NCBI RefSeq assembly: GCF_000720175.1 | Contig: NZ_JOIX01000011.1 | Span: 68,942 to 132,941, forward strand | From: Streptomyces sp. NRRL S-337 | GTDB taxonomy: Bacteria; Actinomycetota; Actinomycetes; Streptomycetales; Streptomycetaceae | Length of the DNA: 64,000 nt | Direction: 5' to 3' | In this document: positions 1 to 64,000 of the stretch, one piece after another | Layout: each line of letters begins with the position of its first letter | Numbering within the stretch: the stretch's first letter is position 1 | Notes under the pieces: generated by a model | Databases searched by the model: none | Told to the model about the DNA's origin: nothing | The model's input: only the letters and a program-made list of their open reading frames with translations | Program-made: the position numbers and the translations under genes

Positions 1-1368
1 CGCCCTGGCGTGCGACAGGACGGAGATGATGCCGCCCGAACCGGCCGGCACCAGCTTGCCAAATACTCCTGCACAACCTTGCGGGGTGTAGAACATGCCA
101 TAGGCCGCATGCCATTCCGCGGTTTCCCCGGATACCGGGTCCACCACAAGCTCAGGCCGGGGGATCACTCTCTGTTGGACGACACATCCTTCGGCGGCGG
201 AGTTCTCCAGAGCCCGCCGCCACGTGGCGTCGTCCGTTTCCCAGCCCACCACGGCGCCGACTCCGCCGCCGCGCGCGTTGACCTTCAGGATCAACTGATC
301 GCGCCGCTCCAGGCATTCGTCGAAGAGGTCGGTGTCGGTCTTGAGCGCGTCAGTGTTGATCAGCCGGGTCCAGGGCAGCACCCGGTCGATGAGCCGGCAC
401 TCGTCCTCGGTGAAGTTGCGCCGCCACGCCGGGTCCGAAAGCAGCGCCATACAGGCCTTGTTGGCGAGCATGTTGCTGGAAAGCGGCGTCCACAGCAGCG
501 TCCCGCCCGCCCGGTGTGCACGCAGCAGGGGCGCGACCAGGTCCCAGCCGTCGGGTTCCTCGGCGATCTGGTCCGGGACGAAGGCGCGGTAGACCACGTC
601 GATCTTCGTGTCCCCGAGGTAGAGCGCCCCGCCGCGTTCGTGCACGTCGGAGACCTCGGCCATCCGGATGTCGAGGCCCGCCCAGCGCAGTGCGGACAGG
701 TCGTTGAGCCAGGCGGCGCCGTAGTCCGCCAGACCGCCACGCCATTCCAGCAGGGCCACCACCGGCTCGCGCCCGGGTGCCACCCGGGCGCCGAAGCGGC
801 GCAGCGCCTCCACCGCGGCGCGAGCGGGATGCACGTAACCAAGCCGATTCCGGCGCGCGAAGGCGGCAAAGGCGTCGACCTCCATCGTCGCCCGGGAGAT
901 TTCACCCGCGAGGCCCCAGCCGCCAGCCTCGCTCCCCAGATTGAACTCAAGGAGTTTGAATGAGGTGCCGTCGTGATACATGTCGGCCCGGCCATAGTGG
1001 GGTGGCAGTACGTCACCCAACTGCCGTATCGCTTCCCAGTGGCCGTCGCTGATGCCCAGCACCGAGCGAAATGCTTCCAGATCACCGCCGAACATCCGGT
1101 CCGGCAAGGAAAGAAGTATTTTGAGGAGGTGTTGCAGGTCATCGCCGAAATCGCGAGTCTCACGCTCGTCGACGAAGAGGGGCCTGGCCAAATACTCGCC
1201 ATGCCACGGTGCGAGCGTCGGGAAGTTCTTGACGTGCTGGGCGACCGTTGGCAAGTCGCTGCCCGGTGTGCTGAACTCCTCGTTGTACTGGGCCGTTACC
1301 CGCTCCGCCGACATGAAGTCTCCGCTCTTGCTCGATGGCGACTGGGCCCCTCGGCCCGCAGGGTTCAT
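1..1368 (-). CDS. ATP-grasp-like ligase (glutathionylspermidine-synthase-type fold), C-terminus cut by window edge
   Basis: The reading frame stays open from ATG 1368 to base 1, giving at least 456 residues; the stop lies outside the window. The start has a GGGGTGA site about 8 nt upstream; ATG 1314, preceded by GCGGAGA, is a second possible start. Features seen are LLEFNLGSEAGGWG near residue 135, a segment LLWTPLSSNMLANKACMAL, LPWTRLI, and then LILKVNARGGGVG, which looks like an ATP-grasp nucleotide-binding strand and loop. This order resembles circularly permuted ATP-grasp enzymes that form amide bonds (inference from pattern; no search was run). It is divergent from the PhyH-like gene at 1678, so both may share one promoter region. 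The substrate is unknown; an amide-bond role would suit the cluster. Confidence 0.6.
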   Translation of the reverse strand, partial: MNPAGRGAQSPSSKSGDFMSAERVTAQYNEEFSTPGSDLPTVAQHVKNFPTLAPWHGEYLARPLFVDERETRDFGDDLQHLLKILLSLPDRMFGGDLEAFRSVLGISDGHWEAIRQLGDVLPPHYGRADMYHDGTSFKLLEFNLGSEAGGWGLAGEISRATMEVDAFAAFARRNRLGYVHPARAAVEALRRFGARVAPGREPVVALLEWRGGLADYGAAWLNDLSALRWAGLDIRMAEVSDVHERGGALYLGDTKIDVVYRAFVPDQIAEEPDGWDLVAPLLRAHRAGGTLLWTPLSSNMLANKACMALLSDPAWRRNFTEDECRLIDRVLPWTRLINTDALKTDTDLFDECLERRDQLILKVNARGGGVGAVVGWETDDATWRRALENSAAEGCVVQQRVIPRPELVVDPVSGETAEWHAAYGMFYTPQGCAGVFGKLVPAGSGGIISVLSHARA

Positions 1369-1677
1369 TGTTTCACCCCGATCTTCGGTGCGACTCAATT
1401 GCGGCTCAATTGCCGGTCAACGGCCCCTGTGGGCACGGACGATCTGTGTTAACACTAGAATGCCTGAACACCTGGACGGAATGGTTCAGCCAGGTGGGAG
1501 CGTCACGCCCGACATCGACTCGATTGCGGTCTCGGCTGACCCTCGCCTCGGTGGCAGAGGGGCTGCACCGCCCGCAGCCGCTGCGTCGGCGGTCAGTAAC
1601 TCAGCCTCGGCGGCGGCCACTTCATGAGCTGAAGAATGCTCCGTCAACTCCCCCTCACTTTCAGGAGTAGCATCAGC
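1369..1677. other. Divergent intergenic region
   Basis: This 309-bp gap lies between the left ATP-grasp-like gene and the PhyH-like gene and must contain both promoters. G+C is locally lower near 1380-1460. A minus-strand open frame (1486-1698) has weak codon bias and overlaps the PhyH-like start, so I do not call it a gene. Confidence 0.5.
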
Positions 1678-2490
1678 ATGCGACTGAACCAAATCCAAGT
1701 CGACGAATACCGCTCCAACGGATTCTTGCTGCTGGAATCCCTGCTGAACCAGCGAGAAGTGGAAGCACTGCGCTCCGCTTTCGAGCGTGACAGCGCGATC
1801 CCCGGCCCGCAGGTCGTCACCGAGGAAGGCGGGACGGAGGTCCGCGCGGTGTACTCCTCACACCAGCGGCAACCGGAGTACGCCAGGCTCATCCGCGACC
1901 CGCGCCTTCTGCGCCCCGTCCAGCAACTGCTCAGCAACGACGTCTACATCTACCAGTTCAAGATCAATGCCAAGTCTGCCTTCGGCGGCGACAAGTGGGC
2001 CTGGCACCAGGACTACCTCGCCTGGCGCCTCGCTGACGGCCTGCCCGCCCCTCGGCAGATCAACGTCGGTGTCTTCCTGGACGACGTGACCGAGTTCAAC
2101 GGGCCGGTCATTTTCCTGCCCGGATCCCACCGCAATGGGCTGGTCCGCGAGGGCCGGGAAGACTCCGCCAAGTCGGACCAGCACCTGGACCCCGATGACA
2201 TCTCGCTGACCCCGCGGCAGCTCGCCCAGCTCGTCAGCCGCCACGGAATGTCCGGCCCCAAGGGCCCTGCCGGCTCCATAGTGTTCTTCTCGCCGGAGAT
2301 CGTGCACGGTTCGGCGCCCAACATGTCCCCGTTCACCCGCCGGCTGCTCATCGCGACCTACAACGACGCGGCCAATCTGCCGCAACCGTCCGGCCCGGCC
2401 CGCCCCGCCCACGTGGTGTGCCGGGACACCGAGCCGCTGCGCGCCCTGGACGTGCCGTTCTCGGAGAACCTTGAGACGGTGACGGCATGA
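1678..2490 (+). CDS. PhyH-family Fe(II)/2-oxoglutarate dioxygenase
   Basis: 270 residues. The iron triad is visible: WHQDY supplies H110 and D112, and EIVHGS supplies H210. An arginine pair near residue 220 (FTRRLL) would bind 2-oxoglutarate. The layout matches ectoine hydroxylase and related PhyH enzymes that hydroxylate amino acids or other small molecules. ATG 1678 was chosen because AGGAG lies 10 nt upstream; the frame is also open further upstream without a ribosome site. The stop overlaps a following ATG (ATGA at 2487), so translation was probably once coupled to the now broken dehydrogenase gene. The family is clear but the substrate is not. It is one of four different iron oxygenases in the cluster. 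Confidence 0.85.
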   Translation: MRLNQIQVDEYRSNGFLLLESLLNQREVEALRSAFERDSAIPGPQVVTEEGGTEVRAVYSSHQRQPEYARLIRDPRLLRPVQQLLSNDVYIYQFKINAKSAFGGDKWAWHQDYLAWRLADGLPAPRQINVGVFLDDVTEFNGPVIFLPGSHRNGLVREGREDSAKSDQHLDPDDISLTPRQLAQLVSRHGMSGPKGPAGSIVFFSPEIVHGSAPNMSPFTRRLLIATYNDAANLPQPSGPARPAHVVCRDTEPLRALDVPFSENLETVTA

Positions 2491-2639
2491 CGGCCGGCAC
2501 CGCGCACGCCCTCGTACTACAGGAGTGCATCGCACCGCCGCGACTGCGAACCTTCGGCTTGCCACCGGCCCGCGACGGCGGCAGGCTCGTCGCCTGCGGG
2601 TTCAGCGGCGTCTCTGGCACCGCTATGCGCTTGCGCTAG
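2487..2639 (+). pseudogene. N-terminal fragment of an MDR (zinc-type) alcohol dehydrogenase/quinone reductase
   Basis: A 50-codon frame starts at an ATG overlapping the PhyH-like stop (ATGA) and ends at TAG 2637. It reads like the first strand pair of the medium-chain dehydrogenase family: ALVLQECIAPPRLRTFGLPP, then GRLVACGFSGVSGTAMRL, which matches the usual pattern of valine-rich strands followed by G-V-C/S-G-T-D. The catalytic and nucleotide-binding domains are absent, so this is a truncated relic. The original gene was probably translationally coupled to the dioxygenase. Similarity was judged by eye. Confidence 0.5.
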
Positions 2640-2999
2640 GGCCGGCCGGCCACGACCGGCTGGCCTTCACCCAACCGCTGTGCGGCAGGCCGCCCTGGAG
2701 TCGCTGCTCAGACCGATGCGGGCGGGGCCCGCGGCGAATCCGTACGACCCGGCGAGCCCGCCCGCCCCGCCGCGGGTGCCCTGGCCGTCCAGCCCCGTCC
2801 GGCCGGCCTGGGGCAGATCGACCGGGTGATCGCCACCCTGGTCAGCGACGGCCTCACCCACAGCCGGAGCGTCACCCGCATCAACCGCACGCCGCACACC
2901 GTCAGTTATCACCTACGCAAGATGTTCGGCACACTCAGCGTCCGATCGCGCAGCGAATTCGCGGGCACGGTCAGGCAGAGACCATGGGAGGCGCCATGA
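2640..2999 (+). pseudogene. C-terminal HTH remnant of a LuxR-family regulator
   Basis: In the same frame as the preceding fragment but after its stop, the last 60 or so codons read as a LuxR/GerE helix-turn-helix: IDRVIATLVSDGLTHSRSV, then TPHTVSYHLRKMFGTLSV and RSRSEFAGTV. The typical scanning helix, recognition helix and closing R-S-R-x-E-x-A are all there. No plausible start codon or regulatory domain lies upstream in this frame. The frame ends at TGA 2997-2999, which overlaps the ATG of the next gene, so the remnant may still affect its translation. I interpret 2487-2999 as the fused debris of two genes. Confidence 0.6.
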
Positions 3000-4144
3000 C
3001 CGCCACGACGGACACTTTCGCCGACGCGATCGGCGGACTCGGGGACACCGAGTGGGACCGGCTCGCCGACGGCAGGTTCTACTCGTCGGCGCTGTGGCTG
3101 CGGGTATGCGCCCTCGACCCCGGGTCGGTCTCCGGCGGACTGCACGTGAAGACCCCGGGCGGCGGCCGCGCCGCGATCCCGGTGGCGGCGGTGACCGACG
3201 AGCCCACCCCGGACCTGCGGTGGCACGACATGCTGGCCGCGCGCGGCCTGCCGGCGCCCGAGCCGGGCGGCCTGCTCATCGGCCAGCGCCGCGGCTACCT
3301 GGCGCACCTCCTGACCGGCGAGGGAACCGATCGGACCGAGGCCGCCGCCGCGGTGCTCGACGCGGTCCGCGCGCTGCGCTCACCCCTGCACGAGGAGTCG
3401 AAGATCGCCCGGGTGGCGATGTACCTGACCACCGAGGACGTGGGGGCGCTGCGCGCGGCGGGGGTGCGGACCGCCCCGGTCGCGTTGAAGACCGACGCCT
3501 GGATCGAGATCCCGCCCGGCGGCTTCCACGCCTGGCTGGACTCACTGTCGGCGCACCGGGCCCGCCGCATCCGCAGCGAGATACGGAAGTTCGAGAAGGC
3601 CGGATACGAGGTGGAGCACCGAACGCTCGCCGAGTCCTGGCAGGACGTCGCCCGGCTGCTGGCCCGTTCGCTGCTGCGCTATGGCAGAACTGTCGACGTG
3701 GCCCCGATGGCAGAGTCCTTCCGCAAGCAGGGGGAACTCGCCGGTTCGCGCGCCGAAGTGGTGCTGTGCTCGCGCCCCGGCGAACCGCCCGTCGGCTTCT
3801 GCCTGTACTACCGTTGCGGCGACACCGTGCACCTGCGGGGGCTCGGCCTCGATCACGACCGACTCGCCTCGGCCGCCGAGTACTTCAACATCACCTACTA
3901 CATGGCGGCGCGGCTCCCGGGAGTGCGCCGGATCCACGCGGGCACCGAGACCGCGGAAGGAAAGGCACTGCGCGGCGCGACGCTCCAGCCACTGTGGCTG
4001 CTGGACCTGTCCGAGGACAGCCCGCTGGCCGGGCACGACGAGGAGATCCGCGAGCACAACCGCGCCCTGCTCACCCACCTGCGCGACTCCTCGCCCGCGA
4101 TTTCCGGCGCCCTGATGTACGAGCTCTGGGAGCCGTACTGCTGA
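2996..4144 (+). CDS. FemAB/BioF2-like GNAT-fold acyltransferase
   Basis: 382 residues. The second half has the double-GNAT signature seen in FemAB-type and BioF2-like acetyltransferases: AHRARRIRSEIRKFEKAGYE, then LARSLLRYGRTVDV, PPVGFCLYYRCGD, and HAGTETAEGKALRGATLQPL close to the C-terminus. Such proteins transfer acyl or aminoacyl groups to amines, and some use aminoacyl-tRNA. The start is ATG 2996 with GGGAGG upstream. It lies head to tail with the remnants and is convergent with the decayed M20 peptidase. In this cluster it could add an amino-acid or acyl group to the product, or confer self-resistance; the sequence does not decide. Confidence 0.6.
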   Translation: MTATTDTFADAIGGLGDTEWDRLADGRFYSSALWLRVCALDPGSVSGGLHVKTPGGGRAAIPVAAVTDEPTPDLRWHDMLAARGLPAPEPGGLLIGQRRGYLAHLLTGEGTDRTEAAAAVLDAVRALRSPLHEESKIARVAMYLTTEDVGALRAAGVRTAPVALKTDAWIEIPPGGFHAWLDSLSAHRARRIRSEIRKFEKAGYEVEHRTLAESWQDVARLLARSLLRYGRTVDVAPMAESFRKQGELAGSRAEVVLCSRPGEPPVGFCLYYRCGDTVHLRGLGLDHDRLASAAEYFNITYYMAARLPGVRRIHAGTETAEGKALRGATLQPLWLLDLSEDSPLAGHDEEIREHNRALLTHLRDSSPAISGALMYELWEPYC

Positions 4145-4172
4145 GGCCAACTGCCGCCGTCGTGGAGCGCGC

Positions 4173-4899
4173 CTACGGGACGGCTTGCCGCGGGCCGGGC
4201 GGGCGGACCTTGATGCTGCACCGCGGGCTGGTACGCGACGACGAGCACCAGCCCCGCACCTCCGGGTCGCGGGTGTATTGGGCGATGACCGCGGTGATAC
4301 TGCGCCGGCTGACCGGGGTGGCCACGCCGTCCCGGCGCGCCGCATGACCGGCGATCAGCTCACCCTCGGCGCACTGCCGGCACGGCCGGAGGAGGGCGAA
4401 CAGCGTCGAAGCCGGCGGGCAGCCGGCAGGACACCTCGGCGATGGCCTCGTGGATGTCGCCGCCGAGGCGGACCAGCAAGGGCAGTGCCTGGTCGAACAG
4501 CGCCAGGCCGCCGTGCCGGAAGTTCCAGCCCCCTTGTAGCCGACGCCCACGCAGGACGAGCCGCTGGGTTCCCCGATCACCACGGCGTCCGGCCGCATCC
4601 GGTCGGCCAGGTAGCAGGCGCCCGCCGAGTAGTGTTCCTCTTCGACGGCGCCGACCACGACGATGCGGGCCCGGCACACGTCGGACCGGGCGAATCGCGC
4701 GGCGGCGCAGATCATGGCCGCCGGCGGGCCCTTGGCGTCGACCGTGCCCCGGCCGTGCAGCACGCCGTCGATCGAGGTCCGGAAGCCGAGTGCGGGCATG
4801 CGTTCGGCCAGGAAGTCGCCGAGGGTGTTCTCGGAGCTCGGCACCTATGGGATGCGCACCATGACGTGCAGCCGCTCCGCCTCGTTCGCCCGGTCCATA
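4173..4899 (-). pseudogene. Decayed LysK/DapE-type M20 peptidase
   Basis: The relic runs from ATG 4899, whose product starts MDRANEAERLHVMVRIP and then meets TAG. It resumes as VPSSENTLGDFLAERMPALG. About 30 residues that should hold the first metal ligand (the H-x-D motif) are missing before GVLHGRGTVDAKGP. VVVGAVEEEHYSAGACYLAD and DAVVIGEPSG are well preserved, as in [LysW]-lysine hydrolases. After GYKG the frame shifts; pieces such as HEAIAEVSCRLPAGFDAV and RRSITAVIAQYTRD lie in different frames. One stop, one deletion and at least two frameshifts make it non-functional. Its 5' end starts only 4 bp beyond the stop of the PF10014 oxygenase gene, so it was once the last gene of that transcript. 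Confidence 0.75.
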
Positions 4900-4902
4900 G
4901 GC

Positions 4903-5649
4903 TCAGACCGCCGGGTTGAAGTCGACCTGGAGCATGTCGCGCACGCCCGAGGCGCCCTCGGAGACGGTCGGCGAGACCTCGTGGGTGATCCTGTTGTCGT
5001 CGAAGAACATGGAGTCGAGCGGCTGGAGCAGGGTGGTCTGCACGATGCCGCTGCCGTCGTTGGGGTGGACGGTGGACAGGCCGCCGGTGACGCCCTCGCG
5101 GCGCATCAGGTGCAAACCGACGCAGGAATGGCCGTCGCGGTGGCGGCCCTCGGGGGTGGGCAGGCCATCGGCGCCGGCGCGGGCGACGACGCGGACCAGG
5201 TGAACCCCGACCGTCCACGAGGTGTTGCCGTTGACCGCGGTCGCCATCCGGGCGTCGAAGCTGACCAGGGCGCGCATGCCGGCGCCGAGCAGGACGTCCT
5301 CGGCTATCGGCTCGAAGACCCGGTCCTTGCCCTTCCAGAGCGGGATGGCGTCCTGGCGGAAGACGGCGTTGGGCAGGACCTCGAAGGTGACGGCGTCGCC
5401 GTCGACGTCGACGCGCAGCCGGCCGTAGCGGCGCTCGCGGTAGACGCCGACGCCGTCGACCTGGGTGTCGACCGGCAGGTTCTCCCAGGCGCCGCGGAGT
5501 TCCTCAAGGTCGGCGTCGCCGATCAGCCCGGCGAGCTCCGGTTTGCGCAGGACGACGAAGCCGGTGCGGCGGACCTGCTCCGAGAAGGTGGGCACGCCGT
5601 CACGGAGCTGTGGTGCGGTGGTCAGCGTGGTGCTGGTGCTGTCGGTCAT
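4903..5649 (-). CDS. PF10014-type 2OG-Fe dioxygenase (L-isoleucine 4-hydroxylase-like)
   Basis: 248 residues. The protein has EGRHRDGHSCVGLHLMRR, giving H170 and D172 of the iron triad, and NRITHEVSPT with H223. This arrangement, with the short FFDDNR-x-x-H ending, is that of the 2OG-Fe_Oxy_2 family, which includes enzymes that hydroxylate free aliphatic L-amino acids such as isoleucine. ATG 5649 is preferred over an upstream ATG at 5667 because GGGGAAA sits just before it. It lies 155 bp downstream of the ATP-grasp ligase on the same strand, and the LysK relic follows immediately. I infer that it hydroxylates a free amino acid that the ligase then joins. Confidence 0.85.
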   Translation of the reverse strand: MTDSTSTTLTTAPQLRDGVPTFSEQVRRTGFVVLRKPELAGLIGDADLEELRGAWENLPVDTQVDGVGVYRERRYGRLRVDVDGDAVTFEVLPNAVFRQDAIPLWKGKDRVFEPIAEDVLLGAGMRALVSFDARMATAVNGNTSWTVGVHLVRVVARAGADGLPTPEGRHRDGHSCVGLHLMRREGVTGGLSTVHPNDGSGIVQTTLLQPLDSMFFDDNRITHEVSPTVSEGASGVRDMLQVDFNPAV

Positions 5650-5804
5650 GGTGTTTCCCCTTTGCACGGGTGTCCCGGCGGGGCCGGCGTTTCCGGCCGG
5701 GCCGGGTGCGGTTGATGTCGGGTGCGACCGATGGTCCGGTCACGCCCGGTGACGACGGTCGCCACGGGCAGATCGGCAGAGGCGTTGTGTGTCGTGGCGG
5801 GTGC

Positions 5805-7073
5805 TCACTCCTGCTCCTCGTACTCGACGTGCAGCGTCCGGGCGAGGTGGTCGAGGTACGCCTCGGCCTCCGCGTCCGACGCGTGGTGGGAGAGCACGAC
5901 CGCCGGGTTTCCGGACCAGTCCGGGTAGGGGCGCAGCACTGCGCCGGGGCCCGCGGTCTGCACCACGTAGTCCACCTGCGGGTCGGTACGCACCGCGTCC
6001 AAGCCGCGTATCTGCTTGACCCGTCCGCCGCTGCCGATCGGCACCAGGTACGCCGCCGCGTGGCCGGCCGGTGCCGGCCCCTCACGCCAGCAGATGGGCT
6101 CCTGCCCGAGGTGGATGCGCAGTGCCTCAGCAGCCAGGTCGATCCCGCTGCTGACGTGGGCGAGGTGGTGCATATTGCCCCCGCCGCCGAGGCGCGCGGT
6201 CATCTCCAGCAGCACCGGCCGCACCCCGCCGACCAGCCGCAGTTCGGTGTGCGTGGTGCCTTCCGTGACGCCGAAGGCGTGGTGGGCACCGATCACCTCC
6301 GCCTCGATCGCGGCGAGTATCTCGGCCGGCAGCTGGGCGGGGGCCCGCAATGTGGTCTCCTCGAAGTAGGGCCCCGTCAGCTGTCCCTTCCAGCTGACGG
6401 CACAGACCCTTACCTGCCCGTGGTACACGAGGGATTCGGCGGAGATCTCCGGCCCGTCCAGGTACTCCTCGACCAGCACACCGGTGTCCGAGTCCGGTCC
6501 GTGGGCGGCGCCCAGGTGGGTTTCGACGAGCTTCCAGGTACGGGCCACGGCCTGCTCAAGGCTGTCCCTGTCGTCCGCACGGATCACACCGAAACTGGAG
6601 TGGCCGTTCGCCGGTTTGACCACGACGGGGAACCGCAAGGTCAGCGCGTCGGTCCAGCTGTCCGGATCCTTGACGACCACGAAGCCGGGCACGCCCAGCC
6701 CCGCTTCCAGCAGGCGCTGGCGCATGCTGCGCTTGTCGCGCACCACGGCCGCCGCCTCCTCGGTCAGCCCGGTGAGGCCCAGCTCCCGAGCGGCGCGCGC
6801 CACGAACGGTATGACCCTTTCGTTGCCCGACATGATGCCGTCGAAGGGCTCTTGCCGGTAGCGGTCGGCGAGCGCGGACAACGCACCGTCCGGGTCTCCG
6901 TCGATGTCCAGCGGCAGCAGTTCGACCACCGCGTTGGCCCGCCCGGCGGACTCCGCCGAGTCGTCCCCCCTGGGGATGAGGATCAGGTCGATACCGGCAC
7001 GCTCGGCGGCATCGAACACCCAGGGGAACACGGACAACTGACCGGCGAGGACAAGTTTCGGGCGTTGCGGCAT
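5805..7073 (-). CDS. ATP-grasp ligase, L-amino-acid-ligase-like
   Basis: 422 residues with a full ATP-grasp fold. The N-terminal Rossmann-like part is KLVLAGQLSVFPWVFDAAE, the central domain holds RDKRSMRQRLLEAGLGVPGF and FPVVVKPANGHSSFGV, then VEEYLDGPEISAESLV, and the metal-binding end LLEMTARLGGGGNMHHL. Family members with this layout (BacD-like L-amino acid ligases) activate a carboxylate as acyl phosphate and couple it to an amine. ATG 7073 was chosen because the homologous sequence starts there; upstream sequence in frame is noise. It lies between the SARP gene and the PF10014 oxygenase, all on the minus strand. It could join an amino acid to another amino acid or to a 7-deazaguanine carboxylate; that choice is inference. 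Confidence 0.85.
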   Translation of the reverse strand: MPQRPKLVLAGQLSVFPWVFDAAERAGIDLILIPRGDDSAESAGRANAVVELLPLDIDGDPDGALSALADRYRQEPFDGIMSGNERVIPFVARAARELGLTGLTEEAAAVVRDKRSMRQRLLEAGLGVPGFVVVKDPDSWTDALTLRFPVVVKPANGHSSFGVIRADDRDSLEQAVARTWKLVETHLGAAHGPDSDTGVLVEEYLDGPEISAESLVYHGQVRVCAVSWKGQLTGPYFEETTLRAPAQLPAEILAAIEAEVIGAHHAFGVTEGTTHTELRLVGGVRPVLLEMTARLGGGGNMHHLAHVSSGIDLAAEALRIHLGQEPICWREGPAPAGHAAAYLVPIGSGGRVKQIRGLDAVRTDPQVDYVVQTAGPGAVLRPYPDWSGNPAVVLSHHASDAEAEAYLDHLARTLHVEYEEQE

Positions 7074-7225
7074 GACGGTTCTCCAAGCATCGGCTGTAGG
7101 GACGGGTCCGGGCAAGGCGCGCCGGCCGGTACGGTCCTGCGTGCGATCACCCTGGCGATCAGGGAGCCGCAGAACACCCCGGTGGCGTACGTCTCCAGGT
7201 TTCGCGTGAATTCCTCGAACTGCAC
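6983..7225 (-). CDS. Possible small ORF ahead of the ATP-grasp gene
   Basis: A GTG at 7225, with GGAGG 12 nt upstream, opens an 80-codon frame beginning MQFEEFTRNLETYATGVFCG. The first 45 or so residues have protein-like composition. The last 30 codons overlap the start of the ATP-grasp gene in another frame and look like noise. A tract of eight C residues lies just before the GTG, where indels are easy. It may be a real small peptide, the remnant of a longer gene, or nothing. No family recognised. Confidence 0.2.
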   Translation of the reverse strand: MQFEEFTRNLETYATGVFCGSLIARVIARRTVPAGAPCPDPSLQPMLGEPSCRNARNLSSPVSCPCSPGCSMPPSVPVST

Positions 7226-7243
7226 CGGGGGGGGTGGCCTCCG

Positions 7244-9076
7244 TCAGGCGGAGCACATGACCGGCGCGCTGCTCGGCCGCGTCCCGAACGGGCGTATCCC
7301 GGGCTCCCATTCGTAGGAGAACCGGCCGTTCACGCACGGGTGCTGCGCGCGCAGCAGGTAGTTCTCCGCGAGCTCCTCCAGCAGGTCCTCGGCCCGCTGG
7401 TCGCTGATCCCCAGGGCCGTTGCGACGAGCGCCGACGTGAGCCGGTCGGGGACGCCGGGAGACAACAGCGCGTACGCCAGGGGCCGCGACCCGGCGGGCA
7501 GCGTCGCGAGCGTCCTGTCGAATCCGGCCCGCACGCCCAGCGGATCGCTGTCGGCGCCCCCGGACGCGAGGACCCAGGCAGTGGCGTGCCGGGCCGTCCA
7601 GTGCGGGCGGCGGCGCAACTGCGAAGCGACCGCGAAGAGCGCGCCCGGCAGCCCCCGGCACAACCGGGCCAGCCGTCGCAGCCCCTCCGGGTCCATGGTG
7701 ATCCGGTGTCTCGGCACGGAGGATGCCAGCAGGTGCAGACAGTCGTCGAAGGGCAGTCCGGACAGTTCGACGTGGACCGCCGACGAGGACACGAACAGCC
7801 GCCGACGGCTGCCGATCACCACGCCGCAGCCGGCGCCGGAGGGCAGCAGCGGGGTCAAGTCCCGTACGTCGCACACGTCGTCGAGCACCACCAGGACGCG
7901 GAGGTCGGCGGTCCAGGTGCGGAACAGCAGGCTCAGGTCGGTCGTGCCCAGTCGCAACTGCTCCTCGGTCGCGCCGAGTCCCCGCAGGAACGAGCGCAGG
8001 ATCTCGGCGGGCCGCACCCGCCGGCCGGCGCCGTCCCGGAGACGCGCATAGAGCCGTCCGTCCGGGTAGTGACCGCTCACCTGATGCGCGGCGTGCAGGC
8101 ACAGCTCGCTCTTGCCCGTGCCGGGGGCGCCCCCCACGATCACGAGCGGCCGGTCCTCCCGCGCCCGGCCGGCCAGCACCGCGGTGAGGCGCGCCAGCTG
8201 GCCGGCGCGTCCGGTCAGACGCTCGCGCGGGGCGGGCAGATGGCAGGGCGCCCGGGTGGCGGCGGTCACGGCCGTGAGCCGCCCGGCGGGACGCAGCAGC
8301 GCCTCGTCCGACGTGAGCACGGCCGTGTGCAGGGCCTGGAGTTGGGGCGAAGGGTCGAGACCCAGCTCGGTGGCGATCCGCTCGCGTGCGCGCTGGTAGA
8401 CCTGGAGCGCTTCCGCCCGCCGGTCCATGCGGTAGAGAGCCGTCATCAGATTGCCCTGGGCCCGCTCGTCCGTCGGTTCCCGCCCGGCCATCGAGGTGAG
8501 TTCGCCGAGCACCTCGTGGTGCCGGCCGAGGTGCAGGTCCGATTCGATCCGCAGGTGGAGTGCGCCGGTACGCAGCTCCTTCAGGCGGATCGCCTCGGCC
8601 TTCAGCGTAGGCCCCTTGCGTACGTCCACCAGGGCATCGTCCCGCCACAGCTGCAGCGCAGCGGCGGCCGTGTCACGGGCCCGGGCGAAGTCCTCGGCAC
8701 GGAACTCCGCTCGGGCACGTTCGAGCAACGGCTCGCACCGGAAGACGTCCACGTGGTCGGCGGGCAGCGACAGCTGGTAGCCGCCGTCGACCGTGCCCAG
8801 CAGCGGTCCGGCCGCCCGTACCGCGCCGCCGCTCCTCGGGTTGCCGAGGGAGAACCGCTTCCTGAGCTGGTACACGTACGTCTGCAGCGCGGTGTGCGCG
8901 CTGGCCGGCGGGTTGTCGTTCCACAGCTCGTCCATGAGTTGCTCGAAGGGCACCACCCGGCCCGCGTTCAGCACGAGCGTTGCCAGTGTCTGACGTACTT
9001 TCTGGGCGGCCGGCGCCATGTCGACGCGGTGATCGTCCCCGTAGGCCTGGAGCGGCCCGAGAAGGTTGATTCTCAT
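7244..9076 (-). CDS. AfsR/SARP-family regulator with NB-ARC domain
   Basis: 610 residues. Residues 1-95 form the OmpR-type winged helix typical of SARPs (MRINLLGPLQAYGDDHRVDM, then ALQTYVYQLRKRF). Residues 100-250 are the bacterial transcriptional activation domain with LMTALYRMDRRAEALQVYQR and ELGLDPSPQLQALH. An NTPase module follows with Walker A GGAPGTGKSE and Walker B VLVVLDDV. The usual C-terminal TPR block is nearly absent, so it is shorter than full-length AfsR. It is embedded in the gene run that it probably controls, 112 bp after the IPNS-like gene. SARPs bind heptameric direct repeats near promoters; I could not confirm such sites by eye. Confidence 0.9.
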   Translation of the reverse strand: MRINLLGPLQAYGDDHRVDMAPAAQKVRQTLATLVLNAGRVVPFEQLMDELWNDNPPASAHTALQTYVYQLRKRFSLGNPRSGGAVRAAGPLLGTVDGGYQLSLPADHVDVFRCEPLLERARAEFRAEDFARARDTAAAALQLWRDDALVDVRKGPTLKAEAIRLKELRTGALHLRIESDLHLGRHHEVLGELTSMAGREPTDERAQGNLMTALYRMDRRAEALQVYQRARERIATELGLDPSPQLQALHTAVLTSDEALLRPAGRLTAVTAATRAPCHLPAPRERLTGRAGQLARLTAVLAGRAREDRPLVIVGGAPGTGKSELCLHAAHQVSGHYPDGRLYARLRDGAGRRVRPAEILRSFLRGLGATEEQLRLGTTDLSLLFRTWTADLRVLVVLDDVCDVRDLTPLLPSGAGCGVVIGSRRRLFVSSSAVHVELSGLPFDDCLHLLASSVPRHRITMDPEGLRRLARLCRGLPGALFAVASQLRRRPHWTARHATAWVLASGGADSDPLGVRAGFDRTLATLPAGSRPLAYALLSPGVPDRLTSALVATALGISDQRAEDLLEELAENYLLRAQHPCVNGRFSYEWEPGIRPFGTRPSSAPVMCSA

Positions 9077-9188
9077 GAAATTCGCCCTGTCTCATGTTCG
9101 TTCGGTCCCCGTCGGACCGGCCGGCGACGCCACCGCCGGGCCCGACCACTCGGGCCGGGCGGTGAGGATGTGCTCGGCCGCCCCGGTG

Positions 9189-10214
9189 TCAGGAACTCCT
9201 GGACCCGGCTACCGCGGCCAGGGTCGGGTGGTGTCGGGCAACGATGTCGGGGAAGGAGCGGATCAGCCCTTTCATGACGTTGTCGCCGTAGAGGGCGAAC
9301 AACGGGTTGCCGGCGACGTCGATGACTCCGCCGGCGCCCTCGACATAGGGGCTGGGCAGTGGCTGCATCGTGGCGTCCAGCCGAGGGTTGTAGAAGAAGG
9401 GAATGGAGTAGCGGTTGACGCCCGGGGCGGGCCGGACCACCCGGTGGAGGGTGGCACGCACATAGCCCCTCGTCGCCACCTCCAGCAGCTCTCCCAGGTT
9501 GACCACGAACGCCCCCGGGATCACCGGCACGTCGGCGAACTGGTCGTCCTCGACCGCGACCTGGAGGCCGCCGTTGCCGTCCTGGACGAGCAGGGTGAGC
9601 AGTCCGAGGTCGTTGTGGATGCCGGTGCCCTGGCCGGAGCCGGCGTTCTCGCTCGTCTGCGTGGGACCGGGGTAGTGCAGGAGTTTGAGGTGGATCTGCG
9701 GATCCGGAGCGACCACATCGTCGAGGAAATCGGCGGGGGCGTCGAGGGACTCAAGCATCAGCCGTAGCAGTCGATGTGACAGGTCGGTCAGCCGGGTGAT
9801 CCATGACTCGATGGCCGGGCGCAGCTCTGGCATCGCCTCGGGCCACTCGTTCGGGCCGATCAGGCACCGGTAGGCGGGTTCGCCGGGCGCGGGCGTCCTC
9901 GCGGGCTGCTCCGGCCCGATGTCCAGCTGTTGGCGCTGGTCGGGGATGCCCTTGGTGTGTTCGCGGCCGAGTTCGGAGTAGCCGCGGAACAGTGGCGAAT
10001 CGAGGATGTTCAGCGCGAGCCGATCGGGCTCGGGCAGGGCGAAGAACCGGCGGGACAGTTCGAGCATGTCCTCGGCGTCCTCGATGCCGTGGCCGACGAG
10101 CTGGAAGAAGCCGATCTCGTGGATGGCCTGGCGCAACCGGTTCAGGAACGCTGCCCGGGTTTCTTGTGAACCGGCGGCGTCACGGAGGTCGAGCACGGGA
10201 AAGCGGTCGGTCAT
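9189..10214 (-). CDS. Isopenicillin-N-synthase-like non-heme iron oxygenase
   Basis: 341 residues. The N-terminal DIOX_N-like part is IHEIGFFQLVGHGIED. The double-stranded beta-helix part carries GTGIHNDLGLLTLL with H200 and D202, ATLHRVV with H257, and NRYSIPFF with R268 and S270. This matches the H-x-D...H and R-x-S signature of IPNS-like 2-oxoglutarate oxygenases. Its ATG overlaps the queC stop (ATGA), with AAGGAG just upstream inside queC, so the two are translationally coupled. That coupling ties oxidation to preQ0 supply. The substrate is unknown; it may act on the deazapurine or on the amino-acid part. Confidence 0.88.
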   Translation of the reverse strand: MTDRFPVLDLRDAAGSQETRAAFLNRLRQAIHEIGFFQLVGHGIEDAEDMLELSRRFFALPEPDRLALNILDSPLFRGYSELGREHTKGIPDQRQQLDIGPEQPARTPAPGEPAYRCLIGPNEWPEAMPELRPAIESWITRLTDLSHRLLRLMLESLDAPADFLDDVVAPDPQIHLKLLHYPGPTQTSENAGSGQGTGIHNDLGLLTLLVQDGNGGLQVAVEDDQFADVPVIPGAFVVNLGELLEVATRGYVRATLHRVVRPAPGVNRYSIPFFYNPRLDATMQPLPSPYVEGAGGVIDVAGNPLFALYGDNVMKGLIRSFPDIVARHHPTLAAVAGSRSS

Positions 10215-10900
10215 GGCAGCTCCTTCGCATCGCTGGTCTGGTAGTGCGTCGGGTCGGTCACGCCGGCGTCCCGGAACGCTTCCTGCCGCTCCCGGCAGGC
10301 GGCGCACCGTCCGCACTGCAGCGCATCGCCGCGAAAGCAGCTCCAGGTCTCGGTCCAGGGGACGCCGAGTTCCTCACCGAGCGACACCACGTCGCTCTTG
10401 CGCAGCCTGACCAGCGGCGCTGTCAGTGTCAGGTCAGGGTGCGCGTATCCGCGGGTCGCGATCCGCTCCATGGCGAGGAAGGAATCGATGAACGCGGCAT
10501 TGCTGTCGGGCGCGGCCTGGAGGTCGTCGACCACCCCGACGGCCACCGCTTCCGCCTTCTCGGCGACGGCGACCGCGAAGGCGACGGACAGCAGGAGGGC
10601 ATTGCGGTTGGGTACGACGTTCGGGCTCCCGCCGGACGACCCACTCCGGTGATCCGGCACGTCGACGGTCGGGTCGGTGAGCGAGGAGCCGCTCAGGAGC
10701 TTGCCGACGGGGCTGAGATCGACGACGTCGTGCGGCACCCCGAGTGATCGAGCCGCCTTCACGGCGAACTCGTGCTCGACGAGATGGCGCTGGCCGTAGT
10801 TCACGGACAGCAGGTGGAGGGTGTGTCCTTGCGCCTGGAGGTGGTAGGCCATGGTGACCGAGTCCAGGCCGCCGGACACGATTGCGACAGTTTTCGGCAT
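10211..10900 (-). CDS. queC: 7-cyano-7-deazaguanine synthase
   Basis: 229 residues. It has the N-type ATP pyrophosphatase loop VSGGLDSVT at residues 8-16 and the C-terminal zinc site CFRGDALQCGRCAACRERQE, both standard for QueC. The enzyme turns 7-carboxy-7-deazaguanine into the amide and then the nitrile preQ0, using ATP and ammonia. It is the last step of the preQ0 route, whose other genes (queE, queD, folE) lie upstream on the same strand. The stop overlaps the start of the IPNS-like gene. No tRNA-guanine transglycosylase, QueF or DpdA gene is visible nearby, so the product probably feeds a small molecule and not RNA or DNA modification. Confidence 0.95.
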   Translation of the reverse strand: MPKTVAIVSGGLDSVTMAYHLQAQGHTLHLLSVNYGQRHLVEHEFAVKAARSLGVPHDVVDLSPVGKLLSGSSLTDPTVDVPDHRSGSSGGSPNVVPNRNALLLSVAFAVAVAEKAEAVAVGVVDDLQAAPDSNAAFIDSFLAMERIATRGYAHPDLTLTAPLVRLRKSDVVSLGEELGVPWTETWSCFRGDALQCGRCAACRERQEAFRDAGVTDPTHYQTSDAKELP

Positions 10901-11002
10901 GCGTCGCCTTCCGGCAGACGGAGAGGGATGGAGGGTCAGTGCTGAAGGATCAGGGCAGCGGTGTGCTGTGCACCGAAACGGCGGCGGACGTGCGGGCGTT
11001 TG

Positions 11003-11983
11003 TCACCGTGCCGGCGTGGCCGGGACGAGCAGCCGGGTCGATCGGTGGCCCTTGCGGTAGGTCAGTTCGACTTCGGGCCGCGGACCGTCCAGCCTCGTGG
11101 TGACGGTTCGCTCCTCGCTCCATCCGACCAGGCGGTACTCGTTTCCGCCGAGGGCCACCAGCGGGAAGAGGTGGTCCTGGGGAGATCGAATGGCCAGGTC
11201 CGTACCGGTGTCGACGATGCTGAAGGTGGCCTGCGGCTGCGGGCCGGTGAGCGACCCGAACACCTCTATTTCCAGCAGGTGCGCCGGCGCGTCGAACGAA
11301 CACCGCGCCGCTTCCCGCTCCTGGTCGGTCGTGGCCACGGCCGGACGGTTGTAGAGCACGTCCGGGCCGTTGAAGTAGTCGGCCCAGTCAGCCGGGAACA
11401 GCCCTGCGAGCTCCGGTGTGACGAGCACGTCCACGACGAGATGCACCCGGTGCTGGGTACCGAGGTTCTGGATCTGGTGCTTGCGGCTGAAGTCGCCGAA
11501 CCAGAACTCACCGGGCTGCCAGCGGTACATCCCTCCGTCAAGGTCCAGCGAGGCTTCCTCGTGGGTGAGGACCGGGATGTGCAGCCGGGCCATGCCCCAG
11601 TCCGGGGCGAACTTGGGATCGCAATGGCGGTATCCGACGACGCCGGGTCCGAGATCCATGAATCGGACTGCATAGAGGGGTCCGGGAATCGAGCGCAGGA
11701 CCTCCTGCACGTAGGGCATGTGGTCCAGCCACTCGGTGTCGGCGAACTCCGCGCTGCCAGGGCCCCCTGGGTCGGTACGTGTCTTGTCGCCACCGGGGCT
11801 GCGCACCGGGAGGCAGCGCCAGTCCTGTTCGGCCCACCTGGACACTCGCCCGTTCTCGTGCGAGCTCTGCTCATCCCACAGGTGGTCGCGCGCAGTCATG
11901 AGGTCGGCCACCAGCCGGTCGGCGTCCAGCACGGGGAGCAGCCGAGCCGCTTCCGCAGGCGTCGAAGAATCACTTTCGTTCAT
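11003..11983 (-). CDS. Aspartyl/asparaginyl beta-hydroxylase-like oxygenase with an extra C-terminal domain
   Basis: 326 residues. Residues 100-190 show the AspH cupin core: GYRHCDPK (H120), MARLHIPVLTHEEA (H135), PGEFWFGDFSRKHQIQN (H169), and HRVHLVVDV with R179. AspH enzymes use two histidines for iron and hydroxylate Asp/Asn or related amino-acid beta carbons. About 125 residues beyond the core, rich in beta-strand-like sequence and ending in RKGHRSTRLLV, form a second domain that I do not recognise. ATG 11983, preceded by AAGGGAC, fits the start; the frame upstream looks random. It lies between folE (160 bp) and queC (102 bp), inside the preQ0 gene set, which suggests action on the same product. 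Confidence 0.8.
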   Translation of the reverse strand: MNESDSSTPAEAARLLPVLDADRLVADLMTARDHLWDEQSSHENGRVSRWAEQDWRCLPVRSPGGDKTRTDPGGPGSAEFADTEWLDHMPYVQEVLRSIPGPLYAVRFMDLGPGVVGYRHCDPKFAPDWGMARLHIPVLTHEEASLDLDGGMYRWQPGEFWFGDFSRKHQIQNLGTQHRVHLVVDVLVTPELAGLFPADWADYFNGPDVLYNRPAVATTDQEREAARCSFDAPAHLLEIEVFGSLTGPQPQATFSIVDTGTDLAIRSPQDHLFPLVALGGNEYRLVGWSEERTVTTRLDGPRPEVELTYRKGHRSTRLLVPATPAR

Positions 11984-12143
11984 CGTTGTCCCTTCATGTC
12001 GACCGGACCGGATTCCCATGTCTGTCATCGGCCGCGATCGACCAGTCGGCCCCCGCAGCGGTCCGGAGAGTGAGCTCGCGAGCAGCGTCACGCCCGTTCC
12101 GAGCGCCCCGCCGGACGCCGCACTTTCGGAGTCCGATGACTCG

Positions 12144-12734
12144 TCACGCCCGGAGCAGGTCGAACAGCTCGCCCCGGAGCCCGGGGTCCGTGCTGAACTC
12201 CCCGCGATATGCGGTCGAGGTCATCTGCGCGGCAGCCTTGATGCCGCGCATCGACATGCAGAGGTGCTCGCCCTTCGCTATGACCGCGACGTCCGGGGTG
12301 CCGCTCAGGGTGCTGATCTCGAGCGCGATCTGGTCCACGAGGCGTTCCTGGACCTGCAGCTTGTGCGCGTACTGATGGGCGACCCTGGCGAACTTCGACA
12401 GGCCGAGCAGTTGCCCCGTCGGGCGGTACGCGATCGTCACGGAGCAGTTGAACGGCAGGAGGTGGTGCTCGCACAGCGACCAGACCTGAATGTCTGAGAC
12501 GACTACGAGCTGGCTCGTGCCGATGGACTCGAAAAGCGTGCCCAGCGAACCCGGGTCGTAGTTGATGAACTCTCGCCACCAGCGGGCGAACCGCGCCGGT
12601 GTGTCGCGCAGTCCGTCGCGATTCGGGTCCTCGCCGATCTCCACCAACAGTTGGCGGGCGATCTCGACCAGGGGGTCCTCGGTCGTCCTCGACGCTGACG
12701 GGTCACCATCGAGGTCCAATTTTGTCATCGACAT
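12144..12734 (-). CDS. folE: GTP cyclohydrolase I
   Basis: 196 residues, normal for the family. The zinc ligands are visible: SLCEHHLLPF gives C88 and H91, and GEHLCMSMRG gives C159. Other family marks are DGLRDTPARFARWWRE and GLSKFARVAHQYAHKLQVQE. It makes 7,8-dihydroneopterin triphosphate from GTP, the first step to both folate and preQ0. Its position between queD and the AspH-like gene points to a cluster-dedicated copy for deazaguanine synthesis; Streptomyces normally carry another folE in the folate operon elsewhere (general knowledge). AAAGGTGA precedes the ATG, and queD ends 37 bp upstream. Confidence 0.95.
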   Translation of the reverse strand: MSMTKLDLDGDPSASRTTEDPLVEIARQLLVEIGEDPNRDGLRDTPARFARWWREFINYDPGSLGTLFESIGTSQLVVVSDIQVWSLCEHHLLPFNCSVTIAYRPTGQLLGLSKFARVAHQYAHKLQVQERLVDQIALEISTLSGTPDVAVIAKGEHLCMSMRGIKAAAQMTSTAYRGEFSTDPGLRGELFDLLRA

Positions 12735-12771
12735 GTGGTCACCTTTCGTCCGGGCTGCGGAGTTACCGACC

Positions 12772-13134
12772 TCACGGCCGGTACTCGGCCCAGGTCTTGG
12801 GAGTCTCTGAGATACGCACGCAGGTCAACTCGGGAAACTTCGTCGACCATGTCTTGTAGAGCCAGGCCGCCATATTCTCAGCCGTCGGATTTTCGTCCAT
12901 CACATCGTTGAGATGCCGATGATCAAGGTGATCGTCCAGCCAGGCCTTGAATGCGGACAACTCTCCGTAGTCTCGAACGAAGCCCACGGGCAGCAGATCC
13001 GCATCATCGGCTCCAAGCTCCAGCTCGATCACATAGTTGTGCCCGTGCATTCGGGCACACTGGTGCTCAGGAGCAAGGCCGGCAAGCCGATGACTGGCCG
13101 AGAATTCAAACTTCTTGGTGATGCGAAATGCCAT
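12772..13134 (-). CDS. queD: 6-carboxy-5,6,7,8-tetrahydropterin synthase
   Basis: 120 residues. It has the PTPS fold marks: SASHRL with zinc ligand H15, CARMHGHNY with catalytic C26 and zinc ligands H30 and H32, LDHRHLND, the ENPTAENMA loop and a C-terminal ISETPKTWAEY glutamate. The C-x-x-x-H-G-H spacing is that of QueD and not of mammalian-type PTPS. It converts dihydroneopterin triphosphate to CPH4. The gene sits between queE and folE with 37-bp gaps on both sides, so it is almost surely co-transcribed with them. Confidence 0.95.
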   Translation of the reverse strand: MAFRITKKFEFSASHRLAGLAPEHQCARMHGHNYVIELELGADDADLLPVGFVRDYGELSAFKAWLDDHLDHRHLNDVMDENPTAENMAAWLYKTWSTKFPELTCVRISETPKTWAEYRP

Positions 13135-13171
13135 CGATCCGAGTTCCCTTCTGCTTTGCGCGCACCGTTGC

Positions 13172-13885
13172 TCACACGGCGCGTTTGTCGTCCCACACCA
13201 AGGTGTGCAGTCTGGTCGTCAGGTTCCAGCCGCGCTTTACCACCGCGTCGGCCAACTCGCTCATGTGCTTGGTGACATCGTCGGCGGTACGCCCGATCGG
13301 CATGATCCATACCGAGGGCAGGTCGAAAGCGGCAACCAACTGGGCCACTTCGTCGAGATCACGGGTGTTCTGGCAGACGAACTTGAACGTGCTTCCCGGC
13401 AGTGCCGCAAGACTGGTGAGGGCGGAAGGGACGATCCTGCGCTGCAGGGTGTCGCCCGAGTGCGACAACTTCGGCGAGACGTTGAACCGGACGCCGGCGG
13501 CGATGAGTTCGGGGTGCGCGGCGTGCGTCCCATTGGTCTCTATCTCGATCTCCTTACCGCGTCCGGTCAGTGCTGCCACCAGAGGAATCAGTCGCTCTTG
13601 CTGGCCCAGGGGCTCACCGCCGGATATCACGATCAGCTCGGTGTCGAACCCGAGCAATTCTGCGACGACCTCTTCGACCGGACGGCGGTGCAGCTCCTTA
13701 CGCGGATCGTGGGCGACCCCGCTCTCACCGGCCCCGGTCCAGTCCCACGTGTAGGGCGTATCGCACCACGAGCACGACAGGTTGCACCCGCCGAGTCGCA
13801 GGAACGCGCACCTGCGTCCCAGGGACCGACCCTCGCCCTGGACGGTCGGACCGAAGATTTCGTTCACTACGAGATCCTGCTCCAT
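13172..13885 (-). CDS. queE: 7-carboxy-7-deazaguanine synthase (radical SAM)
   Basis: 237 residues. The radical-SAM cluster motif is GGCNLSCSWCDTPYTWD with C34, C38 and C41 in C-x3-C-x2-C spacing. The N-terminal NEIFGPTVQGEGRSLGRRC and the later VISGGEPLGQ and ETNGTHAAHPEL are typical of QueE. The enzyme contracts the ring of CPH4 to 7-carboxy-7-deazaguanine (CDG). The ATG has AGGAAACG just upstream and begins 13 nt after the methyltransferase stop. CDG carries a free carboxylate, which could in principle be used by the ATP-grasp ligase of the cluster. Confidence 0.95.
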   Translation of the reverse strand: MEQDLVVNEIFGPTVQGEGRSLGRRCAFLRLGGCNLSCSWCDTPYTWDWTGAGESGVAHDPRKELHRRPVEEVVAELLGFDTELIVISGGEPLGQQERLIPLVAALTGRGKEIEIETNGTHAAHPELIAAGVRFNVSPKLSHSGDTLQRRIVPSALTSLAALPGSTFKFVCQNTRDLDEVAQLVAAFDLPSVWIMPIGRTADDVTKHMSELADAVVKRGWNLTTRLHTLVWDDKRAV

Positions 13886-13898
13886 GGCGCACCGTTTC

Positions 13899-14681
13899 CT
13901 ATGAGTGGGACGGCTCGACGGCCGCGGGCTTCTGCGCCTGGACTATGAACCAATGCCGACTCAGCCGGACGCCCTGTTCGACCGTCACCGCGGCGACATA
14001 TCGATCGAATGCCTCCTTGTCCGCCGCCGAATCGTAGTTGTCGAGGATCGGCACTTGGTGCAGAAAGGTGTCCAGATCGCCCGCCGAGTGGTAGAACTCC
14101 TCGAACCGGAACGCCTGGTTTCTTGTCACGACGAAACCCGCATCGGACAGTTCTTGAGCAATCTCCTCCGACAAGGGCCTGCCGTTCCAGCTGTCGAAGT
14201 TCTGGCCGCGGCCGAACGTTTCCTTCAGCTCTCGCGCGTCCTGCTCCCCGATCCCCATGTACAACACGACCCCGCTGGGCCGCAGCACCCGCTCGAATTC
14301 ACGGGCGATCAGCGGACCGCGGCGGGAAGTGACCACATCGGCGTACCCATCGGGCAGTCCCGTGTGGGCGGCATCGCACAGCTCGAACGTGACGTGCGAC
14401 AGACCTGCCTCCGCTCGGTACCGCGCGGCGCATTCCAGCATCGAGGGCGACAGATCTATCCCGGTCACGGCGCCGTACGCACGAGAGATGCGCAGCAAAC
14501 TCCGCCCGTCGGCGCAGCCGACATCCAGCAGTCGGGCGTCCGGCGCTCCCAGTGCGTTCGCCAGTTCGTCGAAGACGGCGTCCGGGCGGCCGTCGGCGAA
14601 TACGTCGGTGCTCCGCGCATCGCTCAAGTAGCCGCCGAACCGCTCGGCCACCCGGGAGTAGAACTCCGCGTCCATCGTCAT
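13899..14681 (-). CDS. SAM-dependent methyltransferase (class I)
   Basis: 260 residues. The SAM-binding motif I is LLDVGCADGRSLL near residue 53, followed by VTGIDLSPSMLECAARY, an acidic-loop segment FELCDAAHTGLPDGY and the post-motif FERVLRPSGVVLYMG, all standard for the Methyltransf_11/25 type. The C-terminal part is variable and would hold the substrate site. Its ATG overlaps the stop of the 65-codon ORF upstream (ATGA), and queE follows after 13 nt, so it is the second gene of the deazaguanine transcript. It may methylate the deazapurine or an amino-acid part; the sequence cannot tell. Confidence 0.9.
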   Translation of the reverse strand: MTMDAEFYSRVAERFGGYLSDARSTDVFADGRPDAVFDELANALGAPDARLLDVGCADGRSLLRISRAYGAVTGIDLSPSMLECAARYRAEAGLSHVTFELCDAAHTGLPDGYADVVTSRRGPLIAREFERVLRPSGVVLYMGIGEQDARELKETFGRGQNFDSWNGRPLSEEIAQELSDAGFVVTRNQAFRFEEFYHSAGDLDTFLHQVPILDNYDSAADKEAFDRYVAAVTVEQGVRLSRHWFIVQAQKPAAVEPSHS

Positions 14682-14875
14682 CGGCCGTGCACCTTCCCCT
14701 GAACCACGGTCGAGGAGAGGCCCTGATGCGCACGCACCGGTTCCCTCCTCTTCCGTGGGAACTCCCAGTCAAGCTCTACCGCTGCTGTCGCGGGGGTCTT
14801 TGCGCTGCGCTGCGATTCGGTTTCCGGGACGCCGCACGCGGCGGGCGTCACCGCGTCCCGGGTCAATACGGTCAT
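14678..14875 (-). CDS. Small ORF heading the deazaguanine operon (65 aa, unknown)
   Basis: ATG 14875 has a very good AAGGAG site 8 nt upstream, and the frame ends in an ATGA overlap with the methyltransferase start, so it is very likely translated. The product begins MTVLTRDAVTPAACGVPETE, then has AVELDWEFPRKRREPVRAHQ and ends VVQGKVHGR. It has one cysteine, no membrane helix and no zinc ribbon, and is basic in its second half. I recognise no family. It could be a leader that couples translation, a small carrier or scaffold peptide, or a regulator. An alternative ATG at 14884 lacks a ribosome site. Confidence 0.55.
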   Translation of the reverse strand: MTVLTRDAVTPAACGVPETESQRSAKTPATAAVELDWEFPRKRREPVRAHQGLSSTVVQGKVHGR

Positions 14876-14899
14876 TCGGACCACTCCTTGAGGGCCGTC

Positions 14900-14911
14900 C
14901 CCTGAAGGGGC
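14900..14911. promoter_or_regulatory. Short palindrome upstream of the deazaguanine operon
   Basis: CCCCTGAAGGGG is a self-complementary 12-mer about 25 bp upstream of ATG 14875. It lies where an operator or leader hairpin would sit. It is G+C-rich and short, so chance is a real possibility. Confidence 0.25.
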
Positions 14912-15103
14912 CGCCGAGGTCGGCAGGACCCAATCTCCGGTGTCGCCCTATCGGCCCGGCATCACGGCGCATCCACGGCGGGGCGGGGCCGGGGTAAGGC
15001 GGTGATAGCGCGAGCATGCGGCCGCGATGGGCACCTGGTTCACGCTGGTTTCAGCAACGCCCGGACGGATTGCGAAACGGGCTGCGAAGGGAGGAGAACG
15101 GAG

Positions 15104-15247
15104 ATGGCCATCAAGAAGTTGCCGACTGCCGCGGGGGACGTCGTCGCGGTCCTCGGCGCTGTAGGAGATCAGCACGGCGTGGAGCAGGGCCCGGTCGCCG
15201 TGTTGTCGGCGGGCGAACCACCCGCCGACAACACGCCGTGGTCATGA
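15104..15247 (+). CDS. Small ORF (47 aa) divergent from the deazaguanine operon
   Basis: The ATG is preceded by GGGAGGAGAACGGAG, an excellent ribosome site. Third-position G+C is about 83 percent, as expected for a real Streptomyces gene. The product begins MAIKKLPTAAGDVVAVLGAV and ends EPPADNTPWS; it has no cysteine and no clear membrane helix. No family recognised. It lies 228 bp from the start of the minus-strand operon and is convergent with the large SARP gene. A strong hairpin overlaps its last codons. It may be a small peptide linked to the cluster or the start of a lost longer gene. Confidence 0.4.
   Translation: MAIKKLPTAAGDVVAVLGAVGDQHGVEQGPVAVLSAGEPPADNTPWS
15199..15235. terminator. 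Bidirectional terminator-like hairpin
   Basis: A perfect 15-bp stem, CGTGTTGTCGGCGGG paired with CCCGCCGACAACACG, encloses a 7-nt loop (CGAACCA). It lies between convergent coding ends: the 47-codon plus-strand ORF and the minus-strand SARP gene, whose stop is 35 bp away. There is no T-tract, which is common for Streptomyces terminators. It probably separates the SARP transcript from the operon. Confidence 0.7.
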
Positions 15248-15269
15248 CGGGCCGGCATGCCTCCTGGTA

Positions 15270-18194
15270 TCAGCCGACCGGCGTCATCGTCCTGCCCAGG
15301 GTGGCAACGATGTCAGCCCGTACGGCAGCGGCCCCGCTGTGGTCCATGATCCGCTCCCGGATCCTGGCCGATCGGGAGTAGTACTCGACGGCCTGTTCCA
15401 CACGACGCAGGCGGGCATTGACCCGGCCGAGGTCGTGCAGCACATACCCCTCTCCGACCAGGTCGCCGCTCGCCCCGACCATGGCGAGGACCTCAAGCAG
15501 GGTCCGTTCCGCCGCCTCGTACCGCTGCTGGTACATCAGCATGTGGCCCAGCCGCCGCAGTGCGAGGGCTTGGCCCCGGTCGAAGCCGGCTGACCGGCAG
15601 ATCCCGAGAGCCTCGTCGAGATACGAACGGGTTCGCGCGAAGTCCGCTCGCCGCATCGTGATGTGCGCCATCTCGCCCAGCACGTATGCCCGGCCGATGA
15701 CGTCCTGCGCCCGCACGAAGTTGCGCTCGGCGCTCTCGTAGAGGGCCAGCGCCCGAGCGTCGTCACCATGGTGCCGCTCGATGCGCGCCAGGTCACGCAG
15801 ACACAGCGCTTGGCCACTCGGCTCCCCGATCCGCTCAAAGATCTCCAAAGCGGTGCTGAGGTAAGGGCCTGCTGCCTCATGCTCGCCCCGGTACAGGTGC
15901 AGGGTCCCCAACGAGCCGAGTACCGCTGCCCGGCCCCGTTCGTTGCCGGCCTCCTGTACCGCGGTCAGCGCCACCTGATGTGTGCGCTCCCAGAGCTCGG
16001 GATAGCCACGGGCCTCGAAGAGCGTCACCAGAGTCGTGGCCAGCTCCCAGCACAACTCGTCCAGCCCGGACCGGGCCGCCAACTCGACCGCGTTCAACAG
16101 GTTGGTCTGCTCGCTCTCCAGCCACCCGAGCGGGTCGCGGAGGCACCGCTGGACCTGGTCCTCCGGCGGATGCCACCGTTCACCCCGGCCCGTCACGATG
16201 GTGTACGCACCGCCGTAGATCTCTTTGTGCGCCCGCTCGGCGAGCGCCATCCAGCCGCCGACCATACGCCGCACCGCTCCGGCGCGTTCTGCCTCGGAAA
16301 TCTCCGCGGGCAGCCGTTCGTGCGCGATCATCCGTACGATCTGCGACAGTCCGCATCGGAACTCCCCGCCCTGGTCCATGGCGGTGATGTCGAGGAGCCG
16401 GCTGTCGATGAGCGGTTCCAGCAGGTCAGCGGGGTGCGGCGGGCGGTCGTCGATAAGGGCGGCACCCAGCCAGCTCGGGATCTCCGTCCCCTCGGCCAGA
16501 CTGAGCAGGCACAACAGGCGACGGTCGGCCGCCGCCAGGCCGTCGTAGCTGAGCGAAAGACTTGCCCGGATCGACAGCTCGCCGTGTGCCAGCTCGTCCA
16601 ACCGGCGGTGCTCGTCCTCAAGCCGCTGGCACATGGAGGTCAGTGACCAGTGCGGGCGCGCGGCCAGGCGCGCGCCGATGATACGCAGCGCGAGGGGCAG
16701 CCCGCCCACCAAGCGTATGACGACCCGCGCTGCCTCCCGCTCGCTCTCCACACGGTGCTCTCCGATGATCCGCCCCAGGAGCTGGATCGCCTGTTCCGGA
16801 CTCAACGGCTCCAAGTTGAACCGGCGTGTGCCCGGCAAGGCCGTGAGCTGGCCGCGGCTGGTGACCAGCACGCCGCTGCTGCCGGTTCCGGGCAGCAGCG
16901 GCATCACCTGCGACTCGCTCACCGCGTCGTCCAGCAACACCAGGATCCGGCGACCGGCCAGCAGACTGCGGTACATCTCCGCGCGCTCATCAAGCGCATC
17001 GGGTATGGCCTGGCCCGGTACGCCCAGCGCTCGGAGGAACCGCCCCAACGCCTGGGCGGGGTCGACCGGTTGTCCGCCCGGCCCTCGGAGGTCGCAGTAG
17101 AGCTGTCCGTCCGGGAAGTACTCGGTCGCGAGTCGGTGCGCCACGTGCCTGGCCAACGTGCTTTTGCCGACACCAGGTCTGCCGAGCACCAGGACCACGT
17201 TCAGTCGCCCCTTTTCCTGTCCCCCGGTGACCGCGTCGCAGACCGCTGAAACGATCGCGTCGTCGGCTACGAAGTCGCCGATGTCGGCGGGAAGTTGCCT
17301 GGGGGTGACGACCGGGTCGGGATCGGCGCTGCGCTCTTGCACCGCCTCGGTCAGCGGCGTCGCCATGAGAGGACGTGGTTCGGCCGGTTCGGCCGGTTCG
17401 GCCAGTGCCAGGTCAGCGTCGTCGGTCAGGATCGCCTGCGCCAGGTCGCGTAGTTCCCTTCCTGGGTCCAGGCCCAGTTCTTCGGTGAGCATCGCGCGGC
17501 CCTGGTGGTAGACGTCCAGCGCCTCCGCCTGCCGGCCCGAACGGTACAACGCCACCATGAGGTGCCCCCGCAGCCGCTCACGCAGCGGATGGTCGGCGAC
17601 AAGCTGCATCAGCTCGCCGACCAGGTGCTCATGACGGCCCAGCTCCAGCAACAGCCGCATGCAGGTCTCCACCGCTTCCAGGCGGCTCTCGTCCCACTGC
17701 GCTGCCGTACCGGCCAGGACTTCGCTGGGTACACCGGCCAGGCACCGCCCCCGCCACAGACCTATCGCCGAGCGAAGCGTGTCCACCGCAGGCATCTTCA
17801 GACCGTCACGGGCCAGCGCATGCGCCTCCGTTACCAGGCGACGGAAGGTGCCGATGTCGGTCGCATCCTCCGGCGCCCTCAGGATGTAGCCACAGGCACG
17901 GGTCTCGATGGTGGCGTCGACTCCCCCGGCCGAAAGTGCCTTGCGGAGCCGGGAGATGCAGATCTGCACCTGGGCGCGTGCGGTCTTCGGCGGACGGTGA
18001 GCCCAGATGACATCCACCAGGCGGGTCGTCTCCACCACCCGGTTCAGTTCGAGCACCAGCGCCCCGAGGACGATCTCTTGACGCCCCGGTGCCACGGATA
18101 CGGCCCCCAGCTCGCCGCACACCTCAAGCGGCCCGAGCACCCGGAAAGGAGCTGCCGCTACGCCACTGCCGTCGTAACCTGACGAGACTGCCAT
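15270..18194 (-). CDS. AfsR-type SARP regulator (SARP, NB-ARC, TPR)
   Basis: 974 residues, similar in size to AfsR. The N-terminal winged helix is FRVLGPLEVCGELGAVSVAP and QVQICISRLRKAL. The activation domain has LMVALYRSGRQAEALDVYHQ and ELGLDPGRELRDLAQ. An NB-ARC ATPase follows with Walker A LVLGRPGVGKSTL and Walker B RRILVLLDDA, then VVIRLVGGLPLALRIIGARL. The C-terminal third is TPR-like, with repeats such as ALALYESAERNFVRAQ and AVEYYSRSARIRE. An AEPAEPAEP repeat links two domains. It stands alone at the right border of the cluster and is the most likely pathway activator, possibly responding to a ligand through NB-ARC/TPR. Confidence 0.92.
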   Translation of the reverse strand: MAVSSGYDGSGVAAAPFRVLGPLEVCGELGAVSVAPGRQEIVLGALVLELNRVVETTRLVDVIWAHRPPKTARAQVQICISRLRKALSAGGVDATIETRACGYILRAPEDATDIGTFRRLVTEAHALARDGLKMPAVDTLRSAIGLWRGRCLAGVPSEVLAGTAAQWDESRLEAVETCMRLLLELGRHEHLVGELMQLVADHPLRERLRGHLMVALYRSGRQAEALDVYHQGRAMLTEELGLDPGRELRDLAQAILTDDADLALAEPAEPAEPRPLMATPLTEAVQERSADPDPVVTPRQLPADIGDFVADDAIVSAVCDAVTGGQEKGRLNVVLVLGRPGVGKSTLARHVAHRLATEYFPDGQLYCDLRGPGGQPVDPAQALGRFLRALGVPGQAIPDALDERAEMYRSLLAGRRILVLLDDAVSESQVMPLLPGTGSSGVLVTSRGQLTALPGTRRFNLEPLSPEQAIQLLGRIIGEHRVESEREAARVVIRLVGGLPLALRIIGARLAARPHWSLTSMCQRLEDEHRRLDELAHGELSIRASLSLSYDGLAAADRRLLCLLSLAEGTEIPSWLGAALIDDRPPHPADLLEPLIDSRLLDITAMDQGGEFRCGLSQIVRMIAHERLPAEISEAERAGAVRRMVGGWMALAERAHKEIYGGAYTIVTGRGERWHPPEDQVQRCLRDPLGWLESEQTNLLNAVELAARSGLDELCWELATTLVTLFEARGYPELWERTHQVALTAVQEAGNERGRAAVLGSLGTLHLYRGEHEAAGPYLSTALEIFERIGEPSGQALCLRDLARIERHHGDDARALALYESAERNFVRAQDVIGRAYVLGEMAHITMRRADFARTRSYLDEALGICRSAGFDRGQALALRRLGHMLMYQQRYEAAERTLLEVLAMVGASGDLVGEGYVLHDLGRVNARLRRVEQAVEYYSRSARIRERIMDHSGAAAVRADIVATLGRTMTPVG

Positions 18195-18520
18195 GCATAA
18201 CCTGCTTCTGTGCTATCAGCCAGGCGATGTGTCCGGCTTGCAAAGTTGAACGGAACTCATACCGACCTGGCCACTCAGCCGTAACCGTTGGCTGCGGATA
18301 AGACCGAGGTCGGGGTGTACCGCGTCGCTGACCTGGAACGTGCGCACCATGTGCGGTGCGTGCCAGGTACGGCCGTTGAAGTGCAGTCCCAGGACCAGGT
18401 CGGTGTCCGGGTCAGCGGAGGGCCAACGGTGCTCCGCGCCCCGCAGTGCCCGACGGTGTCCGAGGAGACATGGTGGTGGCGCTCGGGCTTCTCATCGCGA
18501 CGGCCAGGCCAGGCGCTCCT
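18195..18520. other. Intergenic region with unassigned open minus-strand frame
   Basis: This gap separates the SARP gene from the GlxA-like gene. A minus-strand frame here is open without a convincing start and reads DPDTDLVLGLHFNGRTWHAP in its middle. It has protein-like composition but I recognise no family, so it may be the tail of a lost gene. The SARP promoter should lie near 18200-18260. Confidence 0.4.
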
Positions 18521-19490
18521 TCACCCTGCTCTGGAAAAGTGGTGGCGATACTGGCCCGGGGTGACGCCGAGGGTGCGTTTGAAGCGGCGGTGCAGGGTCT
18601 CGGCGAAGCCGAATCCGCAGGCTCGGGCGATCGCGTCGATGGTGGTGTCCGTCGTCTCCAGCAGAGCCCGGGCAGCCTCGATGCGGACGGTCTCCACGTA
18701 GGCGGCCGGGGTGAGTCCGGTCTCGGCGCGGAAGACCCGGGTGAAGTTCCGCTCGCTCATACCGGCCCGTTCGGCGAGCACCCGGACGGTCAGGTCGTCA
18801 GCGAGGTGGTCGGTGACCCATGCCTGAACGTCCCGCAGCGGCTTCCGTGTGGGCCGTTGCGCGGCGAGCTGGGTGCTGAACTGTGCTTGCCCACCGGGGC
18901 GTTGGACGAACATCACCAGCATCCGCGCGACGGCCCGGGAGACCTCGGGCCCGTGGTCCTCCTCGACCATGGCGAGCGCCAGGTCCATCCCCGCCGTGAT
19001 TCCGGCGGAGGTCCACACCGCCCCGTCGTGTACGAAGATCTGGTCCGGGGTGACCGTGACGTCCGGGTGCTCGTGGGCCAGCCGCTCGCAGGCCGCCCAG
19101 TGCGTCACCGCGCGCCGTCCGTCGAGCAGCCCGGCCCGCGCGAGCAGGAACGCGCCCGTACACACGGAAGCGACCCGCCGGGCCCGGGCGGCCGCCGCCC
19201 TGAGCCAGCCGACAAGTTCTTCATCGTCCACCGCCTCCCGATCGCCCGGTCCACCGACGACCACCAGCGTGTCCAGCGGTCCCTCACACTCCTGGACGCT
19301 ACTGCCGGCCGCAACGTCGATCCCATGACAGGCCCGCACCGCTCCGGCCCGGCCCGCGACGATCTCAACGGCATAGCCCTCGCCCTCGGGCACCCACCGT
19401 TCCGTCTGCGCGAACACCTCATGCGGTCCCGCCAGGTCCAGCACCTGAAACCGCGGATAGACAAGGAAGACGACGCGCCGTTGGGTCACC
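18521..19490 (-). CDS. GlxA-like AraC-family regulator (DJ-1/PfpI + HTH)
   Basis: About 322 residues from GTG 19490, the usual length for this family. The N-terminal DJ-1/PfpI domain has VVFLVYPRFQVLDLAGPHEV, DTLVVVGGPGD, and the nucleophile-elbow-like VASVCTGAFLLARAGLLDGR. The C-terminal double AraC HTH has LAERAGMSERNFTRVFRAET and ARACGFGFAETLHRRFKRTL. The open frame extends 500 bp further upstream, but that part has no domain and no start signal, so I prefer the GTG; the ribosome site there is weak. No metabolic partner is obvious next to it. Confidence 0.85.
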
Positions 19491-20146
19491 GAGTCATCAT
19501 GGCCCGCCGTGTCATTTGGCAGCAAGGACACGGATATGACGATCTCCGCCACAGGCGTGCTGCCAGGTTTCGCTTTCGGCGGGTTCCGCCGTAAGGCACC
19601 CAAAGGGCTGAGCAGTTCGGTAGTGGGAAGCGCCTCTGCGGGAATCGGGCCGACCAACACGGCGGAGATGAGTCGGGGTTCGTCCTCGGGGCGCTGCGTG
19701 CTCGCCGTCACGGGGCACGCCGGACGTAACCAGCACGTCTGCTGACGGGGCTTCACCACGCCGGCGCGCTGCACCACCGCGGGAACCCGAGCCGGCGGCA
19801 CGGCGGTGCCGTCCGGCGTACCGGTGTGTGTCATCCGGATCGAGTTGAGCACCCTGCCTCCTGTCCACGACCCCGCCACTTCTGTGAAATCAGAGGCGTG
19901 CGGAGGCTGTTCACCTTCATGTGACGCCCGTGACCAGCGCAATCGTGGAGCACCACAACACGGACCACGAGATCGGGCGGCCGGAACCACGACAGTGGGA
20001 ACGTGATGGCAAAAGCGACATCCCGGTTCCCACGCACTGGTGCGCGGCCATGGTGGTTCTTCTCACGGTGTGGGTCACGCCACCGATGTCCGGCGCGCTG
20101 CGTCCTCGTGTGTGAGAGCGCTCACGTCCACCACAAGGAGGCAGGG
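19491..20146. other. Long intergenic region between divergent regulators
   Basis: These 656 bp lie between the GlxA-like and the LAL regulator genes, which point away from each other. Open frames exist on both strands but none has a ribosome site with good codon bias. Part of the minus strand (about 19500-19850) reads as weakly protein-like sequence in frame with the GlxA gene. Both promoters must lie here. Confidence 0.45.
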
Positions 20147-22939
20147 ATGTCCCGACCGGCATGTGCACGACGGGAAGCGGCACGGCTGCTGGCCACCGCG
20201 ACCGAGCGCGCTCATGCGGGCACCGGTCGTCTGGTCCTGCTGCGCGGTGCCACCGGCACCGGCCGCACCACGGTCCTGGAGGCCGCTGCGGAGAACGCCG
20301 CGGCCCACGGTATGCAGGTGCTGCGCGCCCGCTGCTCCGCCGGCGACTCAGCGATCCCCTTCGCCGCGGTCCTTCAACTCTTCTGCTGCGTACCCGATTT
20401 CGCCGATCCGGCATGGGACGGCGATGAACGGGCGACCGGCGCCGGGCTGCGACGGGTACTGCGCTCGTACGCCGAGCAGTCGCCGCTGCTGATCACCGTG
20501 GACGATGTGCACCTGGCCGACCCGGCGTCCCGCCGCTGGCTGGTGGAGTCCGCCCGGCTCGTGGACCGGCTGCCGATCGTCCTGGCGGCCACCGAGCGCA
20601 GCCAGTACGACGTCGACCCGCCCGCACAGGGCCTCGCCCACAGCCTCTCCCCCTCCCTGGTCACCACTCACACCCTGACCCCGCTGTCCGACACCTCGGC
20701 GGTCACAGCGATCCGTTCGGCCTTCCCTGACGCCGACGACTCCTGGATCGAGGACTGCATACGGGCCAGCGCGGGCAACCCCCTGCTGCTGCGCGCCCTG
20801 CTGGACGACCTCTCCGACGGCAGTCACCCGGTCGTGCCGGACACCTCGGCCGCGCTGTACCCGGGAGCGTTCTCGGCGGCCGTGCAGTGGTGGCTGGACT
20901 GCGCCGGGCCGGGTACCGCGGAGGTGGCACGGACGCTGGCGATCCTGGACGAGGGCTGGGACCACGGACCCGCCCCCGGCGCGGGGTTCCCCGTCCTCCA
21001 CATCCCCTCACTCCTCGCCGAACTCTCCGGCGGCGACCCGGCCCGGGTCGCGGGCTGGATCACCGCGATGACCGGCCTCGGACTGCTGCGCTCCGACGGC
21101 GTGGGCCGCCCCCGCTACGCCCATCCACTGCTGCGGGACGAGATGCTCACCGGCGTGCCCGCGGCCCGGCGGCGCGCCGCGCACCGGACGACCGCCGAGG
21201 CGATGCTGCACCGCGGTGTCTCCAGTGAGCTGGTCGCCCGTCAACTGCTGCTCACCGACGTGGTGGACGCGCCCTGGGCACTGCCGGTGCTTCAGGACGC
21301 CGCTTCACTGGCGCTGCGTGAGGGGCACACCGAGGACGCGGTGGCTTTCCTGCGCCGGGCTCTGGATGAGCCCCTCTCCGATGAGAGCAGACAACGCCTG
21401 CTGACCGAACTGGGCTCACTGGAGTACGCGGTTCCCGGCTCCTCGGCCGCGATCCTGAGGCTCACCGAGGCACTGCGGCTGCCCGGGCCTCCGCAGGAAC
21501 GGGTGCGCGCCGCGGTCGCCCTGGGGACGGCGCTGACCGGCCGTGGCAGGACCAGCGCGGGGGTCGAGGTGCTGCGCTCGCTGTACGACGCGCTCGCCGA
21601 CCGTCCCGACCTGGTGAGCATCCTGCGGCAGGCGTTCCTGCAACTGTCCGACAACGACCAGTTGGTGCGGCAGGAGGCGTACAAGCGGCTGGCCGAGGTG
21701 GCCGAGCGCTCGCCGGAGTCGATCAGCACGGCCGGTCACGCGTACCTGGTGAAATACGCGGTCACGGCAGGTCTGAGCTCGGCGAGGGAGGCGATGCTGC
21801 GCCTGCGCGGTCTGCTGGCGGAACCGGCCGACCCGCTGTCCGAGCCGTACCTGCTGGGGACGGTCGCCGCGGTCGCTCAGTGGGCCGACGAACTCGACGA
21901 GGCCGAACAGCTGGTGGAGCGCGGTCTGGCCGGGCAGCGCCCCGACTTCCTGCATCCCATGCACGGGGCGCTGCTCAACACCCGCATGGACATCGTCGCG
22001 GCACGGGCCGACTACACGCGCCTCCTGGCCGACCCACCGCCCGCCGCCGCGACCCCGACCAACGCCCATGCCCACGCGCTGACGGCACTCGTGGCGACGG
22101 GCCGCGCCGCCGAGGCCGAACGCCTGGCCGAAGCCTTCGACTTACGGACGGCGCCGGATTCCTGGGAGCTGAACCGGTTCCTGTACGCGCGCGGGGAGCT
22201 GCGCGCCGCGAACGGTGACCTGGCGGGAGCCCTGCACGACTTCCTGGAGTGCGGTCGCCGCCAGTCGGCCCGGGAGGTGTTCAGCCCGGTCGTCACCCCG
22301 TGGCGCACGGCGGCCGCCGAGTGCCATCTGGCCCTGGGCGTCCCACGGGAGGCGCTCACCCTGGCCGAGGAGGAGCTGCGCCTGGCCCGGGTGTGGAACA
22401 CGCCCCGCACGGTGGGTCGGGCACTGCGTGTCCTCGGCACCGCGACCGGCGGGCGCCGGGGTCTGGAGCTGACTCAGGAGGCGGTACGGCTGCTGCGCAG
22501 CGGCCCGGCAGGACCGGAGATCGTGGCGGCGCTGCTGGCCCTGGGCCGTCAATTGACCGCGTCGGGCGAGTCGTCCCGCGCCCGCGACATCCTGCGGGAG
22601 GCGGCCGGGCTCGCCGAACGCCTGGGCGCGATACGGCTGCGGGACCTGGCGGAGGAGGCGCTGCGGGCGGGCGGCGCGCGCCGTCCGGCGACGCGGACCG
22701 GTGCCGCCTCGCTCACCGACAGCGAGCGCCGTATCGCCGAACTGGCCGCGGGGGGACGCACCAACGCGGAGATCGCGGATCTGCTGCATCTCGCCCGCCG
22801 TACCGTGGAGACCCATCTGACGCACAGCTACCGCAAGTTGGGCATCCATCGACGCAGCGCCCTGAGCGCGGCCCTGACGGGGGACGACGCGGCGTTGCGG
22901 ATCTCTGGCCAGCGGCCGGGACATGTAGGGCGCGCATGA
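20147..22939 (+). CDS. LAL-type LuxR regulator (AAA ATPase + LuxR HTH)
   Basis: 930 residues. AAGGAGG lies 8 nt before ATG 20147; the frame is open further upstream without support. The N-terminal ATPase has Walker A RGATGTGRTT near residue 32 and Walker B LLITVDDVHLAD near residue 117. A long helical, TPR-like middle follows. The C-terminal LuxR HTH reads LTDSERRIAELAAGGRTNAE, then ARRTVETHLTHSYRKLGI. LAL regulators often activate antibiotic or carbon-use genes and sense ATP or a small inducer (family knowledge). No target is obvious; the next gene is a convergent carboxypeptidase. Confidence 0.9.
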   Translation: MSRPACARREAARLLATATERAHAGTGRLVLLRGATGTGRTTVLEAAAENAAAHGMQVLRARCSAGDSAIPFAAVLQLFCCVPDFADPAWDGDERATGAGLRRVLRSYAEQSPLLITVDDVHLADPASRRWLVESARLVDRLPIVLAATERSQYDVDPPAQGLAHSLSPSLVTTHTLTPLSDTSAVTAIRSAFPDADDSWIEDCIRASAGNPLLLRALLDDLSDGSHPVVPDTSAALYPGAFSAAVQWWLDCAGPGTAEVARTLAILDEGWDHGPAPGAGFPVLHIPSLLAELSGGDPARVAGWITAMTGLGLLRSDGVGRPRYAHPLLRDEMLTGVPAARRRAAHRTTAEAMLHRGVSSELVARQLLLTDVVDAPWALPVLQDAASLALREGHTEDAVAFLRRALDEPLSDESRQRLLTELGSLEYAVPGSSAAILRLTEALRLPGPPQERVRAAVALGTALTGRGRTSAGVEVLRSLYDALADRPDLVSILRQAFLQLSDNDQLVRQEAYKRLAEVAERSPESISTAGHAYLVKYAVTAGLSSAREAMLRLRGLLAEPADPLSEPYLLGTVAAVAQWADELDEAEQLVERGLAGQRPDFLHPMHGALLNTRMDIVAARADYTRLLADPPPAAATPTNAHAHALTALVATGRAAEAERLAEAFDLRTAPDSWELNRFLYARGELRAANGDLAGALHDFLECGRRQSAREVFSPVVTPWRTAAAECHLALGVPREALTLAEEELRLARVWNTPRTVGRALRVLGTATGGRRGLELTQEAVRLLRSGPAGPEIVAALLALGRQLTASGESSRARDILREAAGLAERLGAIRLRDLAEEALRAGGARRPATRTGAASLTDSERRIAELAAGGRTNAEIADLLHLARRTVETHLTHSYRKLGIHRRSALSAALTGDDAALRISGQRPGHVGRA

Positions 22940-23044
22940 CACCAACAGACCAAGAACAGGTGGTGCCGGGCGCTGGGGCTGGGGCTGGGGCAGGGCCGGC
23001 GGTGCCGCACGCGGTGTGCGTTCAGCGCCGGGGGCGCTGTCTGT

Positions 23045-24109
23045 TCAGTGGGCGAAGCCCCAGTCGAGCATCTTGGTGGCGTCGTCGAAGCGGCCCTCGT
23101 CGTCCTTGAGGATCGCGCCGACCAGCGTGCGGTTGTCCCGCTTGGCGGCGAAGACGAGGGCGTACCCGGACTCCGGGCCACTGCCCGTCTTGATGCCCAG
23201 GGCACCGTCGTAGCTGCTCAGCAGCTTGTTGGTGTTGTTCCAGGTGTAGTACCGGGTGTGACCGTTGGCCGCCGGAGCCTCGGTCTTGAACTGCTTGTTC
23301 TTCACGATGTCGGCGAACACCGGCTGCAGCATGGCGCGCTGGCCGAGCTTGGCCAGGTCGCGGGCGGTGCTGTAGTTGTTGCCGTGCGAGATGCCGTCGA
23401 AGCCGTCGAAGTGCGTGCCGATCAGGCCCAGTTGTTGTGCCTCGAAGTTCATCTGGCACACGAAGTCGGCGATCCGCGCGTCCGCGGTGTCCCCGGAACC
23501 GAGGTTGTCTGCCAGGGCCATCGCGGCGTCGTCGCCGGACGGGATCAGCAGGGCGTGCAGCAGCTGCTCGACGGTCAGCGTGTCGCCGGTCTGAAGGTCG
23601 GCGGTGCTGCCGCCGACCTTCTGGACGTAGTCCCGGTACTCCTGCTTCACCGTGATCTGCCGGCTCAGCCACTCCGGGTGCTTGAGCACCACGAGGGCAG
23701 TCATGATCTTGGTGGTGCTGGCCATCGACACGCTCTCGTCCGCCTTGGCCCCACCCCACAGCTCCCGCTCCTGGCTGCCGTCGCCGGCGTCCAGCAGGAA
23801 GGCATGGTCGGCGTTGTTCTGGGGACCGGCCTGAACCTTCGCGTTCTGCGCATCGGCTGCCTTGTCCTGGACAGCGTGCCGTGCCGCCTGGTCAGACCGG
23901 AACTGCCACTGCGTTCCCTGCTTCTGGCCGGCCGTTGTGGTGGCCGCGCCGCCCTGCCGGTCGTTCTCGTCAGCGGAGTGTGTGGCGCCGGGGGTGGCCG
24001 CCTCGGCGAGACCGCCGGCGGTGATCGGCAGGGCGGCACCGACAAGTGCAACCATCGCGATCCGGACTCCGGTGCGGTGTATGCGGTTCGGGCGGGCGTG
24101 GGAACCCAT
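23045..24109 (-). CDS. D-alanyl-D-alanine carboxypeptidase (PBP5/S11-type), secreted
   Basis: 354 residues. The N-terminus has basic residues, then a hydrophobic stretch IAMVALVGAALPITAGGLAE, which is a signal peptide. The S11 motifs follow in order: S131-T-T-K134 (MASTTKIMTALV), PSGDDAAMALA at 190-200 in place of the usual S-x-N, and IKTGSGPESGYALV for K-T-G. Peptidase S11 enzymes trim D-Ala from peptidoglycan stem peptides outside the membrane. Asp in the third position of the second motif is a variation whose effect I cannot judge. A linker rich in Ala, Gln and Thr (residues 45-95) precedes the catalytic domain. Ends point toward the LAL gene. Confidence 0.92.
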   Translation of the reverse strand: MGSHARPNRIHRTGVRIAMVALVGAALPITAGGLAEAATPGATHSADENDRQGGAATTTAGQKQGTQWQFRSDQAARHAVQDKAADAQNAKVQAGPQNNADHAFLLDAGDGSQERELWGGAKADESVSMASTTKIMTALVVLKHPEWLSRQITVKQEYRDYVQKVGGSTADLQTGDTLTVEQLLHALLIPSGDDAAMALADNLGSGDTADARIADFVCQMNFEAQQLGLIGTHFDGFDGISHGNNYSTARDLAKLGQRAMLQPVFADIVKNKQFKTEAPAANGHTRYYTWNNTNKLLSSYDGALGIKTGSGPESGYALVFAAKRDNRTLVGAILKDDEGRFDDATKMLDWGFAH

Positions 24110-24296
24110 GAGGCGTCCATCCTTCCGGCGAAGGGACGCCGGTGCGTAGAAGAACTCCGTTCATGGCGAACCTACTTGGGCGATGACAATGACTCAAGTC
24201 GGTATGTCGTAGCCACGTAACGGGGTTCACCTCCGTGGTGTGCGGCACAGGTGACTGAGCAATTGCCCATACCTGGGGTTTTCGGAGCCGATGAGC

Positions 24297-26246
24297 TCAG
24301 CCCGGGAGGGGGATGAACACCAGGATGCCGTGGGCGGTCGCGGCGTTGTAGCAGGCATTGCCGGGGAAGGTGGCGGTGTAGAAGGGGGTGGCGACGGCGA
24401 AGACGGGGACGATGGCGTTGTGGATGGTGGCGGTGCCGTTGGCGTCGGTGACGGCGGTGCCGAGGTTGACCGGGCCGAAGAGCGTGATGGCGGTGAAGGT
24501 CACCGGCTGACCGGCCACCGGCATCCCCGAGGTGGTCGTCAGGGTGGCGCTGAGGGTGGGGATGTAGAACTCGGGCAGCGGGGTCAGCCGGAGCCGGATC
24601 GTGCCTGGCTGCGCGGTCAGCGTTGTGGGGCTGGGGTTCACGGTGACGGGGGTGCTGGTGGAGGAGCCGGTGAAGCAACTGTCACCGCTGTAGGTGGCGG
24701 TGAGGGAGCCGGTGGTCAGGGCGGTGGTGGTGAAGCAGGCCTGCCCCGATGCGTTGACGGGGACCATCTGGGTCTGGCTGTTGGGGAGGGTGAAGGTGAC
24801 CGTGCCGGTCGGCACTGAGGTGGTGGCTGGCGCCGGGGTGATGGTGGCGCACACGGTCACGCTCTGCCCGCAGGTGGAGGGGTTCGGCGTCACCGACAGC
24901 GTCGTCGTTGTGGGGTTGGGGCTCACCGTGACGGAGGTGGGGTTGCCGTTCACGGTCGCGGTGAACGTACCGGCGGTGTAGGTGTGGGTGGTCTGCCCGC
25001 TCCCGGTGGCGTCCAGGGCGACGGTGACCGTGGGGCTGGCGTCCCCGAAGCTCACCACTGCGGTCCCGTTGGGAGTCCCCCCGGAAATGCTGAACGTCAC
25101 CGGTTGCCCGCACACCGGCGACGCCGGCGAGGTCGTCACCGTCAACGGCGAAATCTCCGTCACATTGGCCGAATTGGCGTTGGTGACGTAGACATTGCTG
25201 TTCGGCGCCGCCGCCACCGAGAACGGGAACGCGCCGACGGGGACGGTGGCCAGGACCGTGTTCGTGGCGCTGCTGATCACCGTCACGTTGTTGGAACTGG
25301 AGTTGCCGACGTAGACGTTGCCGGTCGGCGCCACCGCCACCCCGAACGGCCCCCCGCCGGTGGGGACGGTGGCCAGGACCGTGTTCGTGGCGCTGTCGAT
25401 CACCGTGACGTTGTTCGAAACGGTGTTGGTGACGTAGACGTTGCCGTTGGGCGCCACCGCGATCACCCCCGGGACCGTGCCGGCGGGGACGGTGGCCACG
25501 ACCGTGTTCGTGGCGCTGTTGATCACCGTCACGTTGTTCGAGGTCTGGTTGGCGATGTAGACGTTGCCGTTCTGCGCCACCGCCGCCGCGCCGGGGAAAC
25601 CACCGGTGGGGAGGGTGGTGAGAACGGTGTTCGTGGCGCTGTTGATCACCGTCACGGTGTTCGCGTTCCGGTTCGCGACGTAGACGTTGCCGTTCGCCGC
25701 CACCGCCACCGCGTCCGGGACCGCGCCGACGGGAACGGTGGCCACGACCGTGTTCGTGGCGCTGCTGATCACCGTGGCGTTGTTCGAGGTGCTGTTGGCG
25801 ACGTAGACGTTGCCGTTCGGCGCCACCGCCAGTGCGAAGGGGCCCCCGCCGACGGGGACGGTGGCCAGGACGGTGTTTGTGGCGCTGCTGATCACCGTCA
25901 CGTTGTTCGAGCTCTGGTTGGTGACGTAGACGTTGCCGTTCTGCGCCACCGCAATCATGGCCGGGCTTGAGCCGACAGGGACGGTGGCCAGGACGGTGTT
26001 CGTGGTGCTGCTGATCACCGTCACGTTGTTGGAATTGGCGTTGCCGACGTAGACGTTGCCGTTCTGCGCCACCGCCACCGCCAGCGGGGTCGTGCCCGCC
26101 GGGATCGTCACCGTGGAGAACGCCGCGCTGAACGGCGTGGCCACGAGCCCCCGTACAGCGGCTACCTCAGATCCACCGGCCGGAACAACCGGCCGAGCTC
26201 CGCGAGCTACCGCCGGAACTCCCAACCAACCCGTACTCGGATCCAT
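24297..26246 (-). CDS. YVTN/YncE beta-propeller protein with Ig-like domains
   Basis: 649 residues. Residues 50-370 hold seven full 41-residue repeats and a partial eighth. Each has the form AVAQNGNVYVTNQSSNNVTV followed by ISSATNTVLATVPVG, the YVTN/YncE beta-propeller unit. The second half is Ser/Thr/Pro-rich with PKD/Ig-like strands (VVSFGDASPTVTVALDATGS, TATYSGDSCFTGSS, TATFPGNACYNAATA). Such proteins are surface or secreted binding proteins, yet no clear signal peptide is present at MDPSTGWLGVPAVARGARPV. The ATG has GAGAGG about 7 nt upstream. Function unknown; adhesion or carbohydrate binding are guesses. Confidence 0.88.
   Translation of the reverse strand: MDPSTGWLGVPAVARGARPVVPAGGSEVAAVRGLVATPFSAAFSTVTIPAGTTPLAVAVAQNGNVYVGNANSNNVTVISSTTNTVLATVPVGSSPAMIAVAQNGNVYVTNQSSNNVTVISSATNTVLATVPVGGGPFALAVAPNGNVYVANSTSNNATVISSATNTVVATVPVGAVPDAVAVAANGNVYVANRNANTVTVINSATNTVLTTLPTGGFPGAAAVAQNGNVYIANQTSNNVTVINSATNTVVATVPAGTVPGVIAVAPNGNVYVTNTVSNNVTVIDSATNTVLATVPTGGGPFGVAVAPTGNVYVGNSSSNNVTVISSATNTVLATVPVGAFPFSVAAAPNSNVYVTNANSANVTEISPLTVTTSPASPVCGQPVTFSISGGTPNGTAVVSFGDASPTVTVALDATGSGQTTHTYTAGTFTATVNGNPTSVTVSPNPTTTTLSVTPNPSTCGQSVTVCATITPAPATTSVPTGTVTFTLPNSQTQMVPVNASGQACFTTTALTTGSLTATYSGDSCFTGSSTSTPVTVNPSPTTLTAQPGTIRLRLTPLPEFYIPTLSATLTTTSGMPVAGQPVTFTAITLFGPVNLGTAVTDANGTATIHNAIVPVFAVATPFYTATFPGNACYNAATAHGILVFIPLPG
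25190..26110. repeat. Tandem 123-bp repeats encoding the beta-propeller
   Basis: The phrase GTAGACGTTGCCG recurs every 123 bp (for example at 25311, 25434 and 25557, the last with small changes). Seven to eight units are similar at the DNA level, with frame kept, so unit gain and loss by recombination is likely. Confidence 0.9.
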
Positions 26247-26255
26247 GACAAACCT

Positions 26256-26269
26256 CTCTCAGCTGAGAG
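26256..26269. promoter_or_regulatory. Perfect palindrome at the beta-propeller gene start
   Basis: CTCTCAGCTGAGAG is a 14-bp perfect palindrome ending 10 bp before the ATG at 26246 (minus strand). Its reverse-strand copy supplies the GAGAG of the ribosome site. It could be an operator or an RNA hairpin hiding the ribosome site. Confidence 0.35.
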
Positions 26270-26509
26270 GGCCGCCCAAGAACTCCCACCGGGGCCCGCG
26301 TCGCATGGCGCCGGCATACGCGAACCGGATTACCGCTTGCACACCGGGACAGAGAGAGGGCACACCGACACGTACGCGCACCGGCGCACCAACGGGTTGC
26401 CTCCCTCCCCGGAGAGATGGGCAACCCACCGGAAAACAGTCACCACCATTAACCCGAAATAACCAATACAACTCCACGCCCTTGACCCGACTTCACCCGA
26501 ACAGCCCAA

Positions 26510-26838
26510 TCACATGTGGACACGACGGGGCGGACCCGTCGTTGGGCAGACGCATGCGGTGGGCCAGGTAAGCGTCATGCGTTGGGTGAGGCGGCTGCGC
26601 CAGGTGACGTCGGGGTAGCAGGCGCGCAGGTGCGCTACGGCGCGTGTGCCAAGGGCGCTGTCCCCCAAAGGCGTAGCGACGTGGACCTGGGTGATCAGGC
26701 CACTCGCACAGAGTTCGCACACCTCGTAGGTGACCTCGCCGACGACGCGGCGGATGTACACCAGCAGCAGACTTTGAGCCTGCTCACTCGTCGGGTGCGG
26801 GGAGTGGAAGATGACCACATCCCGGTAGGCGAACACCC
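26510..26838 (-). CDS. Small hypothetical protein, possibly a degenerate GNAT
   Basis: A minus-strand frame of about 105 codons starts near a GTG at 26835, with AGGAGG immediately upstream. The product has VVIFHSPHPTSEQAQSLLLV, then YEVCELCASGLITQVHVATP and VAHLRACYPDVTWRSRLTQR. The C-terminal part recalls the acetyl-CoA loop and Y-P-x-x-T-W-S ending of a small GNAT-like family in Streptomyces, but the glycine-rich loop is weak. It may be a decayed gene. The surrounding DNA (26250-26520) is less G+C-rich than the rest. Confidence 0.35.
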
Positions 26839-27098
26839 TCCTATGGAGCTTGCCGCGTCGACGGCCCGGGCGCCTGTGCCGTGGCCGTCGGCGGCCATGA
26901 AGACTCTGCCGAAGGGCTCCCGGGACCAAGTTACGTGTGGTGACCATGCGGGCCGTCTACCCCCGACGAAAATGGACAATCAGCCCTTTCGGGCTCTTGT
27001 CGACCGCATTCCACGGCCAGGTGTGGACGGGCGGTGACAGACGCTGCCGTTCGAAAACATGAGCATGGAATGCGGCAAGCGGAAGCATCCGAGAAGGT

Positions 27099-28088
27099 AT
27101 GGAGTGTGTGATTTACCAGGAGCGGACGGGTGAAGGCGAGCCGATCGACTGCCGGCAGCAGGACGGGGGTTGCCAGGCCGCCTTGGACCGTCTGGCTGGA
27201 CTGAAGCAGGATGAGTTCGCCTGGATCCGCATGGACAAACCCCGCCAGGAGGAACTGCAGCGGCTCGGCGCGTACCTGAAGCTGCATCCGCTGGCCATCG
27301 AGGACGCGGTCCAGGCCCACCAGCGACCGAAACAGGAGCGCTACGGCGACGTTCTGGCGGTCGCCGTGAAGACCCTGTGGTTCGTCGAACAGACCGCGGA
27401 TGTGGAGACCGGCGAAGTGATGATCTTCCTCGGCCCGTCCTTCGCGCTGACCGTACGCCACGGCGCGGACGACCCCACGGTGGAGGCTGCGCGCCGGTTC
27501 TCGCAGCAGCCGGAGATGGCACGGCTCGGGCCGGTAGGCGTCCTGCACTCGGTGACCGATGTGATCGTCGATGCCTACGCCGAGGCCGCCGCCCAAGTAC
27601 GCGCAGACTTGACGGAGTTGGAGCAGTGCGTGTTCTCACCCGCCCGCGAGGACCTGACCGAGCGGATCTACTCGCTCAAACGCGAGGTGGTGGAGTTCCG
27701 CGACGCCGTCCAGCCGCTCGTGCCGGTGCTGCAGCCCTTCAGCACGTCGCGGGATGACTGGCCGCGGCAGGTCGTGCCGTACTTCCGTGACGTCACCGAC
27801 CACCTCACGCGTACCGACACCGAGGTCCGCGCCCTGGATGATCTGCTCGTCTCCGTCCTGGACGCCCATCTGGCGAAGGTGGGCACCTGGCAGAACGACG
27901 ACATGCGCCGCATCAGCGCATGGGCGGCGATCTTCGCCATCCCCACCATGGTCGCCGGAATCTACGGCATGAACTTCACCCACATGCCCGAACTGGACTG
28001 GCGCTACGGCTACCCCTGCGCGCTCGCCGTGATGGCGTTGGGGGCAGGACTGCTGTACCGGGCCTTCCGCCGCAACGGCTGGCTCTGA
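27099..28088 (+). CDS. corA: CorA-type magnesium/divalent metal channel
   Basis: 329 residues. The N-terminal cytoplasmic domain is alpha/beta (EELQRLGAYLKLHPLAIEDA, then HQRPKQERYGDVLAVAVKTL). The long stalk helix precedes two membrane helices; the first ends with IYGMNFTHMPELDWRYGYP, the G-M-N signature and periplasmic loop that define CorA. The second helix is CALAVMALGAGLLY, and the C-terminus is basic. It should form a pentamer in the cytoplasmic membrane. The gene stands alone, 340 bp before the symporter-phosphatase fusion, on the same strand. Confidence 0.93.
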   Translation: MECVIYQERTGEGEPIDCRQQDGGCQAALDRLAGLKQDEFAWIRMDKPRQEELQRLGAYLKLHPLAIEDAVQAHQRPKQERYGDVLAVAVKTLWFVEQTADVETGEVMIFLGPSFALTVRHGADDPTVEAARRFSQQPEMARLGPVGVLHSVTDVIVDAYAEAAAQVRADLTELEQCVFSPAREDLTERIYSLKREVVEFRDAVQPLVPVLQPFSTSRDDWPRQVVPYFRDVTDHLTRTDTEVRALDDLLVSVLDAHLAKVGTWQNDDMRRISAWAAIFAIPTMVAGIYGMNFTHMPELDWRYGYPCALAVMALGAGLLYRAFRRNGWL

Positions 28089-28428
28089 CGGCGCACCGGC
28101 GTTCCGAGTCGGCCGGCGGGAGCTGGCCCGGCCGGCGAGGGCACCGACCGCGGCCTGATCCACATATGGCCGCCGGCGCCCAGGCTCCACCGCAATCCAT
28201 GGACGGTCCGTGGTGTCCAACCCGAGCCGATGGCGGCAACTGCAGAGCTGCGCCCTTCTGCAGCGTTGCGCGCGACTGTGGCACGGATAGGCCGTTCGGC
28301 ACCGGCGTGGAGGTGGCGGCCGCCGCCTGGCCACACAAATCGGTACATTTACCCGCCAGGGTGGACCGGGCTCCCAGGCGCGCCTCTGGTCGCGCCCGGT
28401 GCTCATGGACCTCGCAGACGAGGAGAAT
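28089..28428. other. Intergenic region upstream of the symporter-phosphatase gene
   Basis: No gene with a ribosome site is visible in these 340 bp. It should hold the corA terminator and the promoter of the fusion gene. Start candidates for the fusion at 28399 and 28405 lie within it. Confidence 0.5.
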
Positions 28429-31400
28429 ATGTTCGATTTGAGTGCGCCGATCGTGACCACGTTCCTCGTGTATGCGGTCGCCATGATCGGAGTGGGCGTC
28501 TGGGCGTACACCCGCACTCACACCTTCGCCGACTTCGCCCTGGGGAGCCGCAGGCTCAGCGCGTTGGTCGCCGCCCTGTCCGCAGGGGCCAGTGACATGT
28601 CCGGCTGGCTGTTTCTCGCGTTTCCCGGAGCGGTGTACGCGGCCGGCATCGGCGCCAGTTGGATCGCAGTCGGCCTGGCGGTCGGCACCTACCTCAACTG
28701 GCGGTTCGTCGCGCCGAGGCTGCGCACCTACACCGAGCGTGCCGAGAACGCCTTGAGCCTGTCGGCCTACCTGGAGGAGCGGTTCGAGGACCGCACCCGG
28801 ATGCTCAGGATGGTCTCGGCGGTGGTCACCCTCGTGTTCTTCACCGTCTACGTCGCCAGCGGTCTGGTGGCCGGCGGGTTGCTGTTCGAGCATGTCTTCG
28901 ACGTCCGTTTCGGGCTCGGGGTGACCCTGATGGCCCTGGTGATAGTCATCTACTCGGGCCTGGGCGGCTTCCTCGCCGTGAGCCTGACGCACGTGATGCA
29001 GGCGACCCTGATGTTCCTCGCCCTGCTCGTGGTCCCCCTGACCGGTATCGGAGCCCTCGGAGGCTTCCGGGAACTGGCCGATGCCCTCCACAAGAAGGCA
29101 CCGGGCCTGCTGGACATGGGGTCCAAGGTCAACTACGCCGACGGGCAGTGGTCGGCAGGCGGGTCGCTCGGCGCCGTCGCGATCGTTTCGCTGCTCGCCT
29201 GGGGCCTCGGCTACTTCGGTCAGCCGCACATCCTGGCCCGCTTCATGGGCATCCGCAGCACCCGTGCCATCCCCGCGGCCCGCCGTATCGAAACGGGGTG
29301 GGTCGTCGTCGTACTCGCCGGCGCCACACTCGTCGGCCTCGCGGGGATCGGGCGGCTCGGCACGCCGCTCCACGACCCCGAGACGGTGTACATCGTCCTC
29401 AGTCGCCTCCTGCTCAATCCCTGGATCGCCGGGGTGATGCTGATCGCCGTACTGGCCGCGATCATGTCGACCGCGGACAGCCAGCTCCTCGTGTCGTCCG
29501 TCGCGCTCACGGAGGACTTCTACCGCGCGTTCCTCAAGCGGCGCGCTCCGGACAGGGTGCTGGTGCGGGTCGGCCGCGGCGCCGTCGTCGCGGTGATCCT
29601 CGTGGCCTTCCTGATCGCGCTCAACGGCGGCGGGCTGCTGGGCATCGTCGCCTACGCCTGGGCGGGCTTCGGGGCCGCCTTCGGGCCGGTCATCCTCCTC
29701 TCGCTGTACTGGCCGCGGATGACCTGGGCGGGAGCCATGGCCGGGATCGTGTCGGGCGCGACCACGGTGCTTCTCTGGAAAAAGATCAATGGGCTGCTCG
29801 GGCCACTCGAATCGGGCATCTACGAAATGGTGCCGGGTGTACTGGTCGCCACGGTCGCCGCACTGGTCTTCGGCCGGTTCGTCGGCCAGCCGCCGAAACG
29901 GGCCTTCTGGCGGATGCCGGGAGGCGGGACGAGCCAGCTGATGCTCACGCCGTTCCTCACCCACGCACCGGTCGGCATGGCCATCCTGGATACGGATCTG
30001 CGCTACGTCTGGGTGAACGAGCCCCTGGGTCGCCTGATCCCCCTCGAACAACGACTTGGGCGGCAGGTGGGGGAAGTACTGCCGAGGGCCGAGGCGGAAG
30101 CCTTCGAGGAGCGGATGCGCAGGGTTCTTGAGACCGGGCACCCGGTGCTGGACTACGAGTTCCGCAGCCCCAGCTACGCCGATCCCGACCGTACGCGCGC
30201 GGCCTCCGCCTCGTTCTTCGCCATGAAGGACCGTCAGGGCCGGTACGTGGGCATCTGGTACATGGTCATCGACGTCACCGAGCGCTGGCGGGCCCAGGAA
30301 CGCCTGGCTCTGCTGAACGACGCCGGTGCCCGTATCGGCAGCACACTGGAAGTGACGCGGACCGCGCAGGAACTGGCCGACGAGGTCGTACCGTCCGTCG
30401 CCGAGTTCGTCGCCGTCGACCTGCTGGACTCGGTCATGAGGGGCGAGGAGCCGGCTCCCGGACCGGTCGGCATGACGCCCGTCATCCGCCGAGCGGGGCA
30501 GCAGTCGGTGCGCGAGGGCTGTCCGGAGGCGTCTCTGGCCGTGGGCGAAACGGTCCGGCGCGCTCCCTCGTCGCCCGTGACCCGCTGCCTGTTGGAAAGC
30601 AGGACTCTCGTCGAACGGATCCTGGACCGCTCCACCAGTGCCTGGGTGACCGAAGACCAGTCACTGGGCGCCTCCATCCGTGAGTTCGACTTCCGCTCGC
30701 TGATGGTGGTTCCGGTGCGGGCGCGGGGCGTCACCCTTGGCGTGGCGACGTTCGCCCGCTCCCGGCGTCGGGGTCCCTTCGAGGACGACGACGTGCGTCT
30801 CGCGGAGGAACTCGTCTCCCGCGCGGCGGTGTGCGTGGACAACGCGCGCCGCTTCACCCGCGAGCGCACCGCGGCCCGCTCCATGCAGCGTTACCTGCTG
30901 CCGCAGGAGCTCACGGGAGGGTCCGCCCTGGAGGTGGCGTCGTGGTATCTCCCGGCGGATGCCCCCAGCGGTGTGGGCGGCGACTGGTTCGACGTGATTC
31001 CGCTCTCCGGTGCCCGGGTTGCCCTGGTCGTCGGGGACGTCGTCGGACACGGCATGAACGCGGCGGCGACCATGGGGCGTCTGCGCACCGCGGTACGCAC
31101 GCTCGCCGATCTGGACCTCCCCCCGGACGAACTGCTGGCCCACCTGGACGACCTGGTCATCGGCCTCATGGGGCCGGCGGAGGCCGAGGACGAGGCTGCG
31201 GGTGCCGCGTTCATGGGTGCCACCTGTCTGTACGCCGTGTACGACCCGGTCAGCAGACGGTTCACGCTCGCCCGGGCCGGTCACCTCCCACCGGTGATCA
31301 CCGGCCCCGACGGCACCGCCAACGTCCTCGACCTGGCCGCCGGACCGCCACTCGGCCTCGGGTATCTCCCCTTCGAGTCCGTCGAACTGGAACTGGCCGA

Positions 31401-31998
31401 AGGCAGCCTCATCGCCCTCTACACCGACGGCCTCATCGAGACCTTCGACCGGGATCTCGACGTCGGGCTCTCCCGACTGGGCGACGCCCTGGTGGCGCCC
31501 GCTCAGACGCTGGAGGAGATCGGTCTGCGTGCGGTCGACGCCCTGCTGACCGGTCCGCCAGCCGACGACGCAGCCCTACTCCTCGCCCGTACCCACGTCC
31601 TGGCTCCGGACCGGGTCGTGTCATGGGAACTGCCCAGCGACCCGGCGGCCGTGGCGAACGCCCGCGCCCTCACCGGCCGGCAGTTGACGGAGTGGGGCAT
31701 GGACGACCTGACGTTCACCACGGAGCTCATCGTCAGCGAGCTGGTCACCAACGCCATCCGCCATGCGACCGGACCGGTAAGTCTGCGCCTGATCCGGGAC
31801 CGCGGCCTGATCTGCGAGGTCTCCGACGCCAGCAGCACTTCGCCGCGCCTGCGCCATGCCCGGACCACCGACGAGGGAGGGCGGGGCCTACTGATCGTGG
31901 CTCAACTAGCCCGGCGATGGGGCACCCGTTACACGATGACCGGCAAGATCATCTGGACGGAGCAGGACATTGCCGCCAACATGGGCGCCCGGTGGTGA
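28429..31998 (+). CDS. PutP-like Na+/solute symporter fused to PAS-GAF-PP2C phosphatase-HATPase
   Basis: 1,189 residues in one unbroken frame. Residues 1-490 are a sodium:solute symporter with about 13 membrane helices and PutP marks: LSAGASDMSGWLFLAFPGA near 40 and IMSTADSQLLVSSVALTEDF near 345. Residues 506-625 are a PAS domain (FLTHAPVGMAILDTDLRYVW), 625-810 a GAF domain, and 815-1055 a SpoIIE/PP2C phosphatase (GVGGDWFDVIPL, VVGDVVGHGMNAAATMG, LYTDGLIETFDR). Residues 1060-1189 are an RsbW-like ATPase (IVSELVTNAIRHA, GGRGLLIVAQLARRWG). The start ATG 28429 has GAGGAG close upstream; 28399 and 28405 are alternatives. It likely links uptake or sensing of a solute such as proline to partner-switching sigma-factor control. 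Confidence 0.9.
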   Translation: MFDLSAPIVTTFLVYAVAMIGVGVWAYTRTHTFADFALGSRRLSALVAALSAGASDMSGWLFLAFPGAVYAAGIGASWIAVGLAVGTYLNWRFVAPRLRTYTERAENALSLSAYLEERFEDRTRMLRMVSAVVTLVFFTVYVASGLVAGGLLFEHVFDVRFGLGVTLMALVIVIYSGLGGFLAVSLTHVMQATLMFLALLVVPLTGIGALGGFRELADALHKKAPGLLDMGSKVNYADGQWSAGGSLGAVAIVSLLAWGLGYFGQPHILARFMGIRSTRAIPAARRIETGWVVVVLAGATLVGLAGIGRLGTPLHDPETVYIVLSRLLLNPWIAGVMLIAVLAAIMSTADSQLLVSSVALTEDFYRAFLKRRAPDRVLVRVGRGAVVAVILVAFLIALNGGGLLGIVAYAWAGFGAAFGPVILLSLYWPRMTWAGAMAGIVSGATTVLLWKKINGLLGPLESGIYEMVPGVLVATVAALVFGRFVGQPPKRAFWRMPGGGTSQLMLTPFLTHAPVGMAILDTDLRYVWVNEPLGRLIPLEQRLGRQVGEVLPRAEAEAFEERMRRVLETGHPVLDYEFRSPSYADPDRTRAASASFFAMKDRQGRYVGIWYMVIDVTERWRAQERLALLNDAGARIGSTLEVTRTAQELADEVVPSVAEFVAVDLLDSVMRGEEPAPGPVGMTPVIRRAGQQSVREGCPEASLAVGETVRRAPSSPVTRCLLESRTLVERILDRSTSAWVTEDQSLGASIREFDFRSLMVVPVRARGVTLGVATFARSRRRGPFEDDDVRLAEELVSRAAVCVDNARRFTRERTAARSMQRYLLPQELTGGSALEVASWYLPADAPSGVGGDWFDVIPLSGARVALVVGDVVGHGMNAAATMGRLRTAVRTLADLDLPPDELLAHLDDLVIGLMGPAEAEDEAAGAAFMGATCLYAVYDPVSRRFTLARAGHLPPVITGPDGTANVLDLAAGPPLGLGYLPFESVELELAEGSLIALYTDGLIETFDRDLDVGLSRLGDALVAPAQTLEEIGLRAVDALLTGPPADDAALLLARTHVLAPDRVVSWELPSDPAAVANARALTGRQLTEWGMDDLTFTTELIVSELVTNAIRHATGPVSLRLIRDRGLICEVSDASSTSPRLRHARTTDEGGRGLLIVAQLARRWGTRYTMTGKIIWTEQDIAANMGARW

Positions 31999-32091
31999 GC
32001 GGGTCCCGTACAGGCCAGGCAAGACGGTAACCCGGATCCCACGGGCCCGCGTCGTGGGCGGACCGCGCAGGACCGCGCTGCAGCACGGCAC

Positions 32092-32376
32092 CTACCGGTA
32101 GGCGCCAGACGTAGTTGCGAATAAACAATTTCCGGACTGCTCGGAGAATTCGCGTCCGAGCTCGTCCACGGGATGCATACCAAACTCGCCAAAGATAAGT
32201 TGATCGACTGATTTTGCCGCCGTGAGCCTAGTCGGCCCGTTCACTGTGGCCGCGAGGTCGACGATGGGTGGGGTTCCGCCATCAAGGGCGGTACGCATCT
32301 TCAGTACCGGCGTTCTCGGCGCCACCCAGACCAAGGGCGGGAGGACCAGGCTCAGCGAATTCGCCGACGCCGTCAA
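32092..32376 (-). CDS. Possible small unknown protein
   Basis: From a TTG at 32376 the frame runs 94 codons: LVLPPLVWVAPRTPVLKMRT, then VDQLIFGEFGMHPVDELGRE, ending CLFATTSGAYR. Sequence composition is protein-like, but codon use is far less G+C-biased than the neighbours and no ribosome site is clear. An in-frame stop lies just upstream. It may be the 3' end of a transferred gene. No family recognised. Confidence 0.25.
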   Translation of the reverse strand: MTASANSLSLVLPPLVWVAPRTPVLKMRTALDGGTPPIVDLAATVNGPTRLTAAKSVDQLIFGEFGMHPVDELGREFSEQSGNCLFATTSGAYR

Positions 32377-32445
32377 CGCCTACACGATCAACGACGCATC
32401 GCCAAGCAAACATTTCCTCGCCATCGGAAGCTTGCAACTTCGGCG

Positions 32446-32483
32446 TTCGCCACATTGCACACAGTTCGCCACATTGCACACAG
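32446..32483. repeat. Tandem 19-bp direct repeat
   Basis: TTCGCCACATTGCACACAG occurs twice, head to tail, with no spacer. It lies in the low-G+C segment. It could be a protein-binding site or a replication-slippage product. Confidence 0.85.
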
Positions 32484-32748
32484 CTGGATACCGACAAAGA
32501 GTGACACTGAAGAACGAGCTCGGGATGCGGAAATTATGGAACGGCACCTTTAACCAATTCCTGGGTTTAAGCTAGATTTCTCGCTTATTGATGTCTCGTC
32601 GTCCCACATTTCGTCCGCCGACCGCATCAGAAGTCCGCCGGACAGTACTTCTCCACCTGCCAAGCGGGCGAGGCGAGACCAATCGCCTCAAGTGCCACCG
32701 TCCTGTGGCTACCGCCGAGGACGGGGTACGCCCCGTCCGCCGGACACC

Positions 32749-32852
32749 GCAGCGCGCGAACGATGGCGCTGGTTGCCGGAGAGTGAGGTTGGTCCGCCGG
32801 TACGCCGCGACCAGCAACACAGATCCGCCAGCGGCAGGCTCCAAGGACGGCC
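32749..32852 (-). pseudogene. Transposase fragment (IS5-like, N-terminal part)
   Basis: Reading the minus strand, RGRPWSLPLAD is followed, after a frame change, by VLLVAAYRRTNLTLRQPAPS. This is the common start of the DDE domain linker in Streptomyces IS5-like transposases, where the usual text has leucine in place of the second proline. Only about 35 codons remain and the frame is broken. Confidence 0.55.
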
Positions 32853-33032
32853 CCTACGGACCGGATCCGCCCCCTCGCATCTCAAGGCCGCGATCCGGCT
32901 GCCCAACTGACGTGGGCTCAGCCCGTGAAGGGCGCCATCCAGGACGTCCTCGACGCCGTGATCACACCAGCCATAGCAAGATCATCTCGCTCGTAACCAG
33001 CAGGTACGGGTCATCTCGCAGCCATGCCTCCG

Positions 33033-33425
33033 TCAGCGATCGCGGACAGGTTCAAGGAACTCAAGCCGATTGCCCAGCCTGTCGAACGCGTAGAAGCGAT
33101 TGTGTCCAGGGAAGTTGTCATCCCAGGTGACGCTCACCCCATGGTCTTCCCATCGCGTGGCGAGCGCTTGGAGCGAGGTCACAAGAATGCCCGGATGCGC
33201 CTTCCGGTTCGGACGGAACTCCTCTTCAACCCCCAAGTGGACCTCCAGACCACCGCCGCGAAACCAGCACCCACCACGAGCCGCTAGCGTCGGCGGCTTC
33301 TTGAGCTCTGTCATCCCGAGAACGCCTCCCCAGAAGTCGCGGCAGAGCTCTTCAGTTCCTGGAGGGATGGCCAGCTGCACGTGATGCAGGCCACCCAAGG
33401 CGTATCCGAGCGCTTCTTGAGTCAT
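33033..33425 (-). CDS. VOC-family protein (glyoxalase/bleomycin-resistance fold)
   Basis: 130 residues. The start has GGTGAGGAGGAG directly upstream, a strong site. The two beta-alpha-beta-beta-beta modules are visible: LHHVQLAIPPGTEELCRDFW in the first, and RFYAFDRLGNRLEFLEP in the second, with the closing glutamate that often binds metal. Family members bind or modify small molecules (lyases, dioxygenases, antibiotic-binding proteins). It stands alone between IS debris and a gene-free stretch, so context gives no hint of its substrate. Confidence 0.85.
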   Translation of the reverse strand: MTQEALGYALGGLHHVQLAIPPGTEELCRDFWGGVLGMTELKKPPTLAARGGCWFRGGGLEVHLGVEEEFRPNRKAHPGILVTSLQALATRWEDHGVSVTWDDNFPGHNRFYAFDRLGNRLEFLEPVRDR

Positions 33426-33790
33426 CTCTCCTCCTCACCTTCCAGGCGGAAATCTTGATGTCAAGATAATGAGGTCGCATGGATCCGACAAGAGGACGGC
33501 TGGGCAGGGACAGGCAGGCGGATCGAGTCATGCCAAGTCACAAGAAGGGGGTCGCTGGGCCCGTTGGGGGCGTGAGACGGGGAGGCGACTGGTGCATGAC
33601 GGTCGCCGCTCACCGCGTTGTCCCGGACCCCGGTCGGCTGGCTCGGGGAACAGGTCGTCCACGATGCGGTGCCGGCCGCTGTGCGGCCGGAGTACAAGCA
33701 GATCTGTCGGGTGCGGTGCAACGTGGCAGGGCCTGTCCCGGCCCCGTGGGCGGATCAGGGGCACAGCCCGTCGTCGGGCCGCGGGGACGG
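33426..33790. other. Gene-free stretch
   Basis: 365 bp between the VOC gene start and the hydrolase stop. Open frames here are in noise; none has a start signal with suitable codon bias. It contains the VOC promoter and the end of the hydrolase transcript. Confidence 0.5.
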
Positions 33791-34567
33791 TCAGGCTGCC
33801 GGCGCGAATGCGGTGATGGCGTCGACGAGGTCGGCCGGGGCTTCCAGCGGGATCAGGTGACCGGTGTGGGGGACCACCACGAAGTCGGCTTGGGAGAGGT
33901 AGGGCACCAGGTTGTCGCGGAGCACGCCGACGGGCTCCACCTGGTCGTGTTCTCCGGCGACGACGAGAGCGGGCACGCTGACCATGCGCGCGTGCTCGGT
34001 GATGTCCTGCGCGATGCCGCGCCGCGGCCACTCGGTGCGGGCGGCGTCGGTGACGGTCCGCGAATCGGTCACGATCTGCGCCTTGACCGAAGCGGGCAGC
34101 TCGGTCGCGGTGAGGACGTGATCCCGCGCCCCGGCCACGGACTCGGCGGAGTCGTAGGCGTGCGACAGGGCTTCCTGGTACTCGGGAGTGACCTGTGCGG
34201 CGGGCTTCGCCGGGCCGGAGCCGACGAGAACGATGCCGCGCAAGCCGGCGGGCCGGGTGGCCGCGACCAGCTGTGCGACCTTGCCCCCCATCGAATGCCC
34301 CACCAGGACGTAGTCGGTGACCCCCGCATCCGCGAGCACGGCGAGCATGTCGTCGGCGAGCTGACCGAGCGTATAGGGACCGGGCAGAGCGCTCGACCGG
34401 CTCCACCCGCGGAAGTCGACCGTGAGCACGTCACGGCCCGCCAGGCGGTCGACGACGAGGTCCCAGGTGCGGGCAGAACCACCCCAATAGTGCAGGAACA
34501 CCAGAGTCGGCCCGGTCCCCGGCCGATGGTCGTAAGCGGGCAGAAGCGTCTGCTGCGTCGTGTTCAT
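33791..34567 (-). CDS. Alpha/beta hydrolase
   Basis: 258 residues from ATG 34567, preceded by GGAAGAG. The fold markers are clear: TLVFLHYWGGSARTWDLVVD for the oxyanion hole, VLVGHSMGGKVAQLVAA with the nucleophile serine in G-H-S-M-G, LVVAGEHDQVEPV with the acid, and VVVPHTGHLIPLEAP with the catalytic histidine. It belongs to the esterase/haloperoxidase-like group. It is divergent from the AraC gene at 34661, the usual arrangement for a regulator and its target. The substrate is unknown. Confidence 0.9.
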   Translation of the reverse strand: MNTTQQTLLPAYDHRPGTGPTLVFLHYWGGSARTWDLVVDRLAGRDVLTVDFRGWSRSSALPGPYTLGQLADDMLAVLADAGVTDYVLVGHSMGGKVAQLVAATRPAGLRGIVLVGSGPAKPAAQVTPEYQEALSHAYDSAESVAGARDHVLTATELPASVKAQIVTDSRTVTDAARTEWPRRGIAQDITEHARMVSVPALVVAGEHDQVEPVGVLRDNLVPYLSQADFVVVPHTGHLIPLEAPADLVDAITAFAPAA

Positions 34568-34660
34568 GATGGCTCTTCCGGTCGATGCTCTAGGCGATTG
34601 CCCTGTGTATTCATTGAAACTTCTGCACCCGCGCGGGGCATCGGCGTGACTGGTCGCCCG

Positions 34661-35506
34661 ATGGTGAAAACTGGACACGTGAGCGTGATCCGGCAGATGA
34701 CCTACCAGCCCGCAGGACGCCGCGCCGCCTCGGTCGAGACGATGACGTTCGGCCGCCTTCGCGAGCTGAACGACGGCGGCACGCAGCGCGCCGACTTCCA
34801 CGTCCTTGCCGTCATCGACGCCGGACCCGGCTCAGTCACGGTCGATTTCCACCTCCACCCGCTCCGAGATCGGTCCGCGGTGTGGATTCCCCCCGGCGCG
34901 GTGCACCGGTGGGACGACATCGCCGAAGTGGCAGGGCACCTCGTGCTGTTCGTGCCGACCGCGCCGGTCACCCACGCCACCCGAGAACTCGTCGCCTCCC
35001 CGGACCTGGCCGCGCACTGGAGCATCCCCGACGCCGACTGGCCCTTCGTCGACACGGCGCGCAGCCATCTCCTCCTCGAAGCGTCCGCCCCACCCAGTGA
35101 CTCCTCGACGGAGCTGCCCGAAATCCTGCTCTCCGCGCTCATCACCCGGCTGCACCCACCGCACGCCGAAGCACGGCTCACACATCCGGTGTTCCGGTTG
35201 TTCCGCTCCAGCGTCGAAGCGCACTTCCGGCAACACCACGACGCCGGCTACTACGCCCGTGCGCTGGGATACGCGCCCCGCACCCTCTCACGAGCGGTGC
35301 AGCAGGCCACCGGCCGCACCGCGAAGGCGTACATCGTCGAACGGATCACCCTGGAAGCCAAACGGCTCCTCGCACACGACCGCCTCACCGCCGCGCGCTG
35401 TGCCGACATACTCGGCTTCTCCGACGCATCCAACTTCTCGGTGTTCTTCCACAAGGCCACAGGCAAACGCCCGGGCGCGTGGCAGGCGACGGTGGCCGCC
35501 GAGTGA
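34661..35506 (+). CDS. AraC-family regulator
   Basis: About 281 residues from ATG 34661; GTG 34679 is an alternative. The N-terminal cupin-like part reads FHVLAVIDAGPGSVTVDFHL and VWIPPGAVHRWDD. The C-terminal HTH pair is ARALGYAPRTLSRAVQQATG and ADILGFSDASNFSVFFHKAT, with the AraC closing K-R-P-G-A-W. The 93-bp divergent gap with the alpha/beta hydrolase suggests that it controls that gene in response to a small ligand. Confidence 0.88.
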   Translation: MVKTGHVSVIRQMTYQPAGRRAASVETMTFGRLRELNDGGTQRADFHVLAVIDAGPGSVTVDFHLHPLRDRSAVWIPPGAVHRWDDIAEVAGHLVLFVPTAPVTHATRELVASPDLAAHWSIPDADWPFVDTARSHLLLEASAPPSDSSTELPEILLSALITRLHPPHAEARLTHPVFRLFRSSVEAHFRQHHDAGYYARALGYAPRTLSRAVQQATGRTAKAYIVERITLEAKRLLAHDRLTAARCADILGFSDASNFSVFFHKATGKRPGAWQATVAAE

Positions 35507-36310
35507 GGAGATGCGCACAAGAACACTCATATCTGTCATCACGTGGCGTCACAACCCCATGATCACCTGAACTCCACGCTCACCTCTCTGTATCGGTGCG
35601 CCACCGTGCCTACCCGCGCGACCTCTTATGGGACAAGCCTCAGCGGGCGCCGGCGCCACGTTCGGTCACAGCTGGCGGCCGTCTCGGCTGTCGGCCGTCT
35701 CGGCTGTCGGCCGTCTCGGGTGGTCCTTTGAGGGCAAAGGGCGGGGTCACAGCCTTGCGAACCGGTCTCTGCCGGCCGCATCAGGCCGCTGGGGTCGGAG
35801 TCGGTGACGGGGCTACTGCCCGCGTAGGTGGAGCCGTTGAGGGACTGCGAATCCCAAGGCCAGCAGCCCCGGCCGGGACCTGCGCCCGCTGCGCGACCCG
35901 GATGCTCCCGAGTGGGACGAGGACGACGGGGCCCTGGACTGGCCTGGGCTTTCCCAGGCTGCGCGGGTGTCATCCGCGGTCGCTGACCCGCTGCGCCTCG
36001 CCTTGATCGTCAACCTGCGCCACACGGTCGCGAGCCGGTCGGGTCAGTCCGCTCTGCGGTGATGGCCCGGACGCCTTCGGGCGGTCACAGCCCAGATGGA
36101 TGCAGGATGCGCCCCTGGTCATCGAGCCGTGTGTGCGCTGGACCGATCTGTCGTGCGAGAAGCGGTTCGCGGTTCGCTTCGGGCGAGCGTGAGTTTCGTC
36201 GACGAGGTCAGCGAGACAGTCCAGCCGGCCCGGACCTCGTCTCGTGAGTCGTCGTTGAGCACCGTGTGCGTATCAGGTGACGGATGCTCAGCGATGGCTG
36301 GGCCCGCCGG
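35507..36310. other. Gene-free stretch with short tandem repeats
   Basis: About 800 bp. A run of three copies of a 16-bp unit (GGCCGTCTCGGCTGTC) lies at about 35677-35720. Around 35870-36060 a plus-strand frame reads LRPLRDPDAPEWDEDDGALD and DPLRLALIVNLRHTVASRSG, protein-like but without a start, perhaps a relic. Nothing else can be supported. Confidence 0.5.
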
Positions 36311-36604
36311 TCAGTCGATGCCTTCGATGATGCGGAAGTCGCGCTCGAAGCCGTCGGGGAGGGCCACCAGCGCCTTCTGGTATGCCTCGCTCTCGTATGC
36401 CGCGACCGCCTGTTCAAAGCTGTCGAACTCGATCAGAACGACGCGTTCGGTGATTCCGGCCTCGTGGGCGACGACTCGACCGAAATTGGACAGGACGCGC
36501 CCGCCCCCAGCCCGGACAGCCAGACCCGCCAGCGCGTTGTAGTCAGTCAGCCCCTCAGGGTCGGAAATGGCGGGGTAGACACTGACCCCGTAGCCCTTGG
36601 CCAT
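36311..36604 (-). CDS. DUF1330-family protein
   Basis: 97 residues. AGGAGG lies 5-6 nt before ATG 36604. The dimeric alpha/beta-barrel pattern is seen in YGVSVYPAISDPEGLTDYNA, GGRVLSNFG, VVLIEFDSFEQAVAAYESEA and the closing ERDFRIIEGID, all typical of DUF1330. Function is not established for the family. It is divergent from the GlxA-like gene at 36784 and is probably its target. Confidence 0.88.
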   Translation of the reverse strand: MAKGYGVSVYPAISDPEGLTDYNALAGLAVRAGGGRVLSNFGRVVAHEAGITERVVLIEFDSFEQAVAAYESEAYQKALVALPDGFERDFRIIEGID

Positions 36605-36783
36605 GGAAACCTCCTGTGCTCGGCCGGACACGTCCGACTCGAATTGACACTCAGATTGCTCGATCCCGACGACGGCCCGGGGGCGAGGTTCTCAAATACC
36701 TCCGTCGAGGTCATGCCTCGATCCTTGCCGTTCGAGCCGGCCTCGGCCATGGCGGAATGGTCAGCCTCCGATACATTCTCGCC

Positions 36784-37860
36784 ATGACCGTCCACCATGC
36801 CGCCCCCGGTCCTCCCGGCGCCCGCGACCTAGCCGGTCGCACCGCCGAACTGGATCGCGCGATGCGCCCAGAACCGCGACCTGGCGCCCACAAGGTGGTC
36901 GTCCTCGTACTCGACGGGATCTACCCCTTCGAACTCGGCATACCTCAACACGTCCTGGGCTCCGCCGGTGGCCGCTACGAGGTGGTGACCGCGGGCGTGG
37001 ACGGGAAGCCCGTGCGCACCGTCTCGGACCTGACCGTCACACCCGGGCACGGCCCTGAGGTGCTGGCCGAGGCAGACACCGTGATCATCCCTGGGTACGC
37101 GATCACCCAGGCCCCGGCCGCCGCCACGGACTCGAAGGCCCTGGACGCGCTTTCCAGCGTCCGGCCCGGTACCCGTCTGGTGTCGATCTGCAGCGGTGCC
37201 TTCCTGCTGGCCGGCACCGGTCTCCTCGATGGGCGTCGGGCCACCACCCACTGGGCACTCGCCGACCGCTTCCGGGAACTGTTCCCCCGGGTCGAGCTCG
37301 ACACCGGCGTTCTTTTCGTCGACCACGGTGACGTGTTGACCTCAGCGGGGGCGGCCAGCGGCTTCGACGTCTGCCTGCACCTGCTGCGCCAGGACCACGG
37401 CACCGAGGTCGCCAACCAGGTCGCCCGCTACTGCGTCATGCCGCCGTACCGGGACGGCGGGCAGGCACAGTACATCGAGCGGCCACTGCCGCCGACTGAC
37501 GCAACCGGCACCGGGCCGACCCGCGACTGGGCATTGCAGCGGCTTGAACTACCGCTGTCGCTGGATGAGTTGGCCGCGCACGCGGCGATGAGCACCCGTA
37601 CCTTCGCCCGGCGCTTCAAGGAGGAGACCGGTCTGAGCCCCGGCCGCTGGCTGACCTCGCAGCGGCTGCGGCGGGCCCGGCACCTGTTGGAGTCCAGCGA
37701 TCTGCCGGTGGAACGCGTCGCCCACGAGGTCGGATTCGCTACCGCCACCTCGCTGCGGCGGCACCTCGCGGCGGAGGCCGGAGTCGCCCCGTCGGCGTAC
37801 CGTCGCACCTTCCGCGCCCCGGACCCGGCCCCCGCCGATGCGGGCTCCATTCCCGCCTAG
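36784..37860 (+). CDS. GlxA-like AraC-family regulator (DJ-1/PfpI + HTH)
   Basis: 358 residues from ATG 36784. The DJ-1/PfpI part has VVVLVLDGIYPFELGIPQHV, TVIIPGYAI and LVSICSGAFLLAGTGLLDGR. The HTH region has LAAHAAMSTRTFARRFKEET and AHEVGFATATSLRRHLAAEA. The frame extends upstream to 36616 but would overlap the promoter of the DUF1330 gene. This is the second GlxA-type regulator in the window; the two are clearly different proteins. An MFS remnant lies downstream in the opposite orientation. Confidence 0.88.
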   Translation: MTVHHAAPGPPGARDLAGRTAELDRAMRPEPRPGAHKVVVLVLDGIYPFELGIPQHVLGSAGGRYEVVTAGVDGKPVRTVSDLTVTPGHGPEVLAEADTVIIPGYAITQAPAAATDSKALDALSSVRPGTRLVSICSGAFLLAGTGLLDGRRATTHWALADRFRELFPRVELDTGVLFVDHGDVLTSAGAASGFDVCLHLLRQDHGTEVANQVARYCVMPPYRDGGQAQYIERPLPPTDATGTGPTRDWALQRLELPLSLDELAAHAAMSTRTFARRFKEETGLSPGRWLTSQRLRRARHLLESSDLPVERVAHEVGFATATSLRRHLAAEAGVAPSAYRRTFRAPDPAPADAGSIPA

Positions 37861-37903
37861 CCACGACGCACCGTACGCTTCCCGGTGGTTCATCCGAACC
37901 TCT

Positions 37904-38080
37904 GCGCCGGGCGCACATCAGGGCGGTGACCGCCATCGCGGCGATGCCGACCAGCACTGCGGTGGTGCAGGCGTGGTCGTTCGGGAAGAGATGACCGGTG
38001 TCGGTCGCCAGGACCAGGCCGCCTATCGCGCTGCCCAGGGAGTACCCAACACTGCGGACGACGTAAGGGCGGCGGCCCCG
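37904..38080 (-). pseudogene. MFS transporter C-terminal fragment
   Basis: The minus strand reads YVVRSVGYSLGSAIGGLVLA, then TAVLVGIAAMAVTALMCARR, matching the last two membrane helices of a major facilitator permease. The frame is not linked to the rest of a transporter: upstream sequence (38080-38300) is shuffled noise. It is a relic. Confidence 0.55.
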
Positions 38081-39307
38081 TCGCCCTGGTCGGCGCCGAG
38101 GAGACATATCGACGATCGCCAGCGCCAATGGCCTGCTGAGACAAGAGAAACAGGTGGACCACGACTCGGCCGGCAGCATGCGCGGCGTTGCCTCGACCAT
38201 GCCGGAACGAACCACAGAAAGATTCCGGACAGAATCTCCCATTGGTGGGGCAGTCGGGACGCTGATCCGTCACCGTCGCCGTGGCGGTCACCCAGACTTT
38301 CACAAACGGTCCCTTGCGCGAGCAAGATCAAGACCAGGCCGCCAGACCCCGCCCGACACTCGATCGGTTCTCACCACCCGTTCTCACTCAAAGCCGGGAC
38401 AGACTCCCTTCTGAGACTTGCATTGTGCGAAAATCCGGGCCCACGACGGACCCTCAGCACCCTTCCTCGGTCGACCGGTCGGACGCGGACGACGTCGAAC
38501 GATCGACAGCGGCGGTCCATCGGGCGGTCCGCGGGCGATGCGCTCGGCCAGGGTGGCCCGGTAGCCGTCCAGCGCGTCCTGCAGATTGCGCAGTCGCCCT
38601 GCGACGGTCGCCCAGTTCCCGTCGCCACGAGCCTCGGAAGGTTCGCCACCACCAGCGCACTCCCCACTGCCGCGGCCGTCCGCGGATCAGTCTCGTAGTC
38701 GCCCCGCGCGTTCCTCATCGTGGACGGCTCGCGATACGGGGACGGGGTGCCGCTCGGTGCAGAAGTCACAGGACCGTCGTCAGGCCTGGAGGGCTCACAA
38801 CAAGGCGAAGTGGATGCGCGCGATGGTCCGTTCGCCGGTCGTCAACTGCCCTGGAGGGTTGGCAACTTGCCGACCGCGAAGGTGCGGGGCCGCGGCGGGT
38901 TCGATTCGTTATCAACCCTGAAGGGCTCGCAAATCGGATCGCAGAGCGACGGTGGGGTCGGCGCCCGCTGGTCGTCATAGGCCCTGGCAATACGGCACGA
39001 GTGCGCAGGTGTCAGGAACTCATGGAGACTCCACGCTCCTCGGCGAGCGGGTGGCGCGGGCTGTCGAGTCGGTGCAGTCAGATCCTGCCGAACGGAAGGA
39101 AGTTCTTCCCTTTCACGCATTCACTGCCGAAGGGGTATCTAGCGGCGACCACGACGCCCTACTCTGGAGCCGCCCCGGTCGCGTCGACGGACGTACGGAC
39201 GTGGTGTACGGCAGCGCGCCGGTGCGGGCGATCCGACCTGTCCGTCCGTCCCGGTCGTGTGCCCAAGTCCCCGGGCCCGGTGCACCGCGTCACCCAGGGA
39301 GGCGAAC
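38081..39307. other. Gene-poor region upstream of the Tc toxin locus
   Basis: About 1.2 kb. A minus-strand frame at about 38392-38680 without a start reads NWATVAGRLRNLQDALDGYR and ends KSQKGVCPGFE; it has a coding look but no family is recognised. A neighbouring frame carries GDYETDPRTAAAVGSALVVA, so a frameshifted gene is possible. The remainder up to the toxin ribosome site shows nothing I can support; the toxin promoter should be here. Confidence 0.45.
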
Positions 39308-42300
39308 GTGCCCAGTGGGGCTGGCCCGACCGATTCCGCACCCATCGCGCCCTCCGTCGACACCGCCCCGGGAACTCCCAACGCTCCGGTGATCTCGCTG
39401 CCGAAGGGTGGCGGCGCCATCCGGGGAATCGGGGAGAAGTTCACCGCGAACCTGGTGACCGGCACCGGCGGGCTCTCGGTTCCCCTCGCGATCAGCCCGG
39501 GACGGTCCGGGTTCGGCCCGTCCTTGACACTCGCTTACGACTCCGCTGCCGGCAACGGCCCGTTCGGGATCGGCTGGGGTATCGGACTACCGGCGATCAC
39601 CCGCAAGACCGACAAGGGCATCCCGGGCTATGCCGACGACGGCGAGGACTTCGAAGACACCTTCATCCTGTCCGGCACGGAGGACCTTGTCCCCGTCCTG
39701 GTGGAGCGCGGTGGAGAGTGGATCCGGAATCGCCGGTCGTGCAGGGTGGACGGCTCGGATTATGTGGTGTGCCGATATCGGCCGCGCGTGGAAGGCCTCT
39801 ATGCGCGCATCGAGCGGTGGACCGACGTACGGTCCGGCGACGTCCATTGGCGCTCGATCAGCCGGGACAATGTCACCACCGTCTATGGACGTGATGCCGC
39901 CAGCCGCATCGCCGACCCGAACGATGCGCGCCGGGTGTTCAGTTGGCTGATCTGTGAAAGCCATGACGATGTCGGCAACGCGGTCCGCTACGAGTACAAG
40001 ACCGAGGACGGCAGCGGCGTCGATCTTGCTGCCGGCTGCGAACGCAACCGCACCGCGGCCGGTCGCGCCGCGAACCGGTATCTGAAGCGAATCCGCTACG
40101 GAAACACGGTTTCCCGGCTGGTCTCCGACGATTCGGACCATATGTTCGAGATCGTATTCGACTACGGCGAACACGACGAGAGTACGGCCGAAGTCCGGCC
40201 GTGGGCCTGTCGCCTGGACCCGTTCTCCTCCTACCGGGCCGGATTCGAGATTCGCGGCTACCGGCTCTGCCGCCGGGTGCTGATGTTCCATCATTTCCCG
40301 GACGAGCCCGATGTCGGTCGTGACTGCCTGGTGCGCTCCACCGAGCTGGTATATCGCGGCGATGCCGAGCGGGGCGGGGTGACGGGCGCATGTTTGGAGT
40401 CGGTGTCACACAGCGGCTGGCGGCGGGATTCCGGTGGATATCTCACCAGGTCGATGCCGCCACTGGAATTTTCCTATTCCCAGGCCGAGATCGACACCGA
40501 GGTACGCACGCTCGACGCGGCTGACCTGGAGAACGCGCCGATCGGCGTGGACGGATCGGTATACCGATGGACGGACTTGGACGGCGACGGGCTGGCCGGG
40601 CTGCTCACCGAGCAGGCCGGGACCTGGTTCTACAAGCCCAACCTCGGTGGTGGCCACCTCGGACCGATGCGCGTGGTACGCAGCCGCCCGACCGGCGGCC
40701 GGACCGAGCTGCTGGACCTGGACGGCGACGGCCGCCCGGCCGTGGTGGATTTCGGTGGCACCACACCGGGGTTCACCGAACGGTCCGACCAGGACTGGGA
40801 GGTGTTCCGGCCGTTCCGGTCCCGACCGAACCTGGCCTGGGACGACCCGAACGTGCGCTTCGTGGACCTCAGCGGCGACGGCCGGGCGGACGTGCTTGTC
40901 ACCGGCGAGCCGGGCTGGACCTGGTATCGATCGCTGGGCGAGGAGGGATTCGACACCGGCCGCCGGACCTGGCCGGCACGGGACGAGGAATCCGGGCCGC
41001 AACTGGTCTTCGCCGACCGCACCTCGTCGATCCACTGGGCGGACCTGTCCGGCGACGGGCTCGCCGACCTGGTCCGGATCCGCAACGGCGAGATCTGCTA
41101 CTGGCCGAACCTGGGCCACGGCCGGTTCGGCGCCAAGGTCGGCATGGACGGCGCTCCCCGGCTCGACAGTCCGGACCAGTTCGACCCGGCCAGGATCCGG
41201 CTGGCCGATGTCGATGGTTCCGGCCCGGCGGACCTGATCTACCTGCACCGCGACGGGGTCCGGCTCTACCTGAACCGTTCGGGCAACGCGTGGAGCGCTC
41301 CGCACGCCCTGCCCGTGGCCTTTCCCCGGATCGAGAACGTGTCCAAGGTCGCCGCGATCGACCTGCTCGGCTCCGGCACCGGCTGCCTGGTGTGGTCCTC
41401 GCCACTGCCCGCCGAATCCGGCCGGCAGCTGCGCTATCTGGATCTGATGCGCGGCGGCAAACCCCATCTGCTCACCGGGGTACGCAACAACCTGGGCGCC
41501 GAAACCCATATCCGCTACGCCCCCTCGACCCGCTTCTACGCCGAGGACGCCGCCGCCGGGCGCCCGTGGCTGACCCGGTTGCCGTTCGTCGTGCACCTGG
41601 TCGAGCGCGTGGAGACGGTGGACGCGATCGGTCGTCACCGATTCGTCAGCCGGTACGCCTACCACCATGGCCATTTCGACGGGCCGGAGCGTGAGTTCCG
41701 GGGTTTCGGCATGGTCGAGCAGACCGATACCGAAGCGTTGGAGGCGTTGGCCGAGGCCGGCAATGTGGACGAGGCCACGTACCGGCCGCCCACGCTCACC
41801 CGGACCTGGTTCCACACGGGTGCGTTTCTCCCCGGACAGCGGATCTCGCGGCAGTTCGAACGCGAATACCACAGCGATGACCTGTTACTGCCCGACACGG
41901 TGCTGCCGGACGGCCTGACCGCCGACGAGGCCCGGCAGGCATGTCGTTCCCTGAAGGGATCGGTGCTCCGCACCGAGGTGTACGCGCTCGACGACAGTGA
42001 CGCCGAAAGCCGCCCGTACCGCGTCACCGAGCACAACCATTTGATCCGGATGCTCCAACCGGCCGTCGGCCACGCCGACTCGACCGGCGCGCCGCATGCG
42101 GTTTTCGACGTACACCCCAGGGAAACCCTGACCGGGCACTACGAGCGCACCGTGGACCCGCGGGTCGGCCATGAGCTGACCCTCGCCGTCGACGCATACG
42201 GCAATGTGCTGCGGTCGGTGACCGTCGGCTACGGCCGTACCCGCCCCTCCCCCGATCTCGATGAGCGGGACGCGGGGCCGCAGCGGCGCACGCATATGGT

Positions 42301-45300
42301 GCTCACCGACCACGACTACACCAACGCCGTCGAGGAACCCGACAGCCACCGTGCGCCCCTGCTCTGCCGGACACGCGCCTTCGAGGTGCTGGCGCTCCGC
42401 CCCGCCGGGGACCGGTTCACCCACGCCGAGCTGACCCGCGCGCTGACCGGCATCGATCAGACGATTCCCTACCAGGACTGGGACGCACTGCCGGCGAAAC
42501 CGGCACTCCGGCTCACCGAGCATGTACGCACCCTGTACCGGAGCGACGACCTCTCAGGGCCGCTGCCCCTCGGCACGCTCCAGTCCCGCGCGCTGCCCTA
42601 CCAGGAGTACCGACTCGCCTTCCCCGACGGACTGGTCACTGCGCTGTACGGGGACCGGGTCGACGAACCGATGCTGCGGACCGCCGGATATCTGCCGCAC
42701 GAGGGTGGATGGTGGGTCCCCTCGGCGCGGACCGCGTACGCGCCACCGGACACGAGCGAACTGGACTACGCCGAACGCCACTTCTTCCTGCCCTGCCGGT
42801 TCACCGATCCGCTCGGTGAGACGTCGACGGTCTCCTACGACGACTACGACCTGCTCCTCGTCGACAGCACCGACCAACTCGGCAACCGCTACACGGTGGG
42901 TGAGCGCGACGCCGACGGCAGGACGCTCTCCCAGGGCAACGACTACCGCGTGCTGCGGCCGGCCCTCGTCACCGATCCCAACCGCAACCGGGTCCAGATG
43001 GCCTACGACGTGCATGCCAGGGTCGCCGGGACCGCGACCATGGGCAAGCGCGAGGAATCCCTCGGCGACTCTCTGGACGGCTTCGACCCCGACCCGTCAC
43101 CCGCGCTGGTGGCCCGATACCTCGCCGATCCGCTCGCGGCCGGACCTGCATTGCTCAAGTCGGCGGGGAGCAGGTTCTGTTACGACGAGTCGGCATTCCG
43201 GCTGCGCGGGGAACCGGCCATGGTCGCGACCCTCGCCCGGCACACCCACCAGTCCGACCTCGCCCCTGGCGAGCAGAGCAGGATCACCCACACGATCGCC
43301 TACAGCGACGGTTTTGGACGCGAGGTCCAGTCCAAGGTCCAGGCCGAACCCGGTCCGCTGTCCGAGGGCGGCCCGGTCGTCGAGCCCCGCTGGGCCGGCA
43401 CCGGATGGACGCTCTTCAACAACAAGGGCAACCCGGTTCGTACCTTCGAGCCGTTCTTCACCGAGACCCACGCTTTCGAGTTCGCGGTCATCGCCGGGGT
43501 GAGCACGGTGCTCCTCTACGACCCGCTGGAGCGGGTGGTCGGCAGCTTGCATCCCGACCACACCTATGCGAAAACGGTGTTCGACCCGTGGCGGCAGCGG
43601 GTGTGGGACGGCAACGACACCGTGCTGACCGACCCCCGGCAGGATCCGGACATCGGCGGCCAGGTCCGCCAACTGCTGGCCACGGAGCCCGGGTGGACCA
43701 CATGGCATGCCGCGAGGGCCGAAGGGGCGCTCGGCCCCGAGCAGCGGCGCGCCGCCGAGAAGGCCGCACTCCACGCGCACACGCCCACCGACACCCATCT
43801 CGACTCCCTCGCCCGCCCGTTCCGCACCGTTGCGCACAACCGGCACGCCAAGGACGGGACGCTCGTCGAGGAGCGTCTGGTGACCCGGACGAGCACGGAT
43901 GTCGAGGGCAACGTCCGCGAGGTGCGCGACCCGCTCGGCCGCGCCGCGATCCGCCACGCCTACTCGATGGCGGGCATGCAGGTGAGCCGGGCAGGCATCG
44001 ACTACGGGGCCGGGGCACTGCTGCCGGACGTGCTCGGCAACCCCCGCTGCACCTGGAACAGCAGGGGCTTCCGGTTCCGCACCGAGTACGACGCCGGCCA
44101 CCGCCCGGTGCGCGCCTACGTCAGCGGTCCGGGCCTCGCCGGTGAGGTTCTGCATCAGAAGACCGAATACGGCGAGGACCCGGCCCGCAACCTGCGGACC
44201 CGGGTGTTCCGGCGGCACGACGGTTCCGGTGTCAGCACCCACGAGGCGTACGACTTCCGCGGCAACCTGCTGGAGGCGACGCGCCGGTTCCCGGTGGATT
44301 ACCGGCGAGCGCCCGACTGGCGGGAGGAGGTCGCGCTCGAGGAGGAGGTCTACACCGGCCGCACCCGATTCGACGCGCTGGACCGCCCCATCAGCATCAC
44401 CAGCCCGGACGGCACCATGGTCCGGCCGTACTACAACGAGGCGAACCTGCTGGAGCGTCTCGTGGCCACGTCCGACGGCAGGGACACCGTGCTGATCGCG
44501 GGGGTGGAGTACAACGCCCGCGGGCAGCGCACCCGGATCGACCACGGCAACGGCGCGCGGACCCGCTACACCTACGACCCGCTGACGTTCCGGCTCACCG
44601 CGCTGCGTACCCGCCGTGAGCGGCCGCGTTCCCGCCGTGAGCGCAGGACGGTGCAGCACCTGGCCTACTGCCACGACCCGGTCGGCAACATCGTCTCGAT
44701 CCGAGACACCGCGCAGCAGAGGGCGTTCTTCCGCAACCGGGTCGTCGAGTCCGGCGCGGACTACACCTACGACGCGGTGTACCGGCTCATCGAGGCGACC
44801 GGCCGGGAACACCTCGGCCAGACCGATCCCGGTGACACCGGCGACGCGCCCAGGGTGGGACTCGCGCACCCCGGCGACGGTGCCGCGATGGGGCGTTACC
44901 TGGAGCGGTATGTCTACGACGCGGTCGGCAACATGCTGACCCTGGAACACCGCGCGTCCACCGCTCCCGGCTGGACCCGACGGTTCCGGTACGCCGGGCC
45001 CAGTGCGCTGGAACCGGACGTGACCGGCAACCGGCTGAGCGGTGCGGGCGACGGCGAATTCGCCTACGACGCCAGGGGGAACACCACCGCCATGCCCGGC
45101 CTGCCGGTGCTGCGCTGGGATCCCGAGGACCAGTTGGAGACCACCGCCCGGCAGGTCCGCGGCGGTGGAACCCCGCAGACGACGTACTACTCCTACGACG
45201 CCACCGGACAACGCGTCCGCAAGGTCACCGACTTGCCCTGCGGCGAGGGTGGCACCGCGCGGAGAAGCAACGAACGACGCTACATCGGCCCGTTCGAGGT

Positions 45301-46831
45301 CTACCGGGAGTACGGCGCGGACGGCGCGGTGACCCTGGAACGCCAGACGGTGCACGCGATGGACGACACGCGGCGCGTCGCGTTGCTGGAGCGGCGGACC
45401 CGCGGCGCGGATTCCGGTCCGGAACACCAGGTCCGCTATCAGCTGGCGGACCATCTCGGATCCGCCACGCTGGAACTGGACGAGCGGGCCCGGATCCTCA
45501 CGTACGAGGAGTACTACCCCTACGGCGGCACGGCCTACCAGGCGGTACGTGCCAAGACCGAGACGCCCAAGCGTTACCGCTTCACCGGGCGGGAGCGCGA
45601 CACCGAGACCGGCCTGTACTTCCACGGCGCCCGCTACTACGCCCCGTGGCTGTGCCGCTGGACCAGCTGCGACCCGATCGACACACCTCAGGCCAGCTCG
45701 TACGAGTACGCCCATGGCAATCCGGTCGCGCTGGTCGACCTGGACGGCAGGAATCCGACGCCTCCCACGCACACCATCGACGACATCCTGGAGTTCGTTC
45801 GCAACCAGGCGGGATTCGAGGCCGGCGCCAGTACCAGCGCCGGCGCCATCAACCGGACGCCGCTGAACTTCAGCAGCAAGGCGGCGAGCCCGTTCGGCAC
45901 CGCGGCGCACGGTCGCGTCGGCGGCGTACTGCGGGAGTTGCAGCAGCTGGGTGTGCAGGGCGCTGAGCGGATCTACGCCGATGTGCGGGTGATCGGCGGC
46001 ACGATCACCGACATCGGCGTCCCACCGGGGGGTCCGAAAGGGGCGCACAACCTCGATGTGGTGGTCGCCAAGGCCGGTCAGACGCTGACGAAGGGGCAGA
46101 GCCTGCTCGGTGGCGTCGCCGAGGCGATCGGCGATTTCAAGTACGGCGGGGGCCGGATCTCCCAGAAGTACGCCGTCTATCTCTCCAAGCTGCTGACGCT
46201 GAACGCCCGTCCTCTGGCGGCCGCGGACTTCATCGAAGACGCCGCGTCCACGGCGGCCAACGTCGAGCAGGCCGCAGCGAGCACCCAGCAGGCGGTGACG
46301 TCCACGGTCTCCGCGGCCGCGACCGAGACCGCGTCCGTCGCCAAGACCGTTTCGACAACCGCCCAGGTGGCCTCCGAGACCGGCGTCGCGGCCAAGGCGG
46401 TGGGTACGGGAGCACGAGCCCTGCAGGCGGCCGCGCCGGTGCTCAAGGTGGTCGGGAAGGTGGCGGCCCCGCTGGCCGTGGCCGCCACCGCCCTCCAAGT
46501 GGCCACCGCGAAGACCACGGCCGAGAAGGTCGACGCGGGAATCGGTGTCGTGTCCACAGCGGTCGGTTTCGCGGGCCCGCCGGGGGCGGTCGCCGCGGTC
46601 GGCATCCAGGGGACCGCGTACGTCAGCGGCAAGGTGGGCGAAATCGTCACCGAGAAGACCGGCAGCGAGACCGCCGGGGTGGCCGCGGCCACGTTGACCG
46701 GAGCAGCGGCCGGGGCGGGGGTCGGCGCAGTGGTGGGAAGCATCGTGCCCGGAGTGGGTACCGCGGTCGGCGCCGGGGTGGGCGCGGTCGTCGGCGCCGG
46801 CATCGGATTCGTCAAGTCGTACTGGAAATAG
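39308..46831 (+). CDS. Fused TcB-TcC insecticidal toxin complex protein (SpvB/TcdB/Rhs)
   Basis: 2,507 residues. GTG 39308 has GGGAGG 6 nt upstream. Residues 30-330 are the SpvB domain (GIGEKFTANLVTGTGGLSVP, FGIGWGIGLPAITRKTDKGI). Residues 415-650 hold FG-GAP/VCBS repeats of the form DLDGDG or DLSGDG. Residues 715-1030 match the TcdB middle domains (GVRNNLGAETHIRYAPSTRF, GFGMVEQTD). From about 1370 Rhs/YD repeats lead to the Rhs core (YRFTGRERDTETGLYFHGAR, GNPVALVDLDG) at 2089-2147. The length is close to the sum of separate Photorhabdus TcB and TcC proteins, so this is a BC fusion that would form the cocoon enclosing its own C-terminal effector (about 2150-2507). The TcA-like gene follows 54 bp on. 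Confidence 0.9.
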   Translation: MPSGAGPTDSAPIAPSVDTAPGTPNAPVISLPKGGGAIRGIGEKFTANLVTGTGGLSVPLAISPGRSGFGPSLTLAYDSAAGNGPFGIGWGIGLPAITRKTDKGIPGYADDGEDFEDTFILSGTEDLVPVLVERGGEWIRNRRSCRVDGSDYVVCRYRPRVEGLYARIERWTDVRSGDVHWRSISRDNVTTVYGRDAASRIADPNDARRVFSWLICESHDDVGNAVRYEYKTEDGSGVDLAAGCERNRTAAGRAANRYLKRIRYGNTVSRLVSDDSDHMFEIVFDYGEHDESTAEVRPWACRLDPFSSYRAGFEIRGYRLCRRVLMFHHFPDEPDVGRDCLVRSTELVYRGDAERGGVTGACLESVSHSGWRRDSGGYLTRSMPPLEFSYSQAEIDTEVRTLDAADLENAPIGVDGSVYRWTDLDGDGLAGLLTEQAGTWFYKPNLGGGHLGPMRVVRSRPTGGRTELLDLDGDGRPAVVDFGGTTPGFTERSDQDWEVFRPFRSRPNLAWDDPNVRFVDLSGDGRADVLVTGEPGWTWYRSLGEEGFDTGRRTWPARDEESGPQLVFADRTSSIHWADLSGDGLADLVRIRNGEICYWPNLGHGRFGAKVGMDGAPRLDSPDQFDPARIRLADVDGSGPADLIYLHRDGVRLYLNRSGNAWSAPHALPVAFPRIENVSKVAAIDLLGSGTGCLVWSSPLPAESGRQLRYLDLMRGGKPHLLTGVRNNLGAETHIRYAPSTRFYAEDAAAGRPWLTRLPFVVHLVERVETVDAIGRHRFVSRYAYHHGHFDGPEREFRGFGMVEQTDTEALEALAEAGNVDEATYRPPTLTRTWFHTGAFLPGQRISRQFEREYHSDDLLLPDTVLPDGLTADEARQACRSLKGSVLRTEVYALDDSDAESRPYRVTEHNHLIRMLQPAVGHADSTGAPHAVFDVHPRETLTGHYERTVDPRVGHELTLAVDAYGNVLRSVTVGYGRTRPSPDLDERDAGPQRRTHMVLTDHDYTNAVEEPDSHRAPLLCRTRAFEVLALRPAGDRFTHAELTRALTGIDQTIPYQDWDALPAKPALRLTEHVRTLYRSDDLSGPLPLGTLQSRALPYQEYRLAFPDGLVTALYGDRVDEPMLRTAGYLPHEGGWWVPSARTAYAPPDTSELDYAERHFFLPCRFTDPLGETSTVSYDDYDLLLVDSTDQLGNRYTVGERDADGRTLSQGNDYRVLRPALVTDPNRNRVQMAYDVHARVAGTATMGKREESLGDSLDGFDPDPSPALVARYLADPLAAGPALLKSAGSRFCYDESAFRLRGEPAMVATLARHTHQSDLAPGEQSRITHTIAYSDGFGREVQSKVQAEPGPLSEGGPVVEPRWAGTGWTLFNNKGNPVRTFEPFFTETHAFEFAVIAGVSTVLLYDPLERVVGSLHPDHTYAKTVFDPWRQRVWDGNDTVLTDPRQDPDIGGQVRQLLATEPGWTTWHAARAEGALGPEQRRAAEKAALHAHTPTDTHLDSLARPFRTVAHNRHAKDGTLVEERLVTRTSTDVEGNVREVRDPLGRAAIRHAYSMAGMQVSRAGIDYGAGALLPDVLGNPRCTWNSRGFRFRTEYDAGHRPVRAYVSGPGLAGEVLHQKTEYGEDPARNLRTRVFRRHDGSGVSTHEAYDFRGNLLEATRRFPVDYRRAPDWREEVALEEEVYTGRTRFDALDRPISITSPDGTMVRPYYNEANLLERLVATSDGRDTVLIAGVEYNARGQRTRIDHGNGARTRYTYDPLTFRLTALRTRRERPRSRRERRTVQHLAYCHDPVGNIVSIRDTAQQRAFFRNRVVESGADYTYDAVYRLIEATGREHLGQTDPGDTGDAPRVGLAHPGDGAAMGRYLERYVYDAVGNMLTLEHRASTAPGWTRRFRYAGPSALEPDVTGNRLSGAGDGEFAYDARGNTTAMPGLPVLRWDPEDQLETTARQVRGGGTPQTTYYSYDATGQRVRKVTDLPCGEGGTARRSNERRYIGPFEVYREYGADGAVTLERQTVHAMDDTRRVALLERRTRGADSGPEHQVRYQLADHLGSATLELDERARILTYEEYYPYGGTAYQAVRAKTETPKRYRFTGRERDTETGLYFHGARYYAPWLCRWTSCDPIDTPQASSYEYAHGNPVALVDLDGRNPTPPTHTIDDILEFVRNQAGFEAGASTSAGAINRTPLNFSSKAASPFGTAAHGRVGGVLRELQQLGVQGAERIYADVRVIGGTITDIGVPPGGPKGAHNLDVVVAKAGQTLTKGQSLLGGVAEAIGDFKYGGGRISQKYAVYLSKLLTLNARPLAAADFIEDAASTAANVEQAAASTQQAVTSTVSAAATETASVAKTVSTTAQVASETGVAAKAVGTGARALQAAAPVLKVVGKVAAPLAVAATALQVATAKTTAEKVDAGIGVVSTAVGFAGPPGAVAAVGIQGTAYVSGKVGEIVTEKTGSETAGVAAATLTGAAAGAGVGAVVGSIVPGVGTAVGAGVGAVVGAGIGFVKSYWK
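45751..46828 (+). other. Hypervariable effector tail of the TcBC protein
   Basis: After the Rhs core the last 360 or so residues share no Rhs character. The first part has HNLDVVVAKAGQ and then EAIGDFKYGGGRIS, spaced like the acid and D/E-x-K of PD-(D/E)xK nucleases (inference only). A long Ala/Ser/Thr/Val-rich helical stretch follows. The end is a glycine zipper: TGAAAGAGVGAVVG, SIVPGVGTAVGAGVGAVVGA and GIGFVKSYWK, as in membrane-inserting bacteriocins. It would be the translocated toxin. Confidence 0.55.
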
Positions 46832-46885
46832 TCGCGTTGGCACAGCTGGAACAGCTGGAATCGGGGCGGAAGGGCGAAGATTGAG

Positions 46886-49800
46886 ATGCCGGAGTTGATC
46901 ATCGTTCGGTTGCATCCGACGAAGCCGATGTCCGCGGCGGATTTCCGGGCGGCCCTGGACAAGCTGACCGTGACGGCGTTCGACCTGACCTTCGCCGATC
47001 CCAGGAAGGGCGTAGGGATCGGCTCGGCGAAGGGGCTTGCCGTCACGCCCGCCGATGTCACCGAGCACGACGTGGACGTGACCAACACGGCGATCATCCA
47101 GCACTACCAGGACATCGCCGGCGGCGGCCTGCCGCCCGTGACCACACGGTTCCAGGAGGCGGTCGCCACCGCGGTGATCGTGGTGACACCGCCGTCGGGC
47201 CATCCGGAGTACCCGACCGGCTCCTCGTACGACCTCCGGCTGGAGCTGACCCGCGACGGCGTCCCCGTCGGCGGCGGGGAGCTGGACTTCAACATCAAGG
47301 TCACCAGCGTGGGCACGCTGCCGGTGCTCCAGCCGGCGTACTTCGCGATGCCCGCGAGCGCCTACGCGGCGGTGCCGACGATGTCGCCCGGAGGGGACCA
47401 GATCGAGCTGCCCAGGGACGGCACCCCGCCGAACTTCGCCGACCTGGTCGCGAAGATCGACAAGGTGCTGGCGAAGGATCCCGGCACCGGTGGCTCCCTC
47501 GGGCAGCGTCCGCCGCTCAGCCCGGCGCAGAGCCGGTATGTGGCAGCCGAACTGACCTGGGACCGGCTGGTGTATCCGCCCCCGGACCTGCCGCGTCCGC
47601 TCGGCGAGATGTACACCAAGCCGCCCGTGGACCCCGGTCTCGACAAGCAGCAGGCGGAGAACGACCGGCAGCGGTTCGAGGCGGAACTGGCCGGCTATCA
47701 CGCCACCGTCGACGCGAAGGCGTCACTGCTGGCCACCTTCGTCTTTGCCGCCTCGGCGGCCGTGCGGGGCGAACGGCTGGCCGCGGACGCCGCCCGGGCG
47801 AGGCTCACCTTCCCGGTCCTGACCGGCGCGGAGACCGGGCACGCCGCGGTGACCTTCGTTCCACAGGGTGGCTCGACCGCACTGGACCCGACGTTCGCCG
47901 TTCCGGCGGCGTACCTGTACGCGCTCGGCGCGACACTGCCGATGACGGTCGATCCCGAACACCGCTACGACGCGGCCCGTTTCGGCGTCGAGACGCAGTC
48001 CCTGGCGCAACTGCGCATCGCGATCGAGAACGGCGTGGTCGCCGCGTCCGAGCCGCTGCTCACCAGGCCCGCCGAACCGGCGATCGGCCCGCAGGCCGCG
48101 GCTCGCCGACTGCGCGCGCTGGGCTCGGTCACCACGTCGGACCCCACCGTCGCACTGGCACCGCCGGTCTCCGTCATGGTGCGCTCGTGGAGCACGCACC
48201 CCGGGGCAACGGAGGCCATCGATGCGGAGTTCTGGGCCCCGACCGCGACCACCTCCCCCGGACCGTACCTGGAGCTGGTGCTGCGAGCAGTCACCGGAAA
48301 CCACGATCCGCTGGTGGTCGCGGTGGGGCAGCCGCCGCTCTCGGTCACCACGGTGGCCGGGCTGGTGGCGGTCACCGATGAGCAGTGGCGCACCGTCCTG
48401 CGGGACGATCCCGCGCTGCTGCCGCCGTTCACCGAGCCGGGCACGGTTTCGGAGCGGGCACAGGCCTTCGTCCGGCACCTGCGCAAGTTCTTCACCGTCC
48501 CCGTCCAGCCCCCGACCGCGGAGGGGCCCGCCGCCGGTGGCCTTCCGACGCTTGGTGTGTCCGCCTCGGACGTGTTCGCCCGCATGATCGCGGCATACGG
48601 CGACCACGGCGGTGGCGCCTTCGTCTTCGGAGCACCCCGGGACGAGGCCGCGTTCGCGGCCGCGCTGGCCGACACCTTCGGCGCGGACATCGCGGCGCAG
48701 CAGTGGCTGGAGCAGGCGGTCGCGGTGCTCGACGCGCTGCACGAACTGACCGCGTTCGCGGCCGGTGACGAACTGCGGTTCTCGCTGATGGAAGCGCTGT
48801 ACTCGGTCGGCTTCACCAGCACGTCGCAGCCCGCCGCGCTGCCGGCGGACGATTTCGCCGCGGCGCTCGCCGGCACCGTCGCGCACCCGTTCGCCGCGCA
48901 GATCCAACAGGCCGCGGGGGGACCCGCCGATCCGGCCGGACCACCGGACGAGAGCTTCGCGCCGGTCAACCCGGACGGAACACTGACCGACTGTGTGCCG
49001 CCGGATCACCTCTCACCGTTCGGCCCGCCGCAGTACCTGCATGACCTGCTGCGGATCTCGTCCGCGTCGACCTGCGAGCACCCCACCACACCGGCCAACG
49101 TGGCATCGGTCGGCGAACTGCTCCTCGACCGCCGTGGCCCGCTCGGCGATCTGCAGGTGACGGCCGCCAACCTCGGCACTCCCCTGCCGGTGATCGACCT
49201 GGTGAACGAGAGCCTGGAGAAGCTGGCCGGCGGCGGTGCGCAGGGCGCGATCCACGACACCGCTGCGGATCGGCTTGCCGGGCACGCTCTGGGGCAGCCG
49301 CACGATCCGGCGACCCTGTTCGCCGCGGTGCCGGAGCACTCCTCCCCGGCCACCGAGGCCCTGCCCCAGGCTCACCTCGACGCGTACGCCCTGCTGCGCA
49401 AGGATTTCACCGCACCCGCCCTGCCGTACCACCAGCCCCTGGACGTGAACAGGTCCTACCTGCGGTTCCTGGGCACCAGCCGGTACGCCGCGATGCGCCG
49501 GTTCCGCGAGGAGATCACCGAGCTGGTGCTGGACCCGGTGCACGAGCCCGCCGGGTTCCAGAGCCACCGGTGGCGCTACCCGGTCCGGCTGGAGATCGCC
49601 TGCGAGTACCTGGGCATCTCCGCCGAGGAGTACGACCTGCTCTACGCCCACGACATCGCTTTCCGGAAGGCGCGGGGCCGACTGACCCTGTACGAGGTGT
49701 ACGGGTTCACCAAGGAGTCCGCCGGCGGTTCGTCCTGGATCGGCACCGTGTTGCGGGTGCCCGAGTTCCTGGACCGTACCGGCCTGGGCTACTGCGAGTT

Positions 49801-52800
49801 CCTCGAACTGTGGCGCAGCGGCTTCGTCGCGTTCCAGCGCGCCGTGCCGGAGGGCCAGGCCCCGGACTTTCCCGACTGCGAGCCGTGCTGTCCCGACGAT
49901 CTGCGGATCAGGTTCACCGATCCCGCCGACGAGCAGGACCCGTGCGCCGCGCTGCGCAAGCTGATCGTTTTCGTCCGGCTGTGGCGGCGGCTGGGCGAGG
50001 GCACGGCGCCGGGGATCACCTTCGCGATGCTGCGTGATGTGTGCGAGACGCTGAGGCTGTTCAACGGTTCCACGATCAACGCGGACTTCTGCCGCCAGCT
50101 CGCGGCGCTGCTCATCCTGCACGCGGAGCTGGGTCTCTCTCTCGTGGACACCTATCGGGCCGACGCGGCGTCGCCGGCCGAGAGAGTGCCGCTGCTGGGG
50201 CTGTGGGCCACCGAGCGCCCGGCCGCCGGAGCCGTCGAGCTCGTGCTGGACCGGATCGGCGAGCTGGCACGGGCCCGCTATTCCTGCGGGGACCGGGAAC
50301 CGCGCTTCGCCAAGGCGCTCGCCGGGAACCTGACGGTGTTGTCCCGGCTGGCCGGGTTCGACCCCGGCACCGCGAGCGATACCTGGCACGCGCTGCCCAC
50401 ACACACGCTGCGGTTCGTGGAGGTTCTCGGCAAGATCTACGCCTCCGACTTCACCGTCGGCGAGATCATGTGGCTCTTCACCGTCGAAGAGCACCGCGAC
50501 GGTGACGACCCGTTCGCTCTCCAGGACCGCAACGAGTCGGCCGACGATCCCCTGTCACTGCCCGAGCCGGCGGGATCGACCGGGTGCGACGAGGCGCAGA
50601 CGCTGTGGGCGCTGCGGCGGTCCCTGCTGGCCGTGCGCGTTTCCGAGGAGGACGCCGAGGCCTGGACGTGGCCCCGGATGACCGCGACCTTGCGGGACGA
50701 GTTCGGCTACGTCCCGGCTTCGAGCGGACCCGACGCCTGGCGGGTGCTCGGGGAACGCTTCTTCCCGACCGTGCTGGAGCGGTGCGGCTGCCCGGTCGAT
50801 GTGCTGGGGCGCCAGTACCGTACGCCGCTGGCAGCAGCGGACACCTCTCCCTTGATGTGGCTGCGACCGGAGGAAGGGCCGTTCGGCTACGACAGCGCCG
50901 CGCAGGAACTGTGGACCTCGCTGCCGGTTTCCGACACCGAGGTGATCGAGGAGCTGAGCCGCATGCGGCCGCTGCGGGAGGCCGAGCGGGTCGCCGTACG
51001 CAACCTGTACTTCGCGCCCCGGGCCGCGCTCGCCCCGTTCGCAGCGCTCTTCGACAATGCCGAGCTCGCCATCGACACCCTGGTCTCCGAACCGGACGAG
51101 CAAGCGAGATTCGCCTTCTTCCAGGGCCAGTTCGCCAGATTCCGGGCGCGCTGCACGGTGATCGTCGATCATCTGGCGGCACACGTGGCCGCGGTGACCG
51201 GATGCCCGCCCGACGCGGACGCGGCGGCCACGGTGCTGCGCAGTTTGTGGGCGGACGAGAATCTGGCGGCAACACCGTGGGAGGCCGATGACGGCAAGAC
51301 CCCCGAGGTGACCTGGGCGCCACCGCCCAGTGGCGGCGCGTTCGCCGCTCTGCTGGGCCTCGTCGGCACCGGTCTCCTCGGCGAACTGCACGACGGGGCG
51401 GGAGAGTTGGTCTGGAGGGAGACCCGCGGCCCGGCCACCGCGTTCGGTCCTGTGCGCGACCGCTACAACGCTCCAGTGCCCACCGTGTTGCCGGCGATGG
51501 ACCTGGCGCTGAGCCCGGCCCGGTCCCGCTTGGTCGGCGTGCGCAACGGCTTCGCCGTCAGGGAGGGTGACGCCGAGCCGCTCGGTGGCGCGAGTCCCTT
51601 CACCGTGTGCTGGAGCGGTGTGCTTTTGGTGGACGAGGCCGGGGAGTACCACTTCCACGCCGGCGCGCCCACCGAGGGCGACCTCGCACCGGACTTCTCC
51701 CGCGCCCACGAGCACCGCTGGCGGGTCACCCTGGGACGCGGCCAGAAGACCTGGATCATGCTGGATCACCACTGGGCCTCCGACGACGCGCCGGCGGCCG
51801 CGTCACGGGGCGTGCGGCTGCGCCGGGGCGCCTACCGGATCACGATCGAGTACGCGCAGTCCGATCCGACCTTCGAGCGGGCCGAGGAGGTCTGTCCGGA
51901 GCAGACCGGATTCCAGCTGAAGTATCGCGGCCCCGACAGCGACGGTGTGCTGACGGAGATCGGCTACGACCGGCTGTTCCGGGACGCCAAAAACGGCACC
52001 CTGGGCGACGGCCTCGTGGGGTCCGCGGGCCGGTACGCCTCGGGCGAAGCCGCCGCGCAGTACCTGGAACGGCGCTACGGCGCCACCCTGCGCGACATTC
52101 GCCGCACCTACCAGCGGGCGGTGAAGGCGGCGCTGCTCGCCCGCCGGTTCGCGCTCTCGGCGACGATCGTGCCCGGTTACCGGCAGTCCGAACTGGGCCA
52201 CCTGATCACGCATTCGCAATCCTTCGCCGGCACGTCCTACCCCAGGACCGGACCTTCGGCGTTCGGGGTGCACCACGCCTGGTTCGACTTCGACCTCCTG
52301 CCGGTGTCCGACCCGTACCCGCCGCAACCGGTGGGGGACCAGCGCACCGCGCCGAGCCCACGCCGTCAGGCGGCACTCTTCGACTGGTGGGAACGGCTCT
52401 TCGACTACTGCCTGCTGCGGGCGGAGACCGAGTCCGCCCGGGAGCGACCGGCCTGGCTGCTCTTCGCCGACGTGCTCGAACAACAGCCCGACGACCCGGC
52501 ACAGCTGCTGCGACATCTGGGCGTCGATCTGGCGCACTCACCGCTGCTGCACACCTACTTCGCGACGCCCCCGTATTCGCTCGACGCCGACGACCTCACC
52601 GATGAGCGGTGGGCGCTGCGGGTCTGGCAGGGTGAGAAATGGCTGACCCGGCTGCGCAGCCACTTCGCGTGCCGCTGGATCGGCGATGCCGTGCCGTGGA
52701 AGTGGGTCGCCGACGCCCCTGGGGCGCAACCTGACTCGGGCAACACGAACCTCACCCGGTTTGTGCGGGACGGCTGTTTCGAGAACGGCGAGCCGCTGCG

Positions 52801-55800
52801 CTACGAGGACCTGCGCGGGCTCAACGACGGCCTGCGGGAGCGGGCGAGGACGGCCCTGCTCGCGTACCTGTGCGGGATGGACCGGGTACCGCTGCCGTGG
52901 GCGCCGGGCACCTTCGCGACCGCGCCGAAGGATCTCTCGGATCTCCTGGTCCAAGATGTCGAGGCGGGCATCTGCCAGCGGATGAGCCGGATCGAGGAGG
53001 CCGTCCGGACCGTGCAGGCATTCGTCCAGCGGGCCCGGCTCGGGCTCGAACCCACACTGAGGCCGGGGCCGGAGTTCGTCCGGCTGTGGGAGCGGCGGCT
53101 CGCCACCTACCGGGTGTGGGAGGCATGCCGGCGCCGCGAGGTCTACGGGGAGAACTGGATCGAGTGGGACGAGCTGAGCAGCGCCCGGGAGTCGGAGGCG
53201 TTCGCGTTCCTGGAGTCCGAGCTGCGCCGGTCGACGCTGACCGTGCCGGTACCCGGTGGACTGGAATGGTGGCCGGGGCAGCGGCCGCCTGAGCACCCGT
53301 CGCTGCCCCCGCTCCAGGCCCGCGAACCGTCCGGAATCCAGCTGCGGCAACCGGCCCCGGAGGGTCTGGGGTTGCTGGGCACGCCCGAGCGGGCCGCCCG
53401 TAACTCCTGGCTCGCGCCGGTGCTCGGCCTCACCCCCGCCCACCGCCCCCGGGGGAACGACCGCCCCCGGCTTGAGCGCGACCCGCGCGAACACCAGCAG
53501 GGGACCGAGGACGAACCCACCGGATTTCCGCTGTGGCTGGCCGCCGCGGTCCGCCTGGGCACCCGGTTCGTCCGGGTCGCCGCCGCCGGGCTCCCGCCCG
53601 CCGGGACGGAATTCGAAGCCTGGCACGAGGACACCGGCTGCTGCGCACAGTGCGGCGAGGAACGACACCACGTCGACGAGTACTACTTCTGGCTCGCCGA
53701 TTCCGCGTTCTACTCGGCACGGGACCAGCACGCGGACGTCGGTGCTCAGCCGGACCAAACGCACCGCGACACCTCCGACTGGCACCGGCCGGAGAAGCTG
53801 CCCGCCCTGCTGGACTGGGACGCACAACCCGTGGTGCATCTGTGGTGGAGCCGGGTGCGGCACGGCGAGTTCGACCCGCCGCGCCGGTCCAGCCAGGGCA
53901 TCGCGGTCACCAAAGACACGGCCACCCTGAAGTTCTCCGGACGCACGGCGGATTCTCTGCGCTTCGAGGTGGTGGGCGCGGTCACGCCGGTCATCGGCCA
54001 CGCCGACCCGACGCCACCGGGGTTCCGCTACGACCTGGCCGAGGACCACGCCGTACCGCTTCCGTTGGTCGAGCCGCCGGACCCGGCGCCGAGCTACCCC
54101 GGCGGGCTCGCCGCCTACCCCTACTTCGTCTACGTCGTCCCGGGGGCTCCCCTGCTGCCGCCCTCGCCGTTCAGCGTGGCGATGACCGTGGCGGGCGCGC
54201 TGCGCACCCACTGCCAGTACGAGTCCGCGCTGAAGTGGTACGAGCTGGCGTACCAGCCTCAGGCCCGCGACAACAGCTGGGCCTTCTGCGCCACGGACAA
54301 CCAGCGACGGCGACGACGGCAGGACGTGCCGTGCTGCCCGAGTTCGCCCGTCCGCGAGGACCGGGCCAGGAACCGGGCGGTGCTGCTGGCCCACCTGGAG
54401 ACCATGGTGCAGTGGGCCGATTCCCACGCCTGCCGCAACACCATGGAGGGCGCACAGCAAGCGGGCGTCCTCCTCGCCGCCGTCCAGCGGATCTTGGGCG
54501 AGCGTCCCACCGAGGTGCGGGCCGGGAACCACGTCGGCGAGTCCATGACGGTGAGCGGCCTCGTCACCCGTCCTGCGCCGCTGAACCCGCGGCTGATCGC
54601 CCTGTACGACGACACCGCGGACCGTATCGCCCTGAATCACCACTGTCTCAACCGCTACCGGCTTCCCCAGCGTGGTGCCTTCGGTGAGACCGGGCTGCGG
54701 GAAGGGTGGCAGGAGACCGTCGAGCCGTGCGCCGGTGACTGCGCGGAGGACTGCAAGTGCGGCGGCAGCCCGTACCGGTTCGCCTTCCTGGTGGCCAAGG
54801 CCAACGAACTCTGCGCGGAGGTACGCCAACTGGGCGCGGCGCTGCTCGCGGCCTACGAGAAGGGCGATGCCGAAGCCCTGGCCGCGCTGCGCAACAATCA
54901 CGAGCGGCAACTGCTGGAACTGGCCCTGGACATCAGGAAGAACCAGTGGCGGGAGGCCGACTGGCAGGTGCAGGCGCTGGACAAGACCAAGGAGGGCGCG
55001 CTCGCCCGGCTGCGGTACTACCAGGAGCTGATCGCCGGTGGGCTCAACACCGGCGAGACCGGCTACGAGGCGCTGACCGGCGTCTCGATCGCGTCCCGGA
55101 TCGCCGGCAACGTGCTGGAGGGCGTCGCGCAGGGAATCGGGATCAGCCCGGACATGTGGATCGGCATCGCGGGAATCGCAGGCACCCCGCTGGAGTTCAA
55201 CCAGCTTCCGGTCGGCAACAAACTCGCATCCGGGTTCTCCACCGCGGCGCGGATCATGATGGCGATCGCCGACAATGCCAACACCGGCGCGGGTCTGAGC
55301 CTCACCGAGGGCGGCTGGGCTCGCAGAGAACGCGAATGGCACCATCAGGTCGAGGTCATCGGCATCGAGATCGAGCAGATCGAACGGCAGATCCTGGCCG
55401 CCCACCGCCGACGTGACGTTGCGCTGCGCGAGCTGAACAACCACCAGCAGCAGATCGACAACAGCGCCGAGGTCTCCGACTTCCTGCGGGACAAGTTCGC
55501 CGGCACGCAGCTGTACCTGCATCTGCAGCGCGAGACCGCCGCGCTCTATCGCGGCCTGTACGAGGTGGCGATGCACACCGGCCGCCGGGCCCAACGCGCC
55601 TTCAACTACGAACGCGGCCACACCGCCCGTGCCTTCCTGCCCGAGGCCGGATGGGACGGCCTGCATGAGGGGCTACTGGCCGGCGAACGACTGCAGTTGG
55701 CACTGCGGCAGATGGAAGGGGCCTACCTCGATGCCAACTGCCGCGAGTACGAGCTGACCAGGCACATCTCGATGCGCCAGGAGTTCCCGCTTGCCTTCCT

Positions 55801-56782
55801 GCATCTGCAACACGCCGGCTGGGCCGAGATCGACATCCCCGAGTGGCTCTTCGACCTCGATCACCCCGGGCACTACCTGCGCCGCATCAAGAGCGTGACG
55901 GTGACGATCCCCTGCGTGGTGGGTCCCTACACCGGCGTTCACGCCCGGTTGACCCTGCTCGGCAGCAGCACCCGCGTCGATCCCGCGCTCGCCGAACCAC
56001 CGGCCGGATGCTGCTCGGGCCCCGAGTTCGACGGCTACCAGGCCGGCAGCGACGACCGGCGGGTGGTGCGCGCCTACGGCGCGACCGAGGCGATCGCCAC
56101 ATCCAGCGGCCAGAACGACGCAGGCCTCTTCGAGCTGCGCTTCGCCGACGAGCGCTATCTGCCCTTCGAATTCGCCGGAGCCGTGAGCCGCTGGCGGATC
56201 GAGCTTCCTCAGGAGAACAACCGGTTCGACTTCGACACGCTCGGGGATGTCGTCCTGCACCTCAACTACACGGCCAGGGAAGGCGGCGACGTACTGCGCA
56301 GGGCCGCCGGCGCCGCCGCACGGCGACACCTGCCGGGCGCGGGCCTGCAGTTGTTCGACGTGCGGCACGACTTCCCCGACGACTGGCACCGCCTGACCAC
56401 CGCCACGGGCCCGAGGCGGTTGCCGCTGCGCTTGACACGCGCGCACTTCCCGTACCTGCCCGGTGATCAGGACCTGCGGGTCAACCGGCTCGGATTGTTC
56501 GTCGAGACCGCGGGCTGCGATGGCATCGGCCACGTCACGGTGCGGTTCAGGACTGAGCACGAGGTGACCCACGGCCCCGACGAGAACTGCGGGTGCGTCG
56601 GGCACGACATCACCTGTGTGGCCAGTGCCGAATACCCGGGTCTGTTCCACGGGGAGCTGAGCCTGCCGTTGGCACCGCTACATCGCGCCCGAGACCGCGA
56701 GCTGGGTGGCTTCACCCTCTCCACCGATGTAGGCCCGGTCACCCGGATGTACATCCTGTGCGGCTACGAACTGGTCCCGTGA
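46886..56782 (+). CDS. TcA-like insecticidal toxin complex pore subunit
   Basis: 3,298 residues, longer than the roughly 2,500 of Photorhabdus TcdA1. ATG 46886 has GGAAGG about 11 nt upstream. The last 700 residues carry the TcA marks: FLVAKANELCAEVRQLGAAL (about 2630), helical stalk segments (LRNNHERQLLELALDIRKNQ), a glycine-rich channel region (VLEGVAQGIGISPDMWIGIA, about 2740) and the TcB-binding C-terminus (IEIEQIERQILAAHRRRDVA, YLDANCREYELTRHISMRQE, FDLDHPGHYLRRIKSVTVTI). Residues 1560-1690 look like a PA14-type sandwich (WSGVLLVDEAGEYHFHAGAP). A Cys/His cluster TGCCAQCGEERHHVDEYYFW near 2248 could bind zinc. TcA proteins form pentameric syringes that bind a host cell and inject the TcBC cargo. 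Confidence 0.88.
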   Translation: MPELIIVRLHPTKPMSAADFRAALDKLTVTAFDLTFADPRKGVGIGSAKGLAVTPADVTEHDVDVTNTAIIQHYQDIAGGGLPPVTTRFQEAVATAVIVVTPPSGHPEYPTGSSYDLRLELTRDGVPVGGGELDFNIKVTSVGTLPVLQPAYFAMPASAYAAVPTMSPGGDQIELPRDGTPPNFADLVAKIDKVLAKDPGTGGSLGQRPPLSPAQSRYVAAELTWDRLVYPPPDLPRPLGEMYTKPPVDPGLDKQQAENDRQRFEAELAGYHATVDAKASLLATFVFAASAAVRGERLAADAARARLTFPVLTGAETGHAAVTFVPQGGSTALDPTFAVPAAYLYALGATLPMTVDPEHRYDAARFGVETQSLAQLRIAIENGVVAASEPLLTRPAEPAIGPQAAARRLRALGSVTTSDPTVALAPPVSVMVRSWSTHPGATEAIDAEFWAPTATTSPGPYLELVLRAVTGNHDPLVVAVGQPPLSVTTVAGLVAVTDEQWRTVLRDDPALLPPFTEPGTVSERAQAFVRHLRKFFTVPVQPPTAEGPAAGGLPTLGVSASDVFARMIAAYGDHGGGAFVFGAPRDEAAFAAALADTFGADIAAQQWLEQAVAVLDALHELTAFAAGDELRFSLMEALYSVGFTSTSQPAALPADDFAAALAGTVAHPFAAQIQQAAGGPADPAGPPDESFAPVNPDGTLTDCVPPDHLSPFGPPQYLHDLLRISSASTCEHPTTPANVASVGELLLDRRGPLGDLQVTAANLGTPLPVIDLVNESLEKLAGGGAQGAIHDTAADRLAGHALGQPHDPATLFAAVPEHSSPATEALPQAHLDAYALLRKDFTAPALPYHQPLDVNRSYLRFLGTSRYAAMRRFREEITELVLDPVHEPAGFQSHRWRYPVRLEIACEYLGISAEEYDLLYAHDIAFRKARGRLTLYEVYGFTKESAGGSSWIGTVLRVPEFLDRTGLGYCEFLELWRSGFVAFQRAVPEGQAPDFPDCEPCCPDDLRIRFTDPADEQDPCAALRKLIVFVRLWRRLGEGTAPGITFAMLRDVCETLRLFNGSTINADFCRQLAALLILHAELGLSLVDTYRADAASPAERVPLLGLWATERPAAGAVELVLDRIGELARARYSCGDREPRFAKALAGNLTVLSRLAGFDPGTASDTWHALPTHTLRFVEVLGKIYASDFTVGEIMWLFTVEEHRDGDDPFALQDRNESADDPLSLPEPAGSTGCDEAQTLWALRRSLLAVRVSEEDAEAWTWPRMTATLRDEFGYVPASSGPDAWRVLGERFFPTVLERCGCPVDVLGRQYRTPLAAADTSPLMWLRPEEGPFGYDSAAQELWTSLPVSDTEVIEELSRMRPLREAERVAVRNLYFAPRAALAPFAALFDNAELAIDTLVSEPDEQARFAFFQGQFARFRARCTVIVDHLAAHVAAVTGCPPDADAAATVLRSLWADENLAATPWEADDGKTPEVTWAPPPSGGAFAALLGLVGTGLLGELHDGAGELVWRETRGPATAFGPVRDRYNAPVPTVLPAMDLALSPARSRLVGVRNGFAVREGDAEPLGGASPFTVCWSGVLLVDEAGEYHFHAGAPTEGDLAPDFSRAHEHRWRVTLGRGQKTWIMLDHHWASDDAPAAASRGVRLRRGAYRITIEYAQSDPTFERAEEVCPEQTGFQLKYRGPDSDGVLTEIGYDRLFRDAKNGTLGDGLVGSAGRYASGEAAAQYLERRYGATLRDIRRTYQRAVKAALLARRFALSATIVPGYRQSELGHLITHSQSFAGTSYPRTGPSAFGVHHAWFDFDLLPVSDPYPPQPVGDQRTAPSPRRQAALFDWWERLFDYCLLRAETESARERPAWLLFADVLEQQPDDPAQLLRHLGVDLAHSPLLHTYFATPPYSLDADDLTDERWALRVWQGEKWLTRLRSHFACRWIGDAVPWKWVADAPGAQPDSGNTNLTRFVRDGCFENGEPLRYEDLRGLNDGLRERARTALLAYLCGMDRVPLPWAPGTFATAPKDLSDLLVQDVEAGICQRMSRIEEAVRTVQAFVQRARLGLEPTLRPGPEFVRLWERRLATYRVWEACRRREVYGENWIEWDELSSARESEAFAFLESELRRSTLTVPVPGGLEWWPGQRPPEHPSLPPLQAREPSGIQLRQPAPEGLGLLGTPERAARNSWLAPVLGLTPAHRPRGNDRPRLERDPREHQQGTEDEPTGFPLWLAAAVRLGTRFVRVAAAGLPPAGTEFEAWHEDTGCCAQCGEERHHVDEYYFWLADSAFYSARDQHADVGAQPDQTHRDTSDWHRPEKLPALLDWDAQPVVHLWWSRVRHGEFDPPRRSSQGIAVTKDTATLKFSGRTADSLRFEVVGAVTPVIGHADPTPPGFRYDLAEDHAVPLPLVEPPDPAPSYPGGLAAYPYFVYVVPGAPLLPPSPFSVAMTVAGALRTHCQYESALKWYELAYQPQARDNSWAFCATDNQRRRRRQDVPCCPSSPVREDRARNRAVLLAHLETMVQWADSHACRNTMEGAQQAGVLLAAVQRILGERPTEVRAGNHVGESMTVSGLVTRPAPLNPRLIALYDDTADRIALNHHCLNRYRLPQRGAFGETGLREGWQETVEPCAGDCAEDCKCGGSPYRFAFLVAKANELCAEVRQLGAALLAAYEKGDAEALAALRNNHERQLLELALDIRKNQWREADWQVQALDKTKEGALARLRYYQELIAGGLNTGETGYEALTGVSIASRIAGNVLEGVAQGIGISPDMWIGIAGIAGTPLEFNQLPVGNKLASGFSTAARIMMAIADNANTGAGLSLTEGGWARREREWHHQVEVIGIEIEQIERQILAAHRRRDVALRELNNHQQQIDNSAEVSDFLRDKFAGTQLYLHLQRETAALYRGLYEVAMHTGRRAQRAFNYERGHTARAFLPEAGWDGLHEGLLAGERLQLALRQMEGAYLDANCREYELTRHISMRQEFPLAFLHLQHAGWAEIDIPEWLFDLDHPGHYLRRIKSVTVTIPCVVGPYTGVHARLTLLGSSTRVDPALAEPPAGCCSGPEFDGYQAGSDDRRVVRAYGATEAIATSSGQNDAGLFELRFADERYLPFEFAGAVSRWRIELPQENNRFDFDTLGDVVLHLNYTAREGGDVLRRAAGAAARRHLPGAGLQLFDVRHDFPDDWHRLTTATGPRRLPLRLTRAHFPYLPGDQDLRVNRLGLFVETAGCDGIGHVTVRFRTEHEVTHGPDENCGCVGHDITCVASAEYPGLFHGELSLPLAPLHRARDRELGGFTLSTDVGPVTRMYILCGYELVP

Positions 56783-56964
56783 CCTGCTTCGTGCGGTTTC
56801 GGGTGGGAGCGCCGACGCGGGGTGCAAACGCTCGTACGCCCGACAGAGCTCTCTCGCCCGGCACAGCCTTGCCAGGCAGAAGACTTCGGCCCAGCTACCG
56901 CACAGGCAACGGCGGCTGATCCAACCGCTCGCCACGCACGGCCTGTGGAGTCGGATCGGGTGAG

Positions 56965-58395
56965 CTACCGCGGAGTGATCGTGACCCTGTAGGTGGCTCC
57001 CGCCCTGCCATGGGCGCTCACGCTGACGGTCTGGCCGTGATCGCCCCAACTGGCCTTGCTGCCTTGAATATTGACGCGGTATCCGCCTGGGTACGTGTCC
57101 TTGGGCACGGTGATCCGGGTGGGCCCCTTTACGTTGTCGCGGGTGCGGAAGGTGAGCGTGTAGGTGTGGGTAGCCGGGGCGTACGCGAACGTGAGCGGGT
57201 CGCCCGCGACGGCCGGCGCGTAGGGCTGGACGAGCAGCTGGGCGTTGGGTTTCGCGGCGCCCGAATGGTCGAGGAAGCAATAGCCGCCGCCCCGGCACCA
57301 CTGCCACCACGTCCAGCCACTGGAGAAGCGGTCCAGGGAGGCCGTCATGTCGGTGACGAACTGGCTCGCGTGCGGAACGTAGGGGTTGCCGCCCCACTCC
57401 CCCACGATCACCGGCATGCGGTGACGGGTCGGGTAGTCGCTGATGGCGGCCTCGTAGGCGGGGATGAAGGTGCCGTTGGGGTCGTAGTCGGCGCCGGTTT
57501 CCATCGCGGTCTCGTAGAAGTGCGGCGCGTAGGCGGCGTGCGGGTCGTCGATATGGCCCATCCGGGTTGGGACGCCGGTACCGACGATGACGGTTGGTTC
57601 GACGAATATCCACGACCTGTGGTCGACCAGGCGGATCGCCCGGGCAAGGCGGTTCCACAGCTCGGTGAGCTCGGTGGCCTCGAAGCGGGCCGCGGCGGCG
57701 GGGAGGTCTTCGCCTTCGAGGAACTTCGCGAACGGCTCATTCATCAGGTCGTAGCCGAGCAGCGCCGGGTGCCTGCCCAGGGCGGAGGCGACCGTCATCC
57801 ACATGCGAGCGTGCGCGGCGCGGAGGTCGGCGTCCTTGTACAGGTGGTCAAAGGCGGTCTGTACGGACGGCTCGAAGTACTCGGAGAACCAGTCGTCGGG
57901 TATCGGCGAGAACGGCAACCCCTCGTCGCGGGTGGCCCAGTCGGGGACGCCACGGGAACCGAAGTGCGGGCCGTATACGTCCTGGTGGGCGTCGAGGATG
58001 ACCTTGATGTGGTAGCGGTCGGCCCAGTCGAGGATGCGGCGCATCTTGGTGAGGTAGCCGCGGTCGTAGTGCCCGGGGGTGGGTTCGAGGTCGTCCCAGA
58101 AGAACGCGAGGCGTGCGAGGTTGAAGCCCCGGGCGGCCATGTCCTTGAGGTCGCTCTCGTCGATGTCGGCGAACGCGTTGGTGCCTCGGCTGCTCTTGTC
58201 GGCGAGGTTGAAGCCGCGCCACTGGAGCGCGCGGCCTTGGCCGTCGGCGATGAAGGTGCGGTCACCGACCGTGACCCGGTCGGAGGCGCGGTCGGGGGCG
58301 CGATCCGGGTGAGCCTGGGCCTGCGCGGGCAGGACGCCGAGCAGGAGGGCGGCCACGACGAGGGCGGCGGGGGCGACACGGGACGTCAAGCGCAT
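56965..58395 (-). CDS. Secreted GH5 endoglycoceramidase-like glycosidase
   Basis: 476 residues. A signal peptide is clear: MRLTSRVAPAALVVAALLLG followed by VLPAQAQA. The TIM-barrel has LQWRGFNLADKSS, the DAHQDVYGPHFGSRGVPDWA strand-loop typical of endoglycoceramidases, the acid/base E220 in DLMNEPFAKF, and the nucleophile E333 in IVGEWGGNPY. A C-terminal beta-sandwich ends YRVNIQGSKASWGDHGQTVS. The start has AAAGGGG upstream. Such enzymes split the glycan from ceramide in glycolipids of animals, or related steryl and lipid glycosides. The gene is convergent with the TcA-like gene, only 182 bp apart, so shared use against eukaryotic membranes is tempting but unproven. Confidence 0.85.
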   Translation of the reverse strand: MRLTSRVAPAALVVAALLLGVLPAQAQAHPDRAPDRASDRVTVGDRTFIADGQGRALQWRGFNLADKSSRGTNAFADIDESDLKDMAARGFNLARLAFFWDDLEPTPGHYDRGYLTKMRRILDWADRYHIKVILDAHQDVYGPHFGSRGVPDWATRDEGLPFSPIPDDWFSEYFEPSVQTAFDHLYKDADLRAAHARMWMTVASALGRHPALLGYDLMNEPFAKFLEGEDLPAAAARFEATELTELWNRLARAIRLVDHRSWIFVEPTVIVGTGVPTRMGHIDDPHAAYAPHFYETAMETGADYDPNGTFIPAYEAAISDYPTRHRMPVIVGEWGGNPYVPHASQFVTDMTASLDRFSSGWTWWQWCRGGGYCFLDHSGAAKPNAQLLVQPYAPAVAGDPLTFAYAPATHTYTLTFRTRDNVKGPTRITVPKDTYPGGYRVNIQGSKASWGDHGQTVSVSAHGRAGATYRVTITPR

Positions 58396-58603
58396 GCCGG
58401 AGCCCCTTTCGAGGATGGCTGCTTGGGCGACGTGCTACTGGCCGGCCGGATGCTACTGGCGGATGGGTGAAATTCCCAGGCATTCACGGGAGTTGGCGGG
58501 TCTTCCTTCTTCAAGGCTTCCCCGGTGCAATAGCCGGAGGTTTCCCCAGGGTCTTCGCTGGGGGCTTTGCTCGGGCTCTTCGCAGCGCCCGGCCCACAGG
58601 AAC

Positions 58604-59195
58604 CTCGAAGCCTTCGCGACGGGCTCACTCCTCACGGTCTCCGACCACGACCTGACGACCACGGCAGGCGTCGGCGCAGTCGTCCTCCTCGTCCTCGGCG
58701 CGCTACACAAGGAACTCGTGCACGGCGCCTTCGACCCCGAAGGACAGCGGGCCGCCGGATACCCCGTAGTGGCCTTGGAACTGCTGCTCCTGCTGCTGGT
58801 GGAGGCCGTCATCGTGGTCACCACACCTGCCATTGGCGTGATGCTGGGAATGTCACTGATCATCGGCCCCGCCGCCACCGCCCGCCTGTGGACCGACCGG
58901 ATCCGCTGGACCGTACCGCTGGCCACGGCCCTCGGCGTCGGCGCGTGCCTGATCGGCCTGGAACTGTCCATCCGCTGGGACATGGCCGCCGGAGGCACCA
59001 TCACGCTGGTCACCGCCGCCCTGTTCCTCGCCTCGCTGGCCGTGTCGCCGCACGGCATTCGCACCAGGTGCAGCGCCGCCCCCAAAAAAAGCCCACGACT
59101 CCGTCCCCGAAGGCTCATCCGAATCCGGTCCCGAAGACGAAATCGACATGACGACGCCAGAGCCCTGCCGCTGCGGTGAGTTGACGGAAGATTGA
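58604..59195 (+). pseudogene. Truncated ABC-3 metal permease (ZnuB-like) remnant
   Basis: The plus frame reads LEAFATGSLLTVSDHDL, HKELVHGAFDPEGQRAAGYP, VIVVTTPAIGVMLGMSLIIG and AAGGTITLVTAALFLASLAV, the second half of a ZnuB/MntB-type zinc or manganese permease. The first 110 or so residues are missing; upstream sequence is unrelated. Seven A residues at 59084-59090 mark a likely frameshift: one frame gives a basic nonsense tail, the other an acidic tail SSESGPEDEIDMTTPEPCRC ending at 59195. Other ABC subunits are absent. A CobW-type gene lies close by, so the region may once have served zinc uptake. Confidence 0.7.
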
Positions 59196-59231
59196 CCACT
59201 TTGCGGGAGTGTGCTGACGCGAGCCGACCCT

Positions 59232-59924
59232 ATGGTCGGCCGCATGCCCCCACATACCCCCAGGCCACCGGCGCTCCCGGTCCTCCCCTACCGCAAACCC
59301 ACACCCGGCCGGGACTACTGGGTTCTGGACAATGTGCTACCCGACGTCGACGCCGTCCGGGACCGCTGCCTCGCCAAGGACGACTGGGTCGAAGGCTACC
59401 CGCACAAGCCTGAGAGCTGGCCCGGCCTGCGCACGATGCCAGGACTGGAACCGGCTGAACTGGCCCTCATCGAAAGGCGGGTCAGGTCGGCCACCGGCGC
59501 GCGTCGGCTGTGGCAGGAAACCGCACCTGGCGGCGGCACCCTCAACCACAACTGCATCCAGGTCGTGGGCGAGGACGAGGGCGAGCCGCGACCGCACACC
59601 GATTCGCGATCGCTGTGCCGGTACGCCGCCGTGCTCTATCTCAACCCCAACGTGCCCAAGGACTGCGGGACCAGCTTCTACCGCCAGAGCCTGCCAGGCG
59701 GCCGGCTCGGCGGAAACATGGTGACCTCGCCGCACAACAACCTGGTCGACGCCCTTGGAACGCGCTTCGTCCCGCCCGACTCCTTCACCGAGGACGTACG
59801 GGTACCGCACCGCTGCAACCGGCTGCTGCTCTACACCGCCAACATGATGCACAGCGCCACCGGCTACTGGGGCAGCACCCTGGAGGACAAGCGGATGACC
59901 GCCGTCTTCTTCTGGATGGCATAA
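59232..59924 (+). CDS. DUF6445-like 2OG-Fe oxygenase-fold protein
   Basis: 230 residues from ATG 59232; a GTG at 59211 is an alternative with GGGAG very close. The protein has GGGTLNHNCIQVVGEDEG, then RPHTDSRSLCRYAAVLYLNP with a possible H-x-D, and TANMMHSATGYWG with a later histidine, followed by KRMTAVFFWMA. The layout is that of prolyl-4-hydroxylase-type oxygenases of the DUF6445 group. No function is established for the group as far as I know. It stands between the permease remnant and the convergent CobW gene. Confidence 0.7.
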   Translation: MVGRMPPHTPRPPALPVLPYRKPTPGRDYWVLDNVLPDVDAVRDRCLAKDDWVEGYPHKPESWPGLRTMPGLEPAELALIERRVRSATGARRLWQETAPGGGTLNHNCIQVVGEDEGEPRPHTDSRSLCRYAAVLYLNPNVPKDCGTSFYRQSLPGGRLGGNMVTSPHNNLVDALGTRFVPPDSFTEDVRVPHRCNRLLLYTANMMHSATGYWGSTLEDKRMTAVFFWMA

Positions 59925-59974
59925 CGCCAATGGCCGGACCAGCAGGCAGCTGGTCCGGCATGGGTTCATGGCCT

Positions 59975-61246
59975 TCAGCCGGTGTGGACGGCCTCGTGGG
60001 CGTGCTCGTGCTCGCAGGCGTCGTCGATGCCGTGCGTCTCCCAGGACGGGAACGGATCGTCCGGCCCGGCGGCAGTCTCACCGTCCCGCAGGAGGCAGAC
60101 CGTGAGCCGTTCGACCAGGGCCTCCCTGCGCAGGGCGGTGCCGATGAACACCAGCTCCTGCGCCTGTTGTTCGCCGCTGCGGATGCCGTCCGGCTCGAAG
60201 CGGGCGACGACACCGGCCTTGGACCACAGCCCGGTAACGGCGGGCCGGGTGGCGAGCCGGAAGAAACCCTTGGAGCGCAAGATGCCGCCGAACGCCCCGC
60301 TGTCCAACTCCTCGGCGACGAACCGCCGCAACCGCTCGGGATGGAAGGGCCGTTCGGCACGGAAGACGAGCCTGGAGATCCCGTACTCCTCACGTCTCCG
60401 GGACCTGGTCTCCGTTGAGTTCGGCGATCCACCCCGGGGGGCCTGCTGGGCCTTCCCCACATCGAACCGGCCGGTGCCAAGGATCTCGACCGGGTCCACC
60501 TGTCCGTGGCGGACGGGCACGATGCGGGCCGAGGGGTTGAGGCGGGCCAGGGCGGCCTTGAGCCGGTCCGTCTCGTCCTCGCTGACGAGGTCGAGCTTGT
60601 TGAGCACGATCACGTCGGCGAACTCGACCTGGTCCATCAGCAGGTCACTGACCGTGCGTTCGTCGTCCTCGTGCTGGTCGAGACCGCGCTCCGCCAGTTC
60701 GTCGCCACGCGCCAGCTCGGGGAGGAAGTTGGCGGCGTCGACGACGGTGACCATGGTGTCCAGCTCCGCGACGTCCGCCAGCATCGCCCCGTCGTCGCGG
60801 GCGAACGAGAACGTGGCGGCCACCGGCATGGGCTCGGAGATCCCGCTGGACTCGATGAGCAGGCAGTCGAAGCGGCCCGCGCGGGCGAGCCGGTCCACCT
60901 CCTCCAGCAGGTCGTCCCGCAGCGTGCAGCAGATGCAGCCGTTGGTCATCTCCACCAGCCGCTCCTCGGTACGCGACAAGGCCGCTCCCCCGTCGCGCAC
61001 CAGCTCCGCATCGATATTGACCTCGCTCATGTCGTTCACGATCAGCGCTACGCGAAGCCCCGCGCGGTTGTTCAGGACGTGATTGAGCAGCGTGGTCTTG
61101 CCCGCACCGAGGAATCCGGAGAGCACGGTGACGGGCAGGTGGTGATCGATGGCGACGGGTGCGGCAGAGGCGCTCTCCGCCAACGCGTACCACTGGGCGC
61201 TCGGCGACACACTGCGGACCTGCGACGGGCCACTCGACGCCGCCAT
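59975..61246 (-). CDS. CobW/COG0523 metallochaperone GTPase
   Basis: 423 residues from ATG 61246, with GGAG about 8 nt upstream; a TTG start at 61258 is possible. The GTPase loop is [20 protein letters not shown], the metal site is [13 protein letters not shown] (C-x-C-C), then [18 protein letters not shown] and the N-K-x-D motif [12 protein letters not shown]. The C-terminal CobW domain has [16 protein letters not shown], and the end is His/Glu-rich ([13 protein letters not shown]). Members deliver zinc or other metals to proteins, often under Zur control. I could not see a convincing Zur box upstream. The nearby truncated ZnuB-like remnant supports a zinc theme. Confidence 0.92.
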
Positions 61247-61338
61247 CCGCTGCTCCAAGGTACGCCCGAGCCTTCAGGCAGAACGACATGAGCCTCTCTC
61301 ATGACACCAGTTGGGCTTCCGTGGCCGCCGACGGCGTC

Positions 61339-61599
61339 CTACCTCAGTCGCCCTTTGGCGTTATTTCCCGCACGCACCTTTGCGGGCGGTGCATATCCCG
61401 GTGACTGGGCGGAGTGGCAGGTCAGGCAGGTGACTTCGCGGGCCGGCCGGCCAAGCGTGGACTGGCCAACGCCGGCCAACCGGTGCCCGGGCTCCCTGGC
61501 GACATGGCAGTGGCGGAGACAGACCCCGACACCGCAGTGGTGGCAGATGGCGACAGCGTCCACGACCTCGTCCGACGCCGCGCAGTCGTAGCACTTCAC
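61339..61599 (-). CDS. DUF2180-like small Cys-rich protein
   Basis: 86 residues from GTG 61599, with GGAGG 8 nt upstream. It begins MKCYDCAASDEVVDAVAICH and continues HCGVGVCLRHCHV, later VTCLTCHSAQSPGY. The C-x-x-C pairs and histidines form two likely zinc sites, as in DUF2180, common in Streptomyces. Function unknown. It lies between the CobW gene and the DUF3040 gene, all on the minus strand. Confidence 0.85.
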   Translation of the reverse strand: MKCYDCAASDEVVDAVAICHHCGVGVCLRHCHVAREPGHRLAGVGQSTLGRPAREVTCLTCHSAQSPGYAPPAKVRAGNNAKGRLR

Positions 61600-61662
61600 G
61601 GATCGTTCCTCCTCCCCTTGAGGACACCGAGATCACTGCCGTGCCGCACAGGTGAGATGTCC

Positions 61663-62022
61663 TCAGCCGGGATCATTGTGGTCACGGCTCCAACGAGCCA
61701 GCCGAGCCCGTCGGCGGCGCGTCCCGGCACCGAGGCGCGTGCTCAGCTTCGACATGCCAGCTACCAGCGCCATTCCCCCGGCCGCCAGCAGCACCGCCGT
61801 GCTCCCGGCCGCTGACGCCGCCACCAGCAGCGCCAGGGTCGCCGTCAACGCCACGGAGGCCATGACGGCGCCGACACGGCGGCGCAACGCGGCGGCGAGC
61901 CGGTGGTGCGTCGGCTGAGAGGCGCCGAAGGTGGCCAGCAGAAGTGCGAGATCGGGGTCGTCCTGCATGAAGCGCCGTTCGATGTCGGCAAGGACCCGCC
62001 GGTCGTGCATGGGAAGAGTCAT
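61663..62022 (-). CDS. DUF3040 membrane protein
   Basis: 119 residues. AAAGGAGG lies just before the ATG. The N-terminus has DRRVLADIERRFMQDDPDLA, the hallmark of DUF3040, then two membrane helices (GAVMASVALTATLALLVAAS and GSTAVLLAAGGMALVAGM) and a very basic tail. Its role is unknown. It is co-oriented with the SPW-repeat gene 66 bp upstream. Confidence 0.88.
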   Translation of the reverse strand: MTLPMHDRRVLADIERRFMQDDPDLALLLATFGASQPTHHRLAAALRRRVGAVMASVALTATLALLVAASAAGSTAVLLAAGGMALVAGMSKLSTRLGAGTRRRRARLARWSRDHNDPG

Positions 62023-62088
62023 GGACGCCTCCTTTCGCCTGTTGCTGTGCTGCGCACCGATACCGTCAGAGCCCAGGCGTCAGAACGG

Positions 62089-62547
62089 CTACCGACCGGG
62101 CAGTGGCCGGCGCTCCGTCCGCACCGTCATTCCTGTGGCCACGACCCCAAGGACGCAGGCGACGGCTCCGATCCACACGTTGTTCAAGATGATCCCAGCG
62201 GTCGGGCTGTGACTGGCGGTCACGACCCAGGGCGCGATGATCAGCCAGACACCGATCACTGCGCAGGTCCAGCTCAGGCGGTACAACCGCTCCGCCGCGA
62301 GCGCCAGACCCAAGCCGATCACGGAAAGCGTGATGCCGAGGATGAGGTTGTTCACCGCCAGCGACGGATTCGTGAGGCGGAAGTGCACTACCCACGGTGA
62401 GATCGTCGCGTATGTTCCGGTGAGCAGAACCAGACCGTCGAGGGCGACAGCCTGGCGTCCTCTGGTCAGTTGCGCGTAGCGCTCTTGCATCGCCACCACG
62501 TCGGGATGGCGGGTGATATCCGGAGTGGAATGGGAGAGGTCCGACAT
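62089..62547 (-). CDS. SPW-repeat membrane protein
   Basis: 152 residues. Two SPW repeats are visible: TYATISPWVVHF and WLIIAPWVVTA, each followed by helices such as NLILGITLSVIGLGLALAAE and VWIGAVACVLGVVATGMTV. The N-terminus (DITRHPDVVAMQERYAQLTR) is cytoplasmic. GGAAGCG precedes the ATG. Family function is unknown. A 21-bp palindrome lies about 50 bp upstream and may control it. Confidence 0.88.
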   Translation of the reverse strand: MSDLSHSTPDITRHPDVVAMQERYAQLTRGRQAVALDGLVLLTGTYATISPWVVHFRLTNPSLAVNNLILGITLSVIGLGLALAAERLYRLSWTCAVIGVWLIIAPWVVTASHSPTAGIILNNVWIGAVACVLGVVATGMTVRTERRPLPGR

Positions 62548-62594
62548 TGCTATCGCTTCCCTTTATATGATCTCAAAGACCTCAATTCCAGGTT

Positions 62595-62615
62595 ATCATT
62601 GCACGCTGCAATGAT
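62595..62615. promoter_or_regulatory. Operator-like palindrome upstream of the SPW gene
   Basis: ATCATTGCA and TGCAATGAT, separated by CGC, form a perfect 9-bp inverted repeat in a locally A+T-rich patch. It starts 48 bp upstream of the SPW-repeat ATG. The size and symmetry suit a dimeric repressor site. Confidence 0.5.
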
Positions 62616-63272
62616 GAAGCTCTCAATGGGGAACGCCCCACCCACACCCGGTCTGCCCGCCCTCCCTGCGGAGGCCACTTCGCCGGGAGGACGCGGCGCA
62701 CGAAACGACTGGCCTGGTCGCTCCGCGGCGTCCAGCGTGCCCGTCCCTTTGAACTGCTCTCCTTGCGTCGGGCACAAGCAGGGGGCACGCGTATGACGCC
62801 GTGCGGGGGGACGAATCGCCTTCGTCGTCGGTCCGCAGGGGGCATGACCGCCTTGGCGTGGGTCGGGCATGGCCGACGGCTGTTGTTCGCGGTGAGGCTC
62901 ACCACGGGGCTGAAACACGATGGCAGCCGCACGCACGGGGACCCCATCGCCATGGGAACCGTGGGGTGTGCTCCCTGTCGTCGTTGATCGACCGACAACC
63001 GTGATCGCGCCGGCCTGGCCAGAAGCAGTCCGATACCGCTCCACTGCTGCCGCCGGGCGACCGACGGATGTCCCGGTCGTGCGGAGTGAGAAGGACATTC
63101 CTACGGCGTCATGGCCCCACGACTGGACGGGGCGGGCCTGCGGTGATCACCTGCAGTGGAGGTCAAGCGCAAAGGGAAGGAAGCGAAGGCTCGGCCCTCC
63201 AGCAACGGCCCGGCCAGCGCCCCAGGCCCCGCGGACCGGCAGCCCCCCGAGTACATGTGGCGGCGAGACACG
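62616..63272. other. Gene-free stretch
   Basis: About 650 bp with no supported gene. A long minus-strand open frame (62550-63098) has a proline/arginine-rich, unstructured translation, no ribosome site, and runs through the palindrome, so it is rejected as a gene. Confidence 0.5.
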
Positions 63273-63659
63273 ATGAGGAAGAGCAAGCGGAAGGGAAGGA
63301 CGGAGACGGTCCGTCTGGAACTGTGTGACCTGTGCGCGGCGACATTCGCGGAGAGCGGCGCGGTGCGTGGATATGTGCCCCACTCCTCCTCCGCGAGCTC
63401 GACCAACGACTGGTTCGACGGGCTCCGCCGCATCACCACATGCGGGGCGGAACACTTCACGGTCATCAAAGCACTCTACGAGCAGCGCCCGTTCGTGCAG
63501 GAAGAGCTCTGGGCAGCGAAGATCACCCAGGCCCTGACCGCCAGCCCGCCCGTCCTCAGCATCACGGAACTCGCCTCCCGGACCGGACTGCACGAACCGG
63601 AGATCGAGCGCGCCATCGCCTGGCACAACGAGCGCAGGAGCCCGCGGAGGATGACATGA
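63273..63659 (+). CDS. Small hypothetical protein with a C-terminal HTH-like segment
   Basis: 128 residues from ATG 63273; the frame is open to 63156 without a better start. The product begins MRKSKRKGRTETVRLELCDL and has a C-x-x-C pair (LCDLCAATF), then GLRRITTCGAEHFTVIKALY. The end reads ITELASRTGLHEPEIERAIA, a helix-turn-helix-like pattern, followed by WHNERR. I do not know the family; zinc-binding and DNA-binding roles are only suggestions. IS remnants begin immediately downstream. Confidence 0.6.
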   Translation: MRKSKRKGRTETVRLELCDLCAATFAESGAVRGYVPHSSSASSTNDWFDGLRRITTCGAEHFTVIKALYEQRPFVQEELWAAKITQALTASPPVLSITELASRTGLHEPEIERAIAWHNERRSPRRMT

Positions 63660-63716
63660 CCTCGGCGAAGCCCCGGTGTTCCGCTGGGATGGCGCGTGTG
63701 CCCCGGCCCGAGCCCA

Positions 63717-63902
63717 GGCCCCTTCCGGGCAACCGCAACGGCTGCAAGGCATGGGGGCTGTCCGGCGCCAAGGATGCCGTCGGCAGGACGACGGTGATCG
63801 CGGACGGAGGCTACCGGGACACCGGCCTGGTCATCCCGCACCGCCGCGAACGCGGCCAGGCCAAACTCCCGGACTGGCAAGAGGAACACAACACCTCCCA
63901 GC
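63717..63902 (+). pseudogene. IS5-like transposase fragment interrupted by another IS
   Basis: The plus frame reads LPGNRNGCKAWGLSGAKDAV, then TTVIADGGYRDTGLVIPHRR and GQAKLPDWQEEHNTS. This is the DDE core of an IS5-like transposase including the D-G-G-Y block. It breaks off after HNTS, where the terminal repeat of a second element begins. The 5' half is missing as well. Confidence 0.8.
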
Positions 63903-63903
63903 T

Positions 63904-64000
63904 AAGGGTTGTCCCGTAAATGATCTACGGCATGCTGCTTGAGCAGCTCATTTCTCCGTCATCCGGCCAGGGTGAGGTTGTGCAGGCGGGCGATGCCGAG
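63904..64000 (-). mobile_element. End of an insertion sequence running off the window
   Basis: The boundary GGGTTGTCCCGTAAATGATC at about 63906-63925 looks like the terminal inverted repeat common to many Streptomyces IS elements. On the minus strand, bases 64000-63959 encode LGIARLHNLTLAG and a stop, the usual C-terminus of their transposases. The rest of the element lies beyond the right edge. Confidence 0.75.

Follow-up and report, generated by a model that had tools for sequence, protein, structure and literature searches.

Which product is made by a Streptomyces locus that joins the genes of deazaguanine synthesis to several iron oxygenases and an amino-acid ligase? We analyzed a window of 64,000 nucleotides from Streptomyces sp. 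NRRL S-337, in which ten adjacent genes (4903–14681, minus strand) were recognized by Pfam as folE, queD, queE, queC, three iron/2-oxoglutarate oxygenases, a methyltransferase, an amino-acid ligase, and a SARP. With the start sites chosen, all ten begin with ATG and are free of internal stops. This is the gene set, all on one strand, that a sequence-only reading had claimed at 4903–14875. The boundaries drawn in that reading were incomplete: the whole cluster is wider, about 28 kb, and the reading had omitted SbnA, SbnB, a thioesterase, an MFS transporter, and an NRPS left of the window, as well as a FemAB-like protein, a protein of the circularly permuted ATP-grasp type, and the fourth of the oxygenases. 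The methyltransferase (13899–14681, minus strand) was assigned by Pfam to class I SAM enzymes, and the SARP regulator (7244–9076, minus strand; BTAD and NB-ARC domains) by Pfam BTAD. A second SARP/AfsR-like regulator (15270–18194, minus strand) lacks an orthologue in the Kutzneria locus retrieved for comparison.

The cluster recurs in other actinomycetes, and the related loci comprised 11 of group A (the window included) and 3 of group B; one search for relatives used exact peptide patterns and therefore found close relatives only. The gene order from the methyltransferase to the SARP was preserved in 10 other loci, and the arrangement is therefore more than chance. A copy of about 26 kb, independently annotated, is carried by a complete plasmid of S. 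angustmyceticus, at about 4311–30161. The S. palmae locus holds a BesD-type chlorinase, and the G035 locus lysine-pathway genes. The dN/dS ratios were 0.08–0.49 against the Kutzneria locus L007 (17 genes with an orthologue), 0.13–0.42 against L011, and 0.13–0.65 against L008; afsR2, at 0.76 over half its length, was left out of the Kutzneria range because its match there is not an orthologue. Genomes with a match of at least 62% to diox, the IPNS-like oxygenase, had QueC matches above 160 bits (13 of 13), and QueC matches were below 28 bits in 16 of 16 genomes taken from among the next-best diox matches, which were not a random draw. All 29 genomes exceeded the Pfam QueC cut-off of 22 bits; the low-diox genomes reached at most 27.3 bits, most of these matches covering some 70 of the 210 positions within frames at least 500 residues long, and their matches probably represent other enzymes of the superfamily.

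FolE (GTP cyclohydrolase I, 12144–12734), QueD (6-carboxytetrahydropterin synthase, 12772–13134; Pfam PTPS), and the radical SAM enzyme QueE (7-carboxy-7-deazaguanine synthase, 13172–13885) were identified by Pfam on the minus strand, and the three accompany QueC in all 11 group A loci. The catalytic motifs that a canonical preQ0 pathway calls for in these enzymes were found, those of QueE in 14 of 14 loci, those of FolE in all 13 loci where FolE was found, and those of QueD in 13 of 14 (one pattern is missing in L009). The window proteins scored below the equivalog cut-offs for QueD (83.5 against 89.25), QueE (99 against 206), and FolE (158 against 182 on TIGR00063), and FolE exceeded that of the subfamily model NF006826 (176 against 162). 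Four FolE-family places, the cluster gene among them, were found in the NRRL S-337 genome. Since the motifs of FolE, QueD, and QueE are intact, 7-carboxy-7-deazaguanine (CDG) can be taken as a safe predicted intermediate, and preQ0 cannot.

QueC (10211–10900, minus strand), recognized by the Pfam QueC model, is divergent: its YPDC motif reads APDS, and E. coli Y189 is replaced by phenylalanine (numbering of Y131 and Y189 as in PMC13329287, transferred by alignment with E. coli 2pg3). None of the 14 cluster QueCs (13 in the residue table, and that of G035 read separately) kept either tyrosine, so that a QueC with both YPDC and the zinc-region tyrosine was found in 0 of 14, in contrast to the comparison QueCs, a set drawn from similarity searches rather than a random sample, of which 15 of 17 kept both. 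The exceptions were L120, without Y131, and L126, without both tyrosines, its match carrying an in-frame stop. The 14 cluster QueCs formed a single clade with support of 100/99. In E. coli QueC, Y131A and Y189A are each reported to abolish activity in vivo (PMC13329287). The earlier assertion of intact active sites thus stands for FolE, QueD, and QueE and falls for QueC, and a "full preQ0 pathway" is unsupported because the cluster QueC is without two residues required for preQ0 synthesis in E. coli. With residues needed by the standard enzyme gone, this last deazaguanine enzyme may, judging from its sequence, catalyze a new reaction. The P-loop, VPxRN, the conserved lysine, and all zinc cysteines were retained in the 13 tabulated QueCs, as was YxQxHxxE (YxQxNxxE in one). 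On TIGR00364 the cluster QueCs scored 139–152 bits against a cut-off of 150.3, which one of six passed and the window QueC narrowly missed, versus 174–192 bits for five QueCs that keep YPDC. Loss of Y131 may also be compensated, or may accompany a modified CDG substrate. A second match to the QueC model in the NRRL S-337 genome, of the low-scoring kind found in the low-diox genomes, scored 21.9 bits, and the AlphaFold model of QueC (mean pLDDT 61.7) was too poor for use.

The oxygenase at 4903–5649 (minus strand) belongs by Pfam to 2OG-Fe_Oxy_2 (PF10014), a family including L-isoleucine-4-hydroxylase. It matched that hydroxylase (6lnh) with an E-value of 4.2e-7; stronger matches, the best being 3pl0 (6.4e-18), bear no substrate in their names. 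The HRDG motif was found in 6 of 6 proteins, and in three loci the slot is occupied by a HilA-like enzyme; family scores of the specialized oxygenases fall short of the cut-offs (110 against an equivalog cut-off of 500 for the HilA-like oxygenase). The IPNS-like 2OG oxygenase diox (9189–10214, minus strand; Pfam DIOX_N/2OG-FeII_Oxy) overlaps queC by 4 bases (ATGA), and its HxD, H, and RxS motifs are kept in all 14 proteins. It is the oxygenase common to all variants, present in 14 of 14 loci, which had been located via the diox protein or, for the plasmid, via the window DNA. An Asp/Asn beta-hydroxylase-like 2OG oxygenase (11003–11983, minus strand; Pfam Asp_Arg_Hydrox) retains HxD in 11 of 11 loci. 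The fourth enzyme, a PhyH-type 2OG oxygenase (1636–2490, plus strand), resembles the solved leucine hydroxylase GriE (5nch, E-value 2.2e-99) and is confined to the NRRL S-337 and S. rhizoryzae clusters (2 of 11 loci).

The cluster also has genes for peptide formation. SbnA (367 bits against 350) and SbnB (402 against 327) both exceeded their NCBI equivalog cut-offs, and the pair is predicted to synthesize 2,3-diaminopropionate. The NRPS has two modules, and its A-domain codes were read by motif: the residues of domain 2 were identical in 10 of 10 copies and those of domain 1 in the 9 of 10 that were fully read, the first code presumably specifying glycine. Both domains expected of an L-amino acid ligase, ATP-grasp_4 and LAL_C2, were found by Pfam in the protein at 5805–7073 (minus strand), whose nearest solved structure is 3vot, BL00235 (E-value 1.4e-68). 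It reads LEMTAR at the place where ATP-grasp enzymes usually carry a metal-binding asparagine, and a search of 40 kb from G315 revealed no such ligase. A circularly permuted ATP-grasp or glutathionylspermidine-synthase-like protein (1–1398, minus strand, extending 89 bases left of the window) was assigned from the domains of its homologues. The protein itself has no Pfam match and its S. rhizoryzae orthologue no solved relative; 13 of 120 listed homologues bear PF03738, PF04174, or PF14403, and several are named at source as glutathionylspermidine synthase or circularly permuted ATP-grasp. A FemAB-like (double-GNAT) transferase (2996–4144, plus strand) matched PF13480 at 22.4 bits against a cut-off of 22 and no NCBIfam model; an orthologue is annotated as a phosphatidylglycerol lysyltransferase domain-containing protein, and the AlphaFold model (mean pLDDT 50) was too poor for use. 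The permuted ATP-grasp-type and FemAB-like genes were each present in 9 of the 11 loci of group A; contig ends cut the remaining two. FemAB-like enzymes are reported to make amides in other natural products (PMC12945691).

On balance, we favor, with somewhat better than even confidence, a secondary-metabolite cluster for a CDG-derived, non-nucleoside peptide bearing 7-deazaguanine, possibly with QueC as an amide ligase. The amino-acid-conjugate logic behind the 7-deazaguanine–amino acid product proposed earlier finds support here. SbnA and SbnB would supply L-2,3-diaminopropionate, and the leucine-hydroxylase-like and IDO-like (elsewhere HilA-like) oxygenases would yield hydroxylated free aliphatic amino acids. 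Amide bonds could then be formed by the two-module NRPS, with its first domain read as glycine, the amino-acid ligase, the FemAB-like transferase, and the permuted ATP-grasp protein; the IPNS-like and AspH-like oxygenases would tailor the base or conjugate, the MFS pump would export the product, and the two SARPs would activate the genes. The divergent QueC would probably make no free preQ0 and might transfer activated CDG to an amino-acid or peptide amine, by analogy with Cap9 acting on a protein-terminal glycine. Cap9 itself keeps a YPDC-like motif, and motif loss is therefore no mark of deazaguanylation. All of these reactions, and most of all that of QueC, are proposals built on the observed gene inventory, its conservation, and the residue changes in QueC. 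More tentatively, we suggest that the QueC fold has a third function, as a small-molecule amide ligase that attaches 7-deazaguanine as a cap to a peptide made by an NRPS or a ligase, perhaps on the first-module glycine, in a family with a constant base and strain-swapped amino acids (hydroxy-Ile/Leu in the group of the window, a BesD-type chlorinase in S. palmae, and lysine-pathway genes in G035).

Other explanations were weighed against this one. QueC might still make preQ0, other residues replacing the lost tyrosines, with a conjugate of this nitrile to follow, such as an amidine or imidazoline from diaminopropionate. The retained motifs, the TIGR00364 scores near the cut-off, and the vicinal diamine indicated by SbnA and SbnB agree with this possibility, but the single substitutions that kill the E. 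coli enzyme in vivo (PMC13329287) concern residues gone from all 14 cluster QueCs, and the YPDC-keeping QueCs score clearly higher, so that we give it roughly one chance in a handful. It is less probable still that QueC acts on a different carboxylate, converting an amino-acid or peptide acid to an amide or nitrile. Base stacking would then no longer be needed, as fits an enzyme that has lost the base-recognition residue and retained its ATP and zinc parts, and ATP-dependent peptide nitrile synthesis is reported elsewhere (PMC13060819); the constant company of FolE, QueD, and QueE in group A nevertheless speaks against it.

In NRRL S-337 the NRPS cassette lies beyond the MFS gene on the opposite strand, as might be expected of two unrelated neighbors, a diaminopropionate NRPS cluster and a deazaguanine cluster. 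However, in 10 of the 11 loci of group A SbnA adjoins the genes of deazaguanine synthesis, across four arrangements, and in G315 and G365 the cassette sits among the cluster genes; this very improbable explanation was rejected on synteny. The least credible alternatives are the synthesis of a nucleoside antibiotic and a system for RNA/DNA modification or defence. Deazaguanine genes are typical of both, and the PADLOC QueC model matched at 78.5 bits, but QatC matches were weak (four proteins scanned), and no CD-NTase or QatB is named among the neighbors on the S. angustmyceticus plasmid. TGT-type transglycosylases, searched with the Pfam TGT model (PF01702), were absent from the one own genome and present in 14 of 14 control genomes; QueF (PF14489) was likewise absent, against 8 of 14 controls. 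No phosphoribosyl- or glycosyltransferase was found among the own genes scanned by Pfam (those other than the NRPS, thioesterase, and MFS genes) or named in the plasmid copy. These absences, of a phosphoribosyltransferase-type enzyme as of TGT and QueF, agree with those reported in the sequence-only reading, as does its preference for a biosynthetic cluster. With no Pfam match to TGT or QueF in the genome and no phosphoribosyltransferase among the cluster genes scanned or annotated, RNA modification and nucleosides are therefore unlikely; RNA or DNA modification was rejected on the former.

The ATP-grasp_4 and LAL_C2 domains are shared with the L-amino acid ligases BL00235, BacD, and DdaF, whereas the present ligase occurs together with the genes for CDG synthesis and an NRPS. 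Echiguanines have a sugar-free, amide-linked structure; no gene cluster for them was found among the literature matches listed. They are reported as deazaguanine metabolites of Streptomyces sp. MI698-50F1, and toyocamycin/sangivamycin-type pathways are reported to use homologues of FolE, QueD, and QueE to convert GTP to CDG in Streptomyces (PMC6112128). This route is shared by the present cluster with those of the toyocamycin/sangivamycin, tubercidin, and huimycin type, the last being known from Kutzneria (PMC7439116). Unlike the 7-deazapurine nucleoside clusters, the present one has no phosphoribosyltransferase seen and has peptide-forming enzymes, four oxygenases, and a non-YPDC QueC clade. 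Deazapurine metabolites so far reported, as far as these sources extend, are mainly nucleosides; in the present family deazaguanine synthesis is tied to the assembly of peptides, and no gene for adding a sugar was seen. A QueC fold serving beyond free preQ0 is known from Cap9 of type IV CBASS, reported to couple CDG to the N-terminal glycine of a protein (PMC13279940; PMC11996544), and is proposed for QatC, and we liken the present QueC to both. Cap9 is reported to retain a YPDC-like motif and QatC to have other remodeled motifs (PMC13329287), whereas the present QueC has lost YPDC and its neighbors include no named CD-NTase or QatB. QueC enzymes were recently shown to modify immune proteins, and the present clade lets a role in building small molecules be tested directly. 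A GATOR-GC survey counted 828 windows of the preQ0 family BGC0001217, spread over 95 genera, with Streptomyces accounting for 28%, and the accessible part of its text describes no peptide-linked subfamily (PMC11888242); the present family may belong to these windows. No characterized match to the cluster was found among the matches listed in the open-licence PMC literature.

Within the window, a decayed-looking M20 peptidase remnant of the [LysW]-lysine hydrolase type (4173–4844, minus strand) is thought to be non-functional. Its partial relative in L006 scored 70 bits on NF003367 against a cut-off of 363, and an M20 peptidase fragment is present in G365 too.

The genes of the block were examined by Pfam and NCBIfam domain searches, which confirmed the gene list of the sequence-only reading. 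Ten genes, all on the minus strand between 4903 and 14681, encode an IDO-type 2OG oxygenase, an ATP-grasp amino-acid ligase, a SARP, an IPNS-like 2OG oxygenase (9189–10214), QueC, an AspH-like oxygenase, FolE, QueD, QueE, and a methyltransferase. All ten have an ATG start and an open frame, with start sites as chosen in this analysis, the metal motifs of the cluster oxygenases are retained, and queC and the IPNS-like oxygenase gene overlap by 4 bases. Since the FolE family has four places in this 9.06-Mb genome, whose closest named relatives are Streptomyces, the cluster folE is an extra copy. The limits first assigned to the cluster (4903–14875) proved too narrow, as it extends over about 28 kb from SbnA (position 59144 of contig C11, on which the window spans 68942–132941) to a second SARP (window 18194). 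The genes to the left of 4903 include one for a FemAB-like transferase and one for a PhyH-type oxygenase, which among solved structures is closest to a leucine hydroxylase (5nch, E 2.2e-99). A further protein there has homologues that partly go by the names circularly permuted ATP-grasp and glutathionylspermidine synthase. Beyond the left edge of the window are an MFS transporter and a thioesterase, both named from the annotated Streptomyces angustmyceticus plasmid copy, an NRPS, and SbnB and SbnA, both of which exceed the NCBI cut-offs for 2,3-diaminopropionate synthesis. The make-up of the NRPS, read from copies in the genomes G315 and G365 (92–93% identical), is A-T-C-A-T. Its first adenylation domain opens the enzyme without a preceding condensation domain and has the code DILQLGLVW, which we take to be a glycine code; the code of the second is DNWNVTEVT.

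A pattern-based search of 84,980 genomes with the IPNS-like oxygenase as the query yielded nine loci. Seven of these, together with G315 and G365 (from 394 family genomes), the S. angustmyceticus plasmid and the window, make up the 11 loci of group A, all of which showed an identical gene order from the methyltransferase to the IPNS-like oxygenase, with a SARP next. The amino-acid part of the cluster differs between these loci: the IDO-type enzyme is present in 6 of 11, a HilA-like enzyme occupies that slot in three (scored only for locus L005: 110 bits with NF041274, whose cut-off is 500), and neither was seen in G315 or in the contig-cut locus L004. The PhyH-type gene occurs in two of the 11, and the group A gene matrix shows no ligase for G315. 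The SbnA-SbnB-thioesterase-NRPS cassette lies past the MFS gene in seven loci, of which L011 alone has it on the same strand and the other six on the opposite one. G315 has it between the FemAB-like gene and the SARP; in G365 and in L004, whose contig stops inside SbnA, it immediately follows the region of the ligase or IDO-type gene. In L006 the cassette is on a separate 8.9-kb contig. SbnA was thus counted as linked in 10 of 11 loci, which argues strongly against two chance neighbours. G365 carries SbnA twice in opposite orientation (L041:1273–2331 and L043:1192–2250) around approximately 19 kb that hold the other NRPS-cassette genes, along with some that appear PKS-like by eye, suggesting a recombination event within the cluster. 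Three group A loci also retain pieces, apparently decayed, of an M20 peptidase that is of the [LysW]-lysine hydrolase type (window 4173–4844, L006:16161–17030, and G365 L041:522–965).

The pathway had been described as a full preQ0 pathway with intact active sites, a claim that did not hold for QueC. Standard QueC, as defined in PMC13329287, carries SGGxDS, YxQxHxxE, VPxRN and YPDC motifs together with a zinc site formed by cysteines; the same work reports that the Y131A and Y189A variants are inactive in E. coli. We compared these positions between the 14 cluster QueCs and a comparison set of 17 proteins chosen by similarity, among them those of E. coli and B. subtilis and second QueCs from S. 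rimosus and S. iranensis. The cluster proteins retain the zinc site and the P-loop (as SGGVES in G035). In all 14, A, V or T stands in place of the YPDC tyrosine (Y131), and F, L or M in place of the zinc-region tyrosine (Y189); both tyrosines are present in 15 of the 17 comparison proteins, the exceptions being L120 and L126. L120, the G730 protein outside the clade, reads PLPDAS without the YPDC tyrosine and retains the zinc-region tyrosine. The 14 cluster QueCs are separated from the rest by a branch with support of 100/99, found in 100% of 200 bootstrap trees, although some branches are long. With TIGR00364 (cut-off 150.3), five YPDC proteins scored 174–192 and six cluster proteins 139–152, one of the six above the cut-off. 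On this evidence, 7-carboxy-7-deazaguanine (CDG) is the product that can safely be predicted for the pathway; free preQ0 is doubtful. The cluster QueC as a query matched one place in its own genome; a second match to the Pfam model elsewhere (21.9 bits) was rejected as a QueC.

Cap9 attaches CDG to a protein's N-terminal glycine, and a similar action has been proposed for QatC (PMC13279940, PMC11996544). This chemistry, along with the presumed glycine code of the condensation-less first NRPS domain, leads us to favor by analogy a QueC step that would join CDG by an amide to an amino acid or peptide. Against this reading, Cap9 retains a YPDC-like motif that is lost in the cluster QueCs, so the losses show a change but not its direction. 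The absence of TGT and QueF was borne out, as neither had a match in the genome. The cluster family is real and conserved, and is uncharacterised as far as the literature searches reach; its product is likely CDG-derived, non-nucleoside and peptide-linked. Both the predicted product and the QueC reaction are directly testable.

Three further, more distantly related loci (group B), L009 from S. rimosus, L010 from S. palmae, and G035, retain QueC, QueD, QueE and the IPNS-like oxygenase at 62–71%, together with an MFS gene and an amino-acid ligase of another kind. FolE was seen in two of them; in the third, L009, the stretch covered starts at queE, and about 4 kb of contig lie beyond it. In S. 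palmae there is a BesD-type enzyme (L010:6350–7150) that carries the halogenase motif HWG and scores 284 bits, the curated cut-off being 450; G035 has DapD, DapC and LysA homologues. These additional genes point to lysine. With a BesD-like lysine halogenase in such a deazaguanine-type cluster, a chlorolysine-deazaguanine product would be worth a search. Common to both groups, where the stretch reaches, are the CDG pathway, the divergent QueC, the IPNS-like oxygenase, a pump, and one or more amide ligases or NRPSs; what varies is the amino acid. We infer from this that the IPNS-like oxygenase would act on the base or on a shared linkage, its constancy being partly by choice as it was also the search query.

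The cluster family is uncommon: its close form was found in 3 of 394 family genomes, the window's own genome counted, and among 394 class genomes the window's own QueC alone fell inside the cluster clade. A protein-database search with the AspH-like oxygenase gave 20 full-length relatives that share at least 79% identity with it; those with a named source come from Streptomyces, Kutzneria, Amycolatopsis and Actinoplanes, and identity then drops to 56% for the next full-length one. Of 29 genomes examined, 13 have the IPNS-like oxygenase at 62% identity or above, and all 13 also have a QueC above 160 bits. None of the 16 genomes with the next-best oxygenase has such a QueC; their QueC matches were all below 28 bits, yet above the 22-bit Pfam cut-off. 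The dS values against Kutzneria were 0.18–0.45 for every gene except queD (0.97) and a non-orthologous AfsR match, and these low values suggest a recent horizontal transfer. One cluster copy is carried on a 616-kb plasmid.

Elsewhere in the window, Streptomyces plasmids give 93–96% matches to a region that runs from near 24274 to 25000 or beyond. The frame of a virginiamycin-B-lyase-like/NHL protein (24297–26246, minus strand) overlaps at its upstream end with tRNA-Leu(gag) (26113–26204, minus strand), so the protein probably starts further in. Two giant genes on the plus strand, at 39257–46831 and 46886–56782, encode Tc-toxin-like components, of the SpvB/TcdB type and the TcA type with a TcB-binding domain.
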